Origin: Parabacteroides acidifaciens | GTDB lineage: Bacteria; Bacteroidota; Bacteroidia; Bacteroidales; Tannerellaceae | Reading direction: 5' to 3' | Assembly: GCF_003363715.1 (NCBI RefSeq) | Contig: NZ_QREV01000032.1 | Coordinates: 1 to 54,473, forward strand | DNA: 54,473 nucleotides | Shown here: positions 1 through 54,473 of the stretch, one piece after another | How positions within the stretch are numbered: position 1 is the stretch's first letter | How the letters are laid out: each line of letters starts with the position of its first letter | Translations under genes and position numbers: made by a program | Notes under the pieces: model-generated | Told to the model about the DNA's origin: nothing | Database searches by the model: none | What the model saw: the letters and a program-made list of their open reading frames with translations, nothing else

Positions 1-210
1 GTCACGGATTGGGAAATCAGTGATGGATACTGCCGGGATAAAACCTTTGGATTCGAAGTGAACATCTTTACGTAAGGTCTCATACAACTTCTCATCGAGA
101 TGGATGTGAATCTCGGTCTTATTACTTTCTACCTTGACTATATCGAATGACTCGAGTACTTCGCAGGGAAGAACTATTTGCGCTAATGATAATAATGTCG
201 GATCTGTCAT
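1..210 (-). CDS. Transposase N-terminal region, ISAon1 type (partial, cut by window edge)
   Basis: The reading frame opens at an ATG at 210 and runs off the left edge, giving 70 residues starting MTDPTLLSLAQIVLPCEVLE and ending AVSITDFPIRD. The pattern (a short helix with LAQIVLP, an acidic strand, then SKGFIPAVSITDFPIRD) is what I recall of the small first ORF of ISAon1-type elements in Bacteroidetes, which precedes the DDE catalytic ORF. That catalytic part would lie outside the window. A TACATTTG -7-like box (215-222, minus) ends only four bases before the ATG, so the mRNA could be almost leaderless. The family assignment is from memory of the motif, and I cannot locate the terminal inverted repeat. 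Confidence 0.6.
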   Translation of the reverse strand, partial: MTDPTLLSLAQIVLPCEVLESFDIVKVESNKTEIHIHLDEKLYETLRKDVHFESKGFIPAVSITDFPIRD

Positions 211-586
211 GAGACAAATGTAAGCATTGTAAGGAAAATGTAAAAGAACTACCCCCAAGAAATATCGGGTGAGCCCTTTTTTTATATCCATCCATCAGGA
301 GCGTGCTTCCGTTCGGTATGATCCCGGTAATCCTTGTTCCAAAAAAAACCTCATCCACATTCACATGTAGATGAGGTTATACTATATCAGTTTATCAAAA
401 CGAACAAACTGAAATGACTAATACCTTAAACCTTAGGAATAGTTTGTTTAATTAATATGTGCCTTACATTGTAAGGCTACTTTCGCAAAGTTAAAAAACT
501 TTTTAGTATTATGCAATACCTGAATTGCATAGTTTTTGAAAATAATTTGTTTTTATCCTCTGTTTATGGCTTGAATCAGCGGAGCG
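211..586. other. Intergenic region with terminator and small palindrome
   Basis: No convincing gene. It holds a rho-independent terminator for minus-strand transcripts (341-378) and a 17-bp palindrome at 461-477 (GCCTTACA t TGTAAGGC). The outer end of the IS-like element must lie somewhere here, but no boundary or target duplication can be recognised without its other end. Confidence 0.5.
341..378 (-). terminator. Rho-independent terminator
   Basis: Read on the minus strand, a 14-bp stem AACCTCATCTACAT / ATGTGGATGAGGTT (one G-U pair, 4-base loop) is followed by a run of T. It lies about 210 bases downstream of the SDR gene stop and is placed to end that transcript before the transposase fragment. 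Confidence 0.75.
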
Positions 587-1321
587 TCAATTGTGGATAG
601 GCAACCGTCTCCATATAAAGCCGGGAATCAGCTTCCAGAAGAATACCAGAATGGCATATTTCCAATCGATAACGGCACGGCGCTTCTTCCGTCCGATCGC
701 TTTCACAATTTTCCGGGCAACATATTCCGGTGACATCAGCATCGGATATTTGTCATTCTTCAATAAATCGGTCTTGACGAAACCGGGGCGGATATCGGTG
801 AATACGATCGGAAGTTTCTCCATCTGTGCCAGCTGGTCGAGGGCTTCGATGTAAGTGTTCTGATAGCGTTTCGTCGCGGAATAGGAGGGAGCCGCACCCA
901 ACCCTTTTGTTCCGGCAATGGAACTGATTACGGCCAATTGTCCTCCGCCATGTTCCTTGAAATAGCCGTATGCCGCCGTAACCATTCGGGTAAAACCGAC
1001 CGTATTTGTTTGCACAGTCGCTAATTCTATTTCCGGGTCCAACGCCCGGTTCTGGCTTCCGACGCCGGAGCTGAGCAGAAAAACATCCATTCCGCCCACT
1101 TTGCGGATCAGCTCCGCCAGACGTTCCGGAGCGTCCGGGCAGGTGACATCCAGTTGTATGGCTTCAATCTGGCCGGGTGTCTCCGCGCGGAGTTCTTCCA
1201 GCCGTTCCAGGCGCCGTCCGGCCACACCGATACGCCATCCTTGTTTGATATATAACCGGGCGACTTCATTTCCGATTCCGGAGGTCGCTCCTATGATAAT
1301 AATTCTTTTTGTCGAGGTCAT
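587..1321 (-). CDS. SDR family NAD(P)-dependent oxidoreductase
   Basis: A complete 244-residue classical short-chain dehydrogenase/reductase. The cofactor-binding glycine motif is GATSGIG (residues ~11-17). The NNAG position reads SSGVG, and the catalytic triad appears as Ser (SSIAG), Tyr and Lys (YSATK). The length is normal for the family. A hydrophobic C-terminal stretch (ILVFFWKLIPGFIW) could anchor the enzyme at the membrane, as in some SDRs acting on lipophilic substrates. The start ATG at 1321 is the first in frame and has a TATATTTG box about 25 bases upstream. The gene stands alone, divergent from the TonB protein at 1460, so the substrate cannot be inferred. Confidence 0.9.
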   Translation of the reverse strand: MTSTKRIIIIGATSGIGNEVARLYIKQGWRIGVAGRRLERLEELRAETPGQIEAIQLDVTCPDAPERLAELIRKVGGMDVFLLSSGVGSQNRALDPEIELATVQTNTVGFTRMVTAAYGYFKEHGGGQLAVISSIAGTKGLGAAPSYSATKRYQNTYIEALDQLAQMEKLPIVFTDIRPGFVKTDLLKNDKYPMLMSPEYVARKIVKAIGRKKRRAVIDWKYAILVFFWKLIPGFIWRRLPIHN

Positions 1322-1345
1322 AATTTAATTGGGATTTGTTGCTTG

Positions 1346-1353
1346 CAAATATA
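1346..1353 (-). promoter_or_regulatory. -7 box for the SDR gene
   Basis: TATATTTG on the minus strand matches the Bacteroidetes -7 consensus TAnnTTTG and lies 25 bases before the ATG. No clear -33 TTTG is seen at the usual distance, so confidence is moderate. Confidence 0.5.
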
Positions 1354-1394
1354 CGGGGATATATTCATTTGGAGATAATTAGCATCAGTAATAA

Positions 1395-1425
1395 TTGCTT
1401 TGTACAGATGAATGTTTTATCTTCG
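1395..1425 (+). promoter_or_regulatory. Promoter of the TonB-dependent protein gene
   Basis: TTG at 1395-1397 and TATCTTCG at 1418-1425 are separated by 20 bases, close to the Bacteroidetes -33/-7 spacing. The predicted start leaves a leader of about 28 bases before the ATG at 1460. Confidence 0.5.
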
Positions 1426-1459
1426 CGACGTTGTTGACAAACCAATGTAATGTAAAAAG

Positions 1460-3877
1460 ATGAAGAAGTGTTTTTATCTCCTGTTGACCTTATTGTGTGT
1501 TAACTATTCAGTCATGGCGGCTCCGGGCTTCCGTATAAAAGGAAAAATAGTTGATGCCAATAACAATCAGCCGATTGATTTTGCAGATGTGTTCCTTTTC
1601 CGTGAGGGAGAGGTGAATCCGGCGTACCAGACTTTGCCTGAAGCCGATGGAAGTTTCCGCATTGCGGATGTGAAAGACGGAAAGTACCACTTGTTGGTGC
1701 GACTGGTCGGTTACGACTTGTATAATCGTCCGAATATCGAATTGAAATCCTCTTCTGATATGATGGATTTGGGAGTTATCTCCATGAAACCTCTGGAAGT
1801 GGGATTGGCGGAAGTCGAAGTTGTCGCACAGAAAAAGCAGGTTATTTACAAGTTGGACAAGAAAGTCATCGAGGCTTCGTCCAATCTGCTTGCCGGAGGC
1901 GGTTCGGCTGTCGATATTTTGGAAAATACGCCCTCGATACGTGTAGATGCGGAGGGCGAAGTAAGCTTCCGCGGTAGTTCCGGTTTTACGGTTTATATAG
2001 ACGGCAAGCCGAGTGTGTTCAGCGGCACCCAGGCTTTGGAGCAGATTCCGGCAGGACACATCGAGAATATAGAAATTATCACGACCCCTTCCGCCCGGCA
2101 TGATACAGGCGGAGATGTGGGAATCATTAATATTGTCACGAAGAAGCATGTCCAGGATGGATTCAGCGGAATGGTGAACCTGACGGGTAGCACCGTCTTG
2201 TCTCGCGGAGTCGATTTCCTGCTGTCACAACAGAATAAGGCATCCCGTTGGTATTTCGGCGGGGTTTGGAGCGAACGCTTGCGTAAGAGTGATTTCGACC
2301 AGGAAAAGACGACCATTATTTCGGATACGGCTACGACTTCCCATTCCAACGGACCGCGTAAAAGTAATAACTTCAATTATTCGCTGAAGGCCGGCTGGAT
2401 GTATTCCCTTCCTCAAACAACGTTCAATGTCGACCTGGAAGGCGGTTATGGCGGCCGTACCCGCAACGGTGACCTCGATTACAGGGAAAAGCGTTCGGCG
2501 GACGGGACGACATTCGGCGAGGGTGATTATTACAGCCGTGACGATTACGATATACATGAAACCTATTTTCTGGGAACCGTCGGGTTCGACCATAAATTCA
2601 ATGACAAGGGACATCAGTTGACCGGTAGTTTCTACCTCAAATACGGAGGTAATGCCCTGGAGTATTTCCAGAGCGACCTCTTCAACAAAAACAACGAGCG
2701 GGAAAAAGGACATCGCGCCTGGGAAGACGAACACCGCTGGACCGTGCGTGGTAATCTGGATTATATTTATCCTTATAGCAAAACGGGCCGTATAGAAGGC
2801 GGTTACCAGTATTTCTCTTACCTGGAAGACGGAGATTACACGATGCATTTCTGGGACCCGGTGAAGCAAGAGTTTTACAACCGGGATGATATTTATAATA
2901 CCTTTTATTTCCAGCATGGCATCAACTCGATATATGGCATTGTGGCAGACAGTTATAAATCGTTTGACTTCCAGGCCGGTGTACGCGGCGAGCATACGCA
3001 CCGTGTCTTGCGCAGTTCGATTCCCGGAAAAGACCGTACATATAATAAGTTCGAGTTCTTCCCTTCCGTCCACTTAGGCTATACTTTCCCGAAAGAACAT
3101 AAGCTGCTGGCGTCTTATTCGCGCCGTATAACCCGTCCGGAACTGTTCTTTATGGAACCGTATATCACCTATCGCGATTTTTATTCGGCGGAAATCGGTA
3201 ACCCGGATATCCGTTCGGAATATATCAATTCTTTCGAGCTGAATTATAAAAAGAACATAGGCGAACACACGGTTTCCGCCACTGTGTTCCACCGGAGCCG
3301 TAAGGACAAGATAGAACGTCTGCGTGTCCCTTATGAGGCGGGTGTTACGTTGGATTCAATGGCAAACGTCGGGCATGATTATTCGACCGGTATCGAATTG
3401 AGCGGACAGGTTCAGCTTACCCGCTGGTGGAACGTGAACCTGAACGGAAGCCTGTATCACTATAAAGTGAAGAACCAGTATAAGACCGGTGGTGAGAACG
3501 AGACGAGTACGAACTACGATATCATGTGGAACAACTCTTTCGATGTTTTGAAATATACCCGTGTCCAGGTAGATGGAAACTTTGTCGGTCCTTCTGTGAC
3601 GACACAGGGACGTACGGATGCCTTCTGGTATGTGAATCTGGCCGTCCGCCAGCAGTTGATGAAACGTAAACTGTCGGCGACACTTGCCTTTCGAGATGTT
3701 TTCAACTCCGCTCGCTATGTGAGCAAGATCATTACATCCGACTTGCAATCCATCACGCGTATCCGTCCCAGCTATCCCTTGATTACGCTTACGGTCAGCT
3801 ATACATTTAATAACTTTAAGGTTAAGAGTTCTCAAAAGAAAGAGGATCACGACCTCTTTGAAGGAACAAACCACTAA
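1460..3877 (+). CDS. TonB-dependent outer-membrane beta-barrel protein (OMP_b-brl_3 type)
   Basis: An 805-residue secreted protein. A signal peptide (residues 1-20) is followed by a CarboxypepD_reg-like beta-sandwich (~25-110; FRIKGKIVDANNNQPIDFAD). Next come a TonB plug (~130-230; YIDGKPSVFSGTQALEQIP...IEIITTPSARHDTGGDVGIINI) and a long barrel ending in TLTVSYTFNNF. The plug wording is typical of the outer-membrane beta-barrel family 3 receptors rather than SusC. There is no STN domain and no lipoprotein partner, so it probably takes up its ligand alone. The substrate is unknown. A promoter lies upstream and a strong terminator follows the stop, making it a single-gene unit although an ECF sigma gene starts 71 bases later. 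Confidence 0.88.
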   Translation: MKKCFYLLLTLLCVNYSVMAAPGFRIKGKIVDANNNQPIDFADVFLFREGEVNPAYQTLPEADGSFRIADVKDGKYHLLVRLVGYDLYNRPNIELKSSSDMMDLGVISMKPLEVGLAEVEVVAQKKQVIYKLDKKVIEASSNLLAGGGSAVDILENTPSIRVDAEGEVSFRGSSGFTVYIDGKPSVFSGTQALEQIPAGHIENIEIITTPSARHDTGGDVGIINIVTKKHVQDGFSGMVNLTGSTVLSRGVDFLLSQQNKASRWYFGGVWSERLRKSDFDQEKTTIISDTATTSHSNGPRKSNNFNYSLKAGWMYSLPQTTFNVDLEGGYGGRTRNGDLDYREKRSADGTTFGEGDYYSRDDYDIHETYFLGTVGFDHKFNDKGHQLTGSFYLKYGGNALEYFQSDLFNKNNEREKGHRAWEDEHRWTVRGNLDYIYPYSKTGRIEGGYQYFSYLEDGDYTMHFWDPVKQEFYNRDDIYNTFYFQHGINSIYGIVADSYKSFDFQAGVRGEHTHRVLRSSIPGKDRTYNKFEFFPSVHLGYTFPKEHKLLASYSRRITRPELFFMEPYITYRDFYSAEIGNPDIRSEYINSFELNYKKNIGEHTVSATVFHRSRKDKIERLRVPYEAGVTLDSMANVGHDYSTGIELSGQVQLTRWWNVNLNGSLYHYKVKNQYKTGGENETSTNYDIMWNNSFDVLKYTRVQVDGNFVGPSVTTQGRTDAFWYVNLAVRQQLMKRKLSATLAFRDVFNSARYVSKIITSDLQSITRIRPSYPLITLTVSYTFNNFKVKSSQKKEDHDLFEGTNH

Positions 3878-3884
3878 AAAAAGC

Positions 3885-3921
3885 AAAAGTTGTCAGTTAC
3901 TTGTTAACTGTCAACTTTTTT
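3885..3921 (+). terminator. Rho-independent terminator after the TonB gene
   Basis: A 15-bp stem AAAAGTTGTCAGTTA / TAACTGTCAACTTTT (one mismatch, short loop) runs into TTTTTT. It starts eight bases after the stop at 3877 and separates this gene from the sigma gene at 3949. Confidence 0.85.
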
Positions 3922-3931
3922 AATACATTTG
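3901..3931 (+). promoter_or_regulatory. Probable promoter of the ECF sigma gene
   Basis: TACATTTG at 3924-3931 fits TAnnTTTG, with TTG at 3901-3903 twenty bases upstream. The -33 box would lie inside the terminator stem of the preceding gene, an economical overlap. The ATG follows 18 bases later. Confidence 0.5.
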
Positions 3932-3948
3932 TTCCGTAGATAAAAGGA

Positions 3949-4494
3949 ATGATGGAGGAAAAGGAACTGATATTATTATTGAAACAGAGCAGTAAAGATG
4001 CATTTACTGCTCTGTATAAACAATATTGGAAACAGGTCTATAATTTTAGCCGCCTTTATCTGACCAGTGTCGATGCCGCCGAAGAGGTGGTGCAGGAAGT
4101 TTTTATCAAAGTATGGGAAACGCGCGAGTTTCTCCGTGCGGATGACCATTTCAAAGGCCTCCTGTTTATCATCACCCGGAATCTGATTTTTAACCAGCAC
4201 CGTAAAAGCTTGAATGAAGATTTTTATAAAGTGACGGTTCTTGCCGCCTTGGAAGAGCCCTATGATGTGGAAGAAGAGATTGAAGCCAATAATCTGCAAG
4301 AATATATAGATCGCCTGATCGATGAATTGCCTCCACGCCGCCGTGAGATTTTTAACTTGAGCCGCAAAGAACAAAAGAGCTACAAAGAGATAGCGCTCTT
4401 GTTGGATATTTCAGAAAAAACAGTTGAAAATCAAATTAGCGAAGCCCTCAAATATTTGAAAAAAAATATCACATTACTTCTTCTTTTTATATGA
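3949..4494 (+). CDS. ECF-type RNA polymerase sigma factor (PUL regulator)
   Basis: A 181-residue extracytoplasmic-function sigma factor of the Bacteroides expansion type. Region 2 (~20-85) contains FTALYKQYWKQVYNFSRLYL and AAEEVVQEVFIKVWE. Region 4 (~125-175) contains IDELPPRRREIFNLSRKEQKSYKEIALLL with a helix-turn-helix and SEKTVENQISEALKYLKK. It is followed by a FecR anti-sigma (5132), then SusC with an STN domain (6287), which is the classical trans-envelope chain: substrate at SusC, STN signal to FecR, release of sigma, PUL transcription. ATGs at 3949 and 3952 are both possible starts. Unusually, a 510-bp repeat element separates it from its FecR gene. Confidence 0.93.
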   Translation: MMEEKELILLLKQSSKDAFTALYKQYWKQVYNFSRLYLTSVDAAEEVVQEVFIKVWETREFLRADDHFKGLLFIITRNLIFNQHRKSLNEDFYKVTVLAALEEPYDVEEEIEANNLQEYIDRLIDELPPRRREIFNLSRKEQKSYKEIALLLDISEKTVENQISEALKYLKKNITLLLLFI

Positions 4495-4500
4495 GCTTTT

Positions 4501-5010
4501 TACAATAACCCCTTGCTTTTTCTATTTCAAGAGAAAAAGCATGCGATTTTGTTTTGTCTTTTATCCGGATAAACTGCGTTTTTCTTGACACATTGGCTGA
4601 CAGGCTGCCGGGTTCATATAAATTGCATCGCATTTATCCATTCATTTTCCAATCTCCCTTACAATTCGTCAAACCTTAACTCCCGGAGAATCGAATATTT
4701 GAAAAGATACAGGAGACGATACGTGAATATGGCAAGGAAATAGGGGTTGTTTCGGGAGAATCCGGTACCTTATTTCTATTATGACCGTCCAAATCGCCAT
4801 TACGACCGTCCTAATCTTCGCGAGGTGCCGAGTGCACTACCCATTAGGACGGTCACGATGGCAATTAGGACGGTCGTAATGGAAATTCTTTGCATACTTC
4901 ACGATAAAAATCCAATTTATTAACTCTTTTTTTGAATTTGGCAAACTTTATCGGAAGACTGTTTTCTCTTTTTTTTAAGTGTTTCAATGCGTTTTTTACA
5001 ATAAGTCCCC
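4501..5010 (+). repeat. Interspersed ~510-bp element, copy A
   Basis: Bounded by TACAATAACCCC (4501-4512) and TACAATAAGTCCCC (4997-5010) in direct orientation. It shares with the other copies the motif TTAACTCCCGGAGAATCGA...ATTTGAAAA (starting ~4677) and the inverted-repeat core (4780-4882). That core is made of GACCGTC units, the linker CTTCGCGAGGTGCCGAGTGC and GACGGTC units. The left ~170 bases are diverged from copies B-D although the total length (510) is the same. No open reading frame is conserved, so it is probably non-coding. Confidence 0.8.
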
Positions 5011-5071
5011 GGAGGTTGGGCTTGATTTAATGCCGTTTTGTAGAGATTGAGAATAGTTGTAGAAAAAATAT

Positions 5072-5079
5072 TATATTTG
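5072..5079 (+). promoter_or_regulatory. -7 box for fecR
   Basis: TATATTTG, a full match to TAnnTTTG, 53 bases before the chosen fecR start. The -33 region is not clear. It suggests fecR is transcribed independently of the sigma gene despite their functional pairing. Confidence 0.5.
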
Positions 5080-5131
5080 AATAGGGGGAAGGAGCATTTT
5101 GTGTGTATTTATATATGTAAGGCAATTAAAA

Positions 5132-6112
5132 ATGGAATACGAAGATAAAAAATATATACTTAGGAAACTGATGCAGGATGCGTTGACCGAAGAGGAGCGG
5201 ATTGCATTACAATCGTCCCGGCGGGTGACACGACAGATGGAGTGGCAGTGGGACAGTGCCCCCGATGTTATCGAAAGGGATTGTCCGGACGAACCGTCTA
5301 TCTGGCGGAATATTTGCAGAGTTTCCTGGCAGCATGCAGAAGACAGAAAGGTTGTGTTTTATAAAATATATAGTTTGGTTGCGTCCGTATTGCTGGTGTT
5401 GGGAGTGGCGGGAACGGCTTATTTCGCTTATCAAGACAGAACCACTGTTCCGATGTATGTCGTAAGTTCCGGCATCCAGAATATGGAATCCGTCTCCTTG
5501 CCGGATGGAACGAAAGTACAGATGGGACCTGGCAGCCGTTTGACCTATCCGGCCAGTTTCTCCGGTAAAACGCGTGAGGTAACGTTGAATGGGCAAGCTT
5601 TTTTCGATGTGGCCAAGAATCGTGAGAAACCTTTTATTGTTCGTACGGAAGACATGAGCGTACAGGCATTGGGTACGGCGTTCGAGTTGTTTAGTTATGA
5701 AATGGATAATAAAATAGAAACAATTCTATTAAACGGGAAAATCAAAGTCGGTATTTCTGATAAGGGAACCAAAAAGGTGAAAGAATATCTGGTTTCTCCC
5801 GATGAAAAGCTCGTATTGGATAGACAAACAGGTGAAGTCATGAAACAGGCTGTCAATGCTGATAAATATACAGCTTGGCGTAAGCAGAAAATGTTGAGTT
5901 TCGAAAATGAAAAGCTTTCCATGATTATCCCACGCCTTGAACAATGGTATGGACGAAAAGTGATGTGCCAGAAGGATTTGGCAGAAAAGTACCGGTTTAC
6001 TTTTAAGGTGAGGGACGAGTCGCTGGATCGGATACTTTATATGATAAAAGCTTCTTCTCCTTTGATATATACGCAAATGGAGAGTGGTGATTATATATTG
6101 ACTTTAAAATAA
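5132..6112 (+). CDS. FecR family anti-sigma factor
   Basis: A 326-residue single-pass inner-membrane protein. It has an N-terminal cytoplasmic sigma-binding part (~1-75) and one transmembrane helix (~80-100; LVASVLLVLGVAGTAYFAY). The FecR periplasmic domain follows (~110-220; VSLPDGTKVQMGPGSRLTYPASF and REVTLNGQAFFDVAKNREKPFIV), then a C-terminal DUF4974-type domain (~255-326; FENEKLSMIIPRLEQWYG) that receives the STN signal. I chose the ATG at 5132 over an upstream GTG because GTAAGG sits just before it and the protein then begins MEYEDKKY. It pairs with the sigma factor at 3949 and SusC at 6287. Confidence 0.92.
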   Translation: MEYEDKKYILRKLMQDALTEEERIALQSSRRVTRQMEWQWDSAPDVIERDCPDEPSIWRNICRVSWQHAEDRKVVFYKIYSLVASVLLVLGVAGTAYFAYQDRTTVPMYVVSSGIQNMESVSLPDGTKVQMGPGSRLTYPASFSGKTREVTLNGQAFFDVAKNREKPFIVRTEDMSVQALGTAFELFSYEMDNKIETILLNGKIKVGISDKGTKKVKEYLVSPDEKLVLDRQTGEVMKQAVNADKYTAWRKQKMLSFENEKLSMIIPRLEQWYGRKVMCQKDLAEKYRFTFKVRDESLDRILYMIKASSPLIYTQMESGDYILTLK

Positions 6113-6174
6113 CATATTATAAACAACTTAATTCTGATGCTTATGGGATAAAAAAGGGTTAGCCTACAAAAAAA

Positions 6175-6202
6175 TTGGAAGATGCCGGCAAGCACCTTCC
6201 AA
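6175..6202 (+). other. Hairpin in the susC leader
   Basis: TTGGAAG.TGC pairs with GCA.CTTCCAA around a six-base loop (one A-C mismatch) in the 174-base fecR-susC gap. No T-run follows, so it is not an obvious terminator. It could be an mRNA-processing or regulatory structure. Confidence 0.35.
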
Positions 6203-6286
6203 TCAGTGAGTTTTCAAAAATGCATGTCATAAAGGAGTCCAAGCCAAAGACTTGCATTTATTATTCATCAAAAACTATACAAAGTT

Positions 6287-9200
6287 ATGAAAAAAAACAG
6301 TGACAGGGATTATTATGTCCCGTTATTTAGAAAAACAAAGCGTATTATGAAGATCACAGCCTTATTTTTGTTGGGAGTCGCATGCTGTATTTCTGCTTCA
6401 ACCTATGCGCAGGGCTACAAGGTGTCGATCAATAAACAAAACAGCAGTATCATTGAAATCCTTCGGGAAATTGAAAAAAGCAGTGAGTTTACATTTTTCT
6501 TTAATGACAATCGTGTGAATGTCAACCGGACTGCAAGCGTGAATGTTAGAAATGCATCTTTGGAAGATGTGTTGGACCAGGTGCTTAGAAACACGGGCTA
6601 CAGGTATCAGATCATTGATCGCCAAGTGTTGATCAAAGCTTCGGAAACATCATCCCTTGCGAGTGCTCAACAGAACCAGAAGAGGATAACGGGAGTTGTC
6701 TTTGATGAATCCGGCTTGCCTGTTATTGGTGCCAATGTGGTTGAGAAAGGAACAACGAATGGAACGATTACGGATGCGGAAGGGAGGTTCTCCCTTAACG
6801 TTGCATCAGATGCAACGTTGATAGTTTCTTATATTGGGTATATTCAAAGTGAAGTATCTGTAAAAAATAAAACATCCGTATCTATAACAATGACGGAAGA
6901 TGCGGAATTGTTGGATGAAGTAGTCGTAATCGGTTATGGTTCGGCGCGTAAAGGAGATTTGACCGGTCCGATATCCAGTGTCAAAGGGGCTTCTTTAACA
7001 GAACGTTCTACTCAAATGTTATCTACGGCTATGCAGGGGCAGATTTCGGGCGTGGAGGTAACGCGTTCTTCCGGAGGTCCTGGTAGTTCGGCAACGATAC
7101 GTGTTCGTGGTGTGACGACACTTTCCAATAACGATCCTCTTGTTATAATTGACGGTGTGCCAGGTTCGTTGAATGATGTCGTAGCTTCGGATGTAGAAAC
7201 CATGAGTGTTTTGAAAGATGCTGCTTCGGCTTCTATTTACGGGTCTCGTGCTGCGGCTGGTGTCATCTTGATTACGACTAAGAGGGCCAAGGAGAATAAA
7301 TTCAATTTAGACTACAATTATGAATATTCCATAGACAAACCGACTGCACGGCCGACCAATGGAAATGTGATCGATTGGATGAATGTTCAGAATGAGATTA
7401 AGTGGAACGATGGTGCGTCTAATCCTTATTCGCAATATTCGCAGGAAACCATTAATTCTTGGATGGCTAACAATGCAACTGATCCTTATCATTATCCGAA
7501 TACGGATTGGGTCGATTTACTGTTGAAGAATACGACTTCTCATCAACAGCATAACTTTAACGTTTCAGGCGGTACGGATAAGTTGCAGTCCAAGTTTTCG
7601 TTCAATTATCAGACGGCAGACGGGTATTATGCGAATAAGTCGTATGAACGGTATGCCGGCCGTGTTAATAATGATTATAAAATCAATTCTTGGATTCGGG
7701 CCAATATTGATATTGACTTTTCAGCTTCGGAAAGCATAAATCCGTTCTCTACTAATTTCTCCAAGAGTGAAACTTTCAACCCGATTTATTGGGCATATTT
7801 AACGACTCCTTATTATAATCCGTATTGGCAAGATGGTAGTTATGCTGATGTGAAATCGGGTGCTAATCCGTTGGCCATGTTGAACGAAGGAGGAACGACC
7901 AATACCAATTATTATAAATTCGGTGGTAAAGCACAGTTGAGTTTGACTCCGGTGAAAGGGTTGACTTTGACAGCGGTTTTCGCTCCCCGTTACACTTTCG
8001 AGAGCAAAAAGGGATTTAATAAAAAAGTGGATGTTTATTATGAAGATGGGACGGCCATCGCTGCACAAAATAGTAAGACAACCCAGTTGAACGAAGCGCG
8101 TAATAACACCCAAAGTCGGACTTATCAGTTTTATGCCAACTACGAGAACAAATGGAATGAGCATTCCTTGAATGCAATGGTCGGATATGAAGGTTATAAA
8201 TATAAATGGGAAAATCTGGGTGCATCGAGAAATAATTATGAATTGGATACTTATCCCTATTTGAATCTTGGACCGGAAGATTACCAGTATAATTCAGGTA
8301 ATGCAGGTCACAATGCTTATCAATCCGTTTTCGGGCGAGCTATGTATTCATACAAGAGCCGTTATATGCTACAGGCGAATGTCCGTGCAGATGCCTCTTC
8401 TCGTTTTGCATCTGCTTATCGTTGGGGTGTTTTCCCTTCAGTATCGGCGGGTTGGGTAGCTTCAAATGAATCTTGGTTTCCTAAAAATAAATGGATAGAT
8501 TATTTGAAAGTACGCGCTTCTATTGGTTCATTGGGTAATGAGCGTATTAGCGATGCGGAATTTCCGTATCAGGCAGCTATCAATTTCGGAAACAGTTATA
8601 TGTATGACAAGGGTTCCCAATCGGTGACCGCTGTACAGAATGCTGCACAATATAACTATGCATTTAGCGATATTACGTGGGAAACAACGACGACTTATGA
8701 TATTGGTGTCGATATTACTTTGTTAAATAATCGTCTGAGTTTGACAGGTGACTATTATTATAAGAAAACATCCGATATGCTTTTGACTTTGGGATTCCCT
8801 TCTTATGCAGGATTCTCTGCTCCGAAGCAAAATGCAGGTGATATGTATACTCACGGTTGGGAGCTTGAAGCAAGTTGGCGTGACCAGATTGGTGAGATTT
8901 CTTATGGCGTATCCTTTAATCTGTCCGATTATCGTTCAAAAATGGGATATTTAGGAGACAGAAGGACTATAGATGGTAATAAGATTTATGAAGAAGATTC
9001 TTATTATTATGAGTGGTTTATGTATAAGACCGATGGTCTGTTTATCACTGATGCTGATTTGTATGATTCGGAAGGAAACAAGTATCCGACACTCACTGCT
9101 AACGATAAGGCTGGTCATATTAAATATGTCGATGTGAATGGAGATGGTGTTATCAATTCGGATGATAAAGTTCGTTTAGGAAATTCCTTGCCGGAGTTTC

Positions 9201-9676
9201 AGTTTGGTGGTAATCTTTTCTTAGGTTGGAAGGATTGGGACTTCTCACTTTCTTTCCAAGGCGTGGGACATCAGAATGTTCTCTTTAATTCTGCTTGGAT
9301 TCAACCGTTGAAAGAACAATGGGGTGCGGTACCTTCTCTTGTATTGGGCAATTATTGGAGTCAGCATAATTCGGATGATCAAAACCGAAATGCCAAATAT
9401 CCTCGTCTTACATATACCAATACTACTAATACTTATACCGGATCTGATTATTGGTTGTTCAACGGAGCTTATTTCCGTGTTAAGAATATTACATTGGGAT
9501 ATTCGTTGCCGCAGAAACTTGTGGATAAGTGTTTCATCAGAGGGCTTCGGATATATGCAACAATAAATGATCTTCCTGCTATCAGTCATTATCCTAAGGG
9601 ATGGGATCCGGAAATAGGCGCAAGTTCCGACTTTATATCCACGTCTTTTACATTTGGCGCAAATGTTAAATTTTAA
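6287..9676 (+). CDS. SusC/RagA family TonB-linked outer-membrane protein with STN domain
   Basis: A 1129-residue glycan importer. An N-terminal extension and signal peptide end near ASTYAQ (~42). They are followed by an STN domain (~45-115; IIEILREIEKSSEFTFFFND), a CarboxypepD_reg domain (~132-215; GVVFDESGLPVIGANVVEKG), the SusC signature VVVIGYG, and a plug (~225-335; VRGVTTLSNNDPLVIIDGVP). A 22-strand-type barrel ends in FTFGANVKF. The STN domain marks it as a signalling receptor working through the FecR at 5132. With the SusD 12 bases downstream it forms the outer-membrane import complex. A second ATG at residue 21 (6347) gives a more ordinary signal peptide, so the exact start is uncertain. 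Confidence 0.95.
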   Translation: MKKNSDRDYYVPLFRKTKRIMKITALFLLGVACCISASTYAQGYKVSINKQNSSIIEILREIEKSSEFTFFFNDNRVNVNRTASVNVRNASLEDVLDQVLRNTGYRYQIIDRQVLIKASETSSLASAQQNQKRITGVVFDESGLPVIGANVVEKGTTNGTITDAEGRFSLNVASDATLIVSYIGYIQSEVSVKNKTSVSITMTEDAELLDEVVVIGYGSARKGDLTGPISSVKGASLTERSTQMLSTAMQGQISGVEVTRSSGGPGSSATIRVRGVTTLSNNDPLVIIDGVPGSLNDVVASDVETMSVLKDAASASIYGSRAAAGVILITTKRAKENKFNLDYNYEYSIDKPTARPTNGNVIDWMNVQNEIKWNDGASNPYSQYSQETINSWMANNATDPYHYPNTDWVDLLLKNTTSHQQHNFNVSGGTDKLQSKFSFNYQTADGYYANKSYERYAGRVNNDYKINSWIRANIDIDFSASESINPFSTNFSKSETFNPIYWAYLTTPYYNPYWQDGSYADVKSGANPLAMLNEGGTTNTNYYKFGGKAQLSLTPVKGLTLTAVFAPRYTFESKKGFNKKVDVYYEDGTAIAAQNSKTTQLNEARNNTQSRTYQFYANYENKWNEHSLNAMVGYEGYKYKWENLGASRNNYELDTYPYLNLGPEDYQYNSGNAGHNAYQSVFGRAMYSYKSRYMLQANVRADASSRFASAYRWGVFPSVSAGWVASNESWFPKNKWIDYLKVRASIGSLGNERISDAEFPYQAAINFGNSYMYDKGSQSVTAVQNAAQYNYAFSDITWETTTTYDIGVDITLLNNRLSLTGDYYYKKTSDMLLTLGFPSYAGFSAPKQNAGDMYTHGWELEASWRDQIGEISYGVSFNLSDYRSKMGYLGDRRTIDGNKIYEEDSYYYEWFMYKTDGLFITDADLYDSEGNKYPTLTANDKAGHIKYVDVNGDGVINSDDKVRLGNSLPEFQFGGNLFLGWKDWDFSLSFQGVGHQNVLFNSAWIQPLKEQWGAVPSLVLGNYWSQHNSDDQNRNAKYPRLTYTNTTNTYTGSDYWLFNGAYFRVKNITLGYSLPQKLVDKCFIRGLRIYATINDLPAISHYPKGWDPEIGASSDFISTSFTFGANVKF

Positions 9677-9688
9677 ATTTATAGTGAT

Positions 9689-11482
9689 ATGAAACAGATA
9701 AAATTTTCTATATGTACTGCTTCTCTGTTCATGCTTATGTCGTGTGTCGATCTTAATTTGAATCCTCTTTCTGAAGGGTCGAGTGAGAACTGGTATTCTT
9801 CTCAAGCAGAAATAGAGATGTCCCTGAATGATTTCTATCGTACGGATTTTTTCCCGATTGACGATATGAAATGGGGAGATGATGTAACTGCCCGAAATGA
9901 AACATCGGAGGTGAATAATGGTACATTGACTTCAGAAAACGGAACGATTGCCAAACGCTGGGAAAACTATTATAAAGGCATTGCCCGTGCTTTACGCATA
10001 ATCAATAATATGGACCGGGCACGTGCTATGGGCGTTTCGGAAAAGGATATAGCCCAATATGAAGGTGAAGCTTATTTCTATTTGGGACATGCTTACGGTA
10101 TGTTGGCTTTTCATTGGGGGGATGCGATCTTGGATAAGGTGGGTATGAGTTTGGATGAGGCTTATACCGCTTCCCGCTCTCCGAAAGCCGATGTGTTAGC
10201 TTACAGCTACGAATGCTTGGACAAGGCTGCGGAACGTTTACCGAACAGTTATCCCGGTATCCAGCGTGCTACGAAAGGGGCTGCTTATGCATTTAAAGCG
10301 AGGATTGCTATTTATAATGAAGATTATGCTACCGCTGCTACTGCTGCCAAGAATTGTATGGATTTGAATGTGTATAAATTGCATGACAACTATCAGGATT
10401 TATTTACAGCCTCTTGGTCTGACGAATGGATTTTCTTCTTCCGTGGAGATGTGACGTTGAAGAAGTATTATTGGGCTGCATCTGATGTCTTGAATTGTAT
10501 TTCTCGTCTTTCAGGCGGGTGGGGCGGTCAAAAGGCTCCGTCTTATGAATTGGTTTGTGCTTATCCTTGCATTGACGGTAAACCGATCGATGAATCTCCA
10601 CTTTACAACCCGAAAGATTTTTTTGAGAATAGGGATCCGCGTATGGCGATGACGATTGTTCCGTTTGCAACAGCGTACAACAAGAGTGTGTTGGATGGAA
10701 CGTATGATCCGAACGATTATAAGTGGTTGGGGTATGAATATTCTCCATCTCCTGTTAAAACAACCGTTCAGAGAATTTCCGATGGTGCACAAGTGGGAAA
10801 TAACGATTCAAAAGCAAGAGCAGAACATGCTTCGTACACAGGCTTGCTATTTAAAAAATATGTTGATGAATCATTCCTGGAAAATGGTAAAGCAGGTGCA
10901 CCGACTACTTATCCGATGCTGCGTTACGGTGATGTCTTGCTGATGTATGCTGAAGCGATGAATGAGATGAATCAGTGTAGCCAAGAGGTGCTGGATGCAA
11001 CGATTAATAAATTGCGGGAAAGAGCTTATAATGGAACAGGTCTTGAGTATCCGCGAGTAACGGAAGGTTCACAGCAGCAGTTACGTACGGTTATCCGTAC
11101 CGAACGTTTCATTGAAATGGCTTGGGAAGGCCACCGTTATAGCGATTTGATTCGTTGGAAGATTGCAGGTAAAGTATTGAATCGTCCAATTTATTTCTTG
11201 AATCGTGCGTGGTCCGGTAATACTTCTTGGGATGGAAATGAAAGTTCGGTGTCTGCTGAATACAAGCAGTTGATTCAGAACTGGAAAGAAGGTAACTATC
11301 CGATAGGTGGTATTCCTCAGATTGATGAAGACGGTATTGCTGATTTAAGCGAAATGGCGAAAAAAGGTTATATTACTGTGGCAACAGAACGTAAATTCGA
11401 TGAAAGTCGTGACTATTTATGGCCGATACCTGCTGCAGACAGACTTATCAATGATAATCTGTCACAAAATCCGAAATGGTAA
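9689..11482 (+). CDS. RagB/SusD family nutrient-uptake outer-membrane lipoprotein
   Basis: A 597-residue surface glycan-binding partner of SusC. The lipobox LMSC places the lipidated Cys at residue 19. The N-terminal half contains the TPR-type helices typical of SusD (AAERLPNSYPG and KGAAYAFKARIAIYNEDYATAATAAK). The C-terminal half has RYGDVLLMYAEAMNEM, the RTERFIEMAWEGHRYSDLIRW signature region and YLWPIPAADRLINDNLSQNP, the standard ending. It starts 12 bases after susC and must be co-transcribed with it. A hairpin terminator lies nine bases after its stop, so the enzymes downstream depend on read-through or on their own promoter. Confidence 0.95.
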   Translation: MKQIKFSICTASLFMLMSCVDLNLNPLSEGSSENWYSSQAEIEMSLNDFYRTDFFPIDDMKWGDDVTARNETSEVNNGTLTSENGTIAKRWENYYKGIARALRIINNMDRARAMGVSEKDIAQYEGEAYFYLGHAYGMLAFHWGDAILDKVGMSLDEAYTASRSPKADVLAYSYECLDKAAERLPNSYPGIQRATKGAAYAFKARIAIYNEDYATAATAAKNCMDLNVYKLHDNYQDLFTASWSDEWIFFFRGDVTLKKYYWAASDVLNCISRLSGGWGGQKAPSYELVCAYPCIDGKPIDESPLYNPKDFFENRDPRMAMTIVPFATAYNKSVLDGTYDPNDYKWLGYEYSPSPVKTTVQRISDGAQVGNNDSKARAEHASYTGLLFKKYVDESFLENGKAGAPTTYPMLRYGDVLLMYAEAMNEMNQCSQEVLDATINKLRERAYNGTGLEYPRVTEGSQQQLRTVIRTERFIEMAWEGHRYSDLIRWKIAGKVLNRPIYFLNRAWSGNTSWDGNESSVSAEYKQLIQNWKEGNYPIGGIPQIDEDGIADLSEMAKKGYITVATERKFDESRDYLWPIPAADRLINDNLSQNPKW

Positions 11483-11490
11483 TTGAGATT

Positions 11491-11533
11491 GGGGCTCCTC
11501 TGTTTATATCGTCATATAGAGTATGAGGAGCCC
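11491..11533 (+). terminator. Hairpin terminator after susD
   Basis: GGGCTCCTC pairs perfectly with GAGGAGCCC across a ~24-base loop, followed by TTATTAT. The tail is weak in T, so termination is probably partial, allowing some expression of the enzyme genes. Confidence 0.55.
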
Positions 11534-11543
11534 TTATTATAAC

Positions 11544-11551
11544 TATATTTG
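11544..11551 (+). promoter_or_regulatory. Possible -7 box of the enzyme genes
   Basis: TATATTTG lies 18 bases before the ATG at 11570, immediately after the susD terminator hairpin. No clean -33 box is visible, so this is a candidate only. Confidence 0.4.
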
Positions 11552-11569
11552 GCAAAATATTGAAAAGAA

Positions 11570-14050
11570 ATGAAACTGAACAATATAATTGGATTAATGG
11601 CAGTCTGTTCTCTAATGGGATGTACAGCACAGAGAGACGTAAAGAATGTGCCGGACTCTATTTCCGGTATCTACCCCCGTTTAGCCTATTACAATAACGA
11701 AGGCGAATGCGGTACCGGTGCTGTTGTGCCCTGGGCTGACCGATTGTGGGTGATTACTTATGGTCCTCACCTGCCCAATGGCTCGTCTGATAAATTATAT
11801 GAAGTAACGCCCGACTACCAGCAAATAGTCCGTGATGAAAGTATCGGAGGAACTCCTGCCAACCGCATGATCCATAAGGAAAGCAATCAACTGTTTATCG
11901 GCCCGTATGCCATTGATCAGACAGGTAAAGTACGGGTTATTCCCTATACTGTTATGCCAGGCCGCCATACCGGCAATGCCCGTCATCTGACGGATCCGGC
12001 GAATAAGATCTATTATGGAACGATGGAGGAAGGCTTTTATGAGGTAGACGTAAACACGCTGGAAGTAAAAGAATTGTATCAGGACGGAAATAATAAGCAG
12101 CAGAAAAAGAATGATACGGATGCAGGGCCTATAAACGACTTGCTGCCGGGTGTTCATGGCAAAGGCTTATATTCCGGACAAGGCTTTATGTTTTACACGA
12201 ATAATGGAGAAGGAACGCAGGAAGCTTTACGAAAATTTGATGTGGAAGCGGGTGTCCTGGCAGAATGGGATGGCAAGGACTGGAAAACCGTACGCCGGAA
12301 TCAATTCGTGGAAGTGACTGGTCCGGGTGGAATTTATGGAAATGCAAATCCGGAAACAGACCCGGTTTGGGCTACGGGTTGGGACTATAAATCGATTCTC
12401 CTGGGAGTGCGCGACGCTAAAAAAGGATGGTCTTTCTACCGCTTGCCAAAAGCCAGTCATAGCTACGACGGGGCACATGGTTGGAATACGGAATGGCCGC
12501 GTATCCGGAATGTGGGGACCGATATGGCTCCTGACTATCTGATGACGATGCATGGGATGTTCTGGCATTTTCCCGGAACATTTACAGCGGATAACTCTGC
12601 CGGAATTCGTCCCCGTTCTGCCTATTTGAAGGTGATTGGTGATTTTACCCGTTGGAATGATCAGTTGGTTTTCGGTTGTGATGACTCGGCTCAAAAAGAA
12701 TTTCTGAATAAACGGAAGGCAAAAGGCAATATAGAGGGCCCTGGCCAGTCGAATTCGAATCTGTGGTTTACATCTTTGGCAAAACCGGATGAGTTAGGAC
12801 CTGCTACGGCTGAAGGTGCTGTTTGGGCCCGGGAAAACGTAAAGGCGAATGAAACATCTGAACCGTTTTTGTTCAGCGGTTGGGCGAATCGTTGCGGATG
12901 GGTGAAAAACGAAGGGAAACAACCTGTTACTTTTACGTTCGAAGTGGATGAATCCGGAAATAACCGGTGGAAGACTTTGAAATCGGTAACAGTCAGTCCG
13001 GGTAAAGCGGCATCTGTCCCCTTTGGCGCGATGGAAAAAGGTGAATGGATTCGTGTAAAGGCGGATAAGAATACAATGGCGACGGCTACATTCTCTTATA
13101 CATCTTCAGATAATCGCGCTATGTCTCCCGCTCCGATTTATAACGGCCTGACTTCTGTGGACAAGGATAAAACAACCGGTGGCCTGCTGTACGGATTGGG
13201 CGATGATCGCCGCGTGTTAGGGCTATTGGCCAATACGACGGTTGACGGTAAAGTTTCGGAAACCGGTTATTATGAAATGGGAGATAAGTTGGAATTGATT
13301 CGGAAGGATGATGCCAAGACAGCCGATTTCATTCGCAGTAAATTTGCGATACCCCAACAAGTTCTTTCAATAGAAGAAGGTTCCGTCCTGGTAGTCGATG
13401 ATTTGGGCCGCCGCTGGCGTTTGCCTTTAGGAAATGAACAGTATAAGAATCTGACGGAACAAGGAGTCCTTCGTATTTGCCGTGAAGTGGCGACGGAGCG
13501 CGACTTATTCTCTTGTATGGGGACATTCTATGAACTTCCCGCCGAAAATGCGGATGGTTATGCCAAGATCCGTCCGGTATCATCTCATAATTTCCGCATA
13601 AATGATTATGCTTCCTATCGGGGGATGCTTCTTTTGACAGGCGTGACTCCTGAAGAAGGCAAGGACAATCCGCATATAGTCATCTCGGATGATGGAAAAG
13701 CCGCTGTTTGGGTGGGTGTCATCGATGATTTGTGGTCTTTGGGTAAACCGGTAGGACAGGGTGGTCCTTGGAAAGATACAAATGTGCAGGCCGGTGTTGC
13801 ATCCGATCCTTACTTGATCGCGTTCTACGATAAAAAGGAACTGTCGCTTTCACATCAGTCCGATAAAAATGTAGTTATAACGGTTGAGGTCGATCCTACC
13901 GGAAATGGCGATTGGATGGATTATGCTTCCTATACTGTTAAACCGGGAGAAAAATTTGTTCAACAACTACCTGAATCGTTCCAGGCAAGATGGGTTCGTT
14001 TTGTATCGGATACGGATACGAAAGCTACCGCTTGGTTGGAGTATAAATAA
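11570..14050 (+). CDS. Large secreted lipoprotein of unknown function in the PUL
   Basis: An 826-residue protein with the lipobox LMGC (lipidated Cys at about residue 18). The first ~450 residues have repeated Gly/Trp/Tyr/Asp-rich beta-strand patterns (GAVVPWADRLWVITYGP, NQLFIGPYAID, NKIYYGTMEEGFYEVD), which read like a beta-propeller. The C-terminal ~400 residues contain two similar beta-sandwich-like segments (VTFTFEVDESGNNRWKTLKS near 460 and VVITVEVDPTGNGDWMDYAS near 780). I do not recognise a catalytic motif. It sits directly upstream of the FAD oxidoreductase (seven-base gap) and within a SusCD locus, so a surface enzyme or glycan-binding role is likely but unproven. Confidence 0.7.
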   Translation: MKLNNIIGLMAVCSLMGCTAQRDVKNVPDSISGIYPRLAYYNNEGECGTGAVVPWADRLWVITYGPHLPNGSSDKLYEVTPDYQQIVRDESIGGTPANRMIHKESNQLFIGPYAIDQTGKVRVIPYTVMPGRHTGNARHLTDPANKIYYGTMEEGFYEVDVNTLEVKELYQDGNNKQQKKNDTDAGPINDLLPGVHGKGLYSGQGFMFYTNNGEGTQEALRKFDVEAGVLAEWDGKDWKTVRRNQFVEVTGPGGIYGNANPETDPVWATGWDYKSILLGVRDAKKGWSFYRLPKASHSYDGAHGWNTEWPRIRNVGTDMAPDYLMTMHGMFWHFPGTFTADNSAGIRPRSAYLKVIGDFTRWNDQLVFGCDDSAQKEFLNKRKAKGNIEGPGQSNSNLWFTSLAKPDELGPATAEGAVWARENVKANETSEPFLFSGWANRCGWVKNEGKQPVTFTFEVDESGNNRWKTLKSVTVSPGKAASVPFGAMEKGEWIRVKADKNTMATATFSYTSSDNRAMSPAPIYNGLTSVDKDKTTGGLLYGLGDDRRVLGLLANTTVDGKVSETGYYEMGDKLELIRKDDAKTADFIRSKFAIPQQVLSIEEGSVLVVDDLGRRWRLPLGNEQYKNLTEQGVLRICREVATERDLFSCMGTFYELPAENADGYAKIRPVSSHNFRINDYASYRGMLLLTGVTPEEGKDNPHIVISDDGKAAVWVGVIDDLWSLGKPVGQGGPWKDTNVQAGVASDPYLIAFYDKKELSLSHQSDKNVVITVEVDPTGNGDWMDYASYTVKPGEKFVQQLPESFQARWVRFVSDTDTKATAWLEYK

Positions 14051-14057
14051 TAAGATC

Positions 14058-15923
14058 ATGAAAACTCGTGTAATTTTTACTTTATTGTTACTGATCAGCT
14101 TAGGTCATATCCGGGCTGCAGACCTTTTTGTTGAAGCCGAGAGTTTCAGCAATAAAGGAGGCTGGGTGGTTGACCAGCAGTTTATGGATCTGATGGGATC
14201 GCCTTATTTGTTGGCGCATGGAATGGGTGTGCCAGTGGATGATGCCTATACGGAAGTGACTTTTCCTGAAAAAGGCGAATATTATGTCTATGTTCGTACC
14301 TATAACTGGACTTCTCCGTGGAAAAAAGGGGAAGGTCCCGGGAAATTCAGTTTGTCGGTCGGAGGAAAGAAGATGACCTCTCCGTTAGGAGCAGAAGGTA
14401 GTGCCTGGATATGGCAGATTGCAGGAAAGGTCTCGGTAAAGAATCTGAAAACAGTAATAAAACTGCATGACCTGACCGGTTTTGACGGCCGTTGCGATGC
14501 AATCTACTTTACGACGGAAGAGGGAAAAGTGCCGCCGTCAGATATAAAGGGCTTGGAGGCTTTCCGCCGGACAGCATTAGGACTTCCGGATGAGGCACCT
14601 GTTGCCGGACAGTATGACCTGGTTGTGGTGGGCGGCGGTATTGCCGGTATCAGTGCCGCAGTCTCGGCAGCCCGGCTTGGGTGTAAAGTCGCCTTGATCA
14701 ATGATCGTCCTGTATTAGGCGGTAACAACAGTTCTGAAATCCGTGTTCATTTGGGAGGACGGATAGAGGCCGGCCCTTATAAGGAATTGGGAAATCTGCA
14801 GAAAGAGTTTGGTCCTACGCGTGGAGGAAATGCGCAACCGGGCGATTATTATGAAGATGATAAAAAGTCGGAATTGGTTGCCAATGAAAAGAACATAACA
14901 TTATTCTCTAATTATCGCGCCATCGGTGTACAGATGGATGGGCAGAAGATCCGTTCCGTGATAGCTAAACATATTGAAACCGGAAAGGAACAGAGCTTTG
15001 AAGCTCCTCTATTTTCAGATTGCACCGGTGATGGTACGATCGGTTATCTGGCTGGTGCCGATTATCGGATGGGACGTGAGGCCCGTGATGAGTTTGGCGA
15101 GAGCACAGCGCCGGAAAAGGCTGATAAAATGACGATGGGTGCATCTGTCCAATGGTATTCTGTAGATGATAAGAAACCGTCGCCATTCCCTACTTTCAGC
15201 TATGGTGTCGAATTTAACGATAAAAACAGTGAGAAAGTGATGATGGGCGAGTGGACTTGGGAAACCGGCATGAACTATGACCAGATCAGGGACTTCGAGC
15301 GCATCCGGGATTATGGTTTATTGGTGGTCTATTCGAACTGGAGTTATTTAAAGAACGGCATGAAGGAAAACTCTCAATACCGTAACCGGAAATTAGGATG
15401 GGTGGCTTATGTATCGGGCAAACGTGAATCCCGCCGTTTGATGGGAGACTATATTTTGAAGGAGGATGATATCCGTAAACATGTGGTGCATGAAGATGGA
15501 ACTGCCGCCTCAACATGGACAATCGACCTTCATTATCCGGACCCTGCAAACACGGCTAATTTCCCGGATAAGGAGTTTAAGTCAATCGCTAAGCATATCG
15601 AGATTTATCCTTACCCGATACCATATCGCTGTCTTTATTCCCGTAATGTCGACAATTTGTTTATGGCGGGCCGCAATATAAGTGTTACGCATGTCGCCTT
15701 GGGAACCGTCCGTGTGATGCGTACCACGGGTATGATGGGTGAAGTGGTTGGAATGGCAGCTTCACTGTGCAAGAAATATCATGTCACTCCCCGGGGTGTT
15801 TACCGTTCTTATCTGAATGACCTGAAAGGACTGATGAAAGAGGGAGTGGGTAAGAAAGGCTTACCTAACAACCAGCAGTATAACGAGGGGGGAACGTTAA
15901 AAAATAAGCCTGTTGTTAAATAA
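14058..15923 (+). CDS. Secreted FAD-dependent oxidoreductase with N-terminal beta-sandwich domain
   Basis: A 621-residue protein. A signal peptide (~1-21, ending IRAA) is followed by an N-terminal beta-sandwich (~22-155; LFVEAESFSNKGGWVVDQQ). A FAD-binding domain of the PF12831 type begins near 185 with YDLVVVGGGIAGISAAVSAA (the dinucleotide-binding GxGxxG motif) and continues with RPVLGGNNSSEIRVHLGG. I chose the ATG at 14058, seven bases after the upstream stop. An in-frame start at 13884 would overlap the previous gene by 167 bases and hide the signal peptide. Proteins of this build are common in Bacteroidetes PULs and are sometimes annotated xanthan lyase, apparently by context. The substrate is unknown; periplasmic oxidation of a sugar or released aglycone is a guess. 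Confidence 0.85.
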   Translation: MKTRVIFTLLLLISLGHIRAADLFVEAESFSNKGGWVVDQQFMDLMGSPYLLAHGMGVPVDDAYTEVTFPEKGEYYVYVRTYNWTSPWKKGEGPGKFSLSVGGKKMTSPLGAEGSAWIWQIAGKVSVKNLKTVIKLHDLTGFDGRCDAIYFTTEEGKVPPSDIKGLEAFRRTALGLPDEAPVAGQYDLVVVGGGIAGISAAVSAARLGCKVALINDRPVLGGNNSSEIRVHLGGRIEAGPYKELGNLQKEFGPTRGGNAQPGDYYEDDKKSELVANEKNITLFSNYRAIGVQMDGQKIRSVIAKHIETGKEQSFEAPLFSDCTGDGTIGYLAGADYRMGREARDEFGESTAPEKADKMTMGASVQWYSVDDKKPSPFPTFSYGVEFNDKNSEKVMMGEWTWETGMNYDQIRDFERIRDYGLLVVYSNWSYLKNGMKENSQYRNRKLGWVAYVSGKRESRRLMGDYILKEDDIRKHVVHEDGTAASTWTIDLHYPDPANTANFPDKEFKSIAKHIEIYPYPIPYRCLYSRNVDNLFMAGRNISVTHVALGTVRVMRTTGMMGEVVGMAASLCKKYHVTPRGVYRSYLNDLKGLMKEGVGKKGLPNNQQYNEGGTLKNKPVVK

Positions 15924-15928
15924 GCGGG

Positions 15929-15975
15929 AAAAAATCCATCGCCATACATTTTTAAATCCATGGCGATGGATTTTT
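15929..15975. terminator. Strong hairpin terminator
   Basis: A perfect 16-bp stem AAAAATCCATCGCCAT / ATGGCGATGGATTTTT with a 14-base loop, ending in a T-run (and an A-run on the left). It follows the FAD oxidoreductase stop by five bases. The esterase at 16013 probably needs its own promoter or read-through. Confidence 0.85.
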
Positions 15976-16012
15976 AATTCATGCCCATGAAAATCTTTTA
16001 AACCTGAGAATC

Positions 16013-17464
16013 ATGAAATACAGACAGCTTTATCTCTTTCTGTTATTCTTTTCTTTATTCTCTTATTCGGTTACGCTTGCCGGACAGGAAAAGAAACAGG
16101 AACGGTTTACCATAATGGGATTAGGGGATTCCATTACGGAAGGATCAGATTACTTCACTTGCTATTTGTTTCCGCTTTGGGAGAAATTGTTTACGGCCGG
16201 GTATCAGTTTGATTTCATCGGTCCTCGTGAGAGTAAATGCCGGATCGGGACGCTTAGTCATTGTGGTTTCAGCGGCAAGAATGTGGAGTTTTTAGAGTCG
16301 AAGATCGACAGTATCTACCGGCTTTATCCGGCAGATATCGTCTTGCTTCATGCCGGGCATAACCATTTTGTGGAAGAGAAACCTGTTTCTGGAATGATTG
16401 CTTCTTACAAGTCTATTATCAACAAAATACAGGCGATCAATCCGAATGTTCGTATTTTGATTGCCCAAGTAATACCAAGCGGTAAATTGCCCAAGTATTC
16501 TTATATTCCGGAGTTGAATGAGAAGATAGCGGAAATGGTTTCCGAATTACATTCGGACCATATCTGTTTAGTTAACCAGGCTGAAGGGTTTGATTGGAAG
16601 AAATATACGATTTACGATAAAGTTCATCCGAATAAAGAGGGGGCAGAGAAGATGGCTACTGTCTGGTTTAATGCTCTAAAGAAAGTGTTGGCTCCGTCTG
16701 AAATCACTTTTTCACCTGAAATAACCCGGTATAAAACCTTAGAAAACGGTGATTCTTTAGCACTCCATATCTTTAAACCTCAAGATATAAAAGGCGGAGA
16801 GAAACGACCGGCTATCGTCTATTTCTTTGGGGGTGGCTGGAAATTAGGCACTCCAATCCAGTTTTATCGCGAATGTGCTTATTATGCGTCAGAGGGAATG
16901 GTTGCCATATCGGTCGATTACCGGATAGAATATCTGCATCATTCTACTCCGTTTGAGAGTTTCGAGGATGCCAAAGATGCGATATGCTGGTTGCGTAGCC
17001 ATGCTTCGGATTATCAGCTTGATCCGGATAAGATTGCCGTAGCGGGCGGTTCAGCCGGAGGTCATTTGGCTGCCGCACTCGGAACGATCGGTAGCGATGG
17101 GGCTGTTCCGGCAGGTTACAGGCCGAACCTTTCCGTGTTATATTATCCGGTTATAGATATGGTTTCGCGAGGCTATGGTTTTCCGGAAATCGAAAGGGAT
17201 TTTGAAAAAATTTCACCGATCCATCATGTATCGAAAGCAACTCCTTCCACTCTGATATTGCTTGGCACGAAAGATCCTATCGTATCGGTCAAAGCCGTCG
17301 AATCCTACCGGGATAAGCTTTTGCAAAATGGAGTAGATTGTGAACTTCACCTCTTTGAAGATGCCGGGCATCCGATCTTCTTATATAGAAAACCGCTTAC
17401 AGATGATTATTATAAAATCCGGAAATTGACGGATAACTTTTTGAGAAGATATGGATTTCTATAG
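16013..17464 (+). CDS. Two-domain secreted esterase: SGNH/GDSL hydrolase fused to alpha/beta hydrolase
   Basis: 483 residues with a signal peptide (~1-24). The first domain (~33-225) is an SGNH esterase: GDSITEG holds the catalytic Ser, GHNHF is the block III-like motif, and DKVHPNKEG holds the Asp-x-x-His pair. The second (~235-483) is an alpha/beta hydrolase of the BD-FAE/acetyl-xylan-esterase kind. FGGGW stands at the oxyanion motif (normally HGGGW), GGSAGGH holds the nucleophile, LGTKDPIV the acid and DAGHP the histidine. Both active sites look complete except for the His-to-Phe change in the oxyanion motif. Such pairs remove acetyl or similar esters from plant polysaccharides, which fits the neighbouring uronyl hydrolase. 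Confidence 0.88.
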   Translation: MKYRQLYLFLLFFSLFSYSVTLAGQEKKQERFTIMGLGDSITEGSDYFTCYLFPLWEKLFTAGYQFDFIGPRESKCRIGTLSHCGFSGKNVEFLESKIDSIYRLYPADIVLLHAGHNHFVEEKPVSGMIASYKSIINKIQAINPNVRILIAQVIPSGKLPKYSYIPELNEKIAEMVSELHSDHICLVNQAEGFDWKKYTIYDKVHPNKEGAEKMATVWFNALKKVLAPSEITFSPEITRYKTLENGDSLALHIFKPQDIKGGEKRPAIVYFFGGGWKLGTPIQFYRECAYYASEGMVAISVDYRIEYLHHSTPFESFEDAKDAICWLRSHASDYQLDPDKIAVAGGSAGGHLAAALGTIGSDGAVPAGYRPNLSVLYYPVIDMVSRGYGFPEIERDFEKISPIHHVSKATPSTLILLGTKDPIVSVKAVESYRDKLLQNGVDCELHLFEDAGHPIFLYRKPLTDDYYKIRKLTDNFLRRYGFL

Positions 17465-17519
17465 GTCTCATGATTCTTTTTAATATAAGATTATAATCAT
17501 AAAAGAGTAATCAATATTT

Positions 17520-17551
17520 TTTGATCTTTTGTCGGTAATGTCCTATATTTG
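17520..17551 (+). promoter_or_regulatory. Promoter of the GH88/GH105 gene
   Basis: TTTG (17520-17523) and TATATTTG (17544-17551) are separated by 20 bases, an excellent match to the Bacteroidetes -33/-7 promoter. The leader to the ATG at 17596 is about 40 bases, so the last PUL gene can be transcribed independently. Confidence 0.75.
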
Positions 17552-17595
17552 TAACCGATTCTTTGATTATTAACTGATTATTTTAAATTTAGACC

Positions 17596-18711
17596 ATGAA
17601 GTACATTATTCAGTTTTTTGCGGCTATATGCCTGTTTATGTTTTCCGTACAATCTGTGAGTGCGCAGAAAGATTATTTTAAGGACTTGCCTGCGGAGTGT
17701 TCTCCTCAAAAAGTCGGAACGATTTTAAGCCAGCGTTTTATTCCTTCCAAACATATGTTGCATGGAGGCAAATGGATTCATTATGCCGAGGTTTGCACCT
17801 GGTACGGTGCGTTAAGATATGCAGAGGCGGCTGGAGATAAAAAGCTGGTGAAACAACTTCAGGATCGTTTTGATTTACTTTTTACGACAGAAAAAGCATA
17901 TCAGCCTATCATGAACCATGTGGATTTGAATATGTTCGGATGTCTGCCTCTTGAATTTTATAAAGTGACGAACGATAAAAAGTATCTGGAACTCGGTATG
18001 CCGTATGCCGATACGCAATGGACTTTGCCGGCCGGTGCTACACCGGAAGAAAAAGCTTGGGCCGACAAAGGTTTATCCTGGCAAACCCGCCTCTGGATTG
18101 ATGATATGTTTATGATTACGATCGTTCAGGCACAAGCCTACCATGCAACCGGTAAACGTGAATATATAGACCGTGCAGCAAAAGAAATGGTTGTTTATCT
18201 GAATGAATTACAGCGTCCGAACGGACTGTTCTATCATGCTCCCGATGTCCCTTATTTTTGGGCCAGAGGCAATGGATGGATGGCTGCCGGCATGGCAGAG
18301 TTGTTACTGTCTACTCCGAAAGACAATCCGGATCGTGCCCGGATTCTGGAAGGATACCGGTTGATGATGAAAAATCTGAAAGATTACCAGAGTGAAAGTG
18401 GTATGTGGAATCAATTGGTTGATAAGGCAGATTGTTGGCCGGAAACATCCGGTTCGGCTATGTTTACATACGCTATGATTATGGGCGTGAAAAAAGGTTG
18501 GCTGGATGCTGCGGAATATGGTCCGGTGGCCCGGAAAGCCTGGATTGCTTTAGTCCCCTATATCAATAAGGATGGCGACGTGGAAGAGGTTTGCGTAGGA
18601 ACGAACAAGCAGAATGATCTCCAATATTATTATGATCGTCCCCGCGTTGCAGGTGATTTTCACGGACAGGCTCCGATGTTGTGGTGTACATATGCTTTGT
18701 TATGTGAGTAA
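17596..18711 (+). CDS. Glycoside hydrolase family 88/105, unsaturated uronyl hydrolase
   Basis: A 371-residue secreted enzyme (signal peptide ~1-23, ending VSAQ) with an (alpha/alpha)6-barrel. Family-typical motifs are MNHVDLNMFGCLPLEFYK, SWQTRLWIDDMFM (the Asp in WIDDMFM is the expected catalytic or substrate-binding residue) and YFWARGNGWMAAGMAELL. Enzymes of this group hydrolyse the unsaturated uronic acid left at the non-reducing end by a polysaccharide lyase; GH105 members act on rhamnogalacturonan fragments. No lyase gene is present in the window. The stop lies four bases from that of the convergent MFS gene, with no intervening terminator. Confidence 0.9.
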   Translation: MKYIIQFFAAICLFMFSVQSVSAQKDYFKDLPAECSPQKVGTILSQRFIPSKHMLHGGKWIHYAEVCTWYGALRYAEAAGDKKLVKQLQDRFDLLFTTEKAYQPIMNHVDLNMFGCLPLEFYKVTNDKKYLELGMPYADTQWTLPAGATPEEKAWADKGLSWQTRLWIDDMFMITIVQAQAYHATGKREYIDRAAKEMVVYLNELQRPNGLFYHAPDVPYFWARGNGWMAAGMAELLLSTPKDNPDRARILEGYRLMMKNLKDYQSESGMWNQLVDKADCWPETSGSAMFTYAMIMGVKKGWLDAAEYGPVARKAWIALVPYINKDGDVEEVCVGTNKQNDLQYYYDRPRVAGDFHGQAPMLWCTYALLCE

Positions 18712-18715
18712 AAAA

Positions 18716-19879
18716 TTATCCCTCTTCCGTTTTCCCAAACTGCAACCCGAGGAAGAGCGCGCCCGGTACCAGGATAATTCCTGCTGAAACCAGCAGGGCA
18801 ATCCGGAGCGAGTACATATCATTCAGCCAACCGATAAAGGGGGCGATAGCAGCGAACATCAGGCGGATAATGAAGTTACGGATGGAAAGCACTGTCGCTC
18901 TCATGTCGGAAAAGGTCATTTGGTTGATGTAGCCTTTCAGGATCGGAGTGGCGAAACCACGGAAAACGTAGAAGACGAGCAGGATGGCAAGTCCGGCGTA
19001 TGTCAGGTTGAAGGCAAGCGAAACATAACCGCCTACGATCACGACAAGGATCAGGATTCCCATCTTGCGCGGCCCGAAATAGCGGTCTACCCGATCCGAC
19101 CAGAGGGCAGCCAGGCCGACTGTCAGGTTCAGGACCGTCCAGATGATGCCATACCAGGATATAGGGGTTTTCAGATACATCAATACCGGCTGTACGAACC
19201 AGGCCATTGTCAGTGTTGCCGCCCCGATGATTCCGGAAAACATGATGTTGTAGCAAAGTTTTTTATTTGTGACCAACGAATATTTAATGATTCGCATAAT
19301 CTCATTGACCGGATTTTGGATCTTGTTCGAACGGTTGACCTCCCTCAGTGCAAATGCCGCCGGAATACCCGTAAAGGCAATAACGGCCTGTGCGTAAAAA
19401 GGAAAACGAAGCGAATAAGCAGCTAACAGCCCGCCGAATATGCCGGCAACGGCCTCTGCAAAATTGCCGATCATCGTGATGCGTCCTTCATACCGGAGAT
19501 ATAAGTTCTCTTTTTTATATTGGGCGGTTGTGTCGTACAACAAAGCCGAATCGGCACCGTTCACCAATGTTTGTCCGGTTCCCAACAGTAATTCGGCAAA
19601 AAGAAATGCGGTGAAAGTGGAGGTAAAGGAATAGCATAAGTACCCGAAAAAGAAAAGGATACACCCCAATATCAAACATTTGCGCCGTCCCCATACGTCA
19701 GCCAGGTAACCGGAAGGAATCTCTAACGCCACAGCCGCTACCGAATAGACACTTTTCAGAATAAACACATCCTGCAATCCTAATCCATGTTTTTCATAGA
19801 AAAGCACGATGATAGGCATGACCAATGTAAACCATTTGGAGAGTTTAATCAGATAGAGCGCCAGTATATTCCGTTTCAT
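18716..19879 (-). CDS. MFS transporter
   Basis: A 387-residue major facilitator superfamily permease with about 12 hydrophobic helices. The cytoplasmic loop 2-3 motif A appears as GYLADVWGRRKCLILG (~57-72), and the C-half has a related SDRVDRYFGPRKMG. It is somewhat short but complete. The substrate cannot be predicted, and proton-driven export or uptake are both possible. The ATG at 19879 is preceded by TACCTTTG with only five bases between, so the message may be leaderless. It converges with the GH88/GH105 gene (four bases between stops), so convergent read-through is possible. Confidence 0.9.
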   Translation of the reverse strand: MKRNILALYLIKLSKWFTLVMPIIVLFYEKHGLGLQDVFILKSVYSVAAVALEIPSGYLADVWGRRKCLILGCILFFFGYLCYSFTSTFTAFLFAELLLGTGQTLVNGADSALLYDTTAQYKKENLYLRYEGRITMIGNFAEAVAGIFGGLLAAYSLRFPFYAQAVIAFTGIPAAFALREVNRSNKIQNPVNEIMRIIKYSLVTNKKLCYNIMFSGIIGAATLTMAWFVQPVLMYLKTPISWYGIIWTVLNLTVGLAALWSDRVDRYFGPRKMGILILVVIVGGYVSLAFNLTYAGLAILLVFYVFRGFATPILKGYINQMTFSDMRATVLSIRNFIIRLMFAAIAPFIGWLNDMYSLRIALLVSAGIILVPGALFLGLQFGKTEEG

Positions 19880-19884
19880 GCCTG

Positions 19885-19892
19885 CAAAGGTA
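19885..19892 (-). promoter_or_regulatory. -7 box of the MFS gene, predicting a near-leaderless mRNA
   Basis: TACCTTTG on the minus strand fits TAnnTTTG. Its last base is five bases before the ATG, so transcription should begin at or next to the start codon. TTTG is found 17 bases upstream (slightly short) as a possible -33 box. Confidence 0.5.
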
Positions 19893-19914
19893 CGAAATGC
19901 AAATTAAAACAAAA

Positions 19915-20424
19915 TACAATAACCCCCATTTCAGCCGTTTTTCTATTTCGTCCGAAATTCTGATCGGTTTTGGATTGACTTTTTTCATGGTTTTGCCCTT
20001 TTTGTCTGACAACAGATGAAAGGAGGTGCCGAGGTTGTTCTGAAAAGCATGCAATTTGATTGCCGGAAACCGGAAAGGCCGGCAAAGTGATAAAGCTTAA
20101 CTCCCGGAGAATCGAATATTTGAAAATAAAACGGACGGCGTCCCAAATATCTCAAGGAAATTCAGGTGCTTTTTTGCCCTAAAGACGGTCCTCTTTTCCA
20201 TTACGACCGTCCAAATCGCCATTACGACCGTCCTAATCTTCGCGAGGTGCCGAGTGCACTACACATTAGCACGGTCACAATGGCAAAGAGGACGGTCATA
20301 ATTGTTGAAAACGCTCAAAAAAGGCGAAAAAGTCCCTTTTTGAGGTCCAAAAAGCGGATTAACATTTATTTTGTTTCGGATGTCTTTTGATCTTGAAAAA
20401 TACGTTTTATACAATAACCCCCCC
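19915..20424 (+). repeat. Interspersed ~510-bp element, copy B
   Basis: Bounded by TACAATAACCCCC (19915-19927) and TACAATAACCCC (20410-20421) as direct repeats; total 510 bases. Contains the shared CTTAACTCCCGGAGAATCGA motif at ~20097-20117 and the GACCGTC/GACGGTC inverted-repeat core at 20184-20304. The right arm (TTTTTGAGGTCCAAAAAGCG...CATTTATTTTGTTTCGGATG) matches copies C and D. It ends 17 bases before the first activator site of promoter P1. Confidence 0.85.
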
Positions 20425-20440
20425 TGCACAGGTGGGGATG

Positions 20441-20478
20441 TGTCAAATAATTAGACAGTGGTGTACAAATATTAGACA
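20441..20478 (+). promoter_or_regulatory. Paired activator-binding palindromes of promoter P1
   Basis: Two 17-bp sites, TGTCAAATAATTAGACA (20441-20457) and TGTACAAATATTAGACA (20462-20478), centred 21 bp apart (two helical turns). The nearer centre is 65 bp before the -24 GG. The same arrangement recurs at P2 and P3, and this spacing is typical of sites for a sigma-54 enhancer-binding protein. Confidence 0.8.
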
Positions 20479-20533
20479 GAATGGAAATTAAGGTTTATAT
20501 ATAAGTGTTTGCGTGTTAGCTGTTTATCTCTTT

Positions 20534-20548
20534 TGGCATGTTTTTTGA
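20534..20548 (+). promoter_or_regulatory. Sigma-54 (RpoN) promoter P1
   Basis: TGGCATG-TTTT-TTGA, matching TGGCACG-N4-TTGC with the -24 GG and -12 G separated by the obligatory 10 bases. Predicted start near 20560, 42 bases before the permease ATG at 20602. Confidence 0.8.
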
Positions 20549-20601
20549 TTGTTTTTCAATGGATATGGAATTAATGTCAAATCGATAAAAAACAAACTGA
20601 T

Positions 20602-22989
20602 ATGAAAAACCTGAATATCGCATTGCGTTCTCTTTTCAAAAAAGGCAGGAGTAACGGGATCAAGATTTTATCATTGGGGGTAGGGTTAGCAATGGGCTTG
20701 GTGCTGATCGCCAAAGTCTGTTTCGAGCTTTCCTATGATGATTTTTATCCGGATAGCGAGTGCATCTATCAGATACGGGAGAATGTCTCGATAGGTGAAA
20801 GGGTTATGGACGATCTGGACTATGTCAGTGGAGGCATTGCGCCGGGGATGAAACTTGAGATTCCGGGAGTGGTCGCTGCCACTCGTGGTTTTTCATTGGG
20901 CAATTCAGTGTTTTTCATGCCTGATAAGAATAAGTATAAAGCCGATTTCCTGCTGGTAGATGAATGCTTTTTCGATGTCCTGCCGCAAAAAGTGCTATCG
21001 GGAGATGCGAAGCAGATTCTTTCGAGACCCTTGTATGTGCTTGTATCCAAAAGTTTGGCCGAAAGGATAGGGGAGGGAAAAGACGTAACCGGTATGTCGT
21101 TTGAGTTGGCCTCTTACCCCGGTCGAGTAATCACGATTGGCGGTGTGTTTGAAGATGTTCCTGAAAATTCGCATTTAAAATATGATGTGCTTTTGTCGTT
21201 ATGTTCGTTTAAGGAAGTGATGGGTTGGAGTAATGAGAATGGCTGGTGGGGTGGAGATAGCTATCATGGGTATGTTAAAGTTCAGCCGGGAGCCGATCAG
21301 GAGGCATTGGAGGCTGAAATGGCCAAGATGTTGGAACGCCACGTTCCTTCCGCGAAGTTGAAAGAGATGGGAATGACTTATCGTTTATCCTTAAAACCCC
21401 TTAAAGAGGTCTATGCAACCTCTTCGGCTGTAAAGGGGATGGCGGTTATGTTGTCATTGATTGCTTTTGCCATTTTGTTTGCGGCTTTGATGAATTATAT
21501 CCTACTGATGGTCTCTTCATTAGTTGTCCGCTCTAAAGAGGTTGCCATTCATAAATGCTACGGTGCTTCCGGTAAAAACATATCGGGGATGATCTTTTCC
21601 GAAACGTTTGTGAACCTGTTTGCCTCCGTATTACTCTCTGCCTTATTGATACTTGCCCTTCGCGAAATGGTGGAGGAATTGTTGAAGGCTTCTTTGGGTG
21701 CTTTGTTTACCTGGCAGACGATTTTGTTACTGGTGGGTGTATGCCTGTTGGTCTTTCTCTTTGCCGGCCTGTTTCCTTCTTATTTGTTTTCCCGCGTACC
21801 GGTGGCGGTTGCTTTCCGGTCCTATACCGAATCGCGCCGGCTTTGGAAAAAAGGATTGCTGTTTGTCCAGTTTGTTGCCGTCGGTTTTTTGGTTACATTG
21901 CTGGCAATTATCGGTTTGCAGTATCAGAGGATGGTGACGGATGATCCCGGATATTCATACGATCGGGTTATATATGCGTCTCTTTCCGGAGTAGAGAGTT
22001 CTGCGGTCCGGATGGTTATGGATGAATTGGAGAAACTGCCGGAAGTGGAGGCGGTAGCGGCTTCAGACGACTTGCCGGTTTGGGGAGGGGCCGGAAATAT
22101 GATTTACCGGGACGGATCTGATGAGATCGCTTTGCATATTAGAGATCTGAGATATATGGATGCCGACTATATCCCGTTGATGGGTATAAAAGTAATAGAG
22201 GGAAAAGCCTTTGACCGCTCATACTCCGATTCGGCACGTATCGTAATGATCAGCCGGGCAACAGCGGAAAAATTGGTGTTGGTCCATGGGTGGAAGGATG
22301 GTGTAATCGGAAAAAAACTTCGTATAAGTGAACATAGTGACCCGAATGATCCGAATGGTTTTGAGGTTATCGGTGTCTATGATGAAGTGCGGGCCGGAGC
22401 GATCGACTCTTACCTTATGCCGCCGACGGTCTGGTTTTATTCAAGCAAGCCGGGTCATGTAGTTTCAATGAAATTGCACGGGAATGTTACGGTCGAGAAT
22501 ATGAAACTCATTGAGAATACCATTCAGAAGCTTCTTCCGGATAAAGATATTTCGGTAAACTCTTACGAAGCGAGTATCATCAATATGTATTCGGCTTCCC
22601 GGTTGTTCCGTAACTCCGTTATGCTGGGCGGCTTGGTTACTTTCCTGATCACTCTTGTCGGGCTGATCGGATATATTGCGGACGAAACGACCCGCCGTCG
22701 CAAAGAGATCGCGATCCGTAAAGTGAATGGTGCGACAGTAGCTAACATCATGGAGATTATATCAAAAGATATACTCTATATGGCTGTCCCGGCCGTGCTC
22801 TTAGGAGTCATGAGTTCTTATTGGATGGGGGAAAACTGGTTGCAACAGTTCTCCGAAAAGATACCGTTAAGCGTCTTTATCTTTGCGGGTTCTGCATTGG
22901 CAATTTGGCTGGTTGTCCTGGTTATGGTTGTAGCGCGTACCTGGAGTATTGCGAATGAGGACCCGGTGAAGAGTTTGAAGTCGGAATAG
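20602..22989 (+). CDS. ABC transporter permease, fused double MacB/FtsX type (permease 1)
   Basis: 795 residues. The order is TM1 (~22-42), periplasmic MacB_PCD domain (~43-275), three TMs of the first FtsX domain (~285-405), TM5 (~425-445), second periplasmic domain (~450-660) and three TMs of a second FtsX domain (~675-790). It is therefore two MacB-like halves in one chain, able to form a full permease on one ATPase dimer. Cytoplasmic coupling segments: RSKEVAIHKCYGASGKNI and RRRKEIAIRKVNGATVANI. It ends with the DPVKSLKSE tail shared by permeases 1-4. It is first in an operon driven by sigma-54 promoter P1 and shares it with permease 2. Likely role: mechanotransmission or extrusion of a peptide, lipid or drug across the envelope; substrate unknown. 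Confidence 0.9.
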   Translation: MKNLNIALRSLFKKGRSNGIKILSLGVGLAMGLVLIAKVCFELSYDDFYPDSECIYQIRENVSIGERVMDDLDYVSGGIAPGMKLEIPGVVAATRGFSLGNSVFFMPDKNKYKADFLLVDECFFDVLPQKVLSGDAKQILSRPLYVLVSKSLAERIGEGKDVTGMSFELASYPGRVITIGGVFEDVPENSHLKYDVLLSLCSFKEVMGWSNENGWWGGDSYHGYVKVQPGADQEALEAEMAKMLERHVPSAKLKEMGMTYRLSLKPLKEVYATSSAVKGMAVMLSLIAFAILFAALMNYILLMVSSLVVRSKEVAIHKCYGASGKNISGMIFSETFVNLFASVLLSALLILALREMVEELLKASLGALFTWQTILLLVGVCLLVFLFAGLFPSYLFSRVPVAVAFRSYTESRRLWKKGLLFVQFVAVGFLVTLLAIIGLQYQRMVTDDPGYSYDRVIYASLSGVESSAVRMVMDELEKLPEVEAVAASDDLPVWGGAGNMIYRDGSDEIALHIRDLRYMDADYIPLMGIKVIEGKAFDRSYSDSARIVMISRATAEKLVLVHGWKDGVIGKKLRISEHSDPNDPNGFEVIGVYDEVRAGAIDSYLMPPTVWFYSSKPGHVVSMKLHGNVTVENMKLIENTIQKLLPDKDISVNSYEASIINMYSASRLFRNSVMLGGLVTFLITLVGLIGYIADETTRRRKEIAIRKVNGATVANIMEIISKDILYMAVPAVLLGVMSSYWMGENWLQQFSEKIPLSVFIFAGSALAIWLVVLVMVVARTWSIANEDPVKSLKSE

Positions 22990-23011
22990 TATATATAAAA
23001 GGATAATAGAT

Positions 23012-25387
23012 ATGAGAAATTTGAATATAGCCATTCGCTCGCTTTTCAAGGGAGGAAGGCACAACATGATGAAGATTGTTTCGCTGAGCGTAGGCTTGTC
23101 GGTGGCTTTGGTCTTAATTGCCAAAATCTATTTTGAACAGTCGTACGATACTTTCTACCCGGATGCAGACCGGACTTATCAGATTTATGAAAATTATAGC
23201 CAAGATGGCAAGGAGTCGGATTATTATAATGTAAGCGGCGCTGTAGCTCCCGGTATGCTATATGAGGTACCCGGTGTGGAGGCTGCTACCCGCCTTACTT
23301 ATATCGGAGGGGATGAATCTTTGTTTTCAACCTCTGATAAAGAACGTTATTCGGCTCGTTTTATCATGATGGCGGATAGTAATGTGTTTGATCTGTTTCC
23401 GCGTCCTATCCTGTCCGGGAATCCGAAAAAAATATTGGCTAAACCCTGGTATGCGATGATTTCCCGCTCTTTGGCGGAAAAGATGGGCGGAATTGAGAAG
23501 GTCGAGGGGCTGACGATTATTCCCGATAATAATCCGGGAACGAAAGTGACGATCGGAGGCGTGTTCGAGGATATACCGGAGAACGCCAACCTGCGTTACG
23601 ATATGTTGGTTTCCATGACAGGAATGGATAAGGAGAGTTTGGAGAACTGGTTGGGTAACGATCGTTATAAAGGGTATGTACGCCTGGTGCCGGGCGTCAC
23701 TGCCGAAAGTCTTACGCCGGCCATACATGATATGGCGCTTCGCCATCAGAATGCGGAGGATATGAAGAGGTGGGGAATGGAACTGACCTATACATTGAAA
23801 CCGATTCTCGATTTGCATAAGAAATCAGGCGAGGTGAAAAGCATGGTCATGATGCTGGCTATCCTGGCCTTAGCCTTGTTGTTTACGGCTGTGATGAATT
23901 ATATCCTGATTGCTATTTCTTCGATTGTGAACCGGACGAAAGAGATTGCCGTACATAAATCGTATGGGGCTTCGGAAGGGAATATCCACAATATGATGAT
24001 GTCTGAAACACTGGTGCACATGGTTTGTTCGATCGTGTTGGCTGTCTTTTTGATTTTTCTGGGCAGGGATATGATACACGAATTGCTGGATGTTTCTGTC
24101 GAAGGATTGTTGTTCTCGAAAGGAGCGTTGATCCTGCTGGCGGTATGTGTGGTTGTTTTTCTGGTGACGGGTTTTGTGCCGGGAGCTTTGTTTGCACGTA
24201 TTCCGGTGGCAGCCGCTTTCCGTAATTTCCGTGAAAGCCGCCGTGTCTGGAAACTCGGCCTGTTGTTCCTACAGTTTATTGCAGCCGGTTTTTTGGTCAC
24301 GCTGCTTATCATTGTGGGGAGGCAGCACATGTTTATGGTGAACAGTAATCCCGGCTATTCTTATGACCGCCTGGCCTATTGCAGCATATCGGCGATCGAC
24401 TCGACGACTCGTTACAAGGTGTTGGACGAACTGATGCGCATCCCGGAAGTGGAGGCGGTGACGACATCGACCATATTGCCTTTTTGGGATAGTCTGGCCG
24501 GTAATAATATTGCTTTGCCCGAATCTGATAAAGAACTTTTTAATATCGCAGACCAGTATTGGTCCGGCAATGGTTTTCTGAAACTGATGGAGATTCCTGT
24601 CATCGAAGGACGTTCGTTTACGGAGAATATCCCGAAATCGGATGAAGTGATGGTTAACCGCGCTTTTGTCGAAAAGATGAAAGAGTTTACGGACTGGTCT
24701 GACGGCCCGGTCGGCAAATCCATTTATATTTCGGAACATGCCAATTATGATTCTAAGTTTTATACGATTTGCGGGGTGTATGAAAATTACCGTATCGGCT
24801 CACTTATCAGCCAGGACGATCGGCCTTCCGTATTGTTCTACCGGCAGCGGCCCCTGGATTACCTGCTGGTAAAATTCCATCAGATAACCCCGGATGCCGT
24901 TGCAAAAGTAAATGACAAGTTAGAGGAACTTATCCCGGATAAGGATATGAAGCTTTCGATTTATTCGGTCTCGATGGTAGAGCAGTACAGCAGTTCCCGG
25001 AAGTTCAGGGACCAGGTCCTGATCGGCGGCATTATCACGCTGCTTATCTCCATGATCGGATTGATCGGCTATACGAACGACGAGGTGAACCGTCGCCGTA
25101 AAGAGCTGGCTATCCGGAAGGTGAACGGGGCTACATTGAAAGATATACTGACTATGTTCCTGACCGATATTTTATGGCTCGCCCTGCCTGCTATCGTGTT
25201 AGGATGTATCATTACCTATTATGTCGCGGAACGCTGGCAAGAGCAGTTTATAGAAAAGATACCGCTCAGTCTCTGGATGTTTGTTTCCGGCGGGTTGTTT
25301 GTCTGCCTGGTTGTTATCGTGTGTATTGTCTATCGAACTTGGAATGCGGCGAACGATGATCCGGTGAATAGCCTGAAGTCGGAATAG
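23012..25387 (+). CDS. ABC transporter permease, fused double MacB/FtsX type (permease 2)
   Basis: 791 residues, same architecture as permease 1: TM1 (~20-42), periplasmic domain, three TMs (~280-400), TM5, second periplasmic domain, three TMs. Coupling segments are NRTKEIAVHKSYGASEGNI and RRRKELAIRKVNGATLKDI. It begins MRNLNIAIRSLFKGGRHNMMK, close to permeases 1 and 3, while the periplasmic loops diverge; this suggests duplication followed by ligand specialisation. It starts 22 bases after permease 1 and has no promoter of its own. The next gene's first activator palindrome begins at the base after its stop codon. Confidence 0.9.
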   Translation: MRNLNIAIRSLFKGGRHNMMKIVSLSVGLSVALVLIAKIYFEQSYDTFYPDADRTYQIYENYSQDGKESDYYNVSGAVAPGMLYEVPGVEAATRLTYIGGDESLFSTSDKERYSARFIMMADSNVFDLFPRPILSGNPKKILAKPWYAMISRSLAEKMGGIEKVEGLTIIPDNNPGTKVTIGGVFEDIPENANLRYDMLVSMTGMDKESLENWLGNDRYKGYVRLVPGVTAESLTPAIHDMALRHQNAEDMKRWGMELTYTLKPILDLHKKSGEVKSMVMMLAILALALLFTAVMNYILIAISSIVNRTKEIAVHKSYGASEGNIHNMMMSETLVHMVCSIVLAVFLIFLGRDMIHELLDVSVEGLLFSKGALILLAVCVVVFLVTGFVPGALFARIPVAAAFRNFRESRRVWKLGLLFLQFIAAGFLVTLLIIVGRQHMFMVNSNPGYSYDRLAYCSISAIDSTTRYKVLDELMRIPEVEAVTTSTILPFWDSLAGNNIALPESDKELFNIADQYWSGNGFLKLMEIPVIEGRSFTENIPKSDEVMVNRAFVEKMKEFTDWSDGPVGKSIYISEHANYDSKFYTICGVYENYRIGSLISQDDRPSVLFYRQRPLDYLLVKFHQITPDAVAKVNDKLEELIPDKDMKLSIYSVSMVEQYSSSRKFRDQVLIGGIITLLISMIGLIGYTNDEVNRRRKELAIRKVNGATLKDILTMFLTDILWLALPAIVLGCIITYYVAERWQEQFIEKIPLSLWMFVSGGLFVCLVVIVCIVYRTWNAANDDPVNSLKSE

Positions 25388-25425
25388 TGTCAAATATTTA
25401 TACACCATTGTCAAATAATTGGACA
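25388..25425 (+). promoter_or_regulatory. Paired activator-binding palindromes of promoter P2
   Basis: TGTCAAATATTTATACA (25388-25404) and TGTCAAATAATTGGACA (25409-25425), again 21 bp centre to centre and 65 bp from the -24 GG. The first site starts immediately after the stop codon of permease 2. Confidence 0.8.
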
Positions 25426-25480
25426 CTATTCGGGGATTAACTTATTTGTATATGTTTGTATTTTAGCATATTGCCTGTTT

Positions 25481-25495
25481 TGGCACGTTTTTTGA
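25481..25495 (+). promoter_or_regulatory. Sigma-54 (RpoN) promoter P2
   Basis: TGGCACG-TTTT-TTGA: a perfect -24 element and exact 10-base spacing to the -12 G. The predicted start, near 25506, leaves a 24-base leader to permease 3. Confidence 0.85.
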
Positions 25496-25529
25496 ACCTG
25501 TATGTTCAGAAAATAATAAAATACAAGAT

Positions 25530-27896
25530 ATGAGAAACTGGAACATAGCAATACGTTCGCTTTTTAAGAAAGGGCGGAGTAATGGGATTAAGATTTTGTC
25601 ATTAGGTGTCGGGCTGGCAATGGGGCTTGTCCTTATATCCAAAGTCTGTTTTGAAAGTTCTTACGATAAGTTCTATCCCGGCAGTGACCGTATTTACCGG
25701 TTACATGAGAATGTCATCCGGGAGAATGAATATAAGACCTATCCGCAGGTAAGCGGCGGTGTTGCTCCCGGTATGCAGGCCGAGATTCCGGAAGTCGAGA
25801 AGGCTACCCGCCTGACATATATCGGAGGCGACAAGGAGATATTCAGGACAGAAGACAAGAACCGTTATTCGGCGCGTTACGTCGTAATGGGCGATACGAA
25901 CGTCTTCGATTTGCTTCCCCGTCCGATCCTGATCGGTGATCCGAAAACGACGCTGGCGCGTCCGGGCTATGTGATGATTTCACGCCGTATAGCCGATTTG
26001 CTTGGTGGTGTAGAGAAGTCGATGGGACAGAAGTTCGAGTTTGAATCCAGTCCGGGACAGACCTATACGATCGGCGGCGTGTTTGAGGATGTTCCTGAAA
26101 ACTCCCACTTACGTTTTGAGATTGTCGCTTCCCTGGAAGGCATGAATAAGTGGAGCCGGGAAAACTGGCTGGGGAATGACCGCTATTTGGGATATGTGAA
26201 GCTCTATCCCGGGACGGACCCGGAAAGCCTGACGACCGCTATCCGTGAGATGCAGGGGCGGCACTGTGACCTGGAAGAGGTGAAAAAGGCCGGAGTCGAC
26301 TTGACTTACACGCTGGTTCCGTTGATGGATATGCATAGCAACAGCAGTGAAGTAAAGAGTATGAATTCCCTGTTGATCCTGCTTGCTTTCGTTCTTATCC
26401 TGACGTCTGCCATGAATTATGTTCTGATTGTGATCTCTACGCTGATTAACCGGACGAAGGAGGTGGCTGTCCATAAATGTTATGGCGCCTCCGACAAAAA
26501 TCTGTTCGGTATGATTATGTCGGAGACCTGCCTGCATATGCTGATATCCCTTCTGCTCGCGGCTTTCCTTGTTATTCTGTTCAGAGGAAAGGTTGAAGAA
26601 TTGTTGGGAGCTTCTTTAGGGGCTTTATTTTCTTCGCAAACGATCTTGGTTTTAGTAGGCATCTGTGTGATGATCTTCTTTATTACCGCGTTGATTCCGA
26701 CATATATATTCCTGCGTATTCCGGTTGCCGCCGCATTCCGTAATTTTAAAGAGTCGCGTCGCTATTGGAAGCTCTGCCTGTTGTTTATACAGTTTGTGGC
26801 GACTGCTTATCTGGTAGCGTTGTTGTCTGTCATCAATAAGCAATACGATTATATGGTGAACGTCAGCCCCGGATATGCTTACGACAAATTGGTCTATTGC
26901 GATACGCAGGGTGCGGAAGAATCGGTTCGCAACACGGCGATTGAAGAGCTGCGTAAGATGCCTGAAGTAGATAAAGTTTCAGCATGCTACGATTTGCCGA
27001 TTTCGGTTATGTCCGGAAATAATGTCTTGCTCCCCGGTGATGATCGCGAGTTGTTCAACATCGCCGATATGTATTGGGTAAAGGATGATTACTTCTCTTT
27101 GATGGAGATTCCGATCGTCGATGGCGAAGTGTTCCGCTCGGATGGCTCGGCTAAAGACAAAGTGATGGTCAGCCGCTCTTTTGTAAAGAAAATGGAGACG
27201 GTGGCAGGTTGGACGGGTAGCGCTGTCGGAAAAAACATCGTCGTAACGGAGCACAGCCAGAACGGAGAACCGCTTACAATTTGCGGTGTGTTTGAAGATG
27301 TATGCATCGGTAGTACCGGCAATCCGGATTTACGCCCGACAGTGTTATTCTATGACAAGTATGCACCGAAAATCCTGATTAAATTCCATGAAATGTCACC
27401 CGAAAACATAAAGAAAGCGCAGGGCGTGCTGGAAAGCATCATGCCGGACCGCAGTGTCAATGTGACTGCCTATTATATGGATATGATAGACCTGTACAAA
27501 GATTCTCGTACGTTCCGCGATTCGGTTTTGATCGGAGGTATCGTGACCTTGATCATCGCATTGATCGGCTTATTGGGATATACCAGCGATGAAACGAACC
27601 GCCGCGGACGCGAGATCGCAATCCGTAAGGTGAACGGGGCTTCGGCATGGAGCATTTTGAAAATGATATCCAAAGATATTTCTTATATCGCGATACCGGC
27701 TATCGTAATCGGTATAACGATCGCCTATTTTTCCGGAACCGGCTGGCTGAAACAATTTTCCGGAAAGGCATCTCTCGGATTCTTCATGTTCCTGGCGGGG
27801 GCGATGTTTGTCTATCTGTTGATCGTCGTCAGTGTCCTTTGCCGTGCATGGCTTGTCGCAAATTCGAATCCGGTGGACAGTCTTAAATCGGAATAA
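25530..27896 (+). CDS. ABC transporter permease, fused double MacB/FtsX type (permease 3)
   Basis: 788 residues with the same eight-TM, two-periplasmic-domain build. Residues 12-32 (FKKGRSNGIKILSLGVGLAMG) are identical to permease 1 at protein level but differ in synonymous bases, so this is constraint or old duplication rather than a recent copy. Coupling segments are NRTKEVAVHKCYGASDKNL and NRRGREIAIRKVNGASAWSI. The first periplasmic domain resembles permease 2 (TRLTYIGGDKEIFRTEDKNRYSAR). It is under sigma-54 promoter P2 and followed by permease 4 after 64 bases. Confidence 0.9.
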   Translation: MRNWNIAIRSLFKKGRSNGIKILSLGVGLAMGLVLISKVCFESSYDKFYPGSDRIYRLHENVIRENEYKTYPQVSGGVAPGMQAEIPEVEKATRLTYIGGDKEIFRTEDKNRYSARYVVMGDTNVFDLLPRPILIGDPKTTLARPGYVMISRRIADLLGGVEKSMGQKFEFESSPGQTYTIGGVFEDVPENSHLRFEIVASLEGMNKWSRENWLGNDRYLGYVKLYPGTDPESLTTAIREMQGRHCDLEEVKKAGVDLTYTLVPLMDMHSNSSEVKSMNSLLILLAFVLILTSAMNYVLIVISTLINRTKEVAVHKCYGASDKNLFGMIMSETCLHMLISLLLAAFLVILFRGKVEELLGASLGALFSSQTILVLVGICVMIFFITALIPTYIFLRIPVAAAFRNFKESRRYWKLCLLFIQFVATAYLVALLSVINKQYDYMVNVSPGYAYDKLVYCDTQGAEESVRNTAIEELRKMPEVDKVSACYDLPISVMSGNNVLLPGDDRELFNIADMYWVKDDYFSLMEIPIVDGEVFRSDGSAKDKVMVSRSFVKKMETVAGWTGSAVGKNIVVTEHSQNGEPLTICGVFEDVCIGSTGNPDLRPTVLFYDKYAPKILIKFHEMSPENIKKAQGVLESIMPDRSVNVTAYYMDMIDLYKDSRTFRDSVLIGGIVTLIIALIGLLGYTSDETNRRGREIAIRKVNGASAWSILKMISKDISYIAIPAIVIGITIAYFSGTGWLKQFSGKASLGFFMFLAGAMFVYLLIVVSVLCRAWLVANSNPVDSLKSE

Positions 27897-27960
27897 TTAG
27901 AGAAAAGAGATGTTACGTTTGCCCGGTACGGGTGTCTTGTTTATAGAAATATATTATATC

Positions 27961-30300
27961 ATGAAACAATTATTTTATACAGTCAGCTATTTGAAAAACG
28001 CCTGGGGTAATAACCTGATTAAGATTTTCACCTTGACGTTAGGCTTAACGATCGGTTTGGTTCTGTTTGCCCGTATCGCATTCGATTTGAGTTATGATAA
28101 ATTCTTGCCGGAGGCGGAGAATATTTATCAGGTACAAACGGTTTATACGACAGGTGTAGGGTCGGCCGAGGCTAAATCGAACGATTACTCCTTTACTTTC
28201 CAGCCTGTAGCCCCGACAATGCCGCTCGAGATACCGGGAGCTATTGCAGGGACTTCTCTTCTCGAGAGCGGCGAGCGGGTCATTTTTAATGGGGAGGACC
28301 GTTACTCCGTCAAGACAATCTATGCTGATACGATGTTTTTCAAAACGCTTCCTTATAAGATTCTTTCCGGTAGCGAGATGGGATTGAAGACGGGCGGGAA
28401 TGTATTCCTTTCGGAATCGCTTGCCAAACGAATCTTTAAAGGAGAGGACCCGATAGGGAAGACGTTATTCAATGATAAAGCCCATAAGGAAACTCTGACT
28501 GTGGTCGGGACATTTGAAAATGTGCCGGAAAACTCGCACCTCGATTTTAACCTGATTTATTCGATTGCCCGGAACAGCCGGAATAGTTGGGACGGGGGAG
28601 ACGGTTATAGAGGATATGTCCGCATGCAGGCAGGTGTCGATATAAATGCGATCAATGAAGAAGCCATACCTGAGATGTTGGCACGCCATATGGACCGCGA
28701 GTCAATGAAAAAAGGCGGCTATGCTTTTGATTGCTATCTGAAGCCTATCACGACTTTGCATACGGACAATAAGGAAACGAAGCTGACTTTGCTCGTCCTT
28801 TCGCTTTTAGCAACGCTGATACTGGTGGCTGTCTCGCTGAACTATGTGATGATGTCTATCTCGTCATTGGCTACCCGCGCCCGTACGATGGCGATCTATA
28901 AAAGTAACGGAGCCAGCACCGGGAATATCTTTATGATGAATCTGTCCGAAACGGTAATCCTGATCCTGCTCTCGTTGGTTTGTACGGCTCTGCTGGTTTT
29001 GGTTTCGGGAGATTTGATTACGGAACTGACAGGAGTGACGCTGGGTTCGCTTTTTTCCGGACGGCAATTGCTGGTATCGTTAGGATTGGTCTTCCTGGTA
29101 GTCTTGCTTTCAGGTGTTGTGCCGGCGCGTATCTTTTCGGCTATTCCTGTGACACAGGCGTTCCGTTTTTATAACTACAGCAAGCGCGGATGGAAACAGG
29201 GATTGTTAGGCGTGCAGATTGCTTGTGCGGCCTTTATGCTGATTTTCCTGGCGATCATCCTGCTGCAATATAATAAGGTCTTGAATAAGGACCTCGGCTA
29301 TCATCCGGATAATATTGTCTATTGTGATCTTGACAGCATCCCGTCCGAGCGTCAGCAGATGGTAAGAACGGAGCTGATGCGTTCTCCGGAAATAGAGAAT
29401 ATTACGTTTGCCAGTTATCTGATCTGCAATTTTTTCAGCGGTACACCCTTGATCGATCCGGAAACACAGGAGGCGTTGGCTACACTGCGCTTCCAATTTG
29501 CAGATTCCAGCTATGTGAGCACATTAGGGTTGAACCTCGTGCAGGGTTCTAATATTCCCTCTTTTATGGCCGAACCGACTCCGGCTCTGGTTAACCGGAA
29601 ATTCCTCGAACTTCTACGCTGGGATGACAATGCGATCGGGAAAGTCTATAAATGCAAGGGATTGTTCGATATTGTGATTGCCGGCGTGCTCGATGATTTC
29701 ATAGTCGGTTCCATATTCGTTCCGCAGACACCGGTGATCATTGTCGGTATCGGAAGTGACTGGAACTCTTTATCCATAAACGTACGTCTTCGTGAGATGT
29801 CGCCCGAGTCTTTCTCGATGCTTGAAAACCGTCTTCGGGAATTGCTTCCGGAGCAGGATATAGTCTTGACCACTTATCGCGACAAAATCCATGAATCCTA
29901 TCGCGACACCGAGCGGTTCCGTAATTCCGTAGCGGTGGCGGCCGTATTCATGTTGCTGATTACGCTGATGGGGCTTGTCGGATATGTCTCCGATGAGATA
30001 CGCCGGCGGAGCAAGGAGATTGCTATCCGCAAGGTCAACGGGGCGACGGCGGTCGATGTGCTGAAATTGTTGTTGCATAATATCATTGTGATCGGTACGC
30101 CGGCGGTTATTGTCGGCCTGATCGGAACGTATCTGGCAGGTGATAAGTGGCTGGAGAATTTCCCGGAAAAGATTTCGTTGAATGTCTTTATCTTTATATT
30201 GGGAGGCCTTGCCTTGCTGATTGTGATCGGGTTCTGCGTCGTCCTTCGCTCCTGGTATGTGGCGAACGAAAACCCGGTGAAGAGCATTAAGTCAGAATAA
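27961..30300 (+). CDS. ABC transporter permease, fused double MacB/FtsX type (permease 4)
   Basis: 779 residues when started at the ATG at 27961 (MKQLFYTVSYLKNAWGNN). An in-frame ATG at 27910 would add 17 residues unlike any sibling, so I reject it. Architecture matches permeases 1-3, but it is the most divergent of that group: the N-terminal coupling segment reads TRARTMAIYKSNGASTGNI, the C-terminal one RRRSKEIAIRKVNGATAVDV. Expected TM positions are ~20-40, ~280-400, ~420-440 and ~660-775. It ends NPVKSIKSE. It is probably co-transcribed with permease 3 from P2. The region after its stop contains TTGGCACATT-type repeats, not a promoter. Confidence 0.9.
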   Translation: MKQLFYTVSYLKNAWGNNLIKIFTLTLGLTIGLVLFARIAFDLSYDKFLPEAENIYQVQTVYTTGVGSAEAKSNDYSFTFQPVAPTMPLEIPGAIAGTSLLESGERVIFNGEDRYSVKTIYADTMFFKTLPYKILSGSEMGLKTGGNVFLSESLAKRIFKGEDPIGKTLFNDKAHKETLTVVGTFENVPENSHLDFNLIYSIARNSRNSWDGGDGYRGYVRMQAGVDINAINEEAIPEMLARHMDRESMKKGGYAFDCYLKPITTLHTDNKETKLTLLVLSLLATLILVAVSLNYVMMSISSLATRARTMAIYKSNGASTGNIFMMNLSETVILILLSLVCTALLVLVSGDLITELTGVTLGSLFSGRQLLVSLGLVFLVVLLSGVVPARIFSAIPVTQAFRFYNYSKRGWKQGLLGVQIACAAFMLIFLAIILLQYNKVLNKDLGYHPDNIVYCDLDSIPSERQQMVRTELMRSPEIENITFASYLICNFFSGTPLIDPETQEALATLRFQFADSSYVSTLGLNLVQGSNIPSFMAEPTPALVNRKFLELLRWDDNAIGKVYKCKGLFDIVIAGVLDDFIVGSIFVPQTPVIIVGIGSDWNSLSINVRLREMSPESFSMLENRLRELLPEQDIVLTTYRDKIHESYRDTERFRNSVAVAAVFMLLITLMGLVGYVSDEIRRRSKEIAIRKVNGATAVDVLKLLLHNIIVIGTPAVIVGLIGTYLAGDKWLENFPEKISLNVFIFILGGLALLIVIGFCVVLRSWYVANENPVKSIKSE

Positions 30301-30420
30301 TTTGCCAATTTGCCAATGTGGCGCTTCGCTAAATGTGCCAATGGAATAAAAAGACCTCATCTCAGTGAATCGTCTTTTATTTCATTGGCACATTGGCATA
30401 TTAATAAATTGGCACATTAT
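30301..30420. repeat. TTGCCAAT / ATTGGCAC repeat hairpin
   Basis: Inverted copies of the word ATTGGCA. TTTGCCAATTTGCCAATGTG on the left faces CATTGGCACATTGGCATA on the right. In the centre AATGTGCCAATGxAATAAAAxGAC pairs with GTCTTTTATTxCATTGGCACATT (30332-30395). It may end the permease 3-4 transcript, but the repeat character suggests a mobile or slippage-derived sequence. Confidence 0.55.
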
Positions 30421-30460
30421 CCATGTTATGTTTGTCTAAGTCGCGTGTCTTATTAATAGA

Positions 30461-30952
30461 ATGGAACAAGAACAGTTTAAAATAGAAGTCGTACCACTCA
30501 GGGGGAAGTTGTCGGGATGTGCCCGTCGCTTGCTGGACGATCCCGAAGATGTGGAAGATATCGTGCAGGAGGTTTTTCTCAAGCTGTGGTATATCCGTGA
30601 GGAACTGGAGCGTTACGATAGCGTGGAAGCGCTTGCCGTGCAGATCACCAAGCACCTTTGTCTGAACCGCCTCCGTTCCTTCCAGTACAGGCAGGAGAAG
30701 TTGTCCGATTCGGCAATTATAACCGCAGACGATAATCCATACGTTTCGTTGGAACAGAAAGACAGTGTGAGCCATGTCATGAGCATTATGGAACAACTGC
30801 CCGGATTGCAACAGACGATACTCCGGATGAAACATGTCGATGGTTTCGAGGTGAAGGAGATTGCCGAGTTGACAGGCAGTACACCGGAAGCTGTCCGCGT
30901 GAACCTCTCGCGAGCACGTAAAAGAGTCAAGGAACTATTCTTAAAAATGTAA
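30461..30952 (+). CDS. RNA polymerase sigma-70 factor, ECF-like
   Basis: 163 residues. Region 2 (~15-75) includes LSGCARRLLDDPEDVEDIVQEVFLKLWYIREEL and the helix KHLCLNRLRSFQYRQEK. Region 4 (~105-160) includes MEQLPGLQQTILRMKHVDGFEVKEIAELTGSTPEAVRVNLSRARKRVKE split over a normal helix-turn-helix. It lies four bases before a membrane protein that looks like its anti-sigma partner. A weak -7-like TATGTTTG at 30427 is the only promoter sign, so it may also be transcribed from P2 with permeases 3 and 4. The targets are unknown. Confidence 0.9.
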   Translation: MEQEQFKIEVVPLRGKLSGCARRLLDDPEDVEDIVQEVFLKLWYIREELERYDSVEALAVQITKHLCLNRLRSFQYRQEKLSDSAIITADDNPYVSLEQKDSVSHVMSIMEQLPGLQQTILRMKHVDGFEVKEIAELTGSTPEAVRVNLSRARKRVKELFLKM

Positions 30953-30956
30953 CAGG

Positions 30957-31520
30957 ATGAAATCAGACGAATATACATATATAGAAAATCTGTTGGAGCG
31001 TTTCTTCGAAGGGGAAACGTCCAATGTCGAAGAGCAGGAGCTATATGCCTTCTTCGCACGTCCGGATTTGCCGGAACATTTGAAGCCCTACAAACCTGTG
31101 TTCGGTTATTTTGAAACCGGAATCGCCCGTGAAGTGGAGGAGGAGAACTCCTCGAAACAGGTTCGTAAAGTCCCTTTTTACAAAAAGTGGTTATGGATAG
31201 GTACCGCTGTGGCCGCTTCTTTGTTGTTGTTCTTGTTTTTGAACAAAGAGGATCGTAAGCAGGAAGATGATTTTAATCCGTACGCCGGAAGCTACATCAT
31301 CCGCAACGGCGTAAAGACGGAAATACCGGAAAATGTGGCCAAGGATTTGGACAAGATGATCCGGCAAGCCGAGAAATCACATTATGAGAAGGAACGGATG
31401 GCATTGCAACCCGTACAACAGCACCGGCAAACCCTGCATGATATAAAAATGAAAGAACAAGAGGCGAAACAAATCGAATCCGACATAGAGATGTTGGAAG
31501 AGAGATATAAAGATAAATGA
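30957..31520 (+). CDS. Putative membrane-anchored anti-sigma factor
   Basis: 187 residues. An acidic N-terminal cytoplasmic part (~1-78; YTYIENLLERFFEGETSNVEEQELYAFFA) is followed by basic KWLW and one TM helix (~80-97; IGTAVAASLLLFLFL). A charged, helical periplasmic tail (~100-187; ending QIESDIEMLEERYKDK) is probably coiled. There is no FecR domain and no recognised zinc motif. The N-terminal pattern of a short helix bundle ending in FF.RPDLP resembles anti-sigma N-termini in Bacteroidales. Tight coupling (four bases) to the sigma gene supports the role; it is an inference. Confidence 0.65.
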   Translation: MKSDEYTYIENLLERFFEGETSNVEEQELYAFFARPDLPEHLKPYKPVFGYFETGIAREVEEENSSKQVRKVPFYKKWLWIGTAVAASLLLFLFLNKEDRKQEDDFNPYAGSYIIRNGVKTEIPENVAKDLDKMIRQAEKSHYEKERMALQPVQQHRQTLHDIKMKEQEAKQIESDIEMLEERYKDK

Positions 31521-31550
31521 TGATTTAATAACCATATAATAATAGAAAGT

Positions 31551-32021
31551 ATGAAAACAAGGAATCTTATTTTAACGGCTGTCCTGCTGATAGCAGGGAG
31601 CTGGGCCGGCGATTTATTGGCACAGACGAATTTGAATGCGCTGATGAAGAAGTGCGAGTCGAAGGATAAAGTGAACGTGGAAGTGATCTACGACAAAGAT
31701 CGGAAGACAAAGAAACCTGTGAAAGAAGTGATCACGATCACTTTTTCGACGAAGGATAACCCGAAGTTGCTGGATGAATTTATAAACGCTTTCCAGAAGG
31801 ATAAAGAAGCGGCTTACAAAGTGATCGAATCGAAACAGAACGGAAGGGTGTTGCCCTCTTTTTACCGTTTCTCTTCCGGAACGAGCGACATATCCTATTC
31901 GTTGGATGATCTTAATCTCAAACCCGGATATAAGGATAATGAGTATCTGCTCAGGAACGGGAATATCCGGGTCACAAAGATCGAACGTTTCGAGTTCAAG
32001 GAAGAAAGCGAATGGGGATAA
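31551..32021 (+). CDS. Small secreted protein (possibly DUF5024-like)
   Basis: 156 residues with a signal peptide (~1-25, cut near LLAQ) and a mature part beginning TNLNALMKKCESKDKVNVEVIYDKD. It contains an alternating charged/hydrophobic region and a closing RNGNIRVTKIERFEFKEE. It resembles the short periplasmic proteins that follow ECF sigma/anti-sigma pairs in Bacteroidales; I recall DUF5024 for this pattern but cannot confirm it. No catalytic residues are evident. It lies 30 bases after the putative anti-sigma gene and is probably in the same transcript, perhaps as a sensor or target of that system. Confidence 0.6.
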   Translation: MKTRNLILTAVLLIAGSWAGDLLAQTNLNALMKKCESKDKVNVEVIYDKDRKTKKPVKEVITITFSTKDNPKLLDEFINAFQKDKEAAYKVIESKQNGRVLPSFYRFSSGTSDISYSLDDLNLKPGYKDNEYLLRNGNIRVTKIERFEFKEESEWG

Positions 32022-32045
32022 ACCTCGAGCCATTTTTGTTCAAAG

Positions 32046-32083
32046 TGTCTAATATCTTTACACTACTGTCAAAAAATTAGACA
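32046..32083 (+). promoter_or_regulatory. Paired activator-binding palindromes of promoter P3
   Basis: TGTCTAATATCTTTACA (32046-32062) and TGTCAAAAAATTAGACA (32067-32083), 21 bp centre to centre; the second is centred 65 bp before the -24 GG. Geometry is identical to P1 and P2. Confidence 0.8.
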
Positions 32084-32138
32084 CTTTCGAAAAATATCAA
32101 ATTCTTTATAGCGCTGTAAATAAATAATTTATGTACTT

Positions 32139-32153
32139 TGGCACGCTGTTTGC
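32139..32153 (+). promoter_or_regulatory. Sigma-54 (RpoN) promoter P3
   Basis: TGGCACG-CTGT-TTGC is a perfect match to TGGCACG-N4-TTGC. The predicted start, near 32165, gives a ~36-base leader to the ATPase ATG at 32201 and rules out the in-frame upstream start at 32138, which would lie inside the promoter. Confidence 0.9.
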
Positions 32154-32200
32154 CTATAATTAGGCAAGAAGATGTAATAACAATAAAAACAGATACAGTC

Positions 32201-32881
32201 ATGATTAAAATTGAAGGATTAAGTAAGTTTTTCCGCACTGAGGAAGTAGAAACAATCGCATTGAACGGCGTGTCGATGGAAGTGAAAGATGGTGAGTTTG
32301 TCGCAATCATGGGACCTTCCGGTTGCGGTAAGTCAACGTTGCTGAATATCTTAGGGTTATTGGATAACCCGACATCGGGTGATTATTACCTGGCAGATAA
32401 AGAAGTCGGACACCTGAAGGAAAAAGAACGTACCCAGGTGCGTAAAGGGAATATCGGTTTCGTGTTCCAGAGTTTTAACCTGATCGATGAGCTGAATGTA
32501 TTTGAAAACGTAGAGTTGCCGCTGACCTATCTGAAGGTCAAAGCCAGTGAGCGCAAGCAAATGGTAAACGATATCCTGAAACGAATGAACATCAGCCATC
32601 GTGCCAGCCACTTCCCGCAGCAGCTCTCCGGAGGTCAGCAACAACGTGTAGCTATCGCCCGTGCCGTCGTTTCCAATCCGAAGATCATCCTCGCCGATGA
32701 GCCGACCGGTAATCTGGATTCCAAGAACGGTGCGGAAGTGATGCAACTCCTGACCGAATTGAACAAGGAAGGCACTACCATTGTTATGGTAACGCACTCC
32801 AAACACGACGCGAGCTTTGCACACCGTGTGGTTAACCTCTTTGACGGTAGCATCGTTTCGTCGGTAAGTGAATTCATTTAA
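32201..32881 (+). CDS. ABC transporter ATP-binding protein, MacB/LolD type
   Basis: 226 residues, a complete ABC nucleotide-binding domain. Walker A is GPSGCGKST (~40-48), the Q-loop lies in NIGFVFQSFNLIDELNVFENV, the signature is LSGGQQQRVAIARA, Walker B is IILADEPTGNLDS and the H-loop is TIVMVTHSKHD. Close to the LolD/MacB/FtsE group that serves FtsX-fold permeases. It is the only ATPase gene in a cluster of seven permeases, so it may energise them all. Start chosen at 32201 because the sigma-54 promoter covers the upstream in-frame codons. A terminator-like hairpin separates it from permease 5. Confidence 0.95.
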   Translation: MIKIEGLSKFFRTEEVETIALNGVSMEVKDGEFVAIMGPSGCGKSTLLNILGLLDNPTSGDYYLADKEVGHLKEKERTQVRKGNIGFVFQSFNLIDELNVFENVELPLTYLKVKASERKQMVNDILKRMNISHRASHFPQQLSGGQQQRVAIARAVVSNPKIILADEPTGNLDSKNGAEVMQLLTELNKEGTTIVMVTHSKHDASFAHRVVNLFDGSIVSSVSEFI

Positions 32882-32929
32882 TGTTTTGCAAGAATAACAC
32901 ATAGACACATTCAAATTGTTTTGTTGCAG

Positions 32930-32963
32930 ATATATCCGGCTTGTGAAAGTCGGATATATTTTT
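32930..32963 (+). terminator. Terminator or attenuator between the ATPase and permease 5
   Basis: ATATATCCG pairs with CGGATATAT around a 12-base loop, followed by TTTT. The weak, AT-rich stem suggests partial termination, which would keep permease expression below that of the ATPase. The next gene has an unusually strong ribosome site (GGAGG at 32969-32973). Confidence 0.65.
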
Positions 32964-32980
32964 AAAAAGGAGGAGTACGC

Positions 32981-35323
32981 ATGAATAATATACTGAATTT
33001 TAAGTCTTTTATGAAGTTCCTGAGTCGGAATATGGGATATACGGCAATCGATGTCTTCGGGCTTTCGGTGTCGCTGATGTTTGTGATCCTGATTACGGTA
33101 TATACGTATCAAGAATTGGCGACGGACCGTTTCCAGGAGAATGGTGACCGGATTTGCGTGATTGGGAATGAGAAAGGCTTGGGAACGGCTATCCCTATCC
33201 CTTACCGCTTGAAGGAACAGTTTCCGGAGATCGAGAAGGTTTGCCCGGTTGTTGTTCCGGGTAACTTCAGCAATATATTAGCCCTGTATGGCGATAATAT
33301 GTTGCAAGTGGATATGATGTGTACCGACTCCACCTTCTTTGATTTCTTCTCTTTCAAACTCTTGAAAGGAAATCGTGAACTGGCATTGGAAGATCCCTAT
33401 AGCGTGGTTCTCTCCGAGACTTTTGCCCGGAAGATGTTCGGTGGTGAAGAACCGATAGGTAAAAGTTTCCGGATCAGCGACTCGACAACGGTAATCGTGA
33501 GCGGAGTAATGGAAGACATACGCAGATCGGTGCTCCCTTCTTGCGACATACTGGCGCGTCTGGAACGTGCGAAAGAATTTAACGGAGGTTTATCGCTGAC
33601 GAATGAAGGCAATGCCGGTTCTACAGCCGGTTTCTTAATGCTTCATAAGGGGGCGGATTTGGCTTCGAGGACTTCCGATATCTATGATTTCCTGAAAGAA
33701 TCTTTCTGGCCTTATACGATCGATGTGTGGAAAGAGGTGAGGGTTATTCCTTTCAACGATATCTATTTTTCTTCATACGAATGGTCGGTGCTCCAGACCG
33801 GCGACCGTAATTTCGTGTTAGTGTTGATGTCTGTCGGCATCCTGATCTTGATCTTTGCCGTATTCAATTATATCAACCTGACTGTGGCGCAGGCCGGGCA
33901 GCGTGCTCGTGAGATGGCTACCCGCCGCCTGTTGGGGTCATCGCGCACGGAACTGTTCATACGGTTGATGATCGAGTCGACGATGCTGACGTTGTTTTCG
34001 TTTATCATCGGGTTGCTGTTAGCTGTGGCAGCGGTGCCTTATGTGAATGAATTGCTGGATACGAAGATCTATCTGGCCGATGCTTGTACGCCTGCCTGGA
34101 TCGGTATGGCGGCAGGGCTTATCCTGCTGATCGGAGTGCTGTCGGGGTTCTTGCCTGCTATGCTGATTTCGGCTTCGAAGCCGATCGACGTGGTACGCGG
34201 TACGTTCCGCAGGCAGACGAAGATGGTGTTCAGTAAAGTCTTCATCACTTTCCAGAATACGATTACGATCGCTACGCTGTCCGCAGCCTTGGTGATGGGA
34301 TTGCAGATTTATCATATGATCGTCGCGCCGTTAGGCTATAATACTTCCAATATATTGGTCGTGGCGAATACTTTACGTTCAGATAGCGAAAAGGCCGCAG
34401 CGATCGACCGCATCCGGGAATTGCCTCATGTTAAGGCTGTCGGTTTCTCTAATGGGACTCCTTTCAGTGGAACGAACAACCTGACCGGGGTGTTTGAAGG
34501 GAAATCGCTTAGTTTTCAGCAAATGACACTCGATAGTGCGGCTTTTAAGATATTGGGGCTCCAGATTAAACATGATAATCAGGTCGCTTCGTCCAAGCCT
34601 TGGAGTTGGTATCTGACGGAACGCGCTTTCCGGGATATGGAGTTGCCGGAAAATGCGGAATATTTTGGGCTGAAGGATGACGAACCGGCTCAGATATTAG
34701 GTGTGTTGAAAGATTTCCACCTGCGGAATATCAATATGGAAAGTGCGCCAGTCATGCTGCGCTTTCGTGATTTCAGCAAGCCGGACAGCCATCCCTGGAA
34801 TGTTCTGATCGAGGTGGACGGAGAGCCCATGACGACTTATTCTGCCGTGCGCGAGATTTTTGAAGATGTGACGAAGGTTGATTTCGAGGGGAATTATCTC
34901 GAACAGAAGATCGAGGGTTCGTTCGATTCGCAGATACGTTTAGTCAAGATTGTATTGCTCTTCGCCTGCGTTGCAATTCTGATTTCGATGTTGGGATTGT
35001 TGGCGATGTCGACCTATTTCATCCAGCAGCGTTCGCAGGAGGTTGCTGTCCGCAAGGTCTTCGGGTCTGATAACCGGGCGATCCTGAGCCGTCTGGTAGG
35101 AACGTTCCTGATGTATGTGGTGATTGCGTTTGTGATTGCTGCGCCGATAAGCTGGTATATCATGGATAAATGGATTGCGGACTATTCTTACCGTATCACG
35201 CTTAGTCCGCTTATCTTCCTTGTGGCCGGTTTGTTTTGCCTGCTGATATCTTTCTTCGCGGTCTTCTACCAAAGCTGGCAGGCGGCGAATGCGAATCCGG
35301 TAGAGAGTGTGAAGGTTAGTTGA
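32981..35323 (+). CDS. ABC transporter permease, fused double MacB/FtsX type (permease 5)
   Basis: 780 residues; first of three closely related copies beginning MNN(I/L)xNxKSFxKFLS. TM1 ~20-42; first periplasmic domain (~45-275); FtsX TMs (~285-405) with coupling segment QRAREMATRRLLGSSRTEL; TM5 ~430-450; second periplasmic domain; final TMs with QQRSQEVAVRKVFGSDNRAIL. It differs from permeases 1-4, which carry IRKVNGA there, so two subfamilies coexist. GGAGG eight bases before the ATG is a strong Shine-Dalgarno site, uncommon in Bacteroidetes. It lies 99 bases after the ATPase and is likely its direct partner. Confidence 0.9.
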   Translation: MNNILNFKSFMKFLSRNMGYTAIDVFGLSVSLMFVILITVYTYQELATDRFQENGDRICVIGNEKGLGTAIPIPYRLKEQFPEIEKVCPVVVPGNFSNILALYGDNMLQVDMMCTDSTFFDFFSFKLLKGNRELALEDPYSVVLSETFARKMFGGEEPIGKSFRISDSTTVIVSGVMEDIRRSVLPSCDILARLERAKEFNGGLSLTNEGNAGSTAGFLMLHKGADLASRTSDIYDFLKESFWPYTIDVWKEVRVIPFNDIYFSSYEWSVLQTGDRNFVLVLMSVGILILIFAVFNYINLTVAQAGQRAREMATRRLLGSSRTELFIRLMIESTMLTLFSFIIGLLLAVAAVPYVNELLDTKIYLADACTPAWIGMAAGLILLIGVLSGFLPAMLISASKPIDVVRGTFRRQTKMVFSKVFITFQNTITIATLSAALVMGLQIYHMIVAPLGYNTSNILVVANTLRSDSEKAAAIDRIRELPHVKAVGFSNGTPFSGTNNLTGVFEGKSLSFQQMTLDSAAFKILGLQIKHDNQVASSKPWSWYLTERAFRDMELPENAEYFGLKDDEPAQILGVLKDFHLRNINMESAPVMLRFRDFSKPDSHPWNVLIEVDGEPMTTYSAVREIFEDVTKVDFEGNYLEQKIEGSFDSQIRLVKIVLLFACVAILISMLGLLAMSTYFIQQRSQEVAVRKVFGSDNRAILSRLVGTFLMYVVIAFVIAAPISWYIMDKWIADYSYRITLSPLIFLVAGLFCLLISFFAVFYQSWQAANANPVESVKVS

Positions 35324-35348
35324 GTATTATGATCCATAATTCTAAGAC

Positions 35349-37679
35349 ATGAATAATATAGTAAATATCAAGTCTTTTCTGAAGTTTCTAAGTAAGAATA
35401 AAGCATATACGGCGATCGACGTCTTCGGACTCTCGGTATCGTTGATGTTTGTGATCCTGATTGCCGTGTATGTGGAACGGGAGCTGAATATAGACAAACA
35501 ACAAGTTAATTATGACCGCATCTATGCGATCGGAAACGAGAACTTCCTGGGTACGGGTGTTCCTGTTCCTTACTGGCTGGAGGAGCGCTACCCCGAAATT
35601 GAACAGGTATGCCCCGTCATCACCGATCAGGGAAAAGGGATGCAGGTCTTTTACGGTGAAAAGAAATATAAGGCGGATGTGGTCTATGCCGACTCCACCT
35701 TTTTCAGTATGTTTTCCTTTAAGGTCCTGGATGGCAATCGCGAGGAAGTTATGAAAAGCGCCTACGACGCGGTCGTCTCTGAGAGTTTTGCCAACAAAGC
35801 TTTCCCTGGCGAGAATCCCGTCGGTAAAAGCCTCCGGATCAGCGATTCGACCAGCGTCACTGTGACTGGTGTCATGGAGGATATCAACCGCTCCGTCATT
35901 CCCTATGCCGATGTCTTGTTACGTATCGAGCGTATAGCCGAATTCAACAGCGGATTGACGAAGACCAGTGCCAATAATGCCGGCTCGGCTGTCGGTTTCA
36001 TCCAACTTAAACCCGGTGCCGACCTGAAGGCGCAGACCGATGACATCCTGGAGTTCCTGAAGGAACGTTTCTGGCTCTATGAGAGAGGATTTGCAAAAGA
36101 CCTCTATATTGTTTCGATTCCCGAGATCTATTTCGGCAAGTGGAAATACTCGAATATGAACAGTGGCGACCGCAGTTTCTCGCTCGTCCTCATGTCCGTC
36201 GGTATCCTGATCCTGATCTTTGCCATTATCAACTATATCAACCTGACGGTTGCGCAGGCCAGCCAGCGTGCCCGTGAGATGGCTACGCGCCGCCTGCTGG
36301 GATCGCTACGGAGCGATCTTTTTACCCGACTGATGATGGAGGCGACACTTCTGACGGTCGTCTCGTTTGTGATTGGTCTGCTGTTGGCGATTGCGGCTTT
36401 GCCGTTTGCGAACGATCTGTTGCAGGTGCGCCTGACGCTCGACGTGCTATGGACGCCGCTTTGGGGTGGGGCGATTGTGGGCTTCATCCTGCTGACCGGT
36501 TTCCTGTCCGGGTTGCTACCTGCCATCCTAATCTCGTCGGCTAAGCCGATCGATGTGGTTCGAGGAACGTTCCGCCGGCAGACGAAGATGGTATTCAGTA
36601 AGTTTTTCATTACATTCCAGAATGTTATCACTATCGTTATGATTGCAGCATCGTTGACAATGTATTTTCAGATCAATCATCTGATCCATGCACCGCTGGG
36701 GTATAACACGGAGAACATTATCCAGACGAATAACGTCTTCCGCTCGAGAAGCGAGATGGAGAAGGCGGAAGACATGCTCAGCCAGATCCCCTACGTCAAG
36801 GCCGTCGGCTACACGAACGGGACGCCTTCCGGCGGGACGAACAACATGAGCGGCGATTACGAGGGTAAATCACTTAGTTTCCAGCAGATGCAAGTCGACA
36901 GCGCCGCTTTCCGGATCTTCGGCTTGGAGATTAAGACAGACAACCATGTGGCAAATTCCGACGGGGGCTGGTTCCTGAACGAACTGGCGTTTAAACAGAT
37001 GGACCTGCCGGAAGATGCCGCCACGTTCAAGATGTATGATCGGGAGACACCGATCCTGGGTGTAATCAAGGACTTCCATTTGTGGGACATCTCGCGGGAG
37101 AACTCTCCGTTGATGTTGCGCTTCAACCGGCATCATTCCGATTGGTGGCCGTGGAGCTACGTGATCGAAGTGCAGGGCGATCCGGTGAAGGCTTTTGCTG
37201 AGGTCCGCAAGGTCTTCGAGGAGGTTTCGGGTGTCAGCTTCGAGGGTGAGTTTATCGACCAGGATATACAGAGCCATTTTGAGACGCAGATTCGTCTGAC
37301 TAAGATCGTGGTGATCTTTGCCTGTATCGCGATCCTGATTTCGTTGTTGGGGTTGCTGGCGATGTCGACCTATTTTATTCAGCAGCGTGCACAAGAGGTG
37401 GCAATACGCAAGGTGTTCGGTTCGGACAACCGGTCGATTTTAAACCGCCTGGTGGGTACGTTCCTGATGTATGTCGGGATTGCGTTTGTGATTGCCACAC
37501 CGGTCAGTTGGTACTTTATGAATCATTGGTTGGCAGACTATTCCTACCGCATCTCTCTGAACCCGCTTATATTCATTGCGGCAGGTCTGTTTTGTCTGCT
37601 GATTTCTTTCTTCTCGGTCTTTTTCCAGAGCTGGCGTGCGGCAAATGCGAATCCGATCGAGAGTGTGAAGGATAATTGA
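35349..37679 (+). CDS. ABC transporter permease, fused double MacB/FtsX type (permease 6)
   Basis: 776 residues, same subfamily and layout as permease 5. The TM and coupling regions are nearly unchanged (SQRAREMATRRLLGSLRSDL; QQRAQEVAIRKVFGSDNRSIL). The periplasmic loops differ, for example the first domain has VITDQGKGMQVFYGEKKYK and the second SGDYEGKSLSFQQMQVDSAA. Conserved internal blocks such as KPIDVVRGTFRRQTKMVFSK occur in all three siblings, consistent with tandem duplication. It starts 25 bases after permease 5 and lacks its own promoter, so it should depend on P3. It ends NPIESVKDN. Confidence 0.9.
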   Translation: MNNIVNIKSFLKFLSKNKAYTAIDVFGLSVSLMFVILIAVYVERELNIDKQQVNYDRIYAIGNENFLGTGVPVPYWLEERYPEIEQVCPVITDQGKGMQVFYGEKKYKADVVYADSTFFSMFSFKVLDGNREEVMKSAYDAVVSESFANKAFPGENPVGKSLRISDSTSVTVTGVMEDINRSVIPYADVLLRIERIAEFNSGLTKTSANNAGSAVGFIQLKPGADLKAQTDDILEFLKERFWLYERGFAKDLYIVSIPEIYFGKWKYSNMNSGDRSFSLVLMSVGILILIFAIINYINLTVAQASQRAREMATRRLLGSLRSDLFTRLMMEATLLTVVSFVIGLLLAIAALPFANDLLQVRLTLDVLWTPLWGGAIVGFILLTGFLSGLLPAILISSAKPIDVVRGTFRRQTKMVFSKFFITFQNVITIVMIAASLTMYFQINHLIHAPLGYNTENIIQTNNVFRSRSEMEKAEDMLSQIPYVKAVGYTNGTPSGGTNNMSGDYEGKSLSFQQMQVDSAAFRIFGLEIKTDNHVANSDGGWFLNELAFKQMDLPEDAATFKMYDRETPILGVIKDFHLWDISRENSPLMLRFNRHHSDWWPWSYVIEVQGDPVKAFAEVRKVFEEVSGVSFEGEFIDQDIQSHFETQIRLTKIVVIFACIAILISLLGLLAMSTYFIQQRAQEVAIRKVFGSDNRSILNRLVGTFLMYVGIAFVIATPVSWYFMNHWLADYSYRISLNPLIFIAAGLFCLLISFFSVFFQSWRAANANPIESVKDN

Positions 37680-37715
37680 TAATTAATAATAGAGAAATAA
37701 AAGAAGGGGGAGGAA

Positions 37716-40055
37716 ATGAATAATCTGTTGAATTTTAAATCGTTTTTAAAGTTCTTGTCGAAGAATAAAGCCTATACGGCGATAGATGTCTTCGGATTGT
37801 CGGTTTCTTTGATGTTTGTAATCCTGATTGCGGTGTACACGGTACAGGAATTGTCGATCGACAACTTTCAGGAGAACAGGGAGCGGATCTATGTGGTTGC
37901 TCATGAGAGCGGGGATGCGGTTGCCATCCCGATTGCTTACCGCTTGCAGGAGCGTTATCCGGAGATCGAGAGAGTTTGCCCTGTTGTCTTTAATAATATA
38001 TCGGATTTGCAGGTTTTCTATGGAGACCGGAAACTGAAGGCAGAGGCTTGTTGTGCCGACTCCTCCTTTTTCAGCTTCTTTTCTTTCCGGCTGTTGGCCG
38101 GGAATAGCAAGCAGGTGTTGAATGACCAGTACGATGCTGTCCTCTCCGAGACTTTTGCCCGGAAAATGTTCGGATCGGAAGATCCGGTAGGGAAGAGCTT
38201 GCGGATCAGTGATTCGACTTCCGTGATTGTCACAGGTGTGATGGCCGATATACGCCGCTCGATCGTTCCCTATAAAGATATGGTGATCCGTTTGGAGCGT
38301 GCTCAGGAATTTAACGGCAGCCTGTCGATGACGAACGACGGAAACGCCGGATCGACAACCGGTTTCCTGATGATGCATGAAGGGGCGGACCTGCGTTTGC
38401 GGACAGATGACATTCTGGAGTATTTCAAGGAGTATTTCTGGCCCTATAAACTCGGCGTTTGGAAAGAGGTGCGGATTATCCCGATGAAAGATATTTATTT
38501 CTCCGAGAAGCCCGGGTATTCGTCTCTCGAACATGGTGATAAGCTGTTTATCCTCGTCCTGATGTCTGTCGGCATCCTGATCCTGATTTTCGCTGTCTTT
38601 AACTATATCAACCTGACGGTAGCGCAGGCGGGGCAGCGGGCGAAGGAGATGGCTACGCGTCGGTTGTTGGGATCATCGCGTATGGAATTGTTCCTTCGGC
38701 TGATGATGGAGTCGACACTGATGACGCTCTTTTCATTCCTTTTCGGACTGTTGCTGGCAATGGCGGCAGTACCTTTTGCCAACAGTTTGTTAGATACGCG
38801 CATCGTCTTGTCGGATGCCTTCACACCGGCCTATATCGGGGCGGCTGTGGTGCTGATCCTGCTGATCGGTGTCCTTTCGGGGTTGCTTCCGGCATTGTTG
38901 ATTTCGGCATCGAAGCCGATCGACGTCGTACGCGGTACGTTCCGCAGGCGGACGAAGATGGTGTTTAGCAAGTGTTTCATCACGATCCAGAATATTATTA
39001 CGATTGCAATCTTAGCGGCCGCACTTGTTATGGGACTCCAGATCAATCATATGATCGAGGCGCCGCTTGGCTATAACACGGCGAATATTCTGGCTGCGGA
39101 TAACACGTGCCGTTCGGACAACGAGCGGGCGGCTGTATTGGACGGATTGCGCCAGTTGCCTTGTGTCAAGTCGGTCGGTATGTCGGAGGGAACGCCTTTC
39201 AACGGGGGAAATAACCTGACGGGTAAATACGAGGGCAAGTCGCTTAGCTTCCAGCAGTTGGTGGTCGACAGTGCGGCGTTCAATATGTTCGGATTGCAGA
39301 TCAAGCAGGACAACCATGTTGCTTCGTCCGATAACTGGAGTTGGTATCTGACCGAAAGGGCTTTCAGGGATATGGAACTTCCGGAGGATGCCAAGGTATT
39401 CCATCTGAATGAGAATGCTGTTCCGATCTTAGGGGTGTTGAAGGATTTCCATCTGCACTCGGTCATTGACGAGAGTTCGCCTCTGATGCTCCGTTTCCGC
39501 GACTTCAACAAGCCTAATTCCTGGCCCTGGAATATATTGGTAGAGGTCCAGGGAAATCCTTATACGGCTTATCGGGAGGTGAGCGAGGTGTTCGAGCAGG
39601 TTACCAAGATCGATTTTGAAGGAAAATATATCGACCAGCAGATACAGGAGCGGTTCGAATCGCAGATTCGTATGGTCAAGATCGTAGTAATCTTCGCCTG
39701 TGTCGCAATCTTGATTTCATTACTGGGGTTGTTGGCGATGTCGACCTATTTTATCCAGCAGCGTTCGCAGGAGATCGCTATTCGTAAGGTGTTCGGTTCG
39801 GACGACCGGTCGATCCTGATTCGCCTGGTCGGTACGTTTCTGATGTATGTCGTGATTGCTTTTGTGATTGCTACGCCGGTGAGCTGGTATTTTATGAAGC
39901 AGTGGCTGTCGGACTACTCGTACCGCATCTCACTCAGTCCGCTGATCTTTATTGCAGCGGGGTTGTTCTGCCTGGTTATCTCTTTCTTCTCGGTTTTCTT
40001 CCAGAGCTGGCGTGCGGCAAATGCGAACCCGGTGGAGAGTGTGAAGGATAATTGA
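37716..40055 (+). CDS. ABC transporter permease, fused double MacB/FtsX type (permease 7)
   Basis: 779 residues; third tandem copy of the permease 5-6 subfamily. Coupling segments are QRAKEMATRRLLGSSRMEL and QQRSQEIAIRKVFGSDDRSIL. The first periplasmic domain (EACCADSSFFSFFSFRLLAG) carries a CC pair absent from the siblings. A purine-rich GGGGGAGGAA ribosome site lies just before the ATG. It is the last gene of the P3 operon and is followed after seven bases by a strong bidirectional hairpin shared with the convergent trp operon. As with its siblings, the substrate is unknown; the divergent loops suggest each copy handles a different ligand. Confidence 0.9.
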   Translation: MNNLLNFKSFLKFLSKNKAYTAIDVFGLSVSLMFVILIAVYTVQELSIDNFQENRERIYVVAHESGDAVAIPIAYRLQERYPEIERVCPVVFNNISDLQVFYGDRKLKAEACCADSSFFSFFSFRLLAGNSKQVLNDQYDAVLSETFARKMFGSEDPVGKSLRISDSTSVIVTGVMADIRRSIVPYKDMVIRLERAQEFNGSLSMTNDGNAGSTTGFLMMHEGADLRLRTDDILEYFKEYFWPYKLGVWKEVRIIPMKDIYFSEKPGYSSLEHGDKLFILVLMSVGILILIFAVFNYINLTVAQAGQRAKEMATRRLLGSSRMELFLRLMMESTLMTLFSFLFGLLLAMAAVPFANSLLDTRIVLSDAFTPAYIGAAVVLILLIGVLSGLLPALLISASKPIDVVRGTFRRRTKMVFSKCFITIQNIITIAILAAALVMGLQINHMIEAPLGYNTANILAADNTCRSDNERAAVLDGLRQLPCVKSVGMSEGTPFNGGNNLTGKYEGKSLSFQQLVVDSAAFNMFGLQIKQDNHVASSDNWSWYLTERAFRDMELPEDAKVFHLNENAVPILGVLKDFHLHSVIDESSPLMLRFRDFNKPNSWPWNILVEVQGNPYTAYREVSEVFEQVTKIDFEGKYIDQQIQERFESQIRMVKIVVIFACVAILISLLGLLAMSTYFIQQRSQEIAIRKVFGSDDRSILIRLVGTFLMYVVIAFVIATPVSWYFMKQWLSDYSYRISLSPLIFIAAGLFCLVISFFSVFFQSWRAANANPVESVKDN

Positions 40056-40062
40056 TATAGAA

Positions 40063-40112
40063 GGAAGCAAACGTCTGTAGGGGATAATTCCCGATATGCG
40101 ACGTTTGCTTCC
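40063..40112. terminator. Convergent (bidirectional) terminator
   Basis: A perfect 13-bp stem GGAAGCAAACGTC / GACGTTTGCTTCC with a 24-base loop between the ends of permease 7 (plus) and trpA (minus). T-runs are weak, but the position and symmetry fit a shared terminator. Confidence 0.7.
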
Positions 40113-40126
40113 CAATTGTCGTTTTA

Positions 40127-40900
40127 TTATTTCTTTAATGCCTCCAACAATTTGTCGACTGCTTCGGCAGGTGTCGGTTCACTCTTTAATAATTGGATGA
40201 ATTTGCTGCCGATAATGGCACCGGATGAGTTTGCTGCGGCTGCATCGAAGGTAGCTTTGTTCGAAATACCGAAACCGACGAGGCGTGGGTTTTGCAAGCC
40301 CATTCCGTTGATACGGCGGAAATAGGCCTGCTTCTGTTCGTTGAAGCTCTGTTGTGCTCCGGTGGTGGCAGCACTCGACACCATGTAGATGAAACTATCG
40401 GTATGTTCGTCGATCAGACGGATGCGTTCTTCGGAAGTTTCCGGGGTGATCAGCATGATCATTTTCAGTTCATAACGTTCTGCGATGGCTTTGTAGTCCG
40501 CCATATAATCTGCGAAAGGCAGATCGGGGATAATCATCCCGTCTACGCCGGTTTCCACACATTTCTGGCAGAATGCTTCGAAACCGAATTGCATGATCGG
40601 ATTCAGATAACCCATCAGGATGATCGGAATATGTACATCCCTGCGGATATCTTTTAGCTGGTCGAACAAAAGGCGCAGCGACATCCCGTTATGGAGCGCT
40701 TGCGTAGCAGCCTCCTGGATGACAGGTCCGTCCGCCATCGGGTCGGAGAAGGGGATGCCTACTTCAACCATATCGATACCTTTTGCCTGTAACTCTTTTA
40801 ATATCTTCGTCGTGTCGTCCAGTGCAGGATAACCGGCCGTGAAGTAGACGGAAAGGATTCCGTCCTTTTTTGTGTTGAATAAGTTTGTGATACGGTTCAT
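40127..40900 (-). CDS. trpA: Tryptophan synthase alpha subunit
   Basis: 257 residues from the ATG at 40900 (MNRITNLF), four bases after the trpF stop. An ATG at 40924 would overlap trpF and add eight atypical residues. It is a TIM barrel that cleaves indole-3-glycerol phosphate to indole and glyceraldehyde 3-phosphate, and passes indole to TrpB. The catalytic Glu lies in [19 protein letters not shown] and the catalytic Asp in DPMADG. Phosphate-binding loops include [10 protein letters not shown] and GAIIGSKFI. It is the last gene of the trp operon, with the terminator 14 bases after its stop. Confidence 0.95.
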
Positions 40901-40904
40901 ATCT

Positions 40905-41564
40905 TTATGCTTGTTTAATATCATGGATAAATCGTTTTAATTTTTCTACGTCCTTCAGCCCCGGTTCGATCTCGAATCCGCTGTTCAGGTCGATTCCGGC
41001 CAGGCGAGGATGATGAAAACAGCGGATTGCCTCGGCACTTTCCGGACGGAGCCCGCCGCTCAGCAGAAAAGGCGTTTCTCCTGTATAGGCTTCGAGGACA
41101 GACCAGTCGAACTGTTTGCCGGAACCGCCATAGTTGTCGCATTTGGTATCGAAGAGGAAGTAATCGACACGCCCTTCGTAGGCAGAAGTCCGTTCCAAGT
41201 CGTCCGCCGTAGCAACGGAGAACGCTTTGATCAGCAAATAACCGCGCTTTTGGAGGGCATGGCAATCCTCCGGTGTCTCGTTCCCATGCAATTGCAGATA
41301 ATCGAGCCGGAAAAGTGCCGCTGTTTCCATCATCTCCTCCAAAGAAGCATTGACAAAAACACCAACCCTTTTTAATTGACAATTGACAATTGACAATTGA
41401 CAATTAGAATACCGCTTGTCGCAATTGTCCATTGTCCATTGTCCATTGTCCATTATTTTTCGCGGGCTTCCCGCGAAAAATATCAGTCCTATCCAGTCGA
41501 CGCCAAGCCCTTCGACCTCCCGGATGTTTTCCGGATTGCGCATGCCGCATACTTTGATGATCAT
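40905..41564 (-). CDS. trpF: Phosphoribosylanthranilate isomerase with a repeat-derived insertion
   Basis: 219 residues; isomerises N-(5-phosphoribosyl)anthranilate to the carboxyphenylamino-deoxyribulose phosphate. The catalytic Cys lies in KVCGM (residue 6) and the catalytic Asp in [29 protein letters not shown] and [10 protein letters not shown] are normal. Between SPRK (end of the second strand) and RVGVFVNAS is an insertion of about 29 residues ([12 protein letters not shown]...IVNCQLK), encoded by two heptamer arrays. It falls in a surface loop after beta-strand 2, where TrpF lengths vary, so activity may be kept. The start overlaps the trpC stop as ATGA, indicating translational coupling. 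Confidence 0.9.
41376..41403 (+). repeat. Heptamer array TTGACAA x4 inside trpF
   Basis: Four perfect copies of TTGACAA (28 bases) plus a partial unit. Because 7 is not a multiple of 3, gain or loss of one unit shifts the trpF frame. Confidence 0.95.
41424..41451 (+). repeat. Heptamer array ATTGTCC x4 inside trpF
   Basis: Four perfect copies of ATTGTCC (28 bases), 20 bases from the first array. Together they encode the extra loop in TrpF. Confidence 0.95.
41455..41481. repeat. Perfect palindrome within trpF
   Basis: ATTTTTCGCGGG-CTT-CCCGCGAAAAAT: a 12-bp perfect stem with a three-base loop, encoding [10 protein letters not shown]. It directly abuts the heptamer arrays, so it may be part of the same inserted repeat or may have favoured the insertion. 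It forms a strong mRNA hairpin in mid-gene. Confidence 0.85.
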
Positions 41565-42370
41565 GACAGCCCTCCTATGAATTGGGCGAGGGTTTCGCCC
41601 GGTTGTTCCGTCTTCATAAACGTTTCGCCGATCAGGAAGCCCCGGAATTCGGCTTTGCGAAGACTTGCAACGGTGTCTGTCGCTGAAATGCCGCTTTCCG
41701 ATACCAGCAAAGGTGAGAGGTTTTTCTCCCGCGTAACCGTCTGCATCGCTTCTGCCAGACGGAAAGAGTTTTCGACATCGGTATGGAAAGTCCCGAGGTT
41801 GCGGTTGTTGACGCCTAACATATCGACAGAGGGGTTAAGGTGTTCTAATTCCGTTTCGCTGTGTATCTCGAGCAGTACCTCCATATTGAGAGTATGGGCC
41901 AGTTCCGCAAACGCAAGGCATTGCTCCGGGCTGAGACAGGCGGCGATCAGCAGGACAGCGTCGGCACCCATCACACGCGCCTGGTACAGTTGGTATTCAT
42001 CGATGATGAAGTCTTTCCTTAGCAGAGGCAGGTTGACGAGGTTGCGAGCCTTGCAAAGGTCACCAAGCGAACCTCCGAAGAAGTTCGAATCGGTCAGGAC
42101 GGAGCAGGCCGAGGCACCTCCCTTTTCGTAGGCGGGCAGCACACCGGCAACAGCAGCATCGGGGTGTAGCCAGCCTTTGGAGGGGCTTTTGCGCTTAAAC
42201 TCGGCAATAATACCGGACGGCGAAGCGGCAAGGGCTGCCCGCATGGAGCGGGTAGGACGTTCAAGGCGTTCACCGCCCAACCCCAACAGGGTTTGCAGCT
42301 TGACGGCCTGTTTCTGCCGCTCCACTTCGATACGCTTATTGGCTACGATATCTTGTAATATATCTTTCAT
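41561..42370 (-). CDS. trpC: Indole-3-glycerol phosphate synthase
   Basis: 269 residues, normal for a monofunctional TrpC. Key motifs: IAEFKRKSPSKGWL (phosphate and catalytic Lys), ASACSVLTDSNFFGG, LPLLRKDFIIDEYQLYQARVMGAD (second catalytic Lys in LRKDF), LGVNNRNLGTF and LVSESGIS. It makes indole-3-glycerol phosphate from the TrpF product. It is separate from TrpF, unlike the E. coli fusion, but its stop overlaps the trpF start by four bases. trpD ends two bases upstream. Confidence 0.96.
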   Translation of the reverse strand: MKDILQDIVANKRIEVERQKQAVKLQTLLGLGGERLERPTRSMRAALAASPSGIIAEFKRKSPSKGWLHPDAAVAGVLPAYEKGGASACSVLTDSNFFGGSLGDLCKARNLVNLPLLRKDFIIDEYQLYQARVMGADAVLLIAACLSPEQCLAFAELAHTLNMEVLLEIHSETELEHLNPSVDMLGVNNRNLGTFHTDVENSFRLAEAMQTVTREKNLSPLLVSESGISATDTVASLRKAEFRGFLIGETFMKTEQPGETLAQFIGGLS

Positions 42371-42372
42371 AA

Positions 42373-43368
42373 TTATTTATTCAATTCGATAAACCTGTTG
42401 AACACATCCAACGCCTTGCCGCTTTCCAGCGATTCCCTTGTTTCGGAAATGCATTCTGCGATTCTCTTCTCCGGGCAGATCACCTGGATGGCGAAGGCCG
42501 AGTTGGCGATCACGCAGTTGGTCTGTGCCGGAGTTGCCCGGTTGTTCAGGACATCATCGAAGATACGGGCAGCATCGGCGACTGTTTCCCCGCCGTCCAG
42601 TTCGGCTTCTGTGGCACGTTGGAAACCTAACATCTCAGGCGTGTAGAGCTTCTCCTTTTCCGGCATAGCGACCTTGAACTCCGATGTCAGCGATATTTCA
42701 TCGTATCCGTCGAGGCTGTGCACCACCGCGAAACGTGTTCCGCTTTCCTGATAGGTGTAGCTGTAGAGCCTCAGTAACGGCAAGTTGTACACCCCAAGTA
42801 ACTGGTAGGCCGGCATCACCGGATTGACCAGCGGACCGAGCATATTGAAGAAGCTGCGTACGCCGAGGCTTTTCCGTACAGGAGCGACCGCCTTCAAGGC
42901 CGGATTGAACAGCGGCGCATGGAGGTAAGCGATGTGGCAGGCCTCCATCGAGCGGCGCAACCGGTCGACGTCGTTGGTGAACTTCACGCCATGCTGTTCC
43001 ATCACATTGCTGGCTCCGCTGACCGAAGTCGCCCCGTAGTTTCCGTGCTTCACGACATTGTATCCGGCACCGGCCACGACAAAGCAGGAGGTCGTGCTGA
43101 TGTTGAACGTATTCTTCCCGTCGCCCCCCGTCCCGACAATGTCGATCGGCTTGAACTCCGATAAGTCGACCGGGACGCGCATCTCGAGCAGGGCTTCGCG
43201 GAAACCCGTCAGTTCCTCCACCGAGATGTTACGCATCAAATAGACCGTTATCAGGCTGGCAATCTGGGAGTCGTTATATTTGCCTTCCGCCATATTCTGA
43301 AGGATCGTCCGCGCCTCGTCCCGTCCCAGATACTGGTGCTCGAACAACCTGTATAATATATCTTTCAT
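42373..43368 (-). CDS. trpD: Anthranilate phosphoribosyltransferase
   Basis: 331 residues, full length. Transfers the phosphoribosyl group from PRPP to anthranilate. Diagnostic motifs are VGTGGDGKNTFNIST (PRPP binding), KHGNYGATSVSGASNVMEQHG (anthranilate and phosphate binding) and FFNMLGPLVNP. The DE pair for magnesium is in LDGYDEISLTSE. The N-terminal helical domain (ILYRLFEHQYLGRDEARTILQNM) is intact. It lies between trpG (31-base gap containing heptamer units) and trpC (two-base gap) in a continuous minus-strand operon. Confidence 0.96.
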   Translation of the reverse strand: MKDILYRLFEHQYLGRDEARTILQNMAEGKYNDSQIASLITVYLMRNISVEELTGFREALLEMRVPVDLSEFKPIDIVGTGGDGKNTFNISTTSCFVVAGAGYNVVKHGNYGATSVSGASNVMEQHGVKFTNDVDRLRRSMEACHIAYLHAPLFNPALKAVAPVRKSLGVRSFFNMLGPLVNPVMPAYQLLGVYNLPLLRLYSYTYQESGTRFAVVHSLDGYDEISLTSEFKVAMPEKEKLYTPEMLGFQRATEAELDGGETVADAARIFDDVLNNRATPAQTNCVIANSAFAIQVICPEKRIAECISETRESLESGKALDVFNRFIELNK

Positions 43369-43387
43369 CTTTTATAGTCTAACTTTT

Positions 43388-43415
43388 AATTTTCAATTTT
43401 CAATTCTCAATTCCC
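43388..43415 (+). repeat. Heptamer array AATTTTC/AATTCYC x4 at the trpG stop
   Basis: Units AATTTTC, AATTTTC, AATTCTC, AATTCCC. On the minus strand the last four codons and the stop of trpG (GIEN-stop, TGA at 43402-43400) are built from these units. Length change would alter the TrpG C-terminus. Confidence 0.8.
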
Positions 43416-43975
43416 AAGACCCAGTTCCGGATAATCGTCTTCCCCTTCGGCGTCAGCACCGATTCCGGGTGGAACTGGATGCCGCGGACATCGTATTCGC
43501 GGTGGCGGAGCGCCATGATCTGCCCTTCCTCCATATCTTCCGCCGTAATCTCAAGGCAGTCGGGGAAGTTCTCTTTGGAGACAGCCCACGAATGGTAGCG
43601 TCCGGCACGGAAACCGGGTTCCAGTCCGGCAAACAGCGGGTCTTTCGCCTTAATACGAATGTCGGAACAAACCCCGTGGTGCACATCCGTCAGGTTGATA
43701 AGTGTCGCTCCGAAGGCTTGGCCGATGGCTTGCTCTCCGAGACATACTCCCAATATACTCTTGGTCGGTGCGTAGCGGCGGATAAGCGGCAGAAGGATGC
43801 CCGCCTCCTCCGGGATGCCGGGACCGGGCGACAGGAGGATCTTGTCGAAACGGTCTACTTCGTCCAGTGTTATTTTATCGTTGCGATGTACTTCTACATC
43901 TGCTCCCAATTCCTTTAATATATGTAACAGGTTGTAGGTAAAGGAATCATAATTATCAAATAGTAATACTTTCAT
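43400..43975 (-). CDS. trpG: Anthranilate synthase component II (glutamine amidotransferase)
   Basis: 191 residues, a class-I glutamine amidotransferase supplying ammonia to TrpE. The nucleophile Cys is in ILGVCLGEQAIGQAFGA, and the His-Glu pair in GIQFHPESVLTPKGK. DNYDSFTYNLLHIL at the N-terminus and SPGPGIPEEAG (oxyanion region) are standard; the sequence favours the trp rather than the pab role because of its operon position. The start is four bases after the trpE stop. The C-terminal residues come from a heptamer repeat, apparently harmless because the domain ends at IRNWVLG. Confidence 0.95.
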   Translation of the reverse strand: MKVLLFDNYDSFTYNLLHILKELGADVEVHRNDKITLDEVDRFDKILLSPGPGIPEEAGILLPLIRRYAPTKSILGVCLGEQAIGQAFGATLINLTDVHHGVCSDIRIKAKDPLFAGLEPGFRAGRYHSWAVSKENFPDCLEITAEDMEEGQIMALRHREYDVRGIQFHPESVLTPKGKTIIRNWVLGIEN

Positions 43976-43978
43976 CTT

Positions 43979-45382
43979 TCAATTAATTAATTTTGTTGCC
44001 AGATCGATCGCCTTCTTCAAGGCGCCCAGTTTGTTGTTCACTTCTTGCAGTTCCCTCTCGTCGTTGCTCTTGGCGACAATGCCGGCTCCGGCCTGGTAGT
44101 AGAGGACGTTGCCGCGGCTGACGAATGTACGGATCGTGATCGCCTGGTTCAAATCTCCGTCGAAGCCGATAAAGCCGATGCAGCCGCCGTAGGCTCCGCG
44201 GTTGTGTTTTTCTATCTCCGTGATGAGCTGCATGGCGCGTACCTTCGGCGCTCCGCTCAGTGTGCCGGCGGGGAAGGTGTCGATATAGGTTTTTACCGGG
44301 TTACTGTCTGCGTCGATCTCCCCGCTGACGCGTGATACTAAGTGAATCACATGGCTGTAGTACTGTACTTCTTTGTAGAAGTCCACCTGTACGTTATGTG
44401 CGTTGCGCGACAGGTCGTTGCGTGCCAGGTCGACCAGCATGACGTGCTCGGCATTCTCTTTCGGGTCGGCAAGGAGGGCCTCGGTGCGCTGTTTGTCTAA
44501 TGCGACGTCGCCGGTGCGGAAAGCAGTTCCCGCGATCGGGTCGATGCTGGCGTGCCCGTCTGCCACTTTGCAGTGTGTTTCGGGCGAGGAACCGAAGATA
44601 CGGAAGCCACCGAAGTCGAAGTAAAAGAGGTAAGGGGAAGGATTCACGCTGCGGAGCGCCCGGTAAACCTTGAAGTCGTCGCCCTTGAACGGCTGTTCGA
44701 AACGGCGGCTCAGGACAATCTGGAAGACGTCTCCCCGGAGGCAGTGGCGGATTCCCTCGCGAACCATAGCCTTGTATTCCTCTCCCGTGATGGGCGATGT
44801 TTCAGGACCGACAGCCTGGAAGTTATAGGAAGCGTAGTTGCGGTTTTCGATCAGTGTCTCGATCTCCTGCAGGTTGGAGTTTTCGCCCGGTTGCAGCAGC
44901 TCGACAAGCGTCAGTTCGTTTTTGAAGTGGTTGAACACGAGGATATACTTATATAGTATGTATAGCATATCGGGCGCGTCGTTCTCTTCGTGGTGTGCCT
45001 CCAGCACCGGGATATTCTCGAAGTAGCGGACCGCGTCGAAAGCCGTGTATCCGAACAACCCGCATACTTTCCTGTCCTGTCCTTCGATCGAGAAGCGGGC
45101 GAGGAAGGCGTTCATGGCGTCTGCCACATTGAACTGTTCCGTCAACGGTGTAACCTCGCTTTTTCCGTCGGGGAAGGTTGCCGTGCATTCTCCGTTATTG
45201 ATACCGATACTTGCCAGCGGGCAGAGGGCGATGTATGAAAGGCTGTTTTCATTTCCGTGGAAGTCGGAGCTTTCCAGCAGGGCCGATTCCGGATAGATGT
45301 CCCGCACCTTCAGATAGATGCTGACGGGCGTGTGAAGGTCGCCGAGAACCTTTTTGCTTATTGTCTTGAATGTATAATTCAT
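43979..45382 (-). CDS. trpE: Anthranilate synthase component I
   Basis: 467 residues, chorismate-utilising enzyme making anthranilate. The N-terminal LLESSDF matches the LLES motif used for tryptophan feedback binding. The catalytic half has PSPYLFYFDFGGFRIFGSSPE, DPIAGTAFRTG, LVDLARNDLSRNA, TFPAGTLSGAPKVRAM and FYQAG-type ending QAGAGIVAKSNDERELQEV. All expected active-site stretches are present. It starts eight bases after trpB stops and is four bases from trpG, so the two subunits are translated from adjoining frames. Confidence 0.96.
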   Translation of the reverse strand: MNYTFKTISKKVLGDLHTPVSIYLKVRDIYPESALLESSDFHGNENSLSYIALCPLASIGINNGECTATFPDGKSEVTPLTEQFNVADAMNAFLARFSIEGQDRKVCGLFGYTAFDAVRYFENIPVLEAHHEENDAPDMLYILYKYILVFNHFKNELTLVELLQPGENSNLQEIETLIENRNYASYNFQAVGPETSPITGEEYKAMVREGIRHCLRGDVFQIVLSRRFEQPFKGDDFKVYRALRSVNPSPYLFYFDFGGFRIFGSSPETHCKVADGHASIDPIAGTAFRTGDVALDKQRTEALLADPKENAEHVMLVDLARNDLSRNAHNVQVDFYKEVQYYSHVIHLVSRVSGEIDADSNPVKTYIDTFPAGTLSGAPKVRAMQLITEIEKHNRGAYGGCIGFIGFDGDLNQAITIRTFVSRGNVLYYQAGAGIVAKSNDERELQEVNNKLGALKKAIDLATKLIN

Positions 45383-45390
45383 ATATCCAG

Positions 45391-46578
45391 TTACTTTTTG
45401 TTCTTATAGTTGATGTATGTTTCCATATCCTTGTCCCCCCGGCCCGAAACGGTCAGTACGACGACATCTTCCGGTTTGAAGTTGACTTTTGAGAGTGCTC
45501 CCAGCGCATGTGCGCTTTCCAACGCCGGGATGATGCCTTCGATGCTTGTCAGTTCGAAAGCGGCCTCTAAGGCTTCGTCGTCGTTGACGGCAAGGATCGT
45601 TGCGCGGTGTGTCTCCGACAGGTTTGCGTGGATCGGTCCGATACCCGGATAGTCCAGTCCGGCAGAAATGGAATAAGGTTCTTCGATCTGTCCGTCTTCG
45701 CTCTGCATCACCAGCGTACGGGCTCCGTGTATGATTCCCTTTTTACCCAGTTGGATCGTGGCGGCACTCTGTCCGGTCGTGATTCCCAGGCCGCCGGCTT
45801 CGGCAAGGACAATCTTTACCCGTTCGTCGTCGATAAAATGGTAGATTGTTCCGGCTGCATTGCTTCCCCCGCCGACACAGGCGATCAGATAATCGGGATA
45901 GTCGCGTCCTTCCTGTTCCAGCAATTGCTTTTTGATCTCTTCGCTGATCACAGATTGCAGACGTGCCACCATATCCGGATAAGGATGCGGCCCGACGGTG
46001 GAACCGATGATGTAATACGTGTCGGAAGGGTGGCAGCACCAGTCGCGGATCGCTTCGTTGGTTGCATCTTTCAGCGTCATATTACCCGAAGTGACAGGCA
46101 CAACCGTTGCCCCGAGCATCTCCATCTTCTGCACGTTGGCATGCTGGCGTTCCACATCCGTTTTACCCATGTAAACGATGCATTCCATGTCCATCAGCGC
46201 GCAAACGGTAGCCGTCGCAACGCCGTGCTGCCCGGCTCCGGTCTCGGCGATGATACGTGTTTTTCCCATCCGGCGTGCCAGCAGGATCTGCCCGATCGTG
46301 TTATTGATCTTATGGGCGCCGGTATGGTTCAGATCTTCCCGTTTCAGGTAAATCTTGCAGCCGTACTTCTCACTTAGCCGTTTGGCCAGATAAAGAGGAG
46401 AGGGGCGGCCTACATAATTGCGGAGCAATTGGTTGAACTCTTGCTTGAAGCTGTCGCTTTCCAGCACTTCCAGATACTTTTTTTGCAGGTCTTCCACACA
46501 TTGGTGAAGTATTTCGGGGATATATGCCCCGCCGAACTCACCATAATAACCATTTTCATCAACTTGATACGTCTTCAT
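45391..46578 (-). CDS. trpB: Tryptophan synthase beta subunit
   Basis: 395 residues, TrpB1 type. The PLP lysine is in [13 protein letters not shown], the phosphate-binding loop is GGGSNAAG, and [10 protein letters not shown] is the catalytic Glu region. The N-terminus ([15 protein letters not shown]) is the form that pairs with TrpA. It condenses indole with serine. It is first in the operon here (order B-E-G-D-C-F-A, typical of Bacteroidetes), 58 bases downstream of the attenuator terminator, so it is directly exposed to leader control. Confidence 0.96.
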
Positions 46579-46635
46579 TGTTCTTCTATACTTATTATTT
46601 TTCTATTCTTGATTTCTTTATTGCCTTAAACTAAA

Positions 46636-46666
46636 AAAGGCCTGCCGCAAGTGCGACAGACCTTTT
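46636..46666 (-). terminator. trp attenuator terminator
   Basis: On the minus strand AAAGGTCTGTCGC pairs with GCGGCAGGCCTTT (G-U pairs at two or three places) around the loop ACTT, followed by TTTTTT. It lies between the Trp-rich leader peptide and trpB. I could not draw a convincing antiterminator stem by eye. Confidence 0.85.
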
Positions 46667-46703
46667 ATTATATCTCGGAAGTATATACATGAGGACTGGT
46701 TCC

Positions 46704-46766
46704 TTACGACCTTGTGAGTTGTACGGAGTGCCACCACCAATATGTATTTACTAAAATAGTTCTCAT
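46704..46766 (-). CDS. trpL: trp operon leader peptide
   Basis: A 20-residue peptide, MRTILVNTYWWWHSVQLTRS, with three consecutive Trp codons (TGG TGG TGG), translated from the ATG at 46766. It lies 17 bases after the predicted transcription start and 38 bases before the terminator stem. This is the arrangement of classical ribosome-stalling attenuation: scarce Trp-tRNA would stall the ribosome on the WWW codons and change the leader RNA fold. The peptide is not expected to have a function itself. An upstream in-frame extension exists but would begin before the promoter. Confidence 0.85.
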   Translation of the reverse strand: MRTILVNTYWWWHSVQLTRS

Positions 46767-46789
46767 TTCTTTTTTTGTTATTACGGCAG

Positions 46790-46820
46790 CAAATATAGAT
46801 ATTCTCTGACAAACTGCAAA
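46790..46820 (-). promoter_or_regulatory. trp operon promoter
   Basis: On the minus strand TTTG (46820-46817), 19 bases, then TATATTTG (46797-46790): an ideal Bacteroidetes -33/-7 promoter. Transcription should start near 46783. Confidence 0.85.
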
Positions 46821-46865
46821 TGATTTGGAAGATTTTTTATTAAAATAGTGATATATGTACGATTC

Positions 46866-46919
46866 TTGCACTCCATACAAAGCATATTTACCCCGGAATA
46901 TGCTTTGTATGGAGTGCAA
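46866..46919. repeat. Perfect 23-bp inverted repeat
   Basis: Two 23-base arms beginning TTGCACTCCATACAAAGC and ending GGAGTGCAA, perfectly complementary, with the loop TACCCCGG. No T-run follows, so it is probably not a terminator. It lies between the divergent trp promoter and the AAA ATPase gene. Confidence 0.9.
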
Positions 46920-46937
46920 AGATGACTCAATATGGTG

Positions 46938-46991
46938 ATTGCACTATGAAAGTGCATAAATTATGACTTTTCTGCACTTTTGTAGTGCAAT
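46938..46991 (+). promoter_or_regulatory. Candidate operator: 19-bp inverted repeat before the AAA ATPase gene
   Basis: ATTGCACTATGAAAGTGCA (46938-46956) and TGCACTTTTGTAGTGCAAT (46973-46991) are inverted copies with 17 of 19 matches, centres 35 bp apart. The right arm ends five bases before the -7 box and would cover the -33 region, so a repressor bound there could block transcription. Confidence 0.6.
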
Positions 46992-46996
46992 TGTCG

Positions 46997-47004
46997 TATC
47001 TTTG
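46997..47004 (+). promoter_or_regulatory. -7 box of the AAA ATPase gene
   Basis: TATCTTTG fits TAnnTTTG and ends 15 bases before the ATG at 47020. The TTTG at 46979-46982 is too close to serve as a normal -33 box. Confidence 0.5.
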
Positions 47005-47019
47005 TGGAAACGGAATGTT

Positions 47020-48189
47020 ATGGATAGATTATATGAGACTTTTAATAAGCTTTTGAAGGGCGTACAAACGGATTTTATCCGTTACAAGTATGATGAGATC
47101 AAATGGCAGAACCGTATGTTGGGGCTGGTAGGACCACGCGGCGTGGGAAAGACAACTTTGTTTTTGCAGTATATTAAAAGAAATTTGTCATTGAAAGATA
47201 CCTTGTACGTGTCGGCCGATAATATATATTTCACGGATCACTCGTTGATAGACCTTGCTGATCAATTCAGTAAACAAGGAGGGAAACATCTTTTTATCGA
47301 TGAAATTCATAAATATGAGAACTGGTCGAGGGAGTTGAAACAGCTGTACGACTCTTATCCGGATATGCAGATACTTTTCACAGGTTCATCTATCTTGGAT
47401 ATTTACCGGGGAATAGCTGACCTGAGCCGTCGTGCACCTATCTATGAGATGCAAGGACTTTCGTTCCGTGAATATCTATATTTGTTTCATGGCATATCGG
47501 TGCCTGTATATTCGCTTGAAGAAATATTGGATTTGAAAGCAGAGATTCCCGGAGTGAACCATCCTTTACCTTTGTTTGCCGAGTATTTGCAGAAAGGTTA
47601 TTATCCTTTTAGCCGGGATGTAGATTTTTATATGGAATTGGAACAGGTGATTAACCAGACAATGGAAGTAGACATTCCGCAGTATGCCAATATGAATACA
47701 TCTACAGGACGAAAACTGAAGCAATTATTGGTGGTGGTGGCACGGAGTGTTCCTTTTAAGCCTGTCATGCAGAAACTGGCTGATTTGGTAGGGATTAGCC
47801 GTAATTATGTAGCTGATTATCTACTCTATATCGAACGAGCAGGTATGATTGCCCAATTGCGGGATGATACGGGAGGAATCCGGAGCCTTGGCAAAGTAGA
47901 AAAAATTTATTTGGACAACCCGAACCTTATTTATGCATTGGGAAGGAGTGAATCGAATATCGGAAATATCCGCGAAACCTTCTTTTATAATCAAATGCGG
48001 GTGAGACAAGATGTTATCTCTTCCCCGCTGGCTGATTTTTTGATCGGAGATAAGACCTTTGAAGTGGGAGGAAAAGGAAAGGGGCAAAAACAAATAGCTG
48101 ATGCGAAGGAAGGATTTATCGTGAAAGATAATATTGAAGCAGGATATGGTAATACGATTCCTCTTTGGAGTTTTGGACTGAATTATTAG
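47020..48189 (+). CDS. AAA family ATPase with DUF4143 C-terminal domain
   Basis: 389 residues. The N-terminal AAA_14 P-loop domain (~28-165) has Walker A GPRGVGKTT, Walker B KHLFIDEIHKYENW and the sensor-like ILFTGSSILD. The C-terminal DUF4143 region (~210-389) contains a winged-helix-like stretch (KPVMQKLADLVGISRNYVADYLLYIERAGMI). It ends with LADFLIGDKTFEVGGKGKGQKQI, recalling a degenerate PD-(D/E)XK nuclease fold. I chose the ATG at 47020 because codons upstream overlap the promoter. Such genes are abundant and often horizontally moved in Bacteroidales; their job is unknown. Long palindromes upstream suggest autoregulation. It is a single gene before fecR. Confidence 0.88.
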   Translation: MDRLYETFNKLLKGVQTDFIRYKYDEIKWQNRMLGLVGPRGVGKTTLFLQYIKRNLSLKDTLYVSADNIYFTDHSLIDLADQFSKQGGKHLFIDEIHKYENWSRELKQLYDSYPDMQILFTGSSILDIYRGIADLSRRAPIYEMQGLSFREYLYLFHGISVPVYSLEEILDLKAEIPGVNHPLPLFAEYLQKGYYPFSRDVDFYMELEQVINQTMEVDIPQYANMNTSTGRKLKQLLVVVARSVPFKPVMQKLADLVGISRNYVADYLLYIERAGMIAQLRDDTGGIRSLGKVEKIYLDNPNLIYALGRSESNIGNIRETFFYNQMRVRQDVISSPLADFLIGDKTFEVGGKGKGQKQIADAKEGFIVKDNIEAGYGNTIPLWSFGLNY

Positions 48190-48259
48190 TCTGGATTGAA
48201 AAACTATTAACATTCTTTTAGCCAAACCCAATAGTGAGTATCCTCGCTTTCCCTGTCTT

Positions 48260-48267
48260 TATCTTTG
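48260..48267 (+). promoter_or_regulatory. -7 box of the second fecR gene
   Basis: TATCTTTG, 24 bases before the ATG at 48292. It overlaps an in-frame TTG that could be mistaken for a start codon. No clear -33 box. Confidence 0.5.
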
Positions 48268-48291
48268 AAATCAATCATAAAAAGGGAAAGC

Positions 48292-49170
48292 ATGGCAGCT
48301 GAACACGATCATATAGATAAGACACTGGATAAACTTGTCGCCTCGACACGTTCGCCACGGGGACGTTATTCCGCTTCGGAGAGTTGGAAGGTGTTGGAAA
48401 AACGTATTTCTCCTCCGGCAAGGAAGTTCAGGTTTTATCGGTTGGCGGGGGCTGTTGCGGCTTCGGTGCTTCTTTGCTTGGGCGGTTGGTTCGGGTACGA
48501 TCATCTGCGGCCGGTGTCTATGCAGACCGCTTCGGCTGGTGCGGGAATATCGGTCGTAACGCTGCCGGACCGGACGAAAGTAACATTGAACCGCTATTCA
48601 TCTTTGACCTATCCCGACCGCTTTAAAGGGGAAAAGAGGGAAGTCCGATTGCAAGGCGAAGCCTATTTTGAGGTGGAAAAAGATGCCCGGCATCCGTTTA
48701 TAGTAAAGGCGGAACCTGTCGATGTACAGGTGTTGGGGACGCATTTCAATGTGGAAGCCTATCCCGGGGATGCAGATGTGAAAACGACTTTGCTGGAAGG
48801 TTCCGTTGCCGTCAGTGTGCCGGAAACAGGCAGCCGGATTGTGTTGTCGCCGGGAGAAAGTGCGGTCTATAACCGCGAAAGTCGGACATTGCAGGAGATA
48901 GAACCGAAAGAAAATGATATCACGGTCGACTGGCGCGACGGCCATTTCCGGTTTGATTACCTTCCTTTGCAGGAGATTGTGCGGGAGCTTTCGAATGCCT
49001 TTCAAGTAAAAATCAGGATTACAGATGAAGCAATAAAGAATTTCCGTATCAGGGCTCATTTTACGGAAGGCGAAAGTCTGGACCAGATGCTCGATCTGCT
49101 TCAGTCCGCCGGTAATTTCAGTTATACAAAAACAAACGATACGATCTTGATCCGTTCTAAACTTAACTAA
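48292..49170 (+). CDS. FecR family anti-sigma factor / regulator without an adjacent sigma gene
   Basis: 292 residues from the ATG at 48292 (GGGAAAG lies just upstream). It has a cytoplasmic N-terminus (~1-55) and a TM helix (~58-78; LAGAVAASVLLCLGGWFGY). The FecR domain (~95-195) has VVTLPDRTKVTLNRYSSLTYP and REVRLQGEAYFEVEKDARHPFIV. The DUF4974-like C-terminal domain (~215-292) has FRFDYLPLQEIVRELSNAF. It is four bases from the TonB receptor whose STN domain would signal to it. There is no ECF sigma gene next to it, contrary to the usual order, and the cognate sigma factor is not evident in the window. Confidence 0.92.
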   Translation: MAAEHDHIDKTLDKLVASTRSPRGRYSASESWKVLEKRISPPARKFRFYRLAGAVAASVLLCLGGWFGYDHLRPVSMQTASAGAGISVVTLPDRTKVTLNRYSSLTYPDRFKGEKREVRLQGEAYFEVEKDARHPFIVKAEPVDVQVLGTHFNVEAYPGDADVKTTLLEGSVAVSVPETGSRIVLSPGESAVYNRESRTLQEIEPKENDITVDWRDGHFRFDYLPLQEIVRELSNAFQVKIRITDEAIKNFRIRAHFTEGESLDQMLDLLQSAGNFSYTKTNDTILIRSKLN

Positions 49171-49173
49171 GTT

Positions 49174-51876
49174 ATGCATTATTACCTATATTGTCTCCGC
49201 CGGTTTACCCGGTTTATTCTTCTATTATGGATAGTCTTCCGGATCGCGCCGCTTGCCGCACAGGACAAGGCGGCGCGTCTGGACTTCCATATCCGGCAAG
49301 CGACGCTGGAAACCTTTGTCAGCCAATTGGAAAAAGCCACCGGTTTTTCTTTTATCTATGGCGAAAAGATACAACTGAAACAGCCTGTCACGCTCGATCT
49401 CCGGCAGCAAACTGTCGGGGAAATCCTGCAGAAAGCATTCGAGCACGAGCCGGTCACCTTTAAAATATCCGGTACTCATATTCTGCTCCACGAACGTCCG
49501 GAATCCCGGAAATATACGATCAGCGGATATGTAACCGATGCCGTGTCGTCCGAGACATTAATCGGGGCTAATATCCTGGAATCCCGCCGGCGTGTGGGGA
49601 CGACCACCAACCCGTTCGGATATTACAGTATCACCTTGCCGGAAGGGGAAACGGAACTTTTCTTTTCTTATTTAGGATATGAGACGAGGCATGAACACTT
49701 CTTTCTCGGAAGTGATACATTAATGAATGTACGGCTGGCAACAAACAACCAGTTGGCGGAAGTGGTCGTCTTGTCAGACAAGAAGGAGACGGGTATTCAT
49801 GCTACGGCCATGAGTGCGCTGGAAATCCCGATGACGCAGATCCGGAATACGCCTGCAATCTTAGGAGAAGCCGATATTCTGAAAACCATCCAGCTGATGC
49901 CTGGCGTACAGGCAGGGACGGAAGGTTTCAGCGGACTGTATGTACGTGGAGGCGGGCCGGACCAGAACCTGATCCTGCTGGATGGCATTCCGATCTATAA
50001 TGCCGACCATATGCTGGGTGTTTTCTCTATCTTTACGCCCGAAGCCATGAAAAAGGTAACGCTTTTCAAAGGCTCTTTCCCGGCGCGTTACGGCGGACGC
50101 CTGTCTTCTATCGTGGATATCCGGACGAACGACGGCGATATGCAGAATTATCACGGAACGGTCAGTGTCGGACTACTGACCAGCAAACTGCATCTGGAAG
50201 GACCGATCATAAAAGACAAAACCTCGTTCTGCCTGACCGGACGGCGCACTTATCTCGACCTGGTGGCAAGGCCTTTCCTGCCGGATGATAAGAAGTACAA
50301 TTACTATTTCTATGATATCAATGCCAAGGTGAACCATAAATTCTCCGACCGCAGCCGCCTGTTCCTTAGTTTCTATAAAGGGAAAGATCATTACGACTAC
50401 AAGCAAGACAAGGAATACGACGGCTACGACGGCGCCCCGCGCATGTATTTCTACAATAGCCGGATCGATTTCAACTGGGGAAATACGATTGCAGCCGGAC
50501 GCTGGAATTATGTGTTTAATAATAAACTGTTCAGCAATACCACTGTAGCCTATAACCATTACCAGATGGTGATGGCCGACAGCTACCGGAAAGAGATTAC
50601 CGGCGCGGACGAAGACGGCAACGTGACGTCAGACTATAATGAGTCGTATGTCTATAACTCCGATTACCGTTCAGGCATACACGATTGGAGTTTCCAGACG
50701 GATTTCGATTACACGCCGGCTCCCAACCACCATATCAAGTTCGGAGGCTCTTACCTCTTTCATACGTTCCGTCCCGAAATCACGACTTCCCGTGTACGGG
50801 AGAATGAAAACGGACAGGCGGCACAGGATACGGTCTACAACGACTCGTCGAACAGTTTCCTGCACGGCCATGAATGTGCGCTTTATGCCGAAGACAATAT
50901 CGACATCGCCGACCGTCTGAGCCTGAACGCCGGCGTTCATCTTTCGCTGTTCTATACAGAGGGAAAAGGATATCTTTCGGCACAGCCCCGCTTCTCGGGC
51001 CGTTATCGTTTTGAACATGGTTTTGCGGCAAAGGCCTCCTTTACGCAGATGGAACAGTATGTGCATCTGCTGTCGTCGTCTCCCATTGCCCTGCCGACCG
51101 ATCTGTGGGTGCCTGTCACCAAAAATATCCGTCCGATGCGTTCTTACCAGTATGCCGCCGGCGGATATTATACCGGTCTGAAAGGTTGGGAGTTCTCGCT
51201 CGAAGGTTATTATAAGGATATGCACAACGTATTGGAATACCAGGATGGCGCCTCCTTTTTCGGGACATCCGGCGGATGGCAGGAAAAGGTCGAGATGGGA
51301 CGCGGCCGCTCTTTCGGACTGGAAATACTGGCACAGAAAACCATCGGCAAAACGACTGGGTGGCTGGGATACACGATCGCTAAAAGCGACCGCCTGTTCA
51401 AGGACGGGACGGTCAACAACGGCGAACGCTTTCCGTATAAATACGACCGCCGCCACAATATCAATTTCTGTCTGAACCATGCGTTCAGCAAGAAGACTGA
51501 TGTCGGCATCACTTGGATCTTCAATACCGGCGGGACGGCTACGGTAGCCGAAAAGCAGACCGGGACGGAGTGGGGGAATTTGATCGATTACATTTCCCAT
51601 CGCAACAATTACCGTCTTCCCATCAGCCACAGGCTGAACCTGAGCATCAATTTTCATAAGAAACTACGCCGGGGTACGCAAACCTGGAACATCTCGATCT
51701 ATAATGCCTATAATGCCATGACCCCGAATCTTGTCTATAAGGAAGAAGAATATATCGGACAACAGCATATCGGGCCGGACGGAAATCCCGAGACAATCTG
51801 GAAGCGGAAAACGAGGTTGATTAAGCAAACTTTGTTACCTTGCGTTCCTTCGGTTACCTATACATTCAGATTTTGA
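49174..51876 (+). CDS. TonB-dependent receptor with STN signalling domain
   Basis: 900 residues. The signal peptide (~1-29, ending PLAAQ) is followed by an STN domain (~33-105; LDFHIRQATLETFVSQLEKATGFSFIY split by normal strands) and a CarboxypepD_reg domain (~112-200; YTISGYVTDAVSSETLIGANI). The plug follows (~215-330; GLYVRGGGPDQNLILLDGIPIY), then the barrel, ending PCVPSVTYTFRF. It differs from SusC proteins: no VVVIGYG signature and a DUF4249 lipoprotein instead of SusD. It probably imports a small ligand, peptide or metal complex, and signals through the FecR encoded just upstream. The ligand is unknown. Confidence 0.93.
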   Translation: MHYYLYCLRRFTRFILLLWIVFRIAPLAAQDKAARLDFHIRQATLETFVSQLEKATGFSFIYGEKIQLKQPVTLDLRQQTVGEILQKAFEHEPVTFKISGTHILLHERPESRKYTISGYVTDAVSSETLIGANILESRRRVGTTTNPFGYYSITLPEGETELFFSYLGYETRHEHFFLGSDTLMNVRLATNNQLAEVVVLSDKKETGIHATAMSALEIPMTQIRNTPAILGEADILKTIQLMPGVQAGTEGFSGLYVRGGGPDQNLILLDGIPIYNADHMLGVFSIFTPEAMKKVTLFKGSFPARYGGRLSSIVDIRTNDGDMQNYHGTVSVGLLTSKLHLEGPIIKDKTSFCLTGRRTYLDLVARPFLPDDKKYNYYFYDINAKVNHKFSDRSRLFLSFYKGKDHYDYKQDKEYDGYDGAPRMYFYNSRIDFNWGNTIAAGRWNYVFNNKLFSNTTVAYNHYQMVMADSYRKEITGADEDGNVTSDYNESYVYNSDYRSGIHDWSFQTDFDYTPAPNHHIKFGGSYLFHTFRPEITTSRVRENENGQAAQDTVYNDSSNSFLHGHECALYAEDNIDIADRLSLNAGVHLSLFYTEGKGYLSAQPRFSGRYRFEHGFAAKASFTQMEQYVHLLSSSPIALPTDLWVPVTKNIRPMRSYQYAAGGYYTGLKGWEFSLEGYYKDMHNVLEYQDGASFFGTSGGWQEKVEMGRGRSFGLEILAQKTIGKTTGWLGYTIAKSDRLFKDGTVNNGERFPYKYDRRHNINFCLNHAFSKKTDVGITWIFNTGGTATVAEKQTGTEWGNLIDYISHRNNYRLPISHRLNLSINFHKKLRRGTQTWNISIYNAYNAMTPNLVYKEEEYIGQQHIGPDGNPETIWKRKTRLIKQTLLPCVPSVTYTFRF

Positions 51877-51890
51877 GTAAAGAATATATT

Positions 51891-52889
51891 ATGGGAAAAT
51901 ATCTATCTATATTATTCATTGTACTGTCGGTTTTATTCTCCGCCTGTGAGAACGAGCTACCCTATCAGGAACGGCCGCAAGAACCGCAACTGTTGATGAA
52001 CGCCTTTCTGGAAGTCGGAAAAGAAGAAAATGAAGTTAAATTGTTTATGATAAAACCCAATATAGATGCGACTACATCTGTCACGAATGGTTCTGTCATT
52101 GTATATGTCAACGGTGAAAAGACGGAAACGGTCGAAGTAACCTCCTATTCGAATTGGGGTATTTGTACGCTGAAAAGTCAGTTCCGCCCGGGTGACCGTG
52201 TGCGTCTCGAAGCGACAGCCGAAGACGGGGAATATCAGGCTAATGCCGAAGTGGAGTTCCCTCTGCCGATCGAAGAAATGATCCGGGTAGATACTTTGCA
52301 TACGCAACTTAAAGGTTTGTACGGCATGCAGGATTGTATGCGATACCGGATTGCCATTCACGACCGCCCGGGGGAGAAGAATTATTATCGCCTGATTATC
52401 CAGGAGAATACCTATCGGACTTCTTTGGAAGATGGAGTGACGTATGGCCCGTCTGTTTCCGAACCGGGCATTATCAACCAGGAAGATATCGTACTCACCG
52501 ACGGCCATCTTACGACAGCGGACGACGATGAGTTCGGCATTCTCGACATGACGATACGGAATGTCCGGAATATATTTACCGATAGCCGCTTTACGAATGG
52601 TCCCTACACATTAAATGTTTATACCTCTTATCCTTATTTTCACGATTGGGGCAGTGAAGACTATAAAAAGCATATCCGGTTTGATGTCGTTGTCCGTCTC
52701 CAAAGCATAACCGAAGCGCAGTATCGCTATATGCGTGCCATGAACTGCCTGGACTCGGATGACTATAACGAGACTTTCATGGAGCCGGTCATCGTCCCCC
52801 AAAACGTTTCGGACGGCCTGGGTTTCGTCGGAGCCTCTTCCGAACAACAGGTGACATTACGGATGCTCGACCGTCCGCCTTTATGGTAA
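51891..52889 (+). CDS. DUF4249 domain-containing lipoprotein
   Basis: 332 residues from the ATG at 51891, 14 bases after the receptor stop. An earlier in-frame start overlaps the receptor and hides the signal peptide. The lipobox LFSAC puts the lipidated Cys at ~20. The rest is beta-rich with features of the DUF4249 family, including an N-terminal Ig-like stretch (LLMNAFLEVGKEENEVKLFMIKP without gaps) and the C-terminal MEPVIVPQNVSDGLGFVGASS. These proteins nearly always follow a TonB receptor of this type in Bacteroidetes and are assumed to be its surface lid or ligand-binding partner, analogous to SusD. Confidence 0.85.
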   Translation: MGKYLSILFIVLSVLFSACENELPYQERPQEPQLLMNAFLEVGKEENEVKLFMIKPNIDATTSVTNGSVIVYVNGEKTETVEVTSYSNWGICTLKSQFRPGDRVRLEATAEDGEYQANAEVEFPLPIEEMIRVDTLHTQLKGLYGMQDCMRYRIAIHDRPGEKNYYRLIIQENTYRTSLEDGVTYGPSVSEPGIINQEDIVLTDGHLTTADDDEFGILDMTIRNVRNIFTDSRFTNGPYTLNVYTSYPYFHDWGSEDYKKHIRFDVVVRLQSITEAQYRYMRAMNCLDSDDYNETFMEPVIVPQNVSDGLGFVGASSEQQVTLRMLDRPPLW

Positions 52890-52955
52890 AATAGCATTTG
52901 TAATAACATATTTCTTTCTATTTTCTGGCTGTTTCATCTTGGCATATATAACAAA

Positions 52956-53050
52956 CAGGCCTCGTAGGGGCGGTTCGCGAACCGCCCTTTGTGTCACAAA
53001 TATATCCTGTCGCTATCCGGGCAGTTCGCGAACTGCCCCTACGAAGCCTG
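52956..53050. repeat. Nested palindromes with TTCGCGAA centres
   Basis: The outer 32-base arms CAGGCCTCGTAGGGGCGGTT... and ...GCCCCTACGAAGCCTG are inverted copies of each other. Each arm holds its own 20-bp palindrome, GGGCGGTTCGCGAACCGCCC and GGGCAGTTCGCGAACTGCCC. It lies 66 bases after the DUF4249 gene and may act as its terminator. GTAGGGGCGGTTCGCGAACC-type repeats occur widely in bacterial genomes. Confidence 0.85.
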
Positions 53051-53102
53051 CTCTTTTGATTCAAATATTCTTAGTTTTGGACCTTCTGCGAATTGAGAAA
53101 TA

Positions 53103-53611
53103 TACATTAACCCCCTGTTTCGACTGTTTTTCTATTTCGTCCGAAATCCTGATCGATTTTGGATTGACTCTTTTCACGGTTTTGCTCTCTCCGGCTGACA
53201 TTAGCTGAAACGAGGTGCACAGATTATTCTAAAAAGCGTACAATTTGATTATCGAAAATAGGAAATACCGTCAAAGTGATAAACCTTAACTCCCGGAGAA
53301 TCGATTATTTGCGAACAAAGGCGGACAGCGTTCCAAATATCCCAAGGAAATTTTAGGGGCTTGTTGCTGTGAGGTGCGCAGAAAATTGCCTTGAAGTAAC
53401 GCTTCATCGCTCTGAAGGTTGACTTCGTGCTATATGAAGTCCGACTTCAGAGTAACAAAGTTCCGGATCAGAGCGATAAAGTCCCTCTTCATGGCGATAA
53501 GGTGCCGGATCATAGAAAAAAGCTCCTTTTTGACGGCTGAAAAGTGGGTTGACATTTATTTTATTCGGGGTGTCTTTTGAGACTAAAAAACACGTTTTAT
53601 ACAATAAGCCC
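53103..53611 (+). repeat. Interspersed ~510-bp element, copy C (different core)
   Basis: Bounded by TACATTAACCCCC (53103-53115) and TACAATAAGCCC (53600-53611); 509 bases. The left arm and the AACCTTAACTCCCGGAGAATCGA motif match copies B and D, as does the right end (GACATTTATTTTATTCGG...TGTCTTTTGA). The GACCGTC core is missing. In its place is an unrelated inverted repeat: CTCTGAAG-GTT-GACTTC (53410-53426) facing GAAGTC-CGA-CTTCAGAG (53436-53452), with outer CGCTCTGA/TCAGAGCG. Confidence 0.85.
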
Positions 53612-53820
53612 TCTGCCGTAGGCTCTCTTTTGCCGTTTCGTTTCAACGAACGGTTTTAGAGCTTAGAGGCGAAGCCTCTTCCTCTGTGGACTTAAGTCCC
53701 TTTAATAGGATTACTTGTAGGTATTTGAAAGGGGGTTCAAACCCACAGAGGAATCCGGCAAAGCCGGGAATTTGTCAACCCGTTGATTGAAATCAATGGC
53801 AAAAGAGAGCCTGCGGCAGG

Positions 53821-54351
53821 GGGGGCTTATTGTATAAAACGGATTTTTTAGTTCCAAAAGACATCCGAAACCAAACAAATGTTAATCCACTTTTTTGACC
53901 TCAAAAAGGTACCTTTTCGCCTTTTTTGAGCATTTCCAGCCATTACGACCGTCCTCTTTGCCACCACGACCGTGCTAATGTGTAGTGCACTCGGCACCTC
54001 GCGAAGATTAGGACGGTCGTAATGGCGATTAGGACGGTCGTAATGGCGATTAGGACGGTCGTAATTGGAAAGAGGACCGTCTTATGAGCAAAAAAGCACC
54101 TGAATTTCCTTGGGATATTTGGAACGCCGTCCGTTTTATTTTGCTACAGGCGATTCTCCGAGAGTTAAGGTTTATCACTTTGTCGGCGTTTTCGCTTTTC
54201 GATAATCAAATTGTACGCTTTCCGGAACAGGCTGCGCACCTCGTTTTTCCTATTGTCAGAAAGAGGAGCTTAAACCGCAAAAAGAGTCAATCCAAAATCG
54301 ATCAAGATTTCGGATGAAATAGAAAAAACGCCCCAAAAGGGGGTTATTGTA
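53821..54351 (-). repeat. Interspersed ~510-bp element, copy D (inverted)
   Basis: On the minus strand it runs from TACAATAACCCCC (54351-54339) to TACAATAAGCCCCC (53834-53821). It is 531 bases, exactly 21 longer than copy B. The core (53940-54084) has three copies of a 21-bp unit (ATTAGGACGGTCGTAATGGCG) where copies A and B have two, which explains the difference. Confidence 0.85.
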
Positions 54352-54473
54352 ATATTCATTAGATTTGCAGGAGGTCCAAAACTAAGAAAAAGTGAACTAT
54401 CCCGTTCCCGCGCTCCGACGCGGGATCGCAAAACAGCCTGCCGCATCCTAAATCATCATTTACAAGTTTTGAT

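Follow-up and report, generated by a model that had tools for sequence, protein, structure and literature searches.

The permease genes clustered at this locus raise the question of whether they are switched on by one regulator acting through sigma-54 promoters, and how far such a switch extends. The sequence is from Parabacteroides acidifaciens (GCF_003363715.1, contig NZ_QREV01000032.1, positions 1-54,473, forward strand); this full stretch of 54,473 nt is called the window. Own-genome scans covered the 5.1-Mb genome, of which C1, C13 and C101 are contigs.

Three sigma-54-type promoters in a permease cluster

Three promoters of fixed geometry, P1-P3, were confirmed in the window (Table 1). 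An earlier note on this DNA had described paired 17-bp TGTC...GACA-type palindromes 21 bp apart at three loci, and the coordinates and the step agree with it; every tandem consists of one exact TGTC-N9-GACA dyad and one with a single mismatch. At each promoter, dyad 1 starts 93 nt before the T of TGGCA, which, together with the 21-bp step, places the centre of the nearer dyad 65 bp before the GG, exactly as claimed. Within the window, P1, P2 and P3 are the only three occurrences of the motif TGGCAYG-N4-TTG. All three elements resemble the sigma-54 promoter (TGGC-N8-TTGC-like, GG-N10-GC spacing), with TTGA instead of TTGC at two of them. The element described earlier, TGGCAYG-N4-TTG(A/C), was found at every site; its 'GC' is literal only at 32139, since P1 and P2 have TTGA as their -12 element. 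Pairwise identity is 46-51% among permeases 1-3 and 61-71% among permeases 5-7, so gene duplication has occurred in this cluster.

Table 1. Positions of promoter elements and genes in the window.
Feature	Positions	Strand	Description	Basis
P1 tandem activator dyads	20441..20478	+	17 bp + 4 + 17 bp (20441-20457/20462-20478)	pattern scan
P1 linker element	20502..20526	+	YA-N5-YTR ... TA ... TTA, putatively IHF-like
P1 -24/-12 element	20534..20549	+	TGGCATG-N4-TTGA; start predicted ~20560	pattern scan
Permease 1	20602..22989	+	FtsX + MacB_PCD, duplicated, ADOP-like
Permease 2	23012..25387	+	probable operon with permease 1 (22-bp gap)
P2 tandem dyads	25388..25425	+	25388-25404/25409-25425; first base directly after permease 2 stop codon
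P2 linker element	25449..25473	+
P2 -24/-12 element	25481..25496	+	TGGCACG-N4-TTGA; start predicted ~25507	pattern scan
Permease 3	25530..27896	+
Permease 4	27910..30300	+	start codon uncertain
P3 tandem dyads	32046..32083	+	32046-32062/32067-32083	pattern scan
P3 linker element	32107..32131	+
P3 -24/-12 element	32139..32154	+	TGGCACG-N4-TTGC; start predicted ~32165	pattern scan
ABC ATPase	32201..32881	+	226 aa; ORF-list TTG start at 32138 falls at promoter
Permease 5	32981..35323	+
Permease 6	35349..37679	+
Permease 7	37716..40055	+

A third conserved element sits in the 55-bp linker and, like the sibling circuits discussed below, had been overlooked in the earlier note. The consensus of IHF is WATCAANNNNTTR or its reverse. 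Across 85 linkers, the reverse consensus reached a mean of 6.1 of 9 letters at -32, where shuffles gave at most 4.1, but the forward form also reached 5.7 at -20 and 5.3 at -35. At -32, the window sites share only 6-7 of the 9 letters with the consensus (WATCAR form), and 19 of 86 sites keep at most two of the four fixed linker letters. Compared singly with shuffles for IHF matches, two of seven sibling linkers were better at P<=0.01 and five were not. The Bacteroides primary-sigma -7 motif was considered for this element and not adopted, because its known spacing differs.

Nine promoters in the genome and a candidate activator

The tandem dyad pattern alone occurs at 10 places in the genome and at none in a backwards control, which bears out the claim that this geometry is very unlikely to arise by chance; both strands of each palindrome were listed, and the promoterless strand was ignored. 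At nine of the ten, an open frame follows and TGGCA stands 93 nt (eight) or, once, 94 nt from dyad 1. At the remaining place, C1:9278, neither strand has TGGCA at such a distance, and the surrounding open frame is 538 codons or longer; this place was discarded as a chance occurrence in coding sequence. As a shifted control, the composite with a linker of 59 instead of the true 55 bases gave one own-genome match, by chance.

Downstream of the nine sites lie 12 duplicated FtsX/MacB permeases, one ATPase, TolC-HlyD, a beta-lactamase-fold protein and a DUF3836 protein, and the parts of a MacAB-TolC-type exporter are all present (MacB-type ATPase and permease, HlyD adaptor, TolC channel). A genome-wide scan had been proposed as the check, and the sites it returned precede related permease genes and lie near an activator/kinase pair. 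The idea of one regulon with related permeases is supported; its extent of seven permeases and one ATPase was too small, and the switch is not limited to the window cluster. The nine promoters are probably activated in concert, so that the dispersed components of a single cell-envelope export machine are expressed jointly.

The best candidate for the activator is a receiver/AAA+/Fis protein encoded at C1:52912-54264 (Response_reg, Sigma54_activat, HTH_8) and followed by a kinase gene. It lies 2.1 kb from the TolC promoter, with a nitroreductase gene and small frames in between. The RpoN gene is present on C13 (E 1.4e-52). The proposal that RpoN acts with one enhancer-binding protein encoded outside the window is the best reading and is supported by the genome scan. 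The protein combines the AAA+ Sigma54_activat domain and the Fis-type HTH of enhancer-binding proteins, and tandem dyads, as sequence sites, are found upstream at a distance. Its loop reads GAFTDA, not the exact GAFTGA; among 80 orthologues, GAFTDA occurs in 53, GSFTDA in 25 and GAFTGA in one, and one is without the motif. The accessible part of PMC4641369 places GAFTDA among the loop variants that would keep function, giving DVU2106 as a case, and that of PMC10714721 does not decide whether sigma-54 contact is lost with the GAFTDA of VfmH. The hydropathy profile of the kinase, computed for this one protein only, has two peaks within the first 53 residues; intramembrane-sensing kinases are defined by two membrane helices that a very short loop connects, without a periplasmic domain.

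Conservation of the sites and alternative readings

The fixed-geometry composite (up to two mismatches) was detected in 28 of 59 genomes, and its control in none of the 59. Within the genus, it was present in all 27 genomes with an orthologue of the C1 activator of at least 64% identity and in none of the other eight (Fisher 4e-8), a value that overstates independence because the genomes are related, at a cut-off chosen after the data were seen. The 0/8 holds only for the fixed geometry, since two of these genomes, G028 and G031 (orthologues 58-60%), have sites beside their own activator at step 22. Beyond the genus, one genome (G057) has an orthologue of 61% and no site, and another (G045) has one of 57% with a site. 

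A free-spacing scan of 38 genus genomes gave 105 rows, compared with three matches in the backwards control. Eight rows were set aside (six without a dyad core, one true site read in reverse, one site read a second time); the remaining 97 are 96-99 bases long, exactly 98 in 81. When 80 named activator loci were scanned by dyad score alone, 44 tandem dyads were recovered in 38 loci, with step 21 (38) or 22 (six), against none in one block-shuffled copy of each locus; two of the 40 sites behind the dyad matrix recur among these loci. All 44 have TGGCA 52-56 nt downstream. No tandem dyad was found in the DNA examined at 42 of the 80 loci, including that of P. distasonis (L145), whereas the activator loci of P. 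goldsteinii and P. massiliensis do have the sites.

Among 86 distinct sites in the loci examined, 77 precede permease (35), TolC (29), ATPase (12) or HlyD (one) genes; this sample is not random, comprising mostly one locus per genome and the loci around the activator, so that TolC is favoured. In the genus loci examined, eight sites precede ATPases 78-98% identical to that of the window and two precede permeases 86-88% identical to permease 3. The earlier note had raised loss of the palindromes in orthologous loci as evidence that would count against it; none was encountered for P2 and P3, the two promoters checked. Near orthologues in the families Bacteroidaceae, Rikenellaceae and Odoribacteraceae, such sites were found as well.

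These data bear on several alternatives. The repeats could be a mobile or recently duplicated promoter cassette, uninformative on the regulon, a reading that the evident duplication of the permeases invites. Over eight of the nine sites, however, mean pairwise identity is 27% in the 60 bp upstream, against 71% in the dyads and 79% in the -24/-12 elements; the promoter likeness is therefore not from recent duplication of one cassette, and the diverged flanks suggest independent origins. The target genes moreover include unrelated ones, and the sites recur in other families, leaving the cassette reading exceedingly improbable. We give equally little credence to the dyads being operators of an unrelated repressor that lie near sigma-54 promoters by happenstance. 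Palindromes of this size do suit small dimeric repressors too, but the dyads stand at a fixed upstream distance without overlapping the -24/-12 element, the 44 tandems were found without promoter information and still have TGGCA at their set distance, and the sites track the activator gene.

It is also unlikely that the dyads, as sigma-54 activator sites, belong to the C101 paralogue, or that both activators share the regulon. The C101 protein is 58% identical to the C1 activator, its recognition helix is similar, and its adjoining promoter has related GTC-N-AA...TT-N-GAC dyads, so cross-talk is possible. Yet the C101-type dyads have a 23-bp step and a different outer base, and 12 of the 27 composite-bearing genus genomes show only one protein, of the C1 type, at E<=1e-100. 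Further, sites are absent from two genomes (G008, G011) in which the best match is 55-56% identical and has another recognition helix; beside their activators no promoter with dyads was found, and the one L232 row from that search is not promoter-like.

A proposed exporter switch and its relation to known systems

Together, our results make it very likely that P1-P3 are enhancer-dependent sigma-54 promoters of one nine-promoter regulon, in which the C1 activator, its kinase and a putative linker-bending protein would form one coordinated exporter switch. The histidine kinase encoded after the activator would phosphorylate it, and activator dimers would bind the two dyads, centred at about -111 and -90 and, at two turns (21 bp), on one face of the DNA, where they would form the AAA+ oligomer. 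The 55-bp linker may be bent by a protein, most probably a member of the IHF/HU family, that occupies its fixed element and so lets the activator reach RpoN-polymerase at -24/-12; such bending would explain the rigid spacing. The outcome would be one coordinated switch for a MacAB-TolC-like export machine whose genes are dispersed among several loci, with a single ATPase and twelve duplicated permeases as well as the adaptor and the outer-membrane channel, which are encoded close to the activator. A bolder reading, which we consider less likely than not, is that one activator and a kinase without an outside domain run a modular exporter, in which a dozen interchangeable duplicated permeases share a single ATPase, adaptor and channel. 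Several sibling activators in the same genome would then control exporters of their own, each with another dyad code but comparable spacing, and the permeases themselves would report the signal as in Bce modules. In that case, these bacteria would possess several sigma-54 circuits for envelope defence that are insulated from one another.

Enrichment of sigma-54 promoters upstream of COG0577 permeases in Bacteroidia has been predicted from promoter matrices (PMC12316311, 2025), concerning the same kind of target gene and the same sigma factor. In the accessible text of this survey, the one found, control is predicted class-wide without activators being named or assigned to these permeases, the string 'palindrom' is absent, and the activator filter retains only GAFTGA proteins, which would drop a GAFTDA family. 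Sigma-54 start sites have been mapped in a Flavobacterium (PMC9723704), the accessible part not mentioning permeases, and that of PMC3162934 has no mention of Bacteroid-, FtsX, MacB or permease. Among the matches listed from the open-licence PMC literature (titles and abstract starts), no paper named the C1 activator, the dyad code or the regulon. For sigma-54 in Bacteroidales, the present analysis supplies a candidate activator together with a DNA code and the genes behind nine promoters, and points to a GAFTDA activator family overlooked by a GAFTGA filter. Through the dyad code, genes of unknown substrate can be assigned to a single machine, and the signal becomes accessible to testing.

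Tandem upstream dyads with a -24/-12 promoter are typical of the NtrC/ZraR/AtoC family, with which the candidate system also shares the receiver, AAA+ and Fis-type HTH architecture and an adjoining histidine kinase. In contrast, the C1 activator falls far short of the curated score cut-offs for AtoC, ZraR and NtrC, 78 of its 80 orthologues have G(A/S)FTDA where NtrC-type proteins have GAFTGA, and the dyad-to-promoter distance here is rigid. At nifH and Pu, an IHF site lies between enhancer and sigma-54 promoter; the fixed mid-linker element fits the reverse consensus on average, but the individual window sites fit imperfectly, and a second module about 15 bp further on is, to our knowledge, no part of the classical IHF picture.

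As for the exporter, the ATPase, the adaptor and three of the twelve permeases (those scanned) have DarD, DarC and DarB of the darobactin exporter DarBCD among their NCBIfam matches. The darobactin label was rejected, as all scores are below the cut-offs (DarC 214/450 bits, DarD 286/375, DarB 56-80/700); for the three permeases, the ADOP 'duplicated permease' model gives a higher score than DarB, also below its cut-off. The channel is an outer membrane efflux protein as in MacAB-TolC, whereas ATPase and permease, unlike in MacB, are separate proteins. Unlike both DarBCD and MacAB-TolC, the genes are scattered, with 12 permeases to one ATPase.

Nine promoters and their genes

At each of the three positions given in the earlier note, the window holds exactly the composite described there: two 17-bp dyads at a step of 21 bp, a 55-bp linker and TGGCAYG-N4-TTG. 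Two turns separate the dyad centres, which would fall at -111 and -90 from the predicted start; TTGA stands at -12 in two of the three, and TGGCAYG-N4-TTG does not occur elsewhere in the window. The observation is real and was correctly read as a sigma-54 regulon; its extent, three operons, was set too small. A scan of the whole genome (5.1 Mb, 144 contigs, the window being C71) with the dyad-pair pattern TGT-N11-ACA-N4-TGT-N11-ACA returned ten places versus none for the pattern run backwards, and in nine of these TGGCA follows dyad 1, the upstream dyad, at 93 nt in eight and at 94 nt only in the C83 promoter. The tenth was rejected, TGGCA being absent at the expected position. We infer from close spacing that the genes behind each promoter's first gene belong to the same operon. 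The switch is of a known kind and its layout is unusually rigid; it is also larger, and more sharply defined, than first stated. Its nine promoters now have a newly assigned candidate activator, and their target is a scattered exporter.

Among the best 25 matches per protein, the scanned exporter parts match DarBCD, MacB-type and ADOP models, all below cut-off, and HlyD scores above the cut-off of RND_mfp, a general adaptor model. The likeliest guess for the cargo is toxic peptides or lipophilic compounds. The ECF sigma factor and its neighbours upstream of P3 are possibly a separate sigma/anti-sigma unit.

Features of the switch and its surroundings (C, contigs of the genome; L, fetched loci; sibling dyads read by eye)
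Feature	Position	Description
Promoter P1	window 20441	permeases 1-2
Promoter P2	window 25388	permeases 3-4
P2 dyad start	window 25385-25388	first base after permease 2 stop codon
Promoter P3	window 32046	ATPase, permeases 5-7
Genes between permease 4 and P3	window 30461-32021	ECF sigma factor, protein without Pfam match, DUF5024 protein
Two promoters	C75	three permeases
Promoter	C94	two permeases
Promoter	C1	TolC, then HlyD
Promoter	C83	beta-lactamase-fold protein, PF00144
PF00144 protein of C83	L047:12618-13952	remotely similar to 3-succinylated cholic acid synthase
Promoter	C102	DUF3836 protein
Rejected dyad pair	C1:9278	within long open frame
Candidate activator	C1:52912-54264	receiver, AAA+ and Fis-type HTH domains; kinase gene follows
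TolC promoter to activator	L045:7624-8890	196-aa nitroreductase frame, small frames
Sibling dyad	C101	GTC-N-AA...TT-N-GAC, 23-bp step
Sibling dyad	C76	TGTGC...GCACA-like
Sibling dyad	C79	TGTTC...GGACA-like
Sibling promoters, other dyad codes	L237, L238, L239, L240, L242	

Spacing and the linker element

In a free-spacing scan of 38 genomes, from which 97 of 105 rows were kept, the stretch that starts with dyad 1 and ends with TGGCA measures 98 bases in 81 rows, 99 in seven, 97 in four and 96 in five. Across 37 sites with a 55-bp linker, near-fixed letters precede TGGCA (A at -31 in 37, T at -24 in 36, A at -16 in 35, T at -9 in 37), carrying 0.87-1.71 bits against a shuffle maximum of 0.40. 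All four are present in 52 of 86 sites, three in 15 and two or fewer in 19; eight other sigma-54-like promoters, a small and mixed sample, lack the element (0-2 of four letters). It consists of YA-N5-YTR followed by TA and by TTA, and begins 23 nt past dyad 2 in 50 of 63 sites whose linker is 55 bp long. The best fit here comes from the reverse IHF consensus, with a mean of 6.1 of 9 across 85 linkers against a shuffle maximum of 4.1; the forward consensus scores high at two other places as well. By its sequence, the element appears IHF-like, and we do not call it IHF; the genome has 12 matches to HU/IHF-family genes.

Co-occurrence and conservation across relatives

With an orthologue cut-off of at least 64% identity, chosen after the data were seen, 27 of 35 same-genus genomes carry an orthologue of the C1 activator (partial in G004). 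The composite at fixed geometry (up to two mismatches) was found in all 27 and in none of the other eight. Two of these eight, G028 and G031, gave step-22 sites in the free-spacing scan, adjoining activator orthologues of 58-60% identity, which a quick tree places alongside Bacteroides activators. Neither scan found sites in G008 and G011, in which the recognition helix is changed. Outside the genus, G045 has one fixed-composite site and G057, with a 61% orthologue, has none.

Conservation was also scored in the 80 named loci around the best 80 activator relatives among the matches listed, using dyads alone, with steps of 15-40 permitted and one block-shuffled copy per locus as control. The scoring matrix was built on 40 sites from the window's genus, two of which recur among the 80 loci. 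The best 80 yielded 44 tandem sites versus none in the shuffled copies, and TGGCA lies 52-56 nt downstream of all 44 (at 55 in 25). These sites spread over 38 loci, 23 of them labelled as Bacteroidaceae, Rikenellaceae or Odoribacteraceae; six sites, in Bacteroides and Rikenella loci, have step 22. Dyad-only scoring of the fetched DNA found no tandem site in the other 42 loci. All loci analysed together give 86 distinct sites, a non-random sample. Of these, 77 stand before genes for exporter parts (a permease in 35, TolC in 29, ATPase in 12 and HlyD in one), two before the C83 and C102 genes, two before something else and five before no visible frame.

The candidate activator, its siblings and its kinase

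The genome has 14 PF00158 matches, of which ten are strong, with E-values no higher than 4e-62. Among the matches listed, the closest named relatives of the C1 activator are from Parabacteroides. The TolC-HlyD site is found 2.1 kb upstream of the activator gene and points away from it; in some relatives (L140-L143) this gap is only about 0.1 kb, and on C1 the intervening frames look as if inserted into a divergent region.

Further sigma-54-like promoters of the genome carry different dyads. They adjoin other activators or share a contig with them, precede genes for TolC, HlyD or an ATPase, and apparently represent parallel exporter circuits within one genome. In Bacteroides loci and one genus relative (L190, L206, L215, L133), sigma-54-like elements precede a small protein that has NWLPSIFNDFFDNDW in its N-terminal region and, by eye, seems small heat-shock-like.

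Five of the strong activators (C1, C76, C99, C79:66326 and the C1 paralogue on C101) carry GAFTDA, and the other five GAFTGA or GSFTGA. The sigma-54-contact loop reads G(A/S)FTDA in 78 of the best 80 relatives (L140-L219), and G-to-D at the fifth position may be a clade trait. GAFTGA is termed invariant, and used as a filter, in a 2025 survey (PMC12316311); a Desulfovibrio study places GAFTDA among variants that would keep function (PMC4641369), and a Dickeya study, in which sigma-54 was not recovered with a GAFTDA protein, leaves the question open (PMC10714721).

A frame sharing more than 30% identity with the C1-linked kinase is present in all of the best 80 relatives' loci. Hydropathy of this one protein points to two membrane stretches within the N-terminal 53 residues, with scant space for an outside domain. 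Such a layout would resemble that of intramembrane-sensing kinases; in Bce modules, kinases of this type monitor the activity of a transporter.
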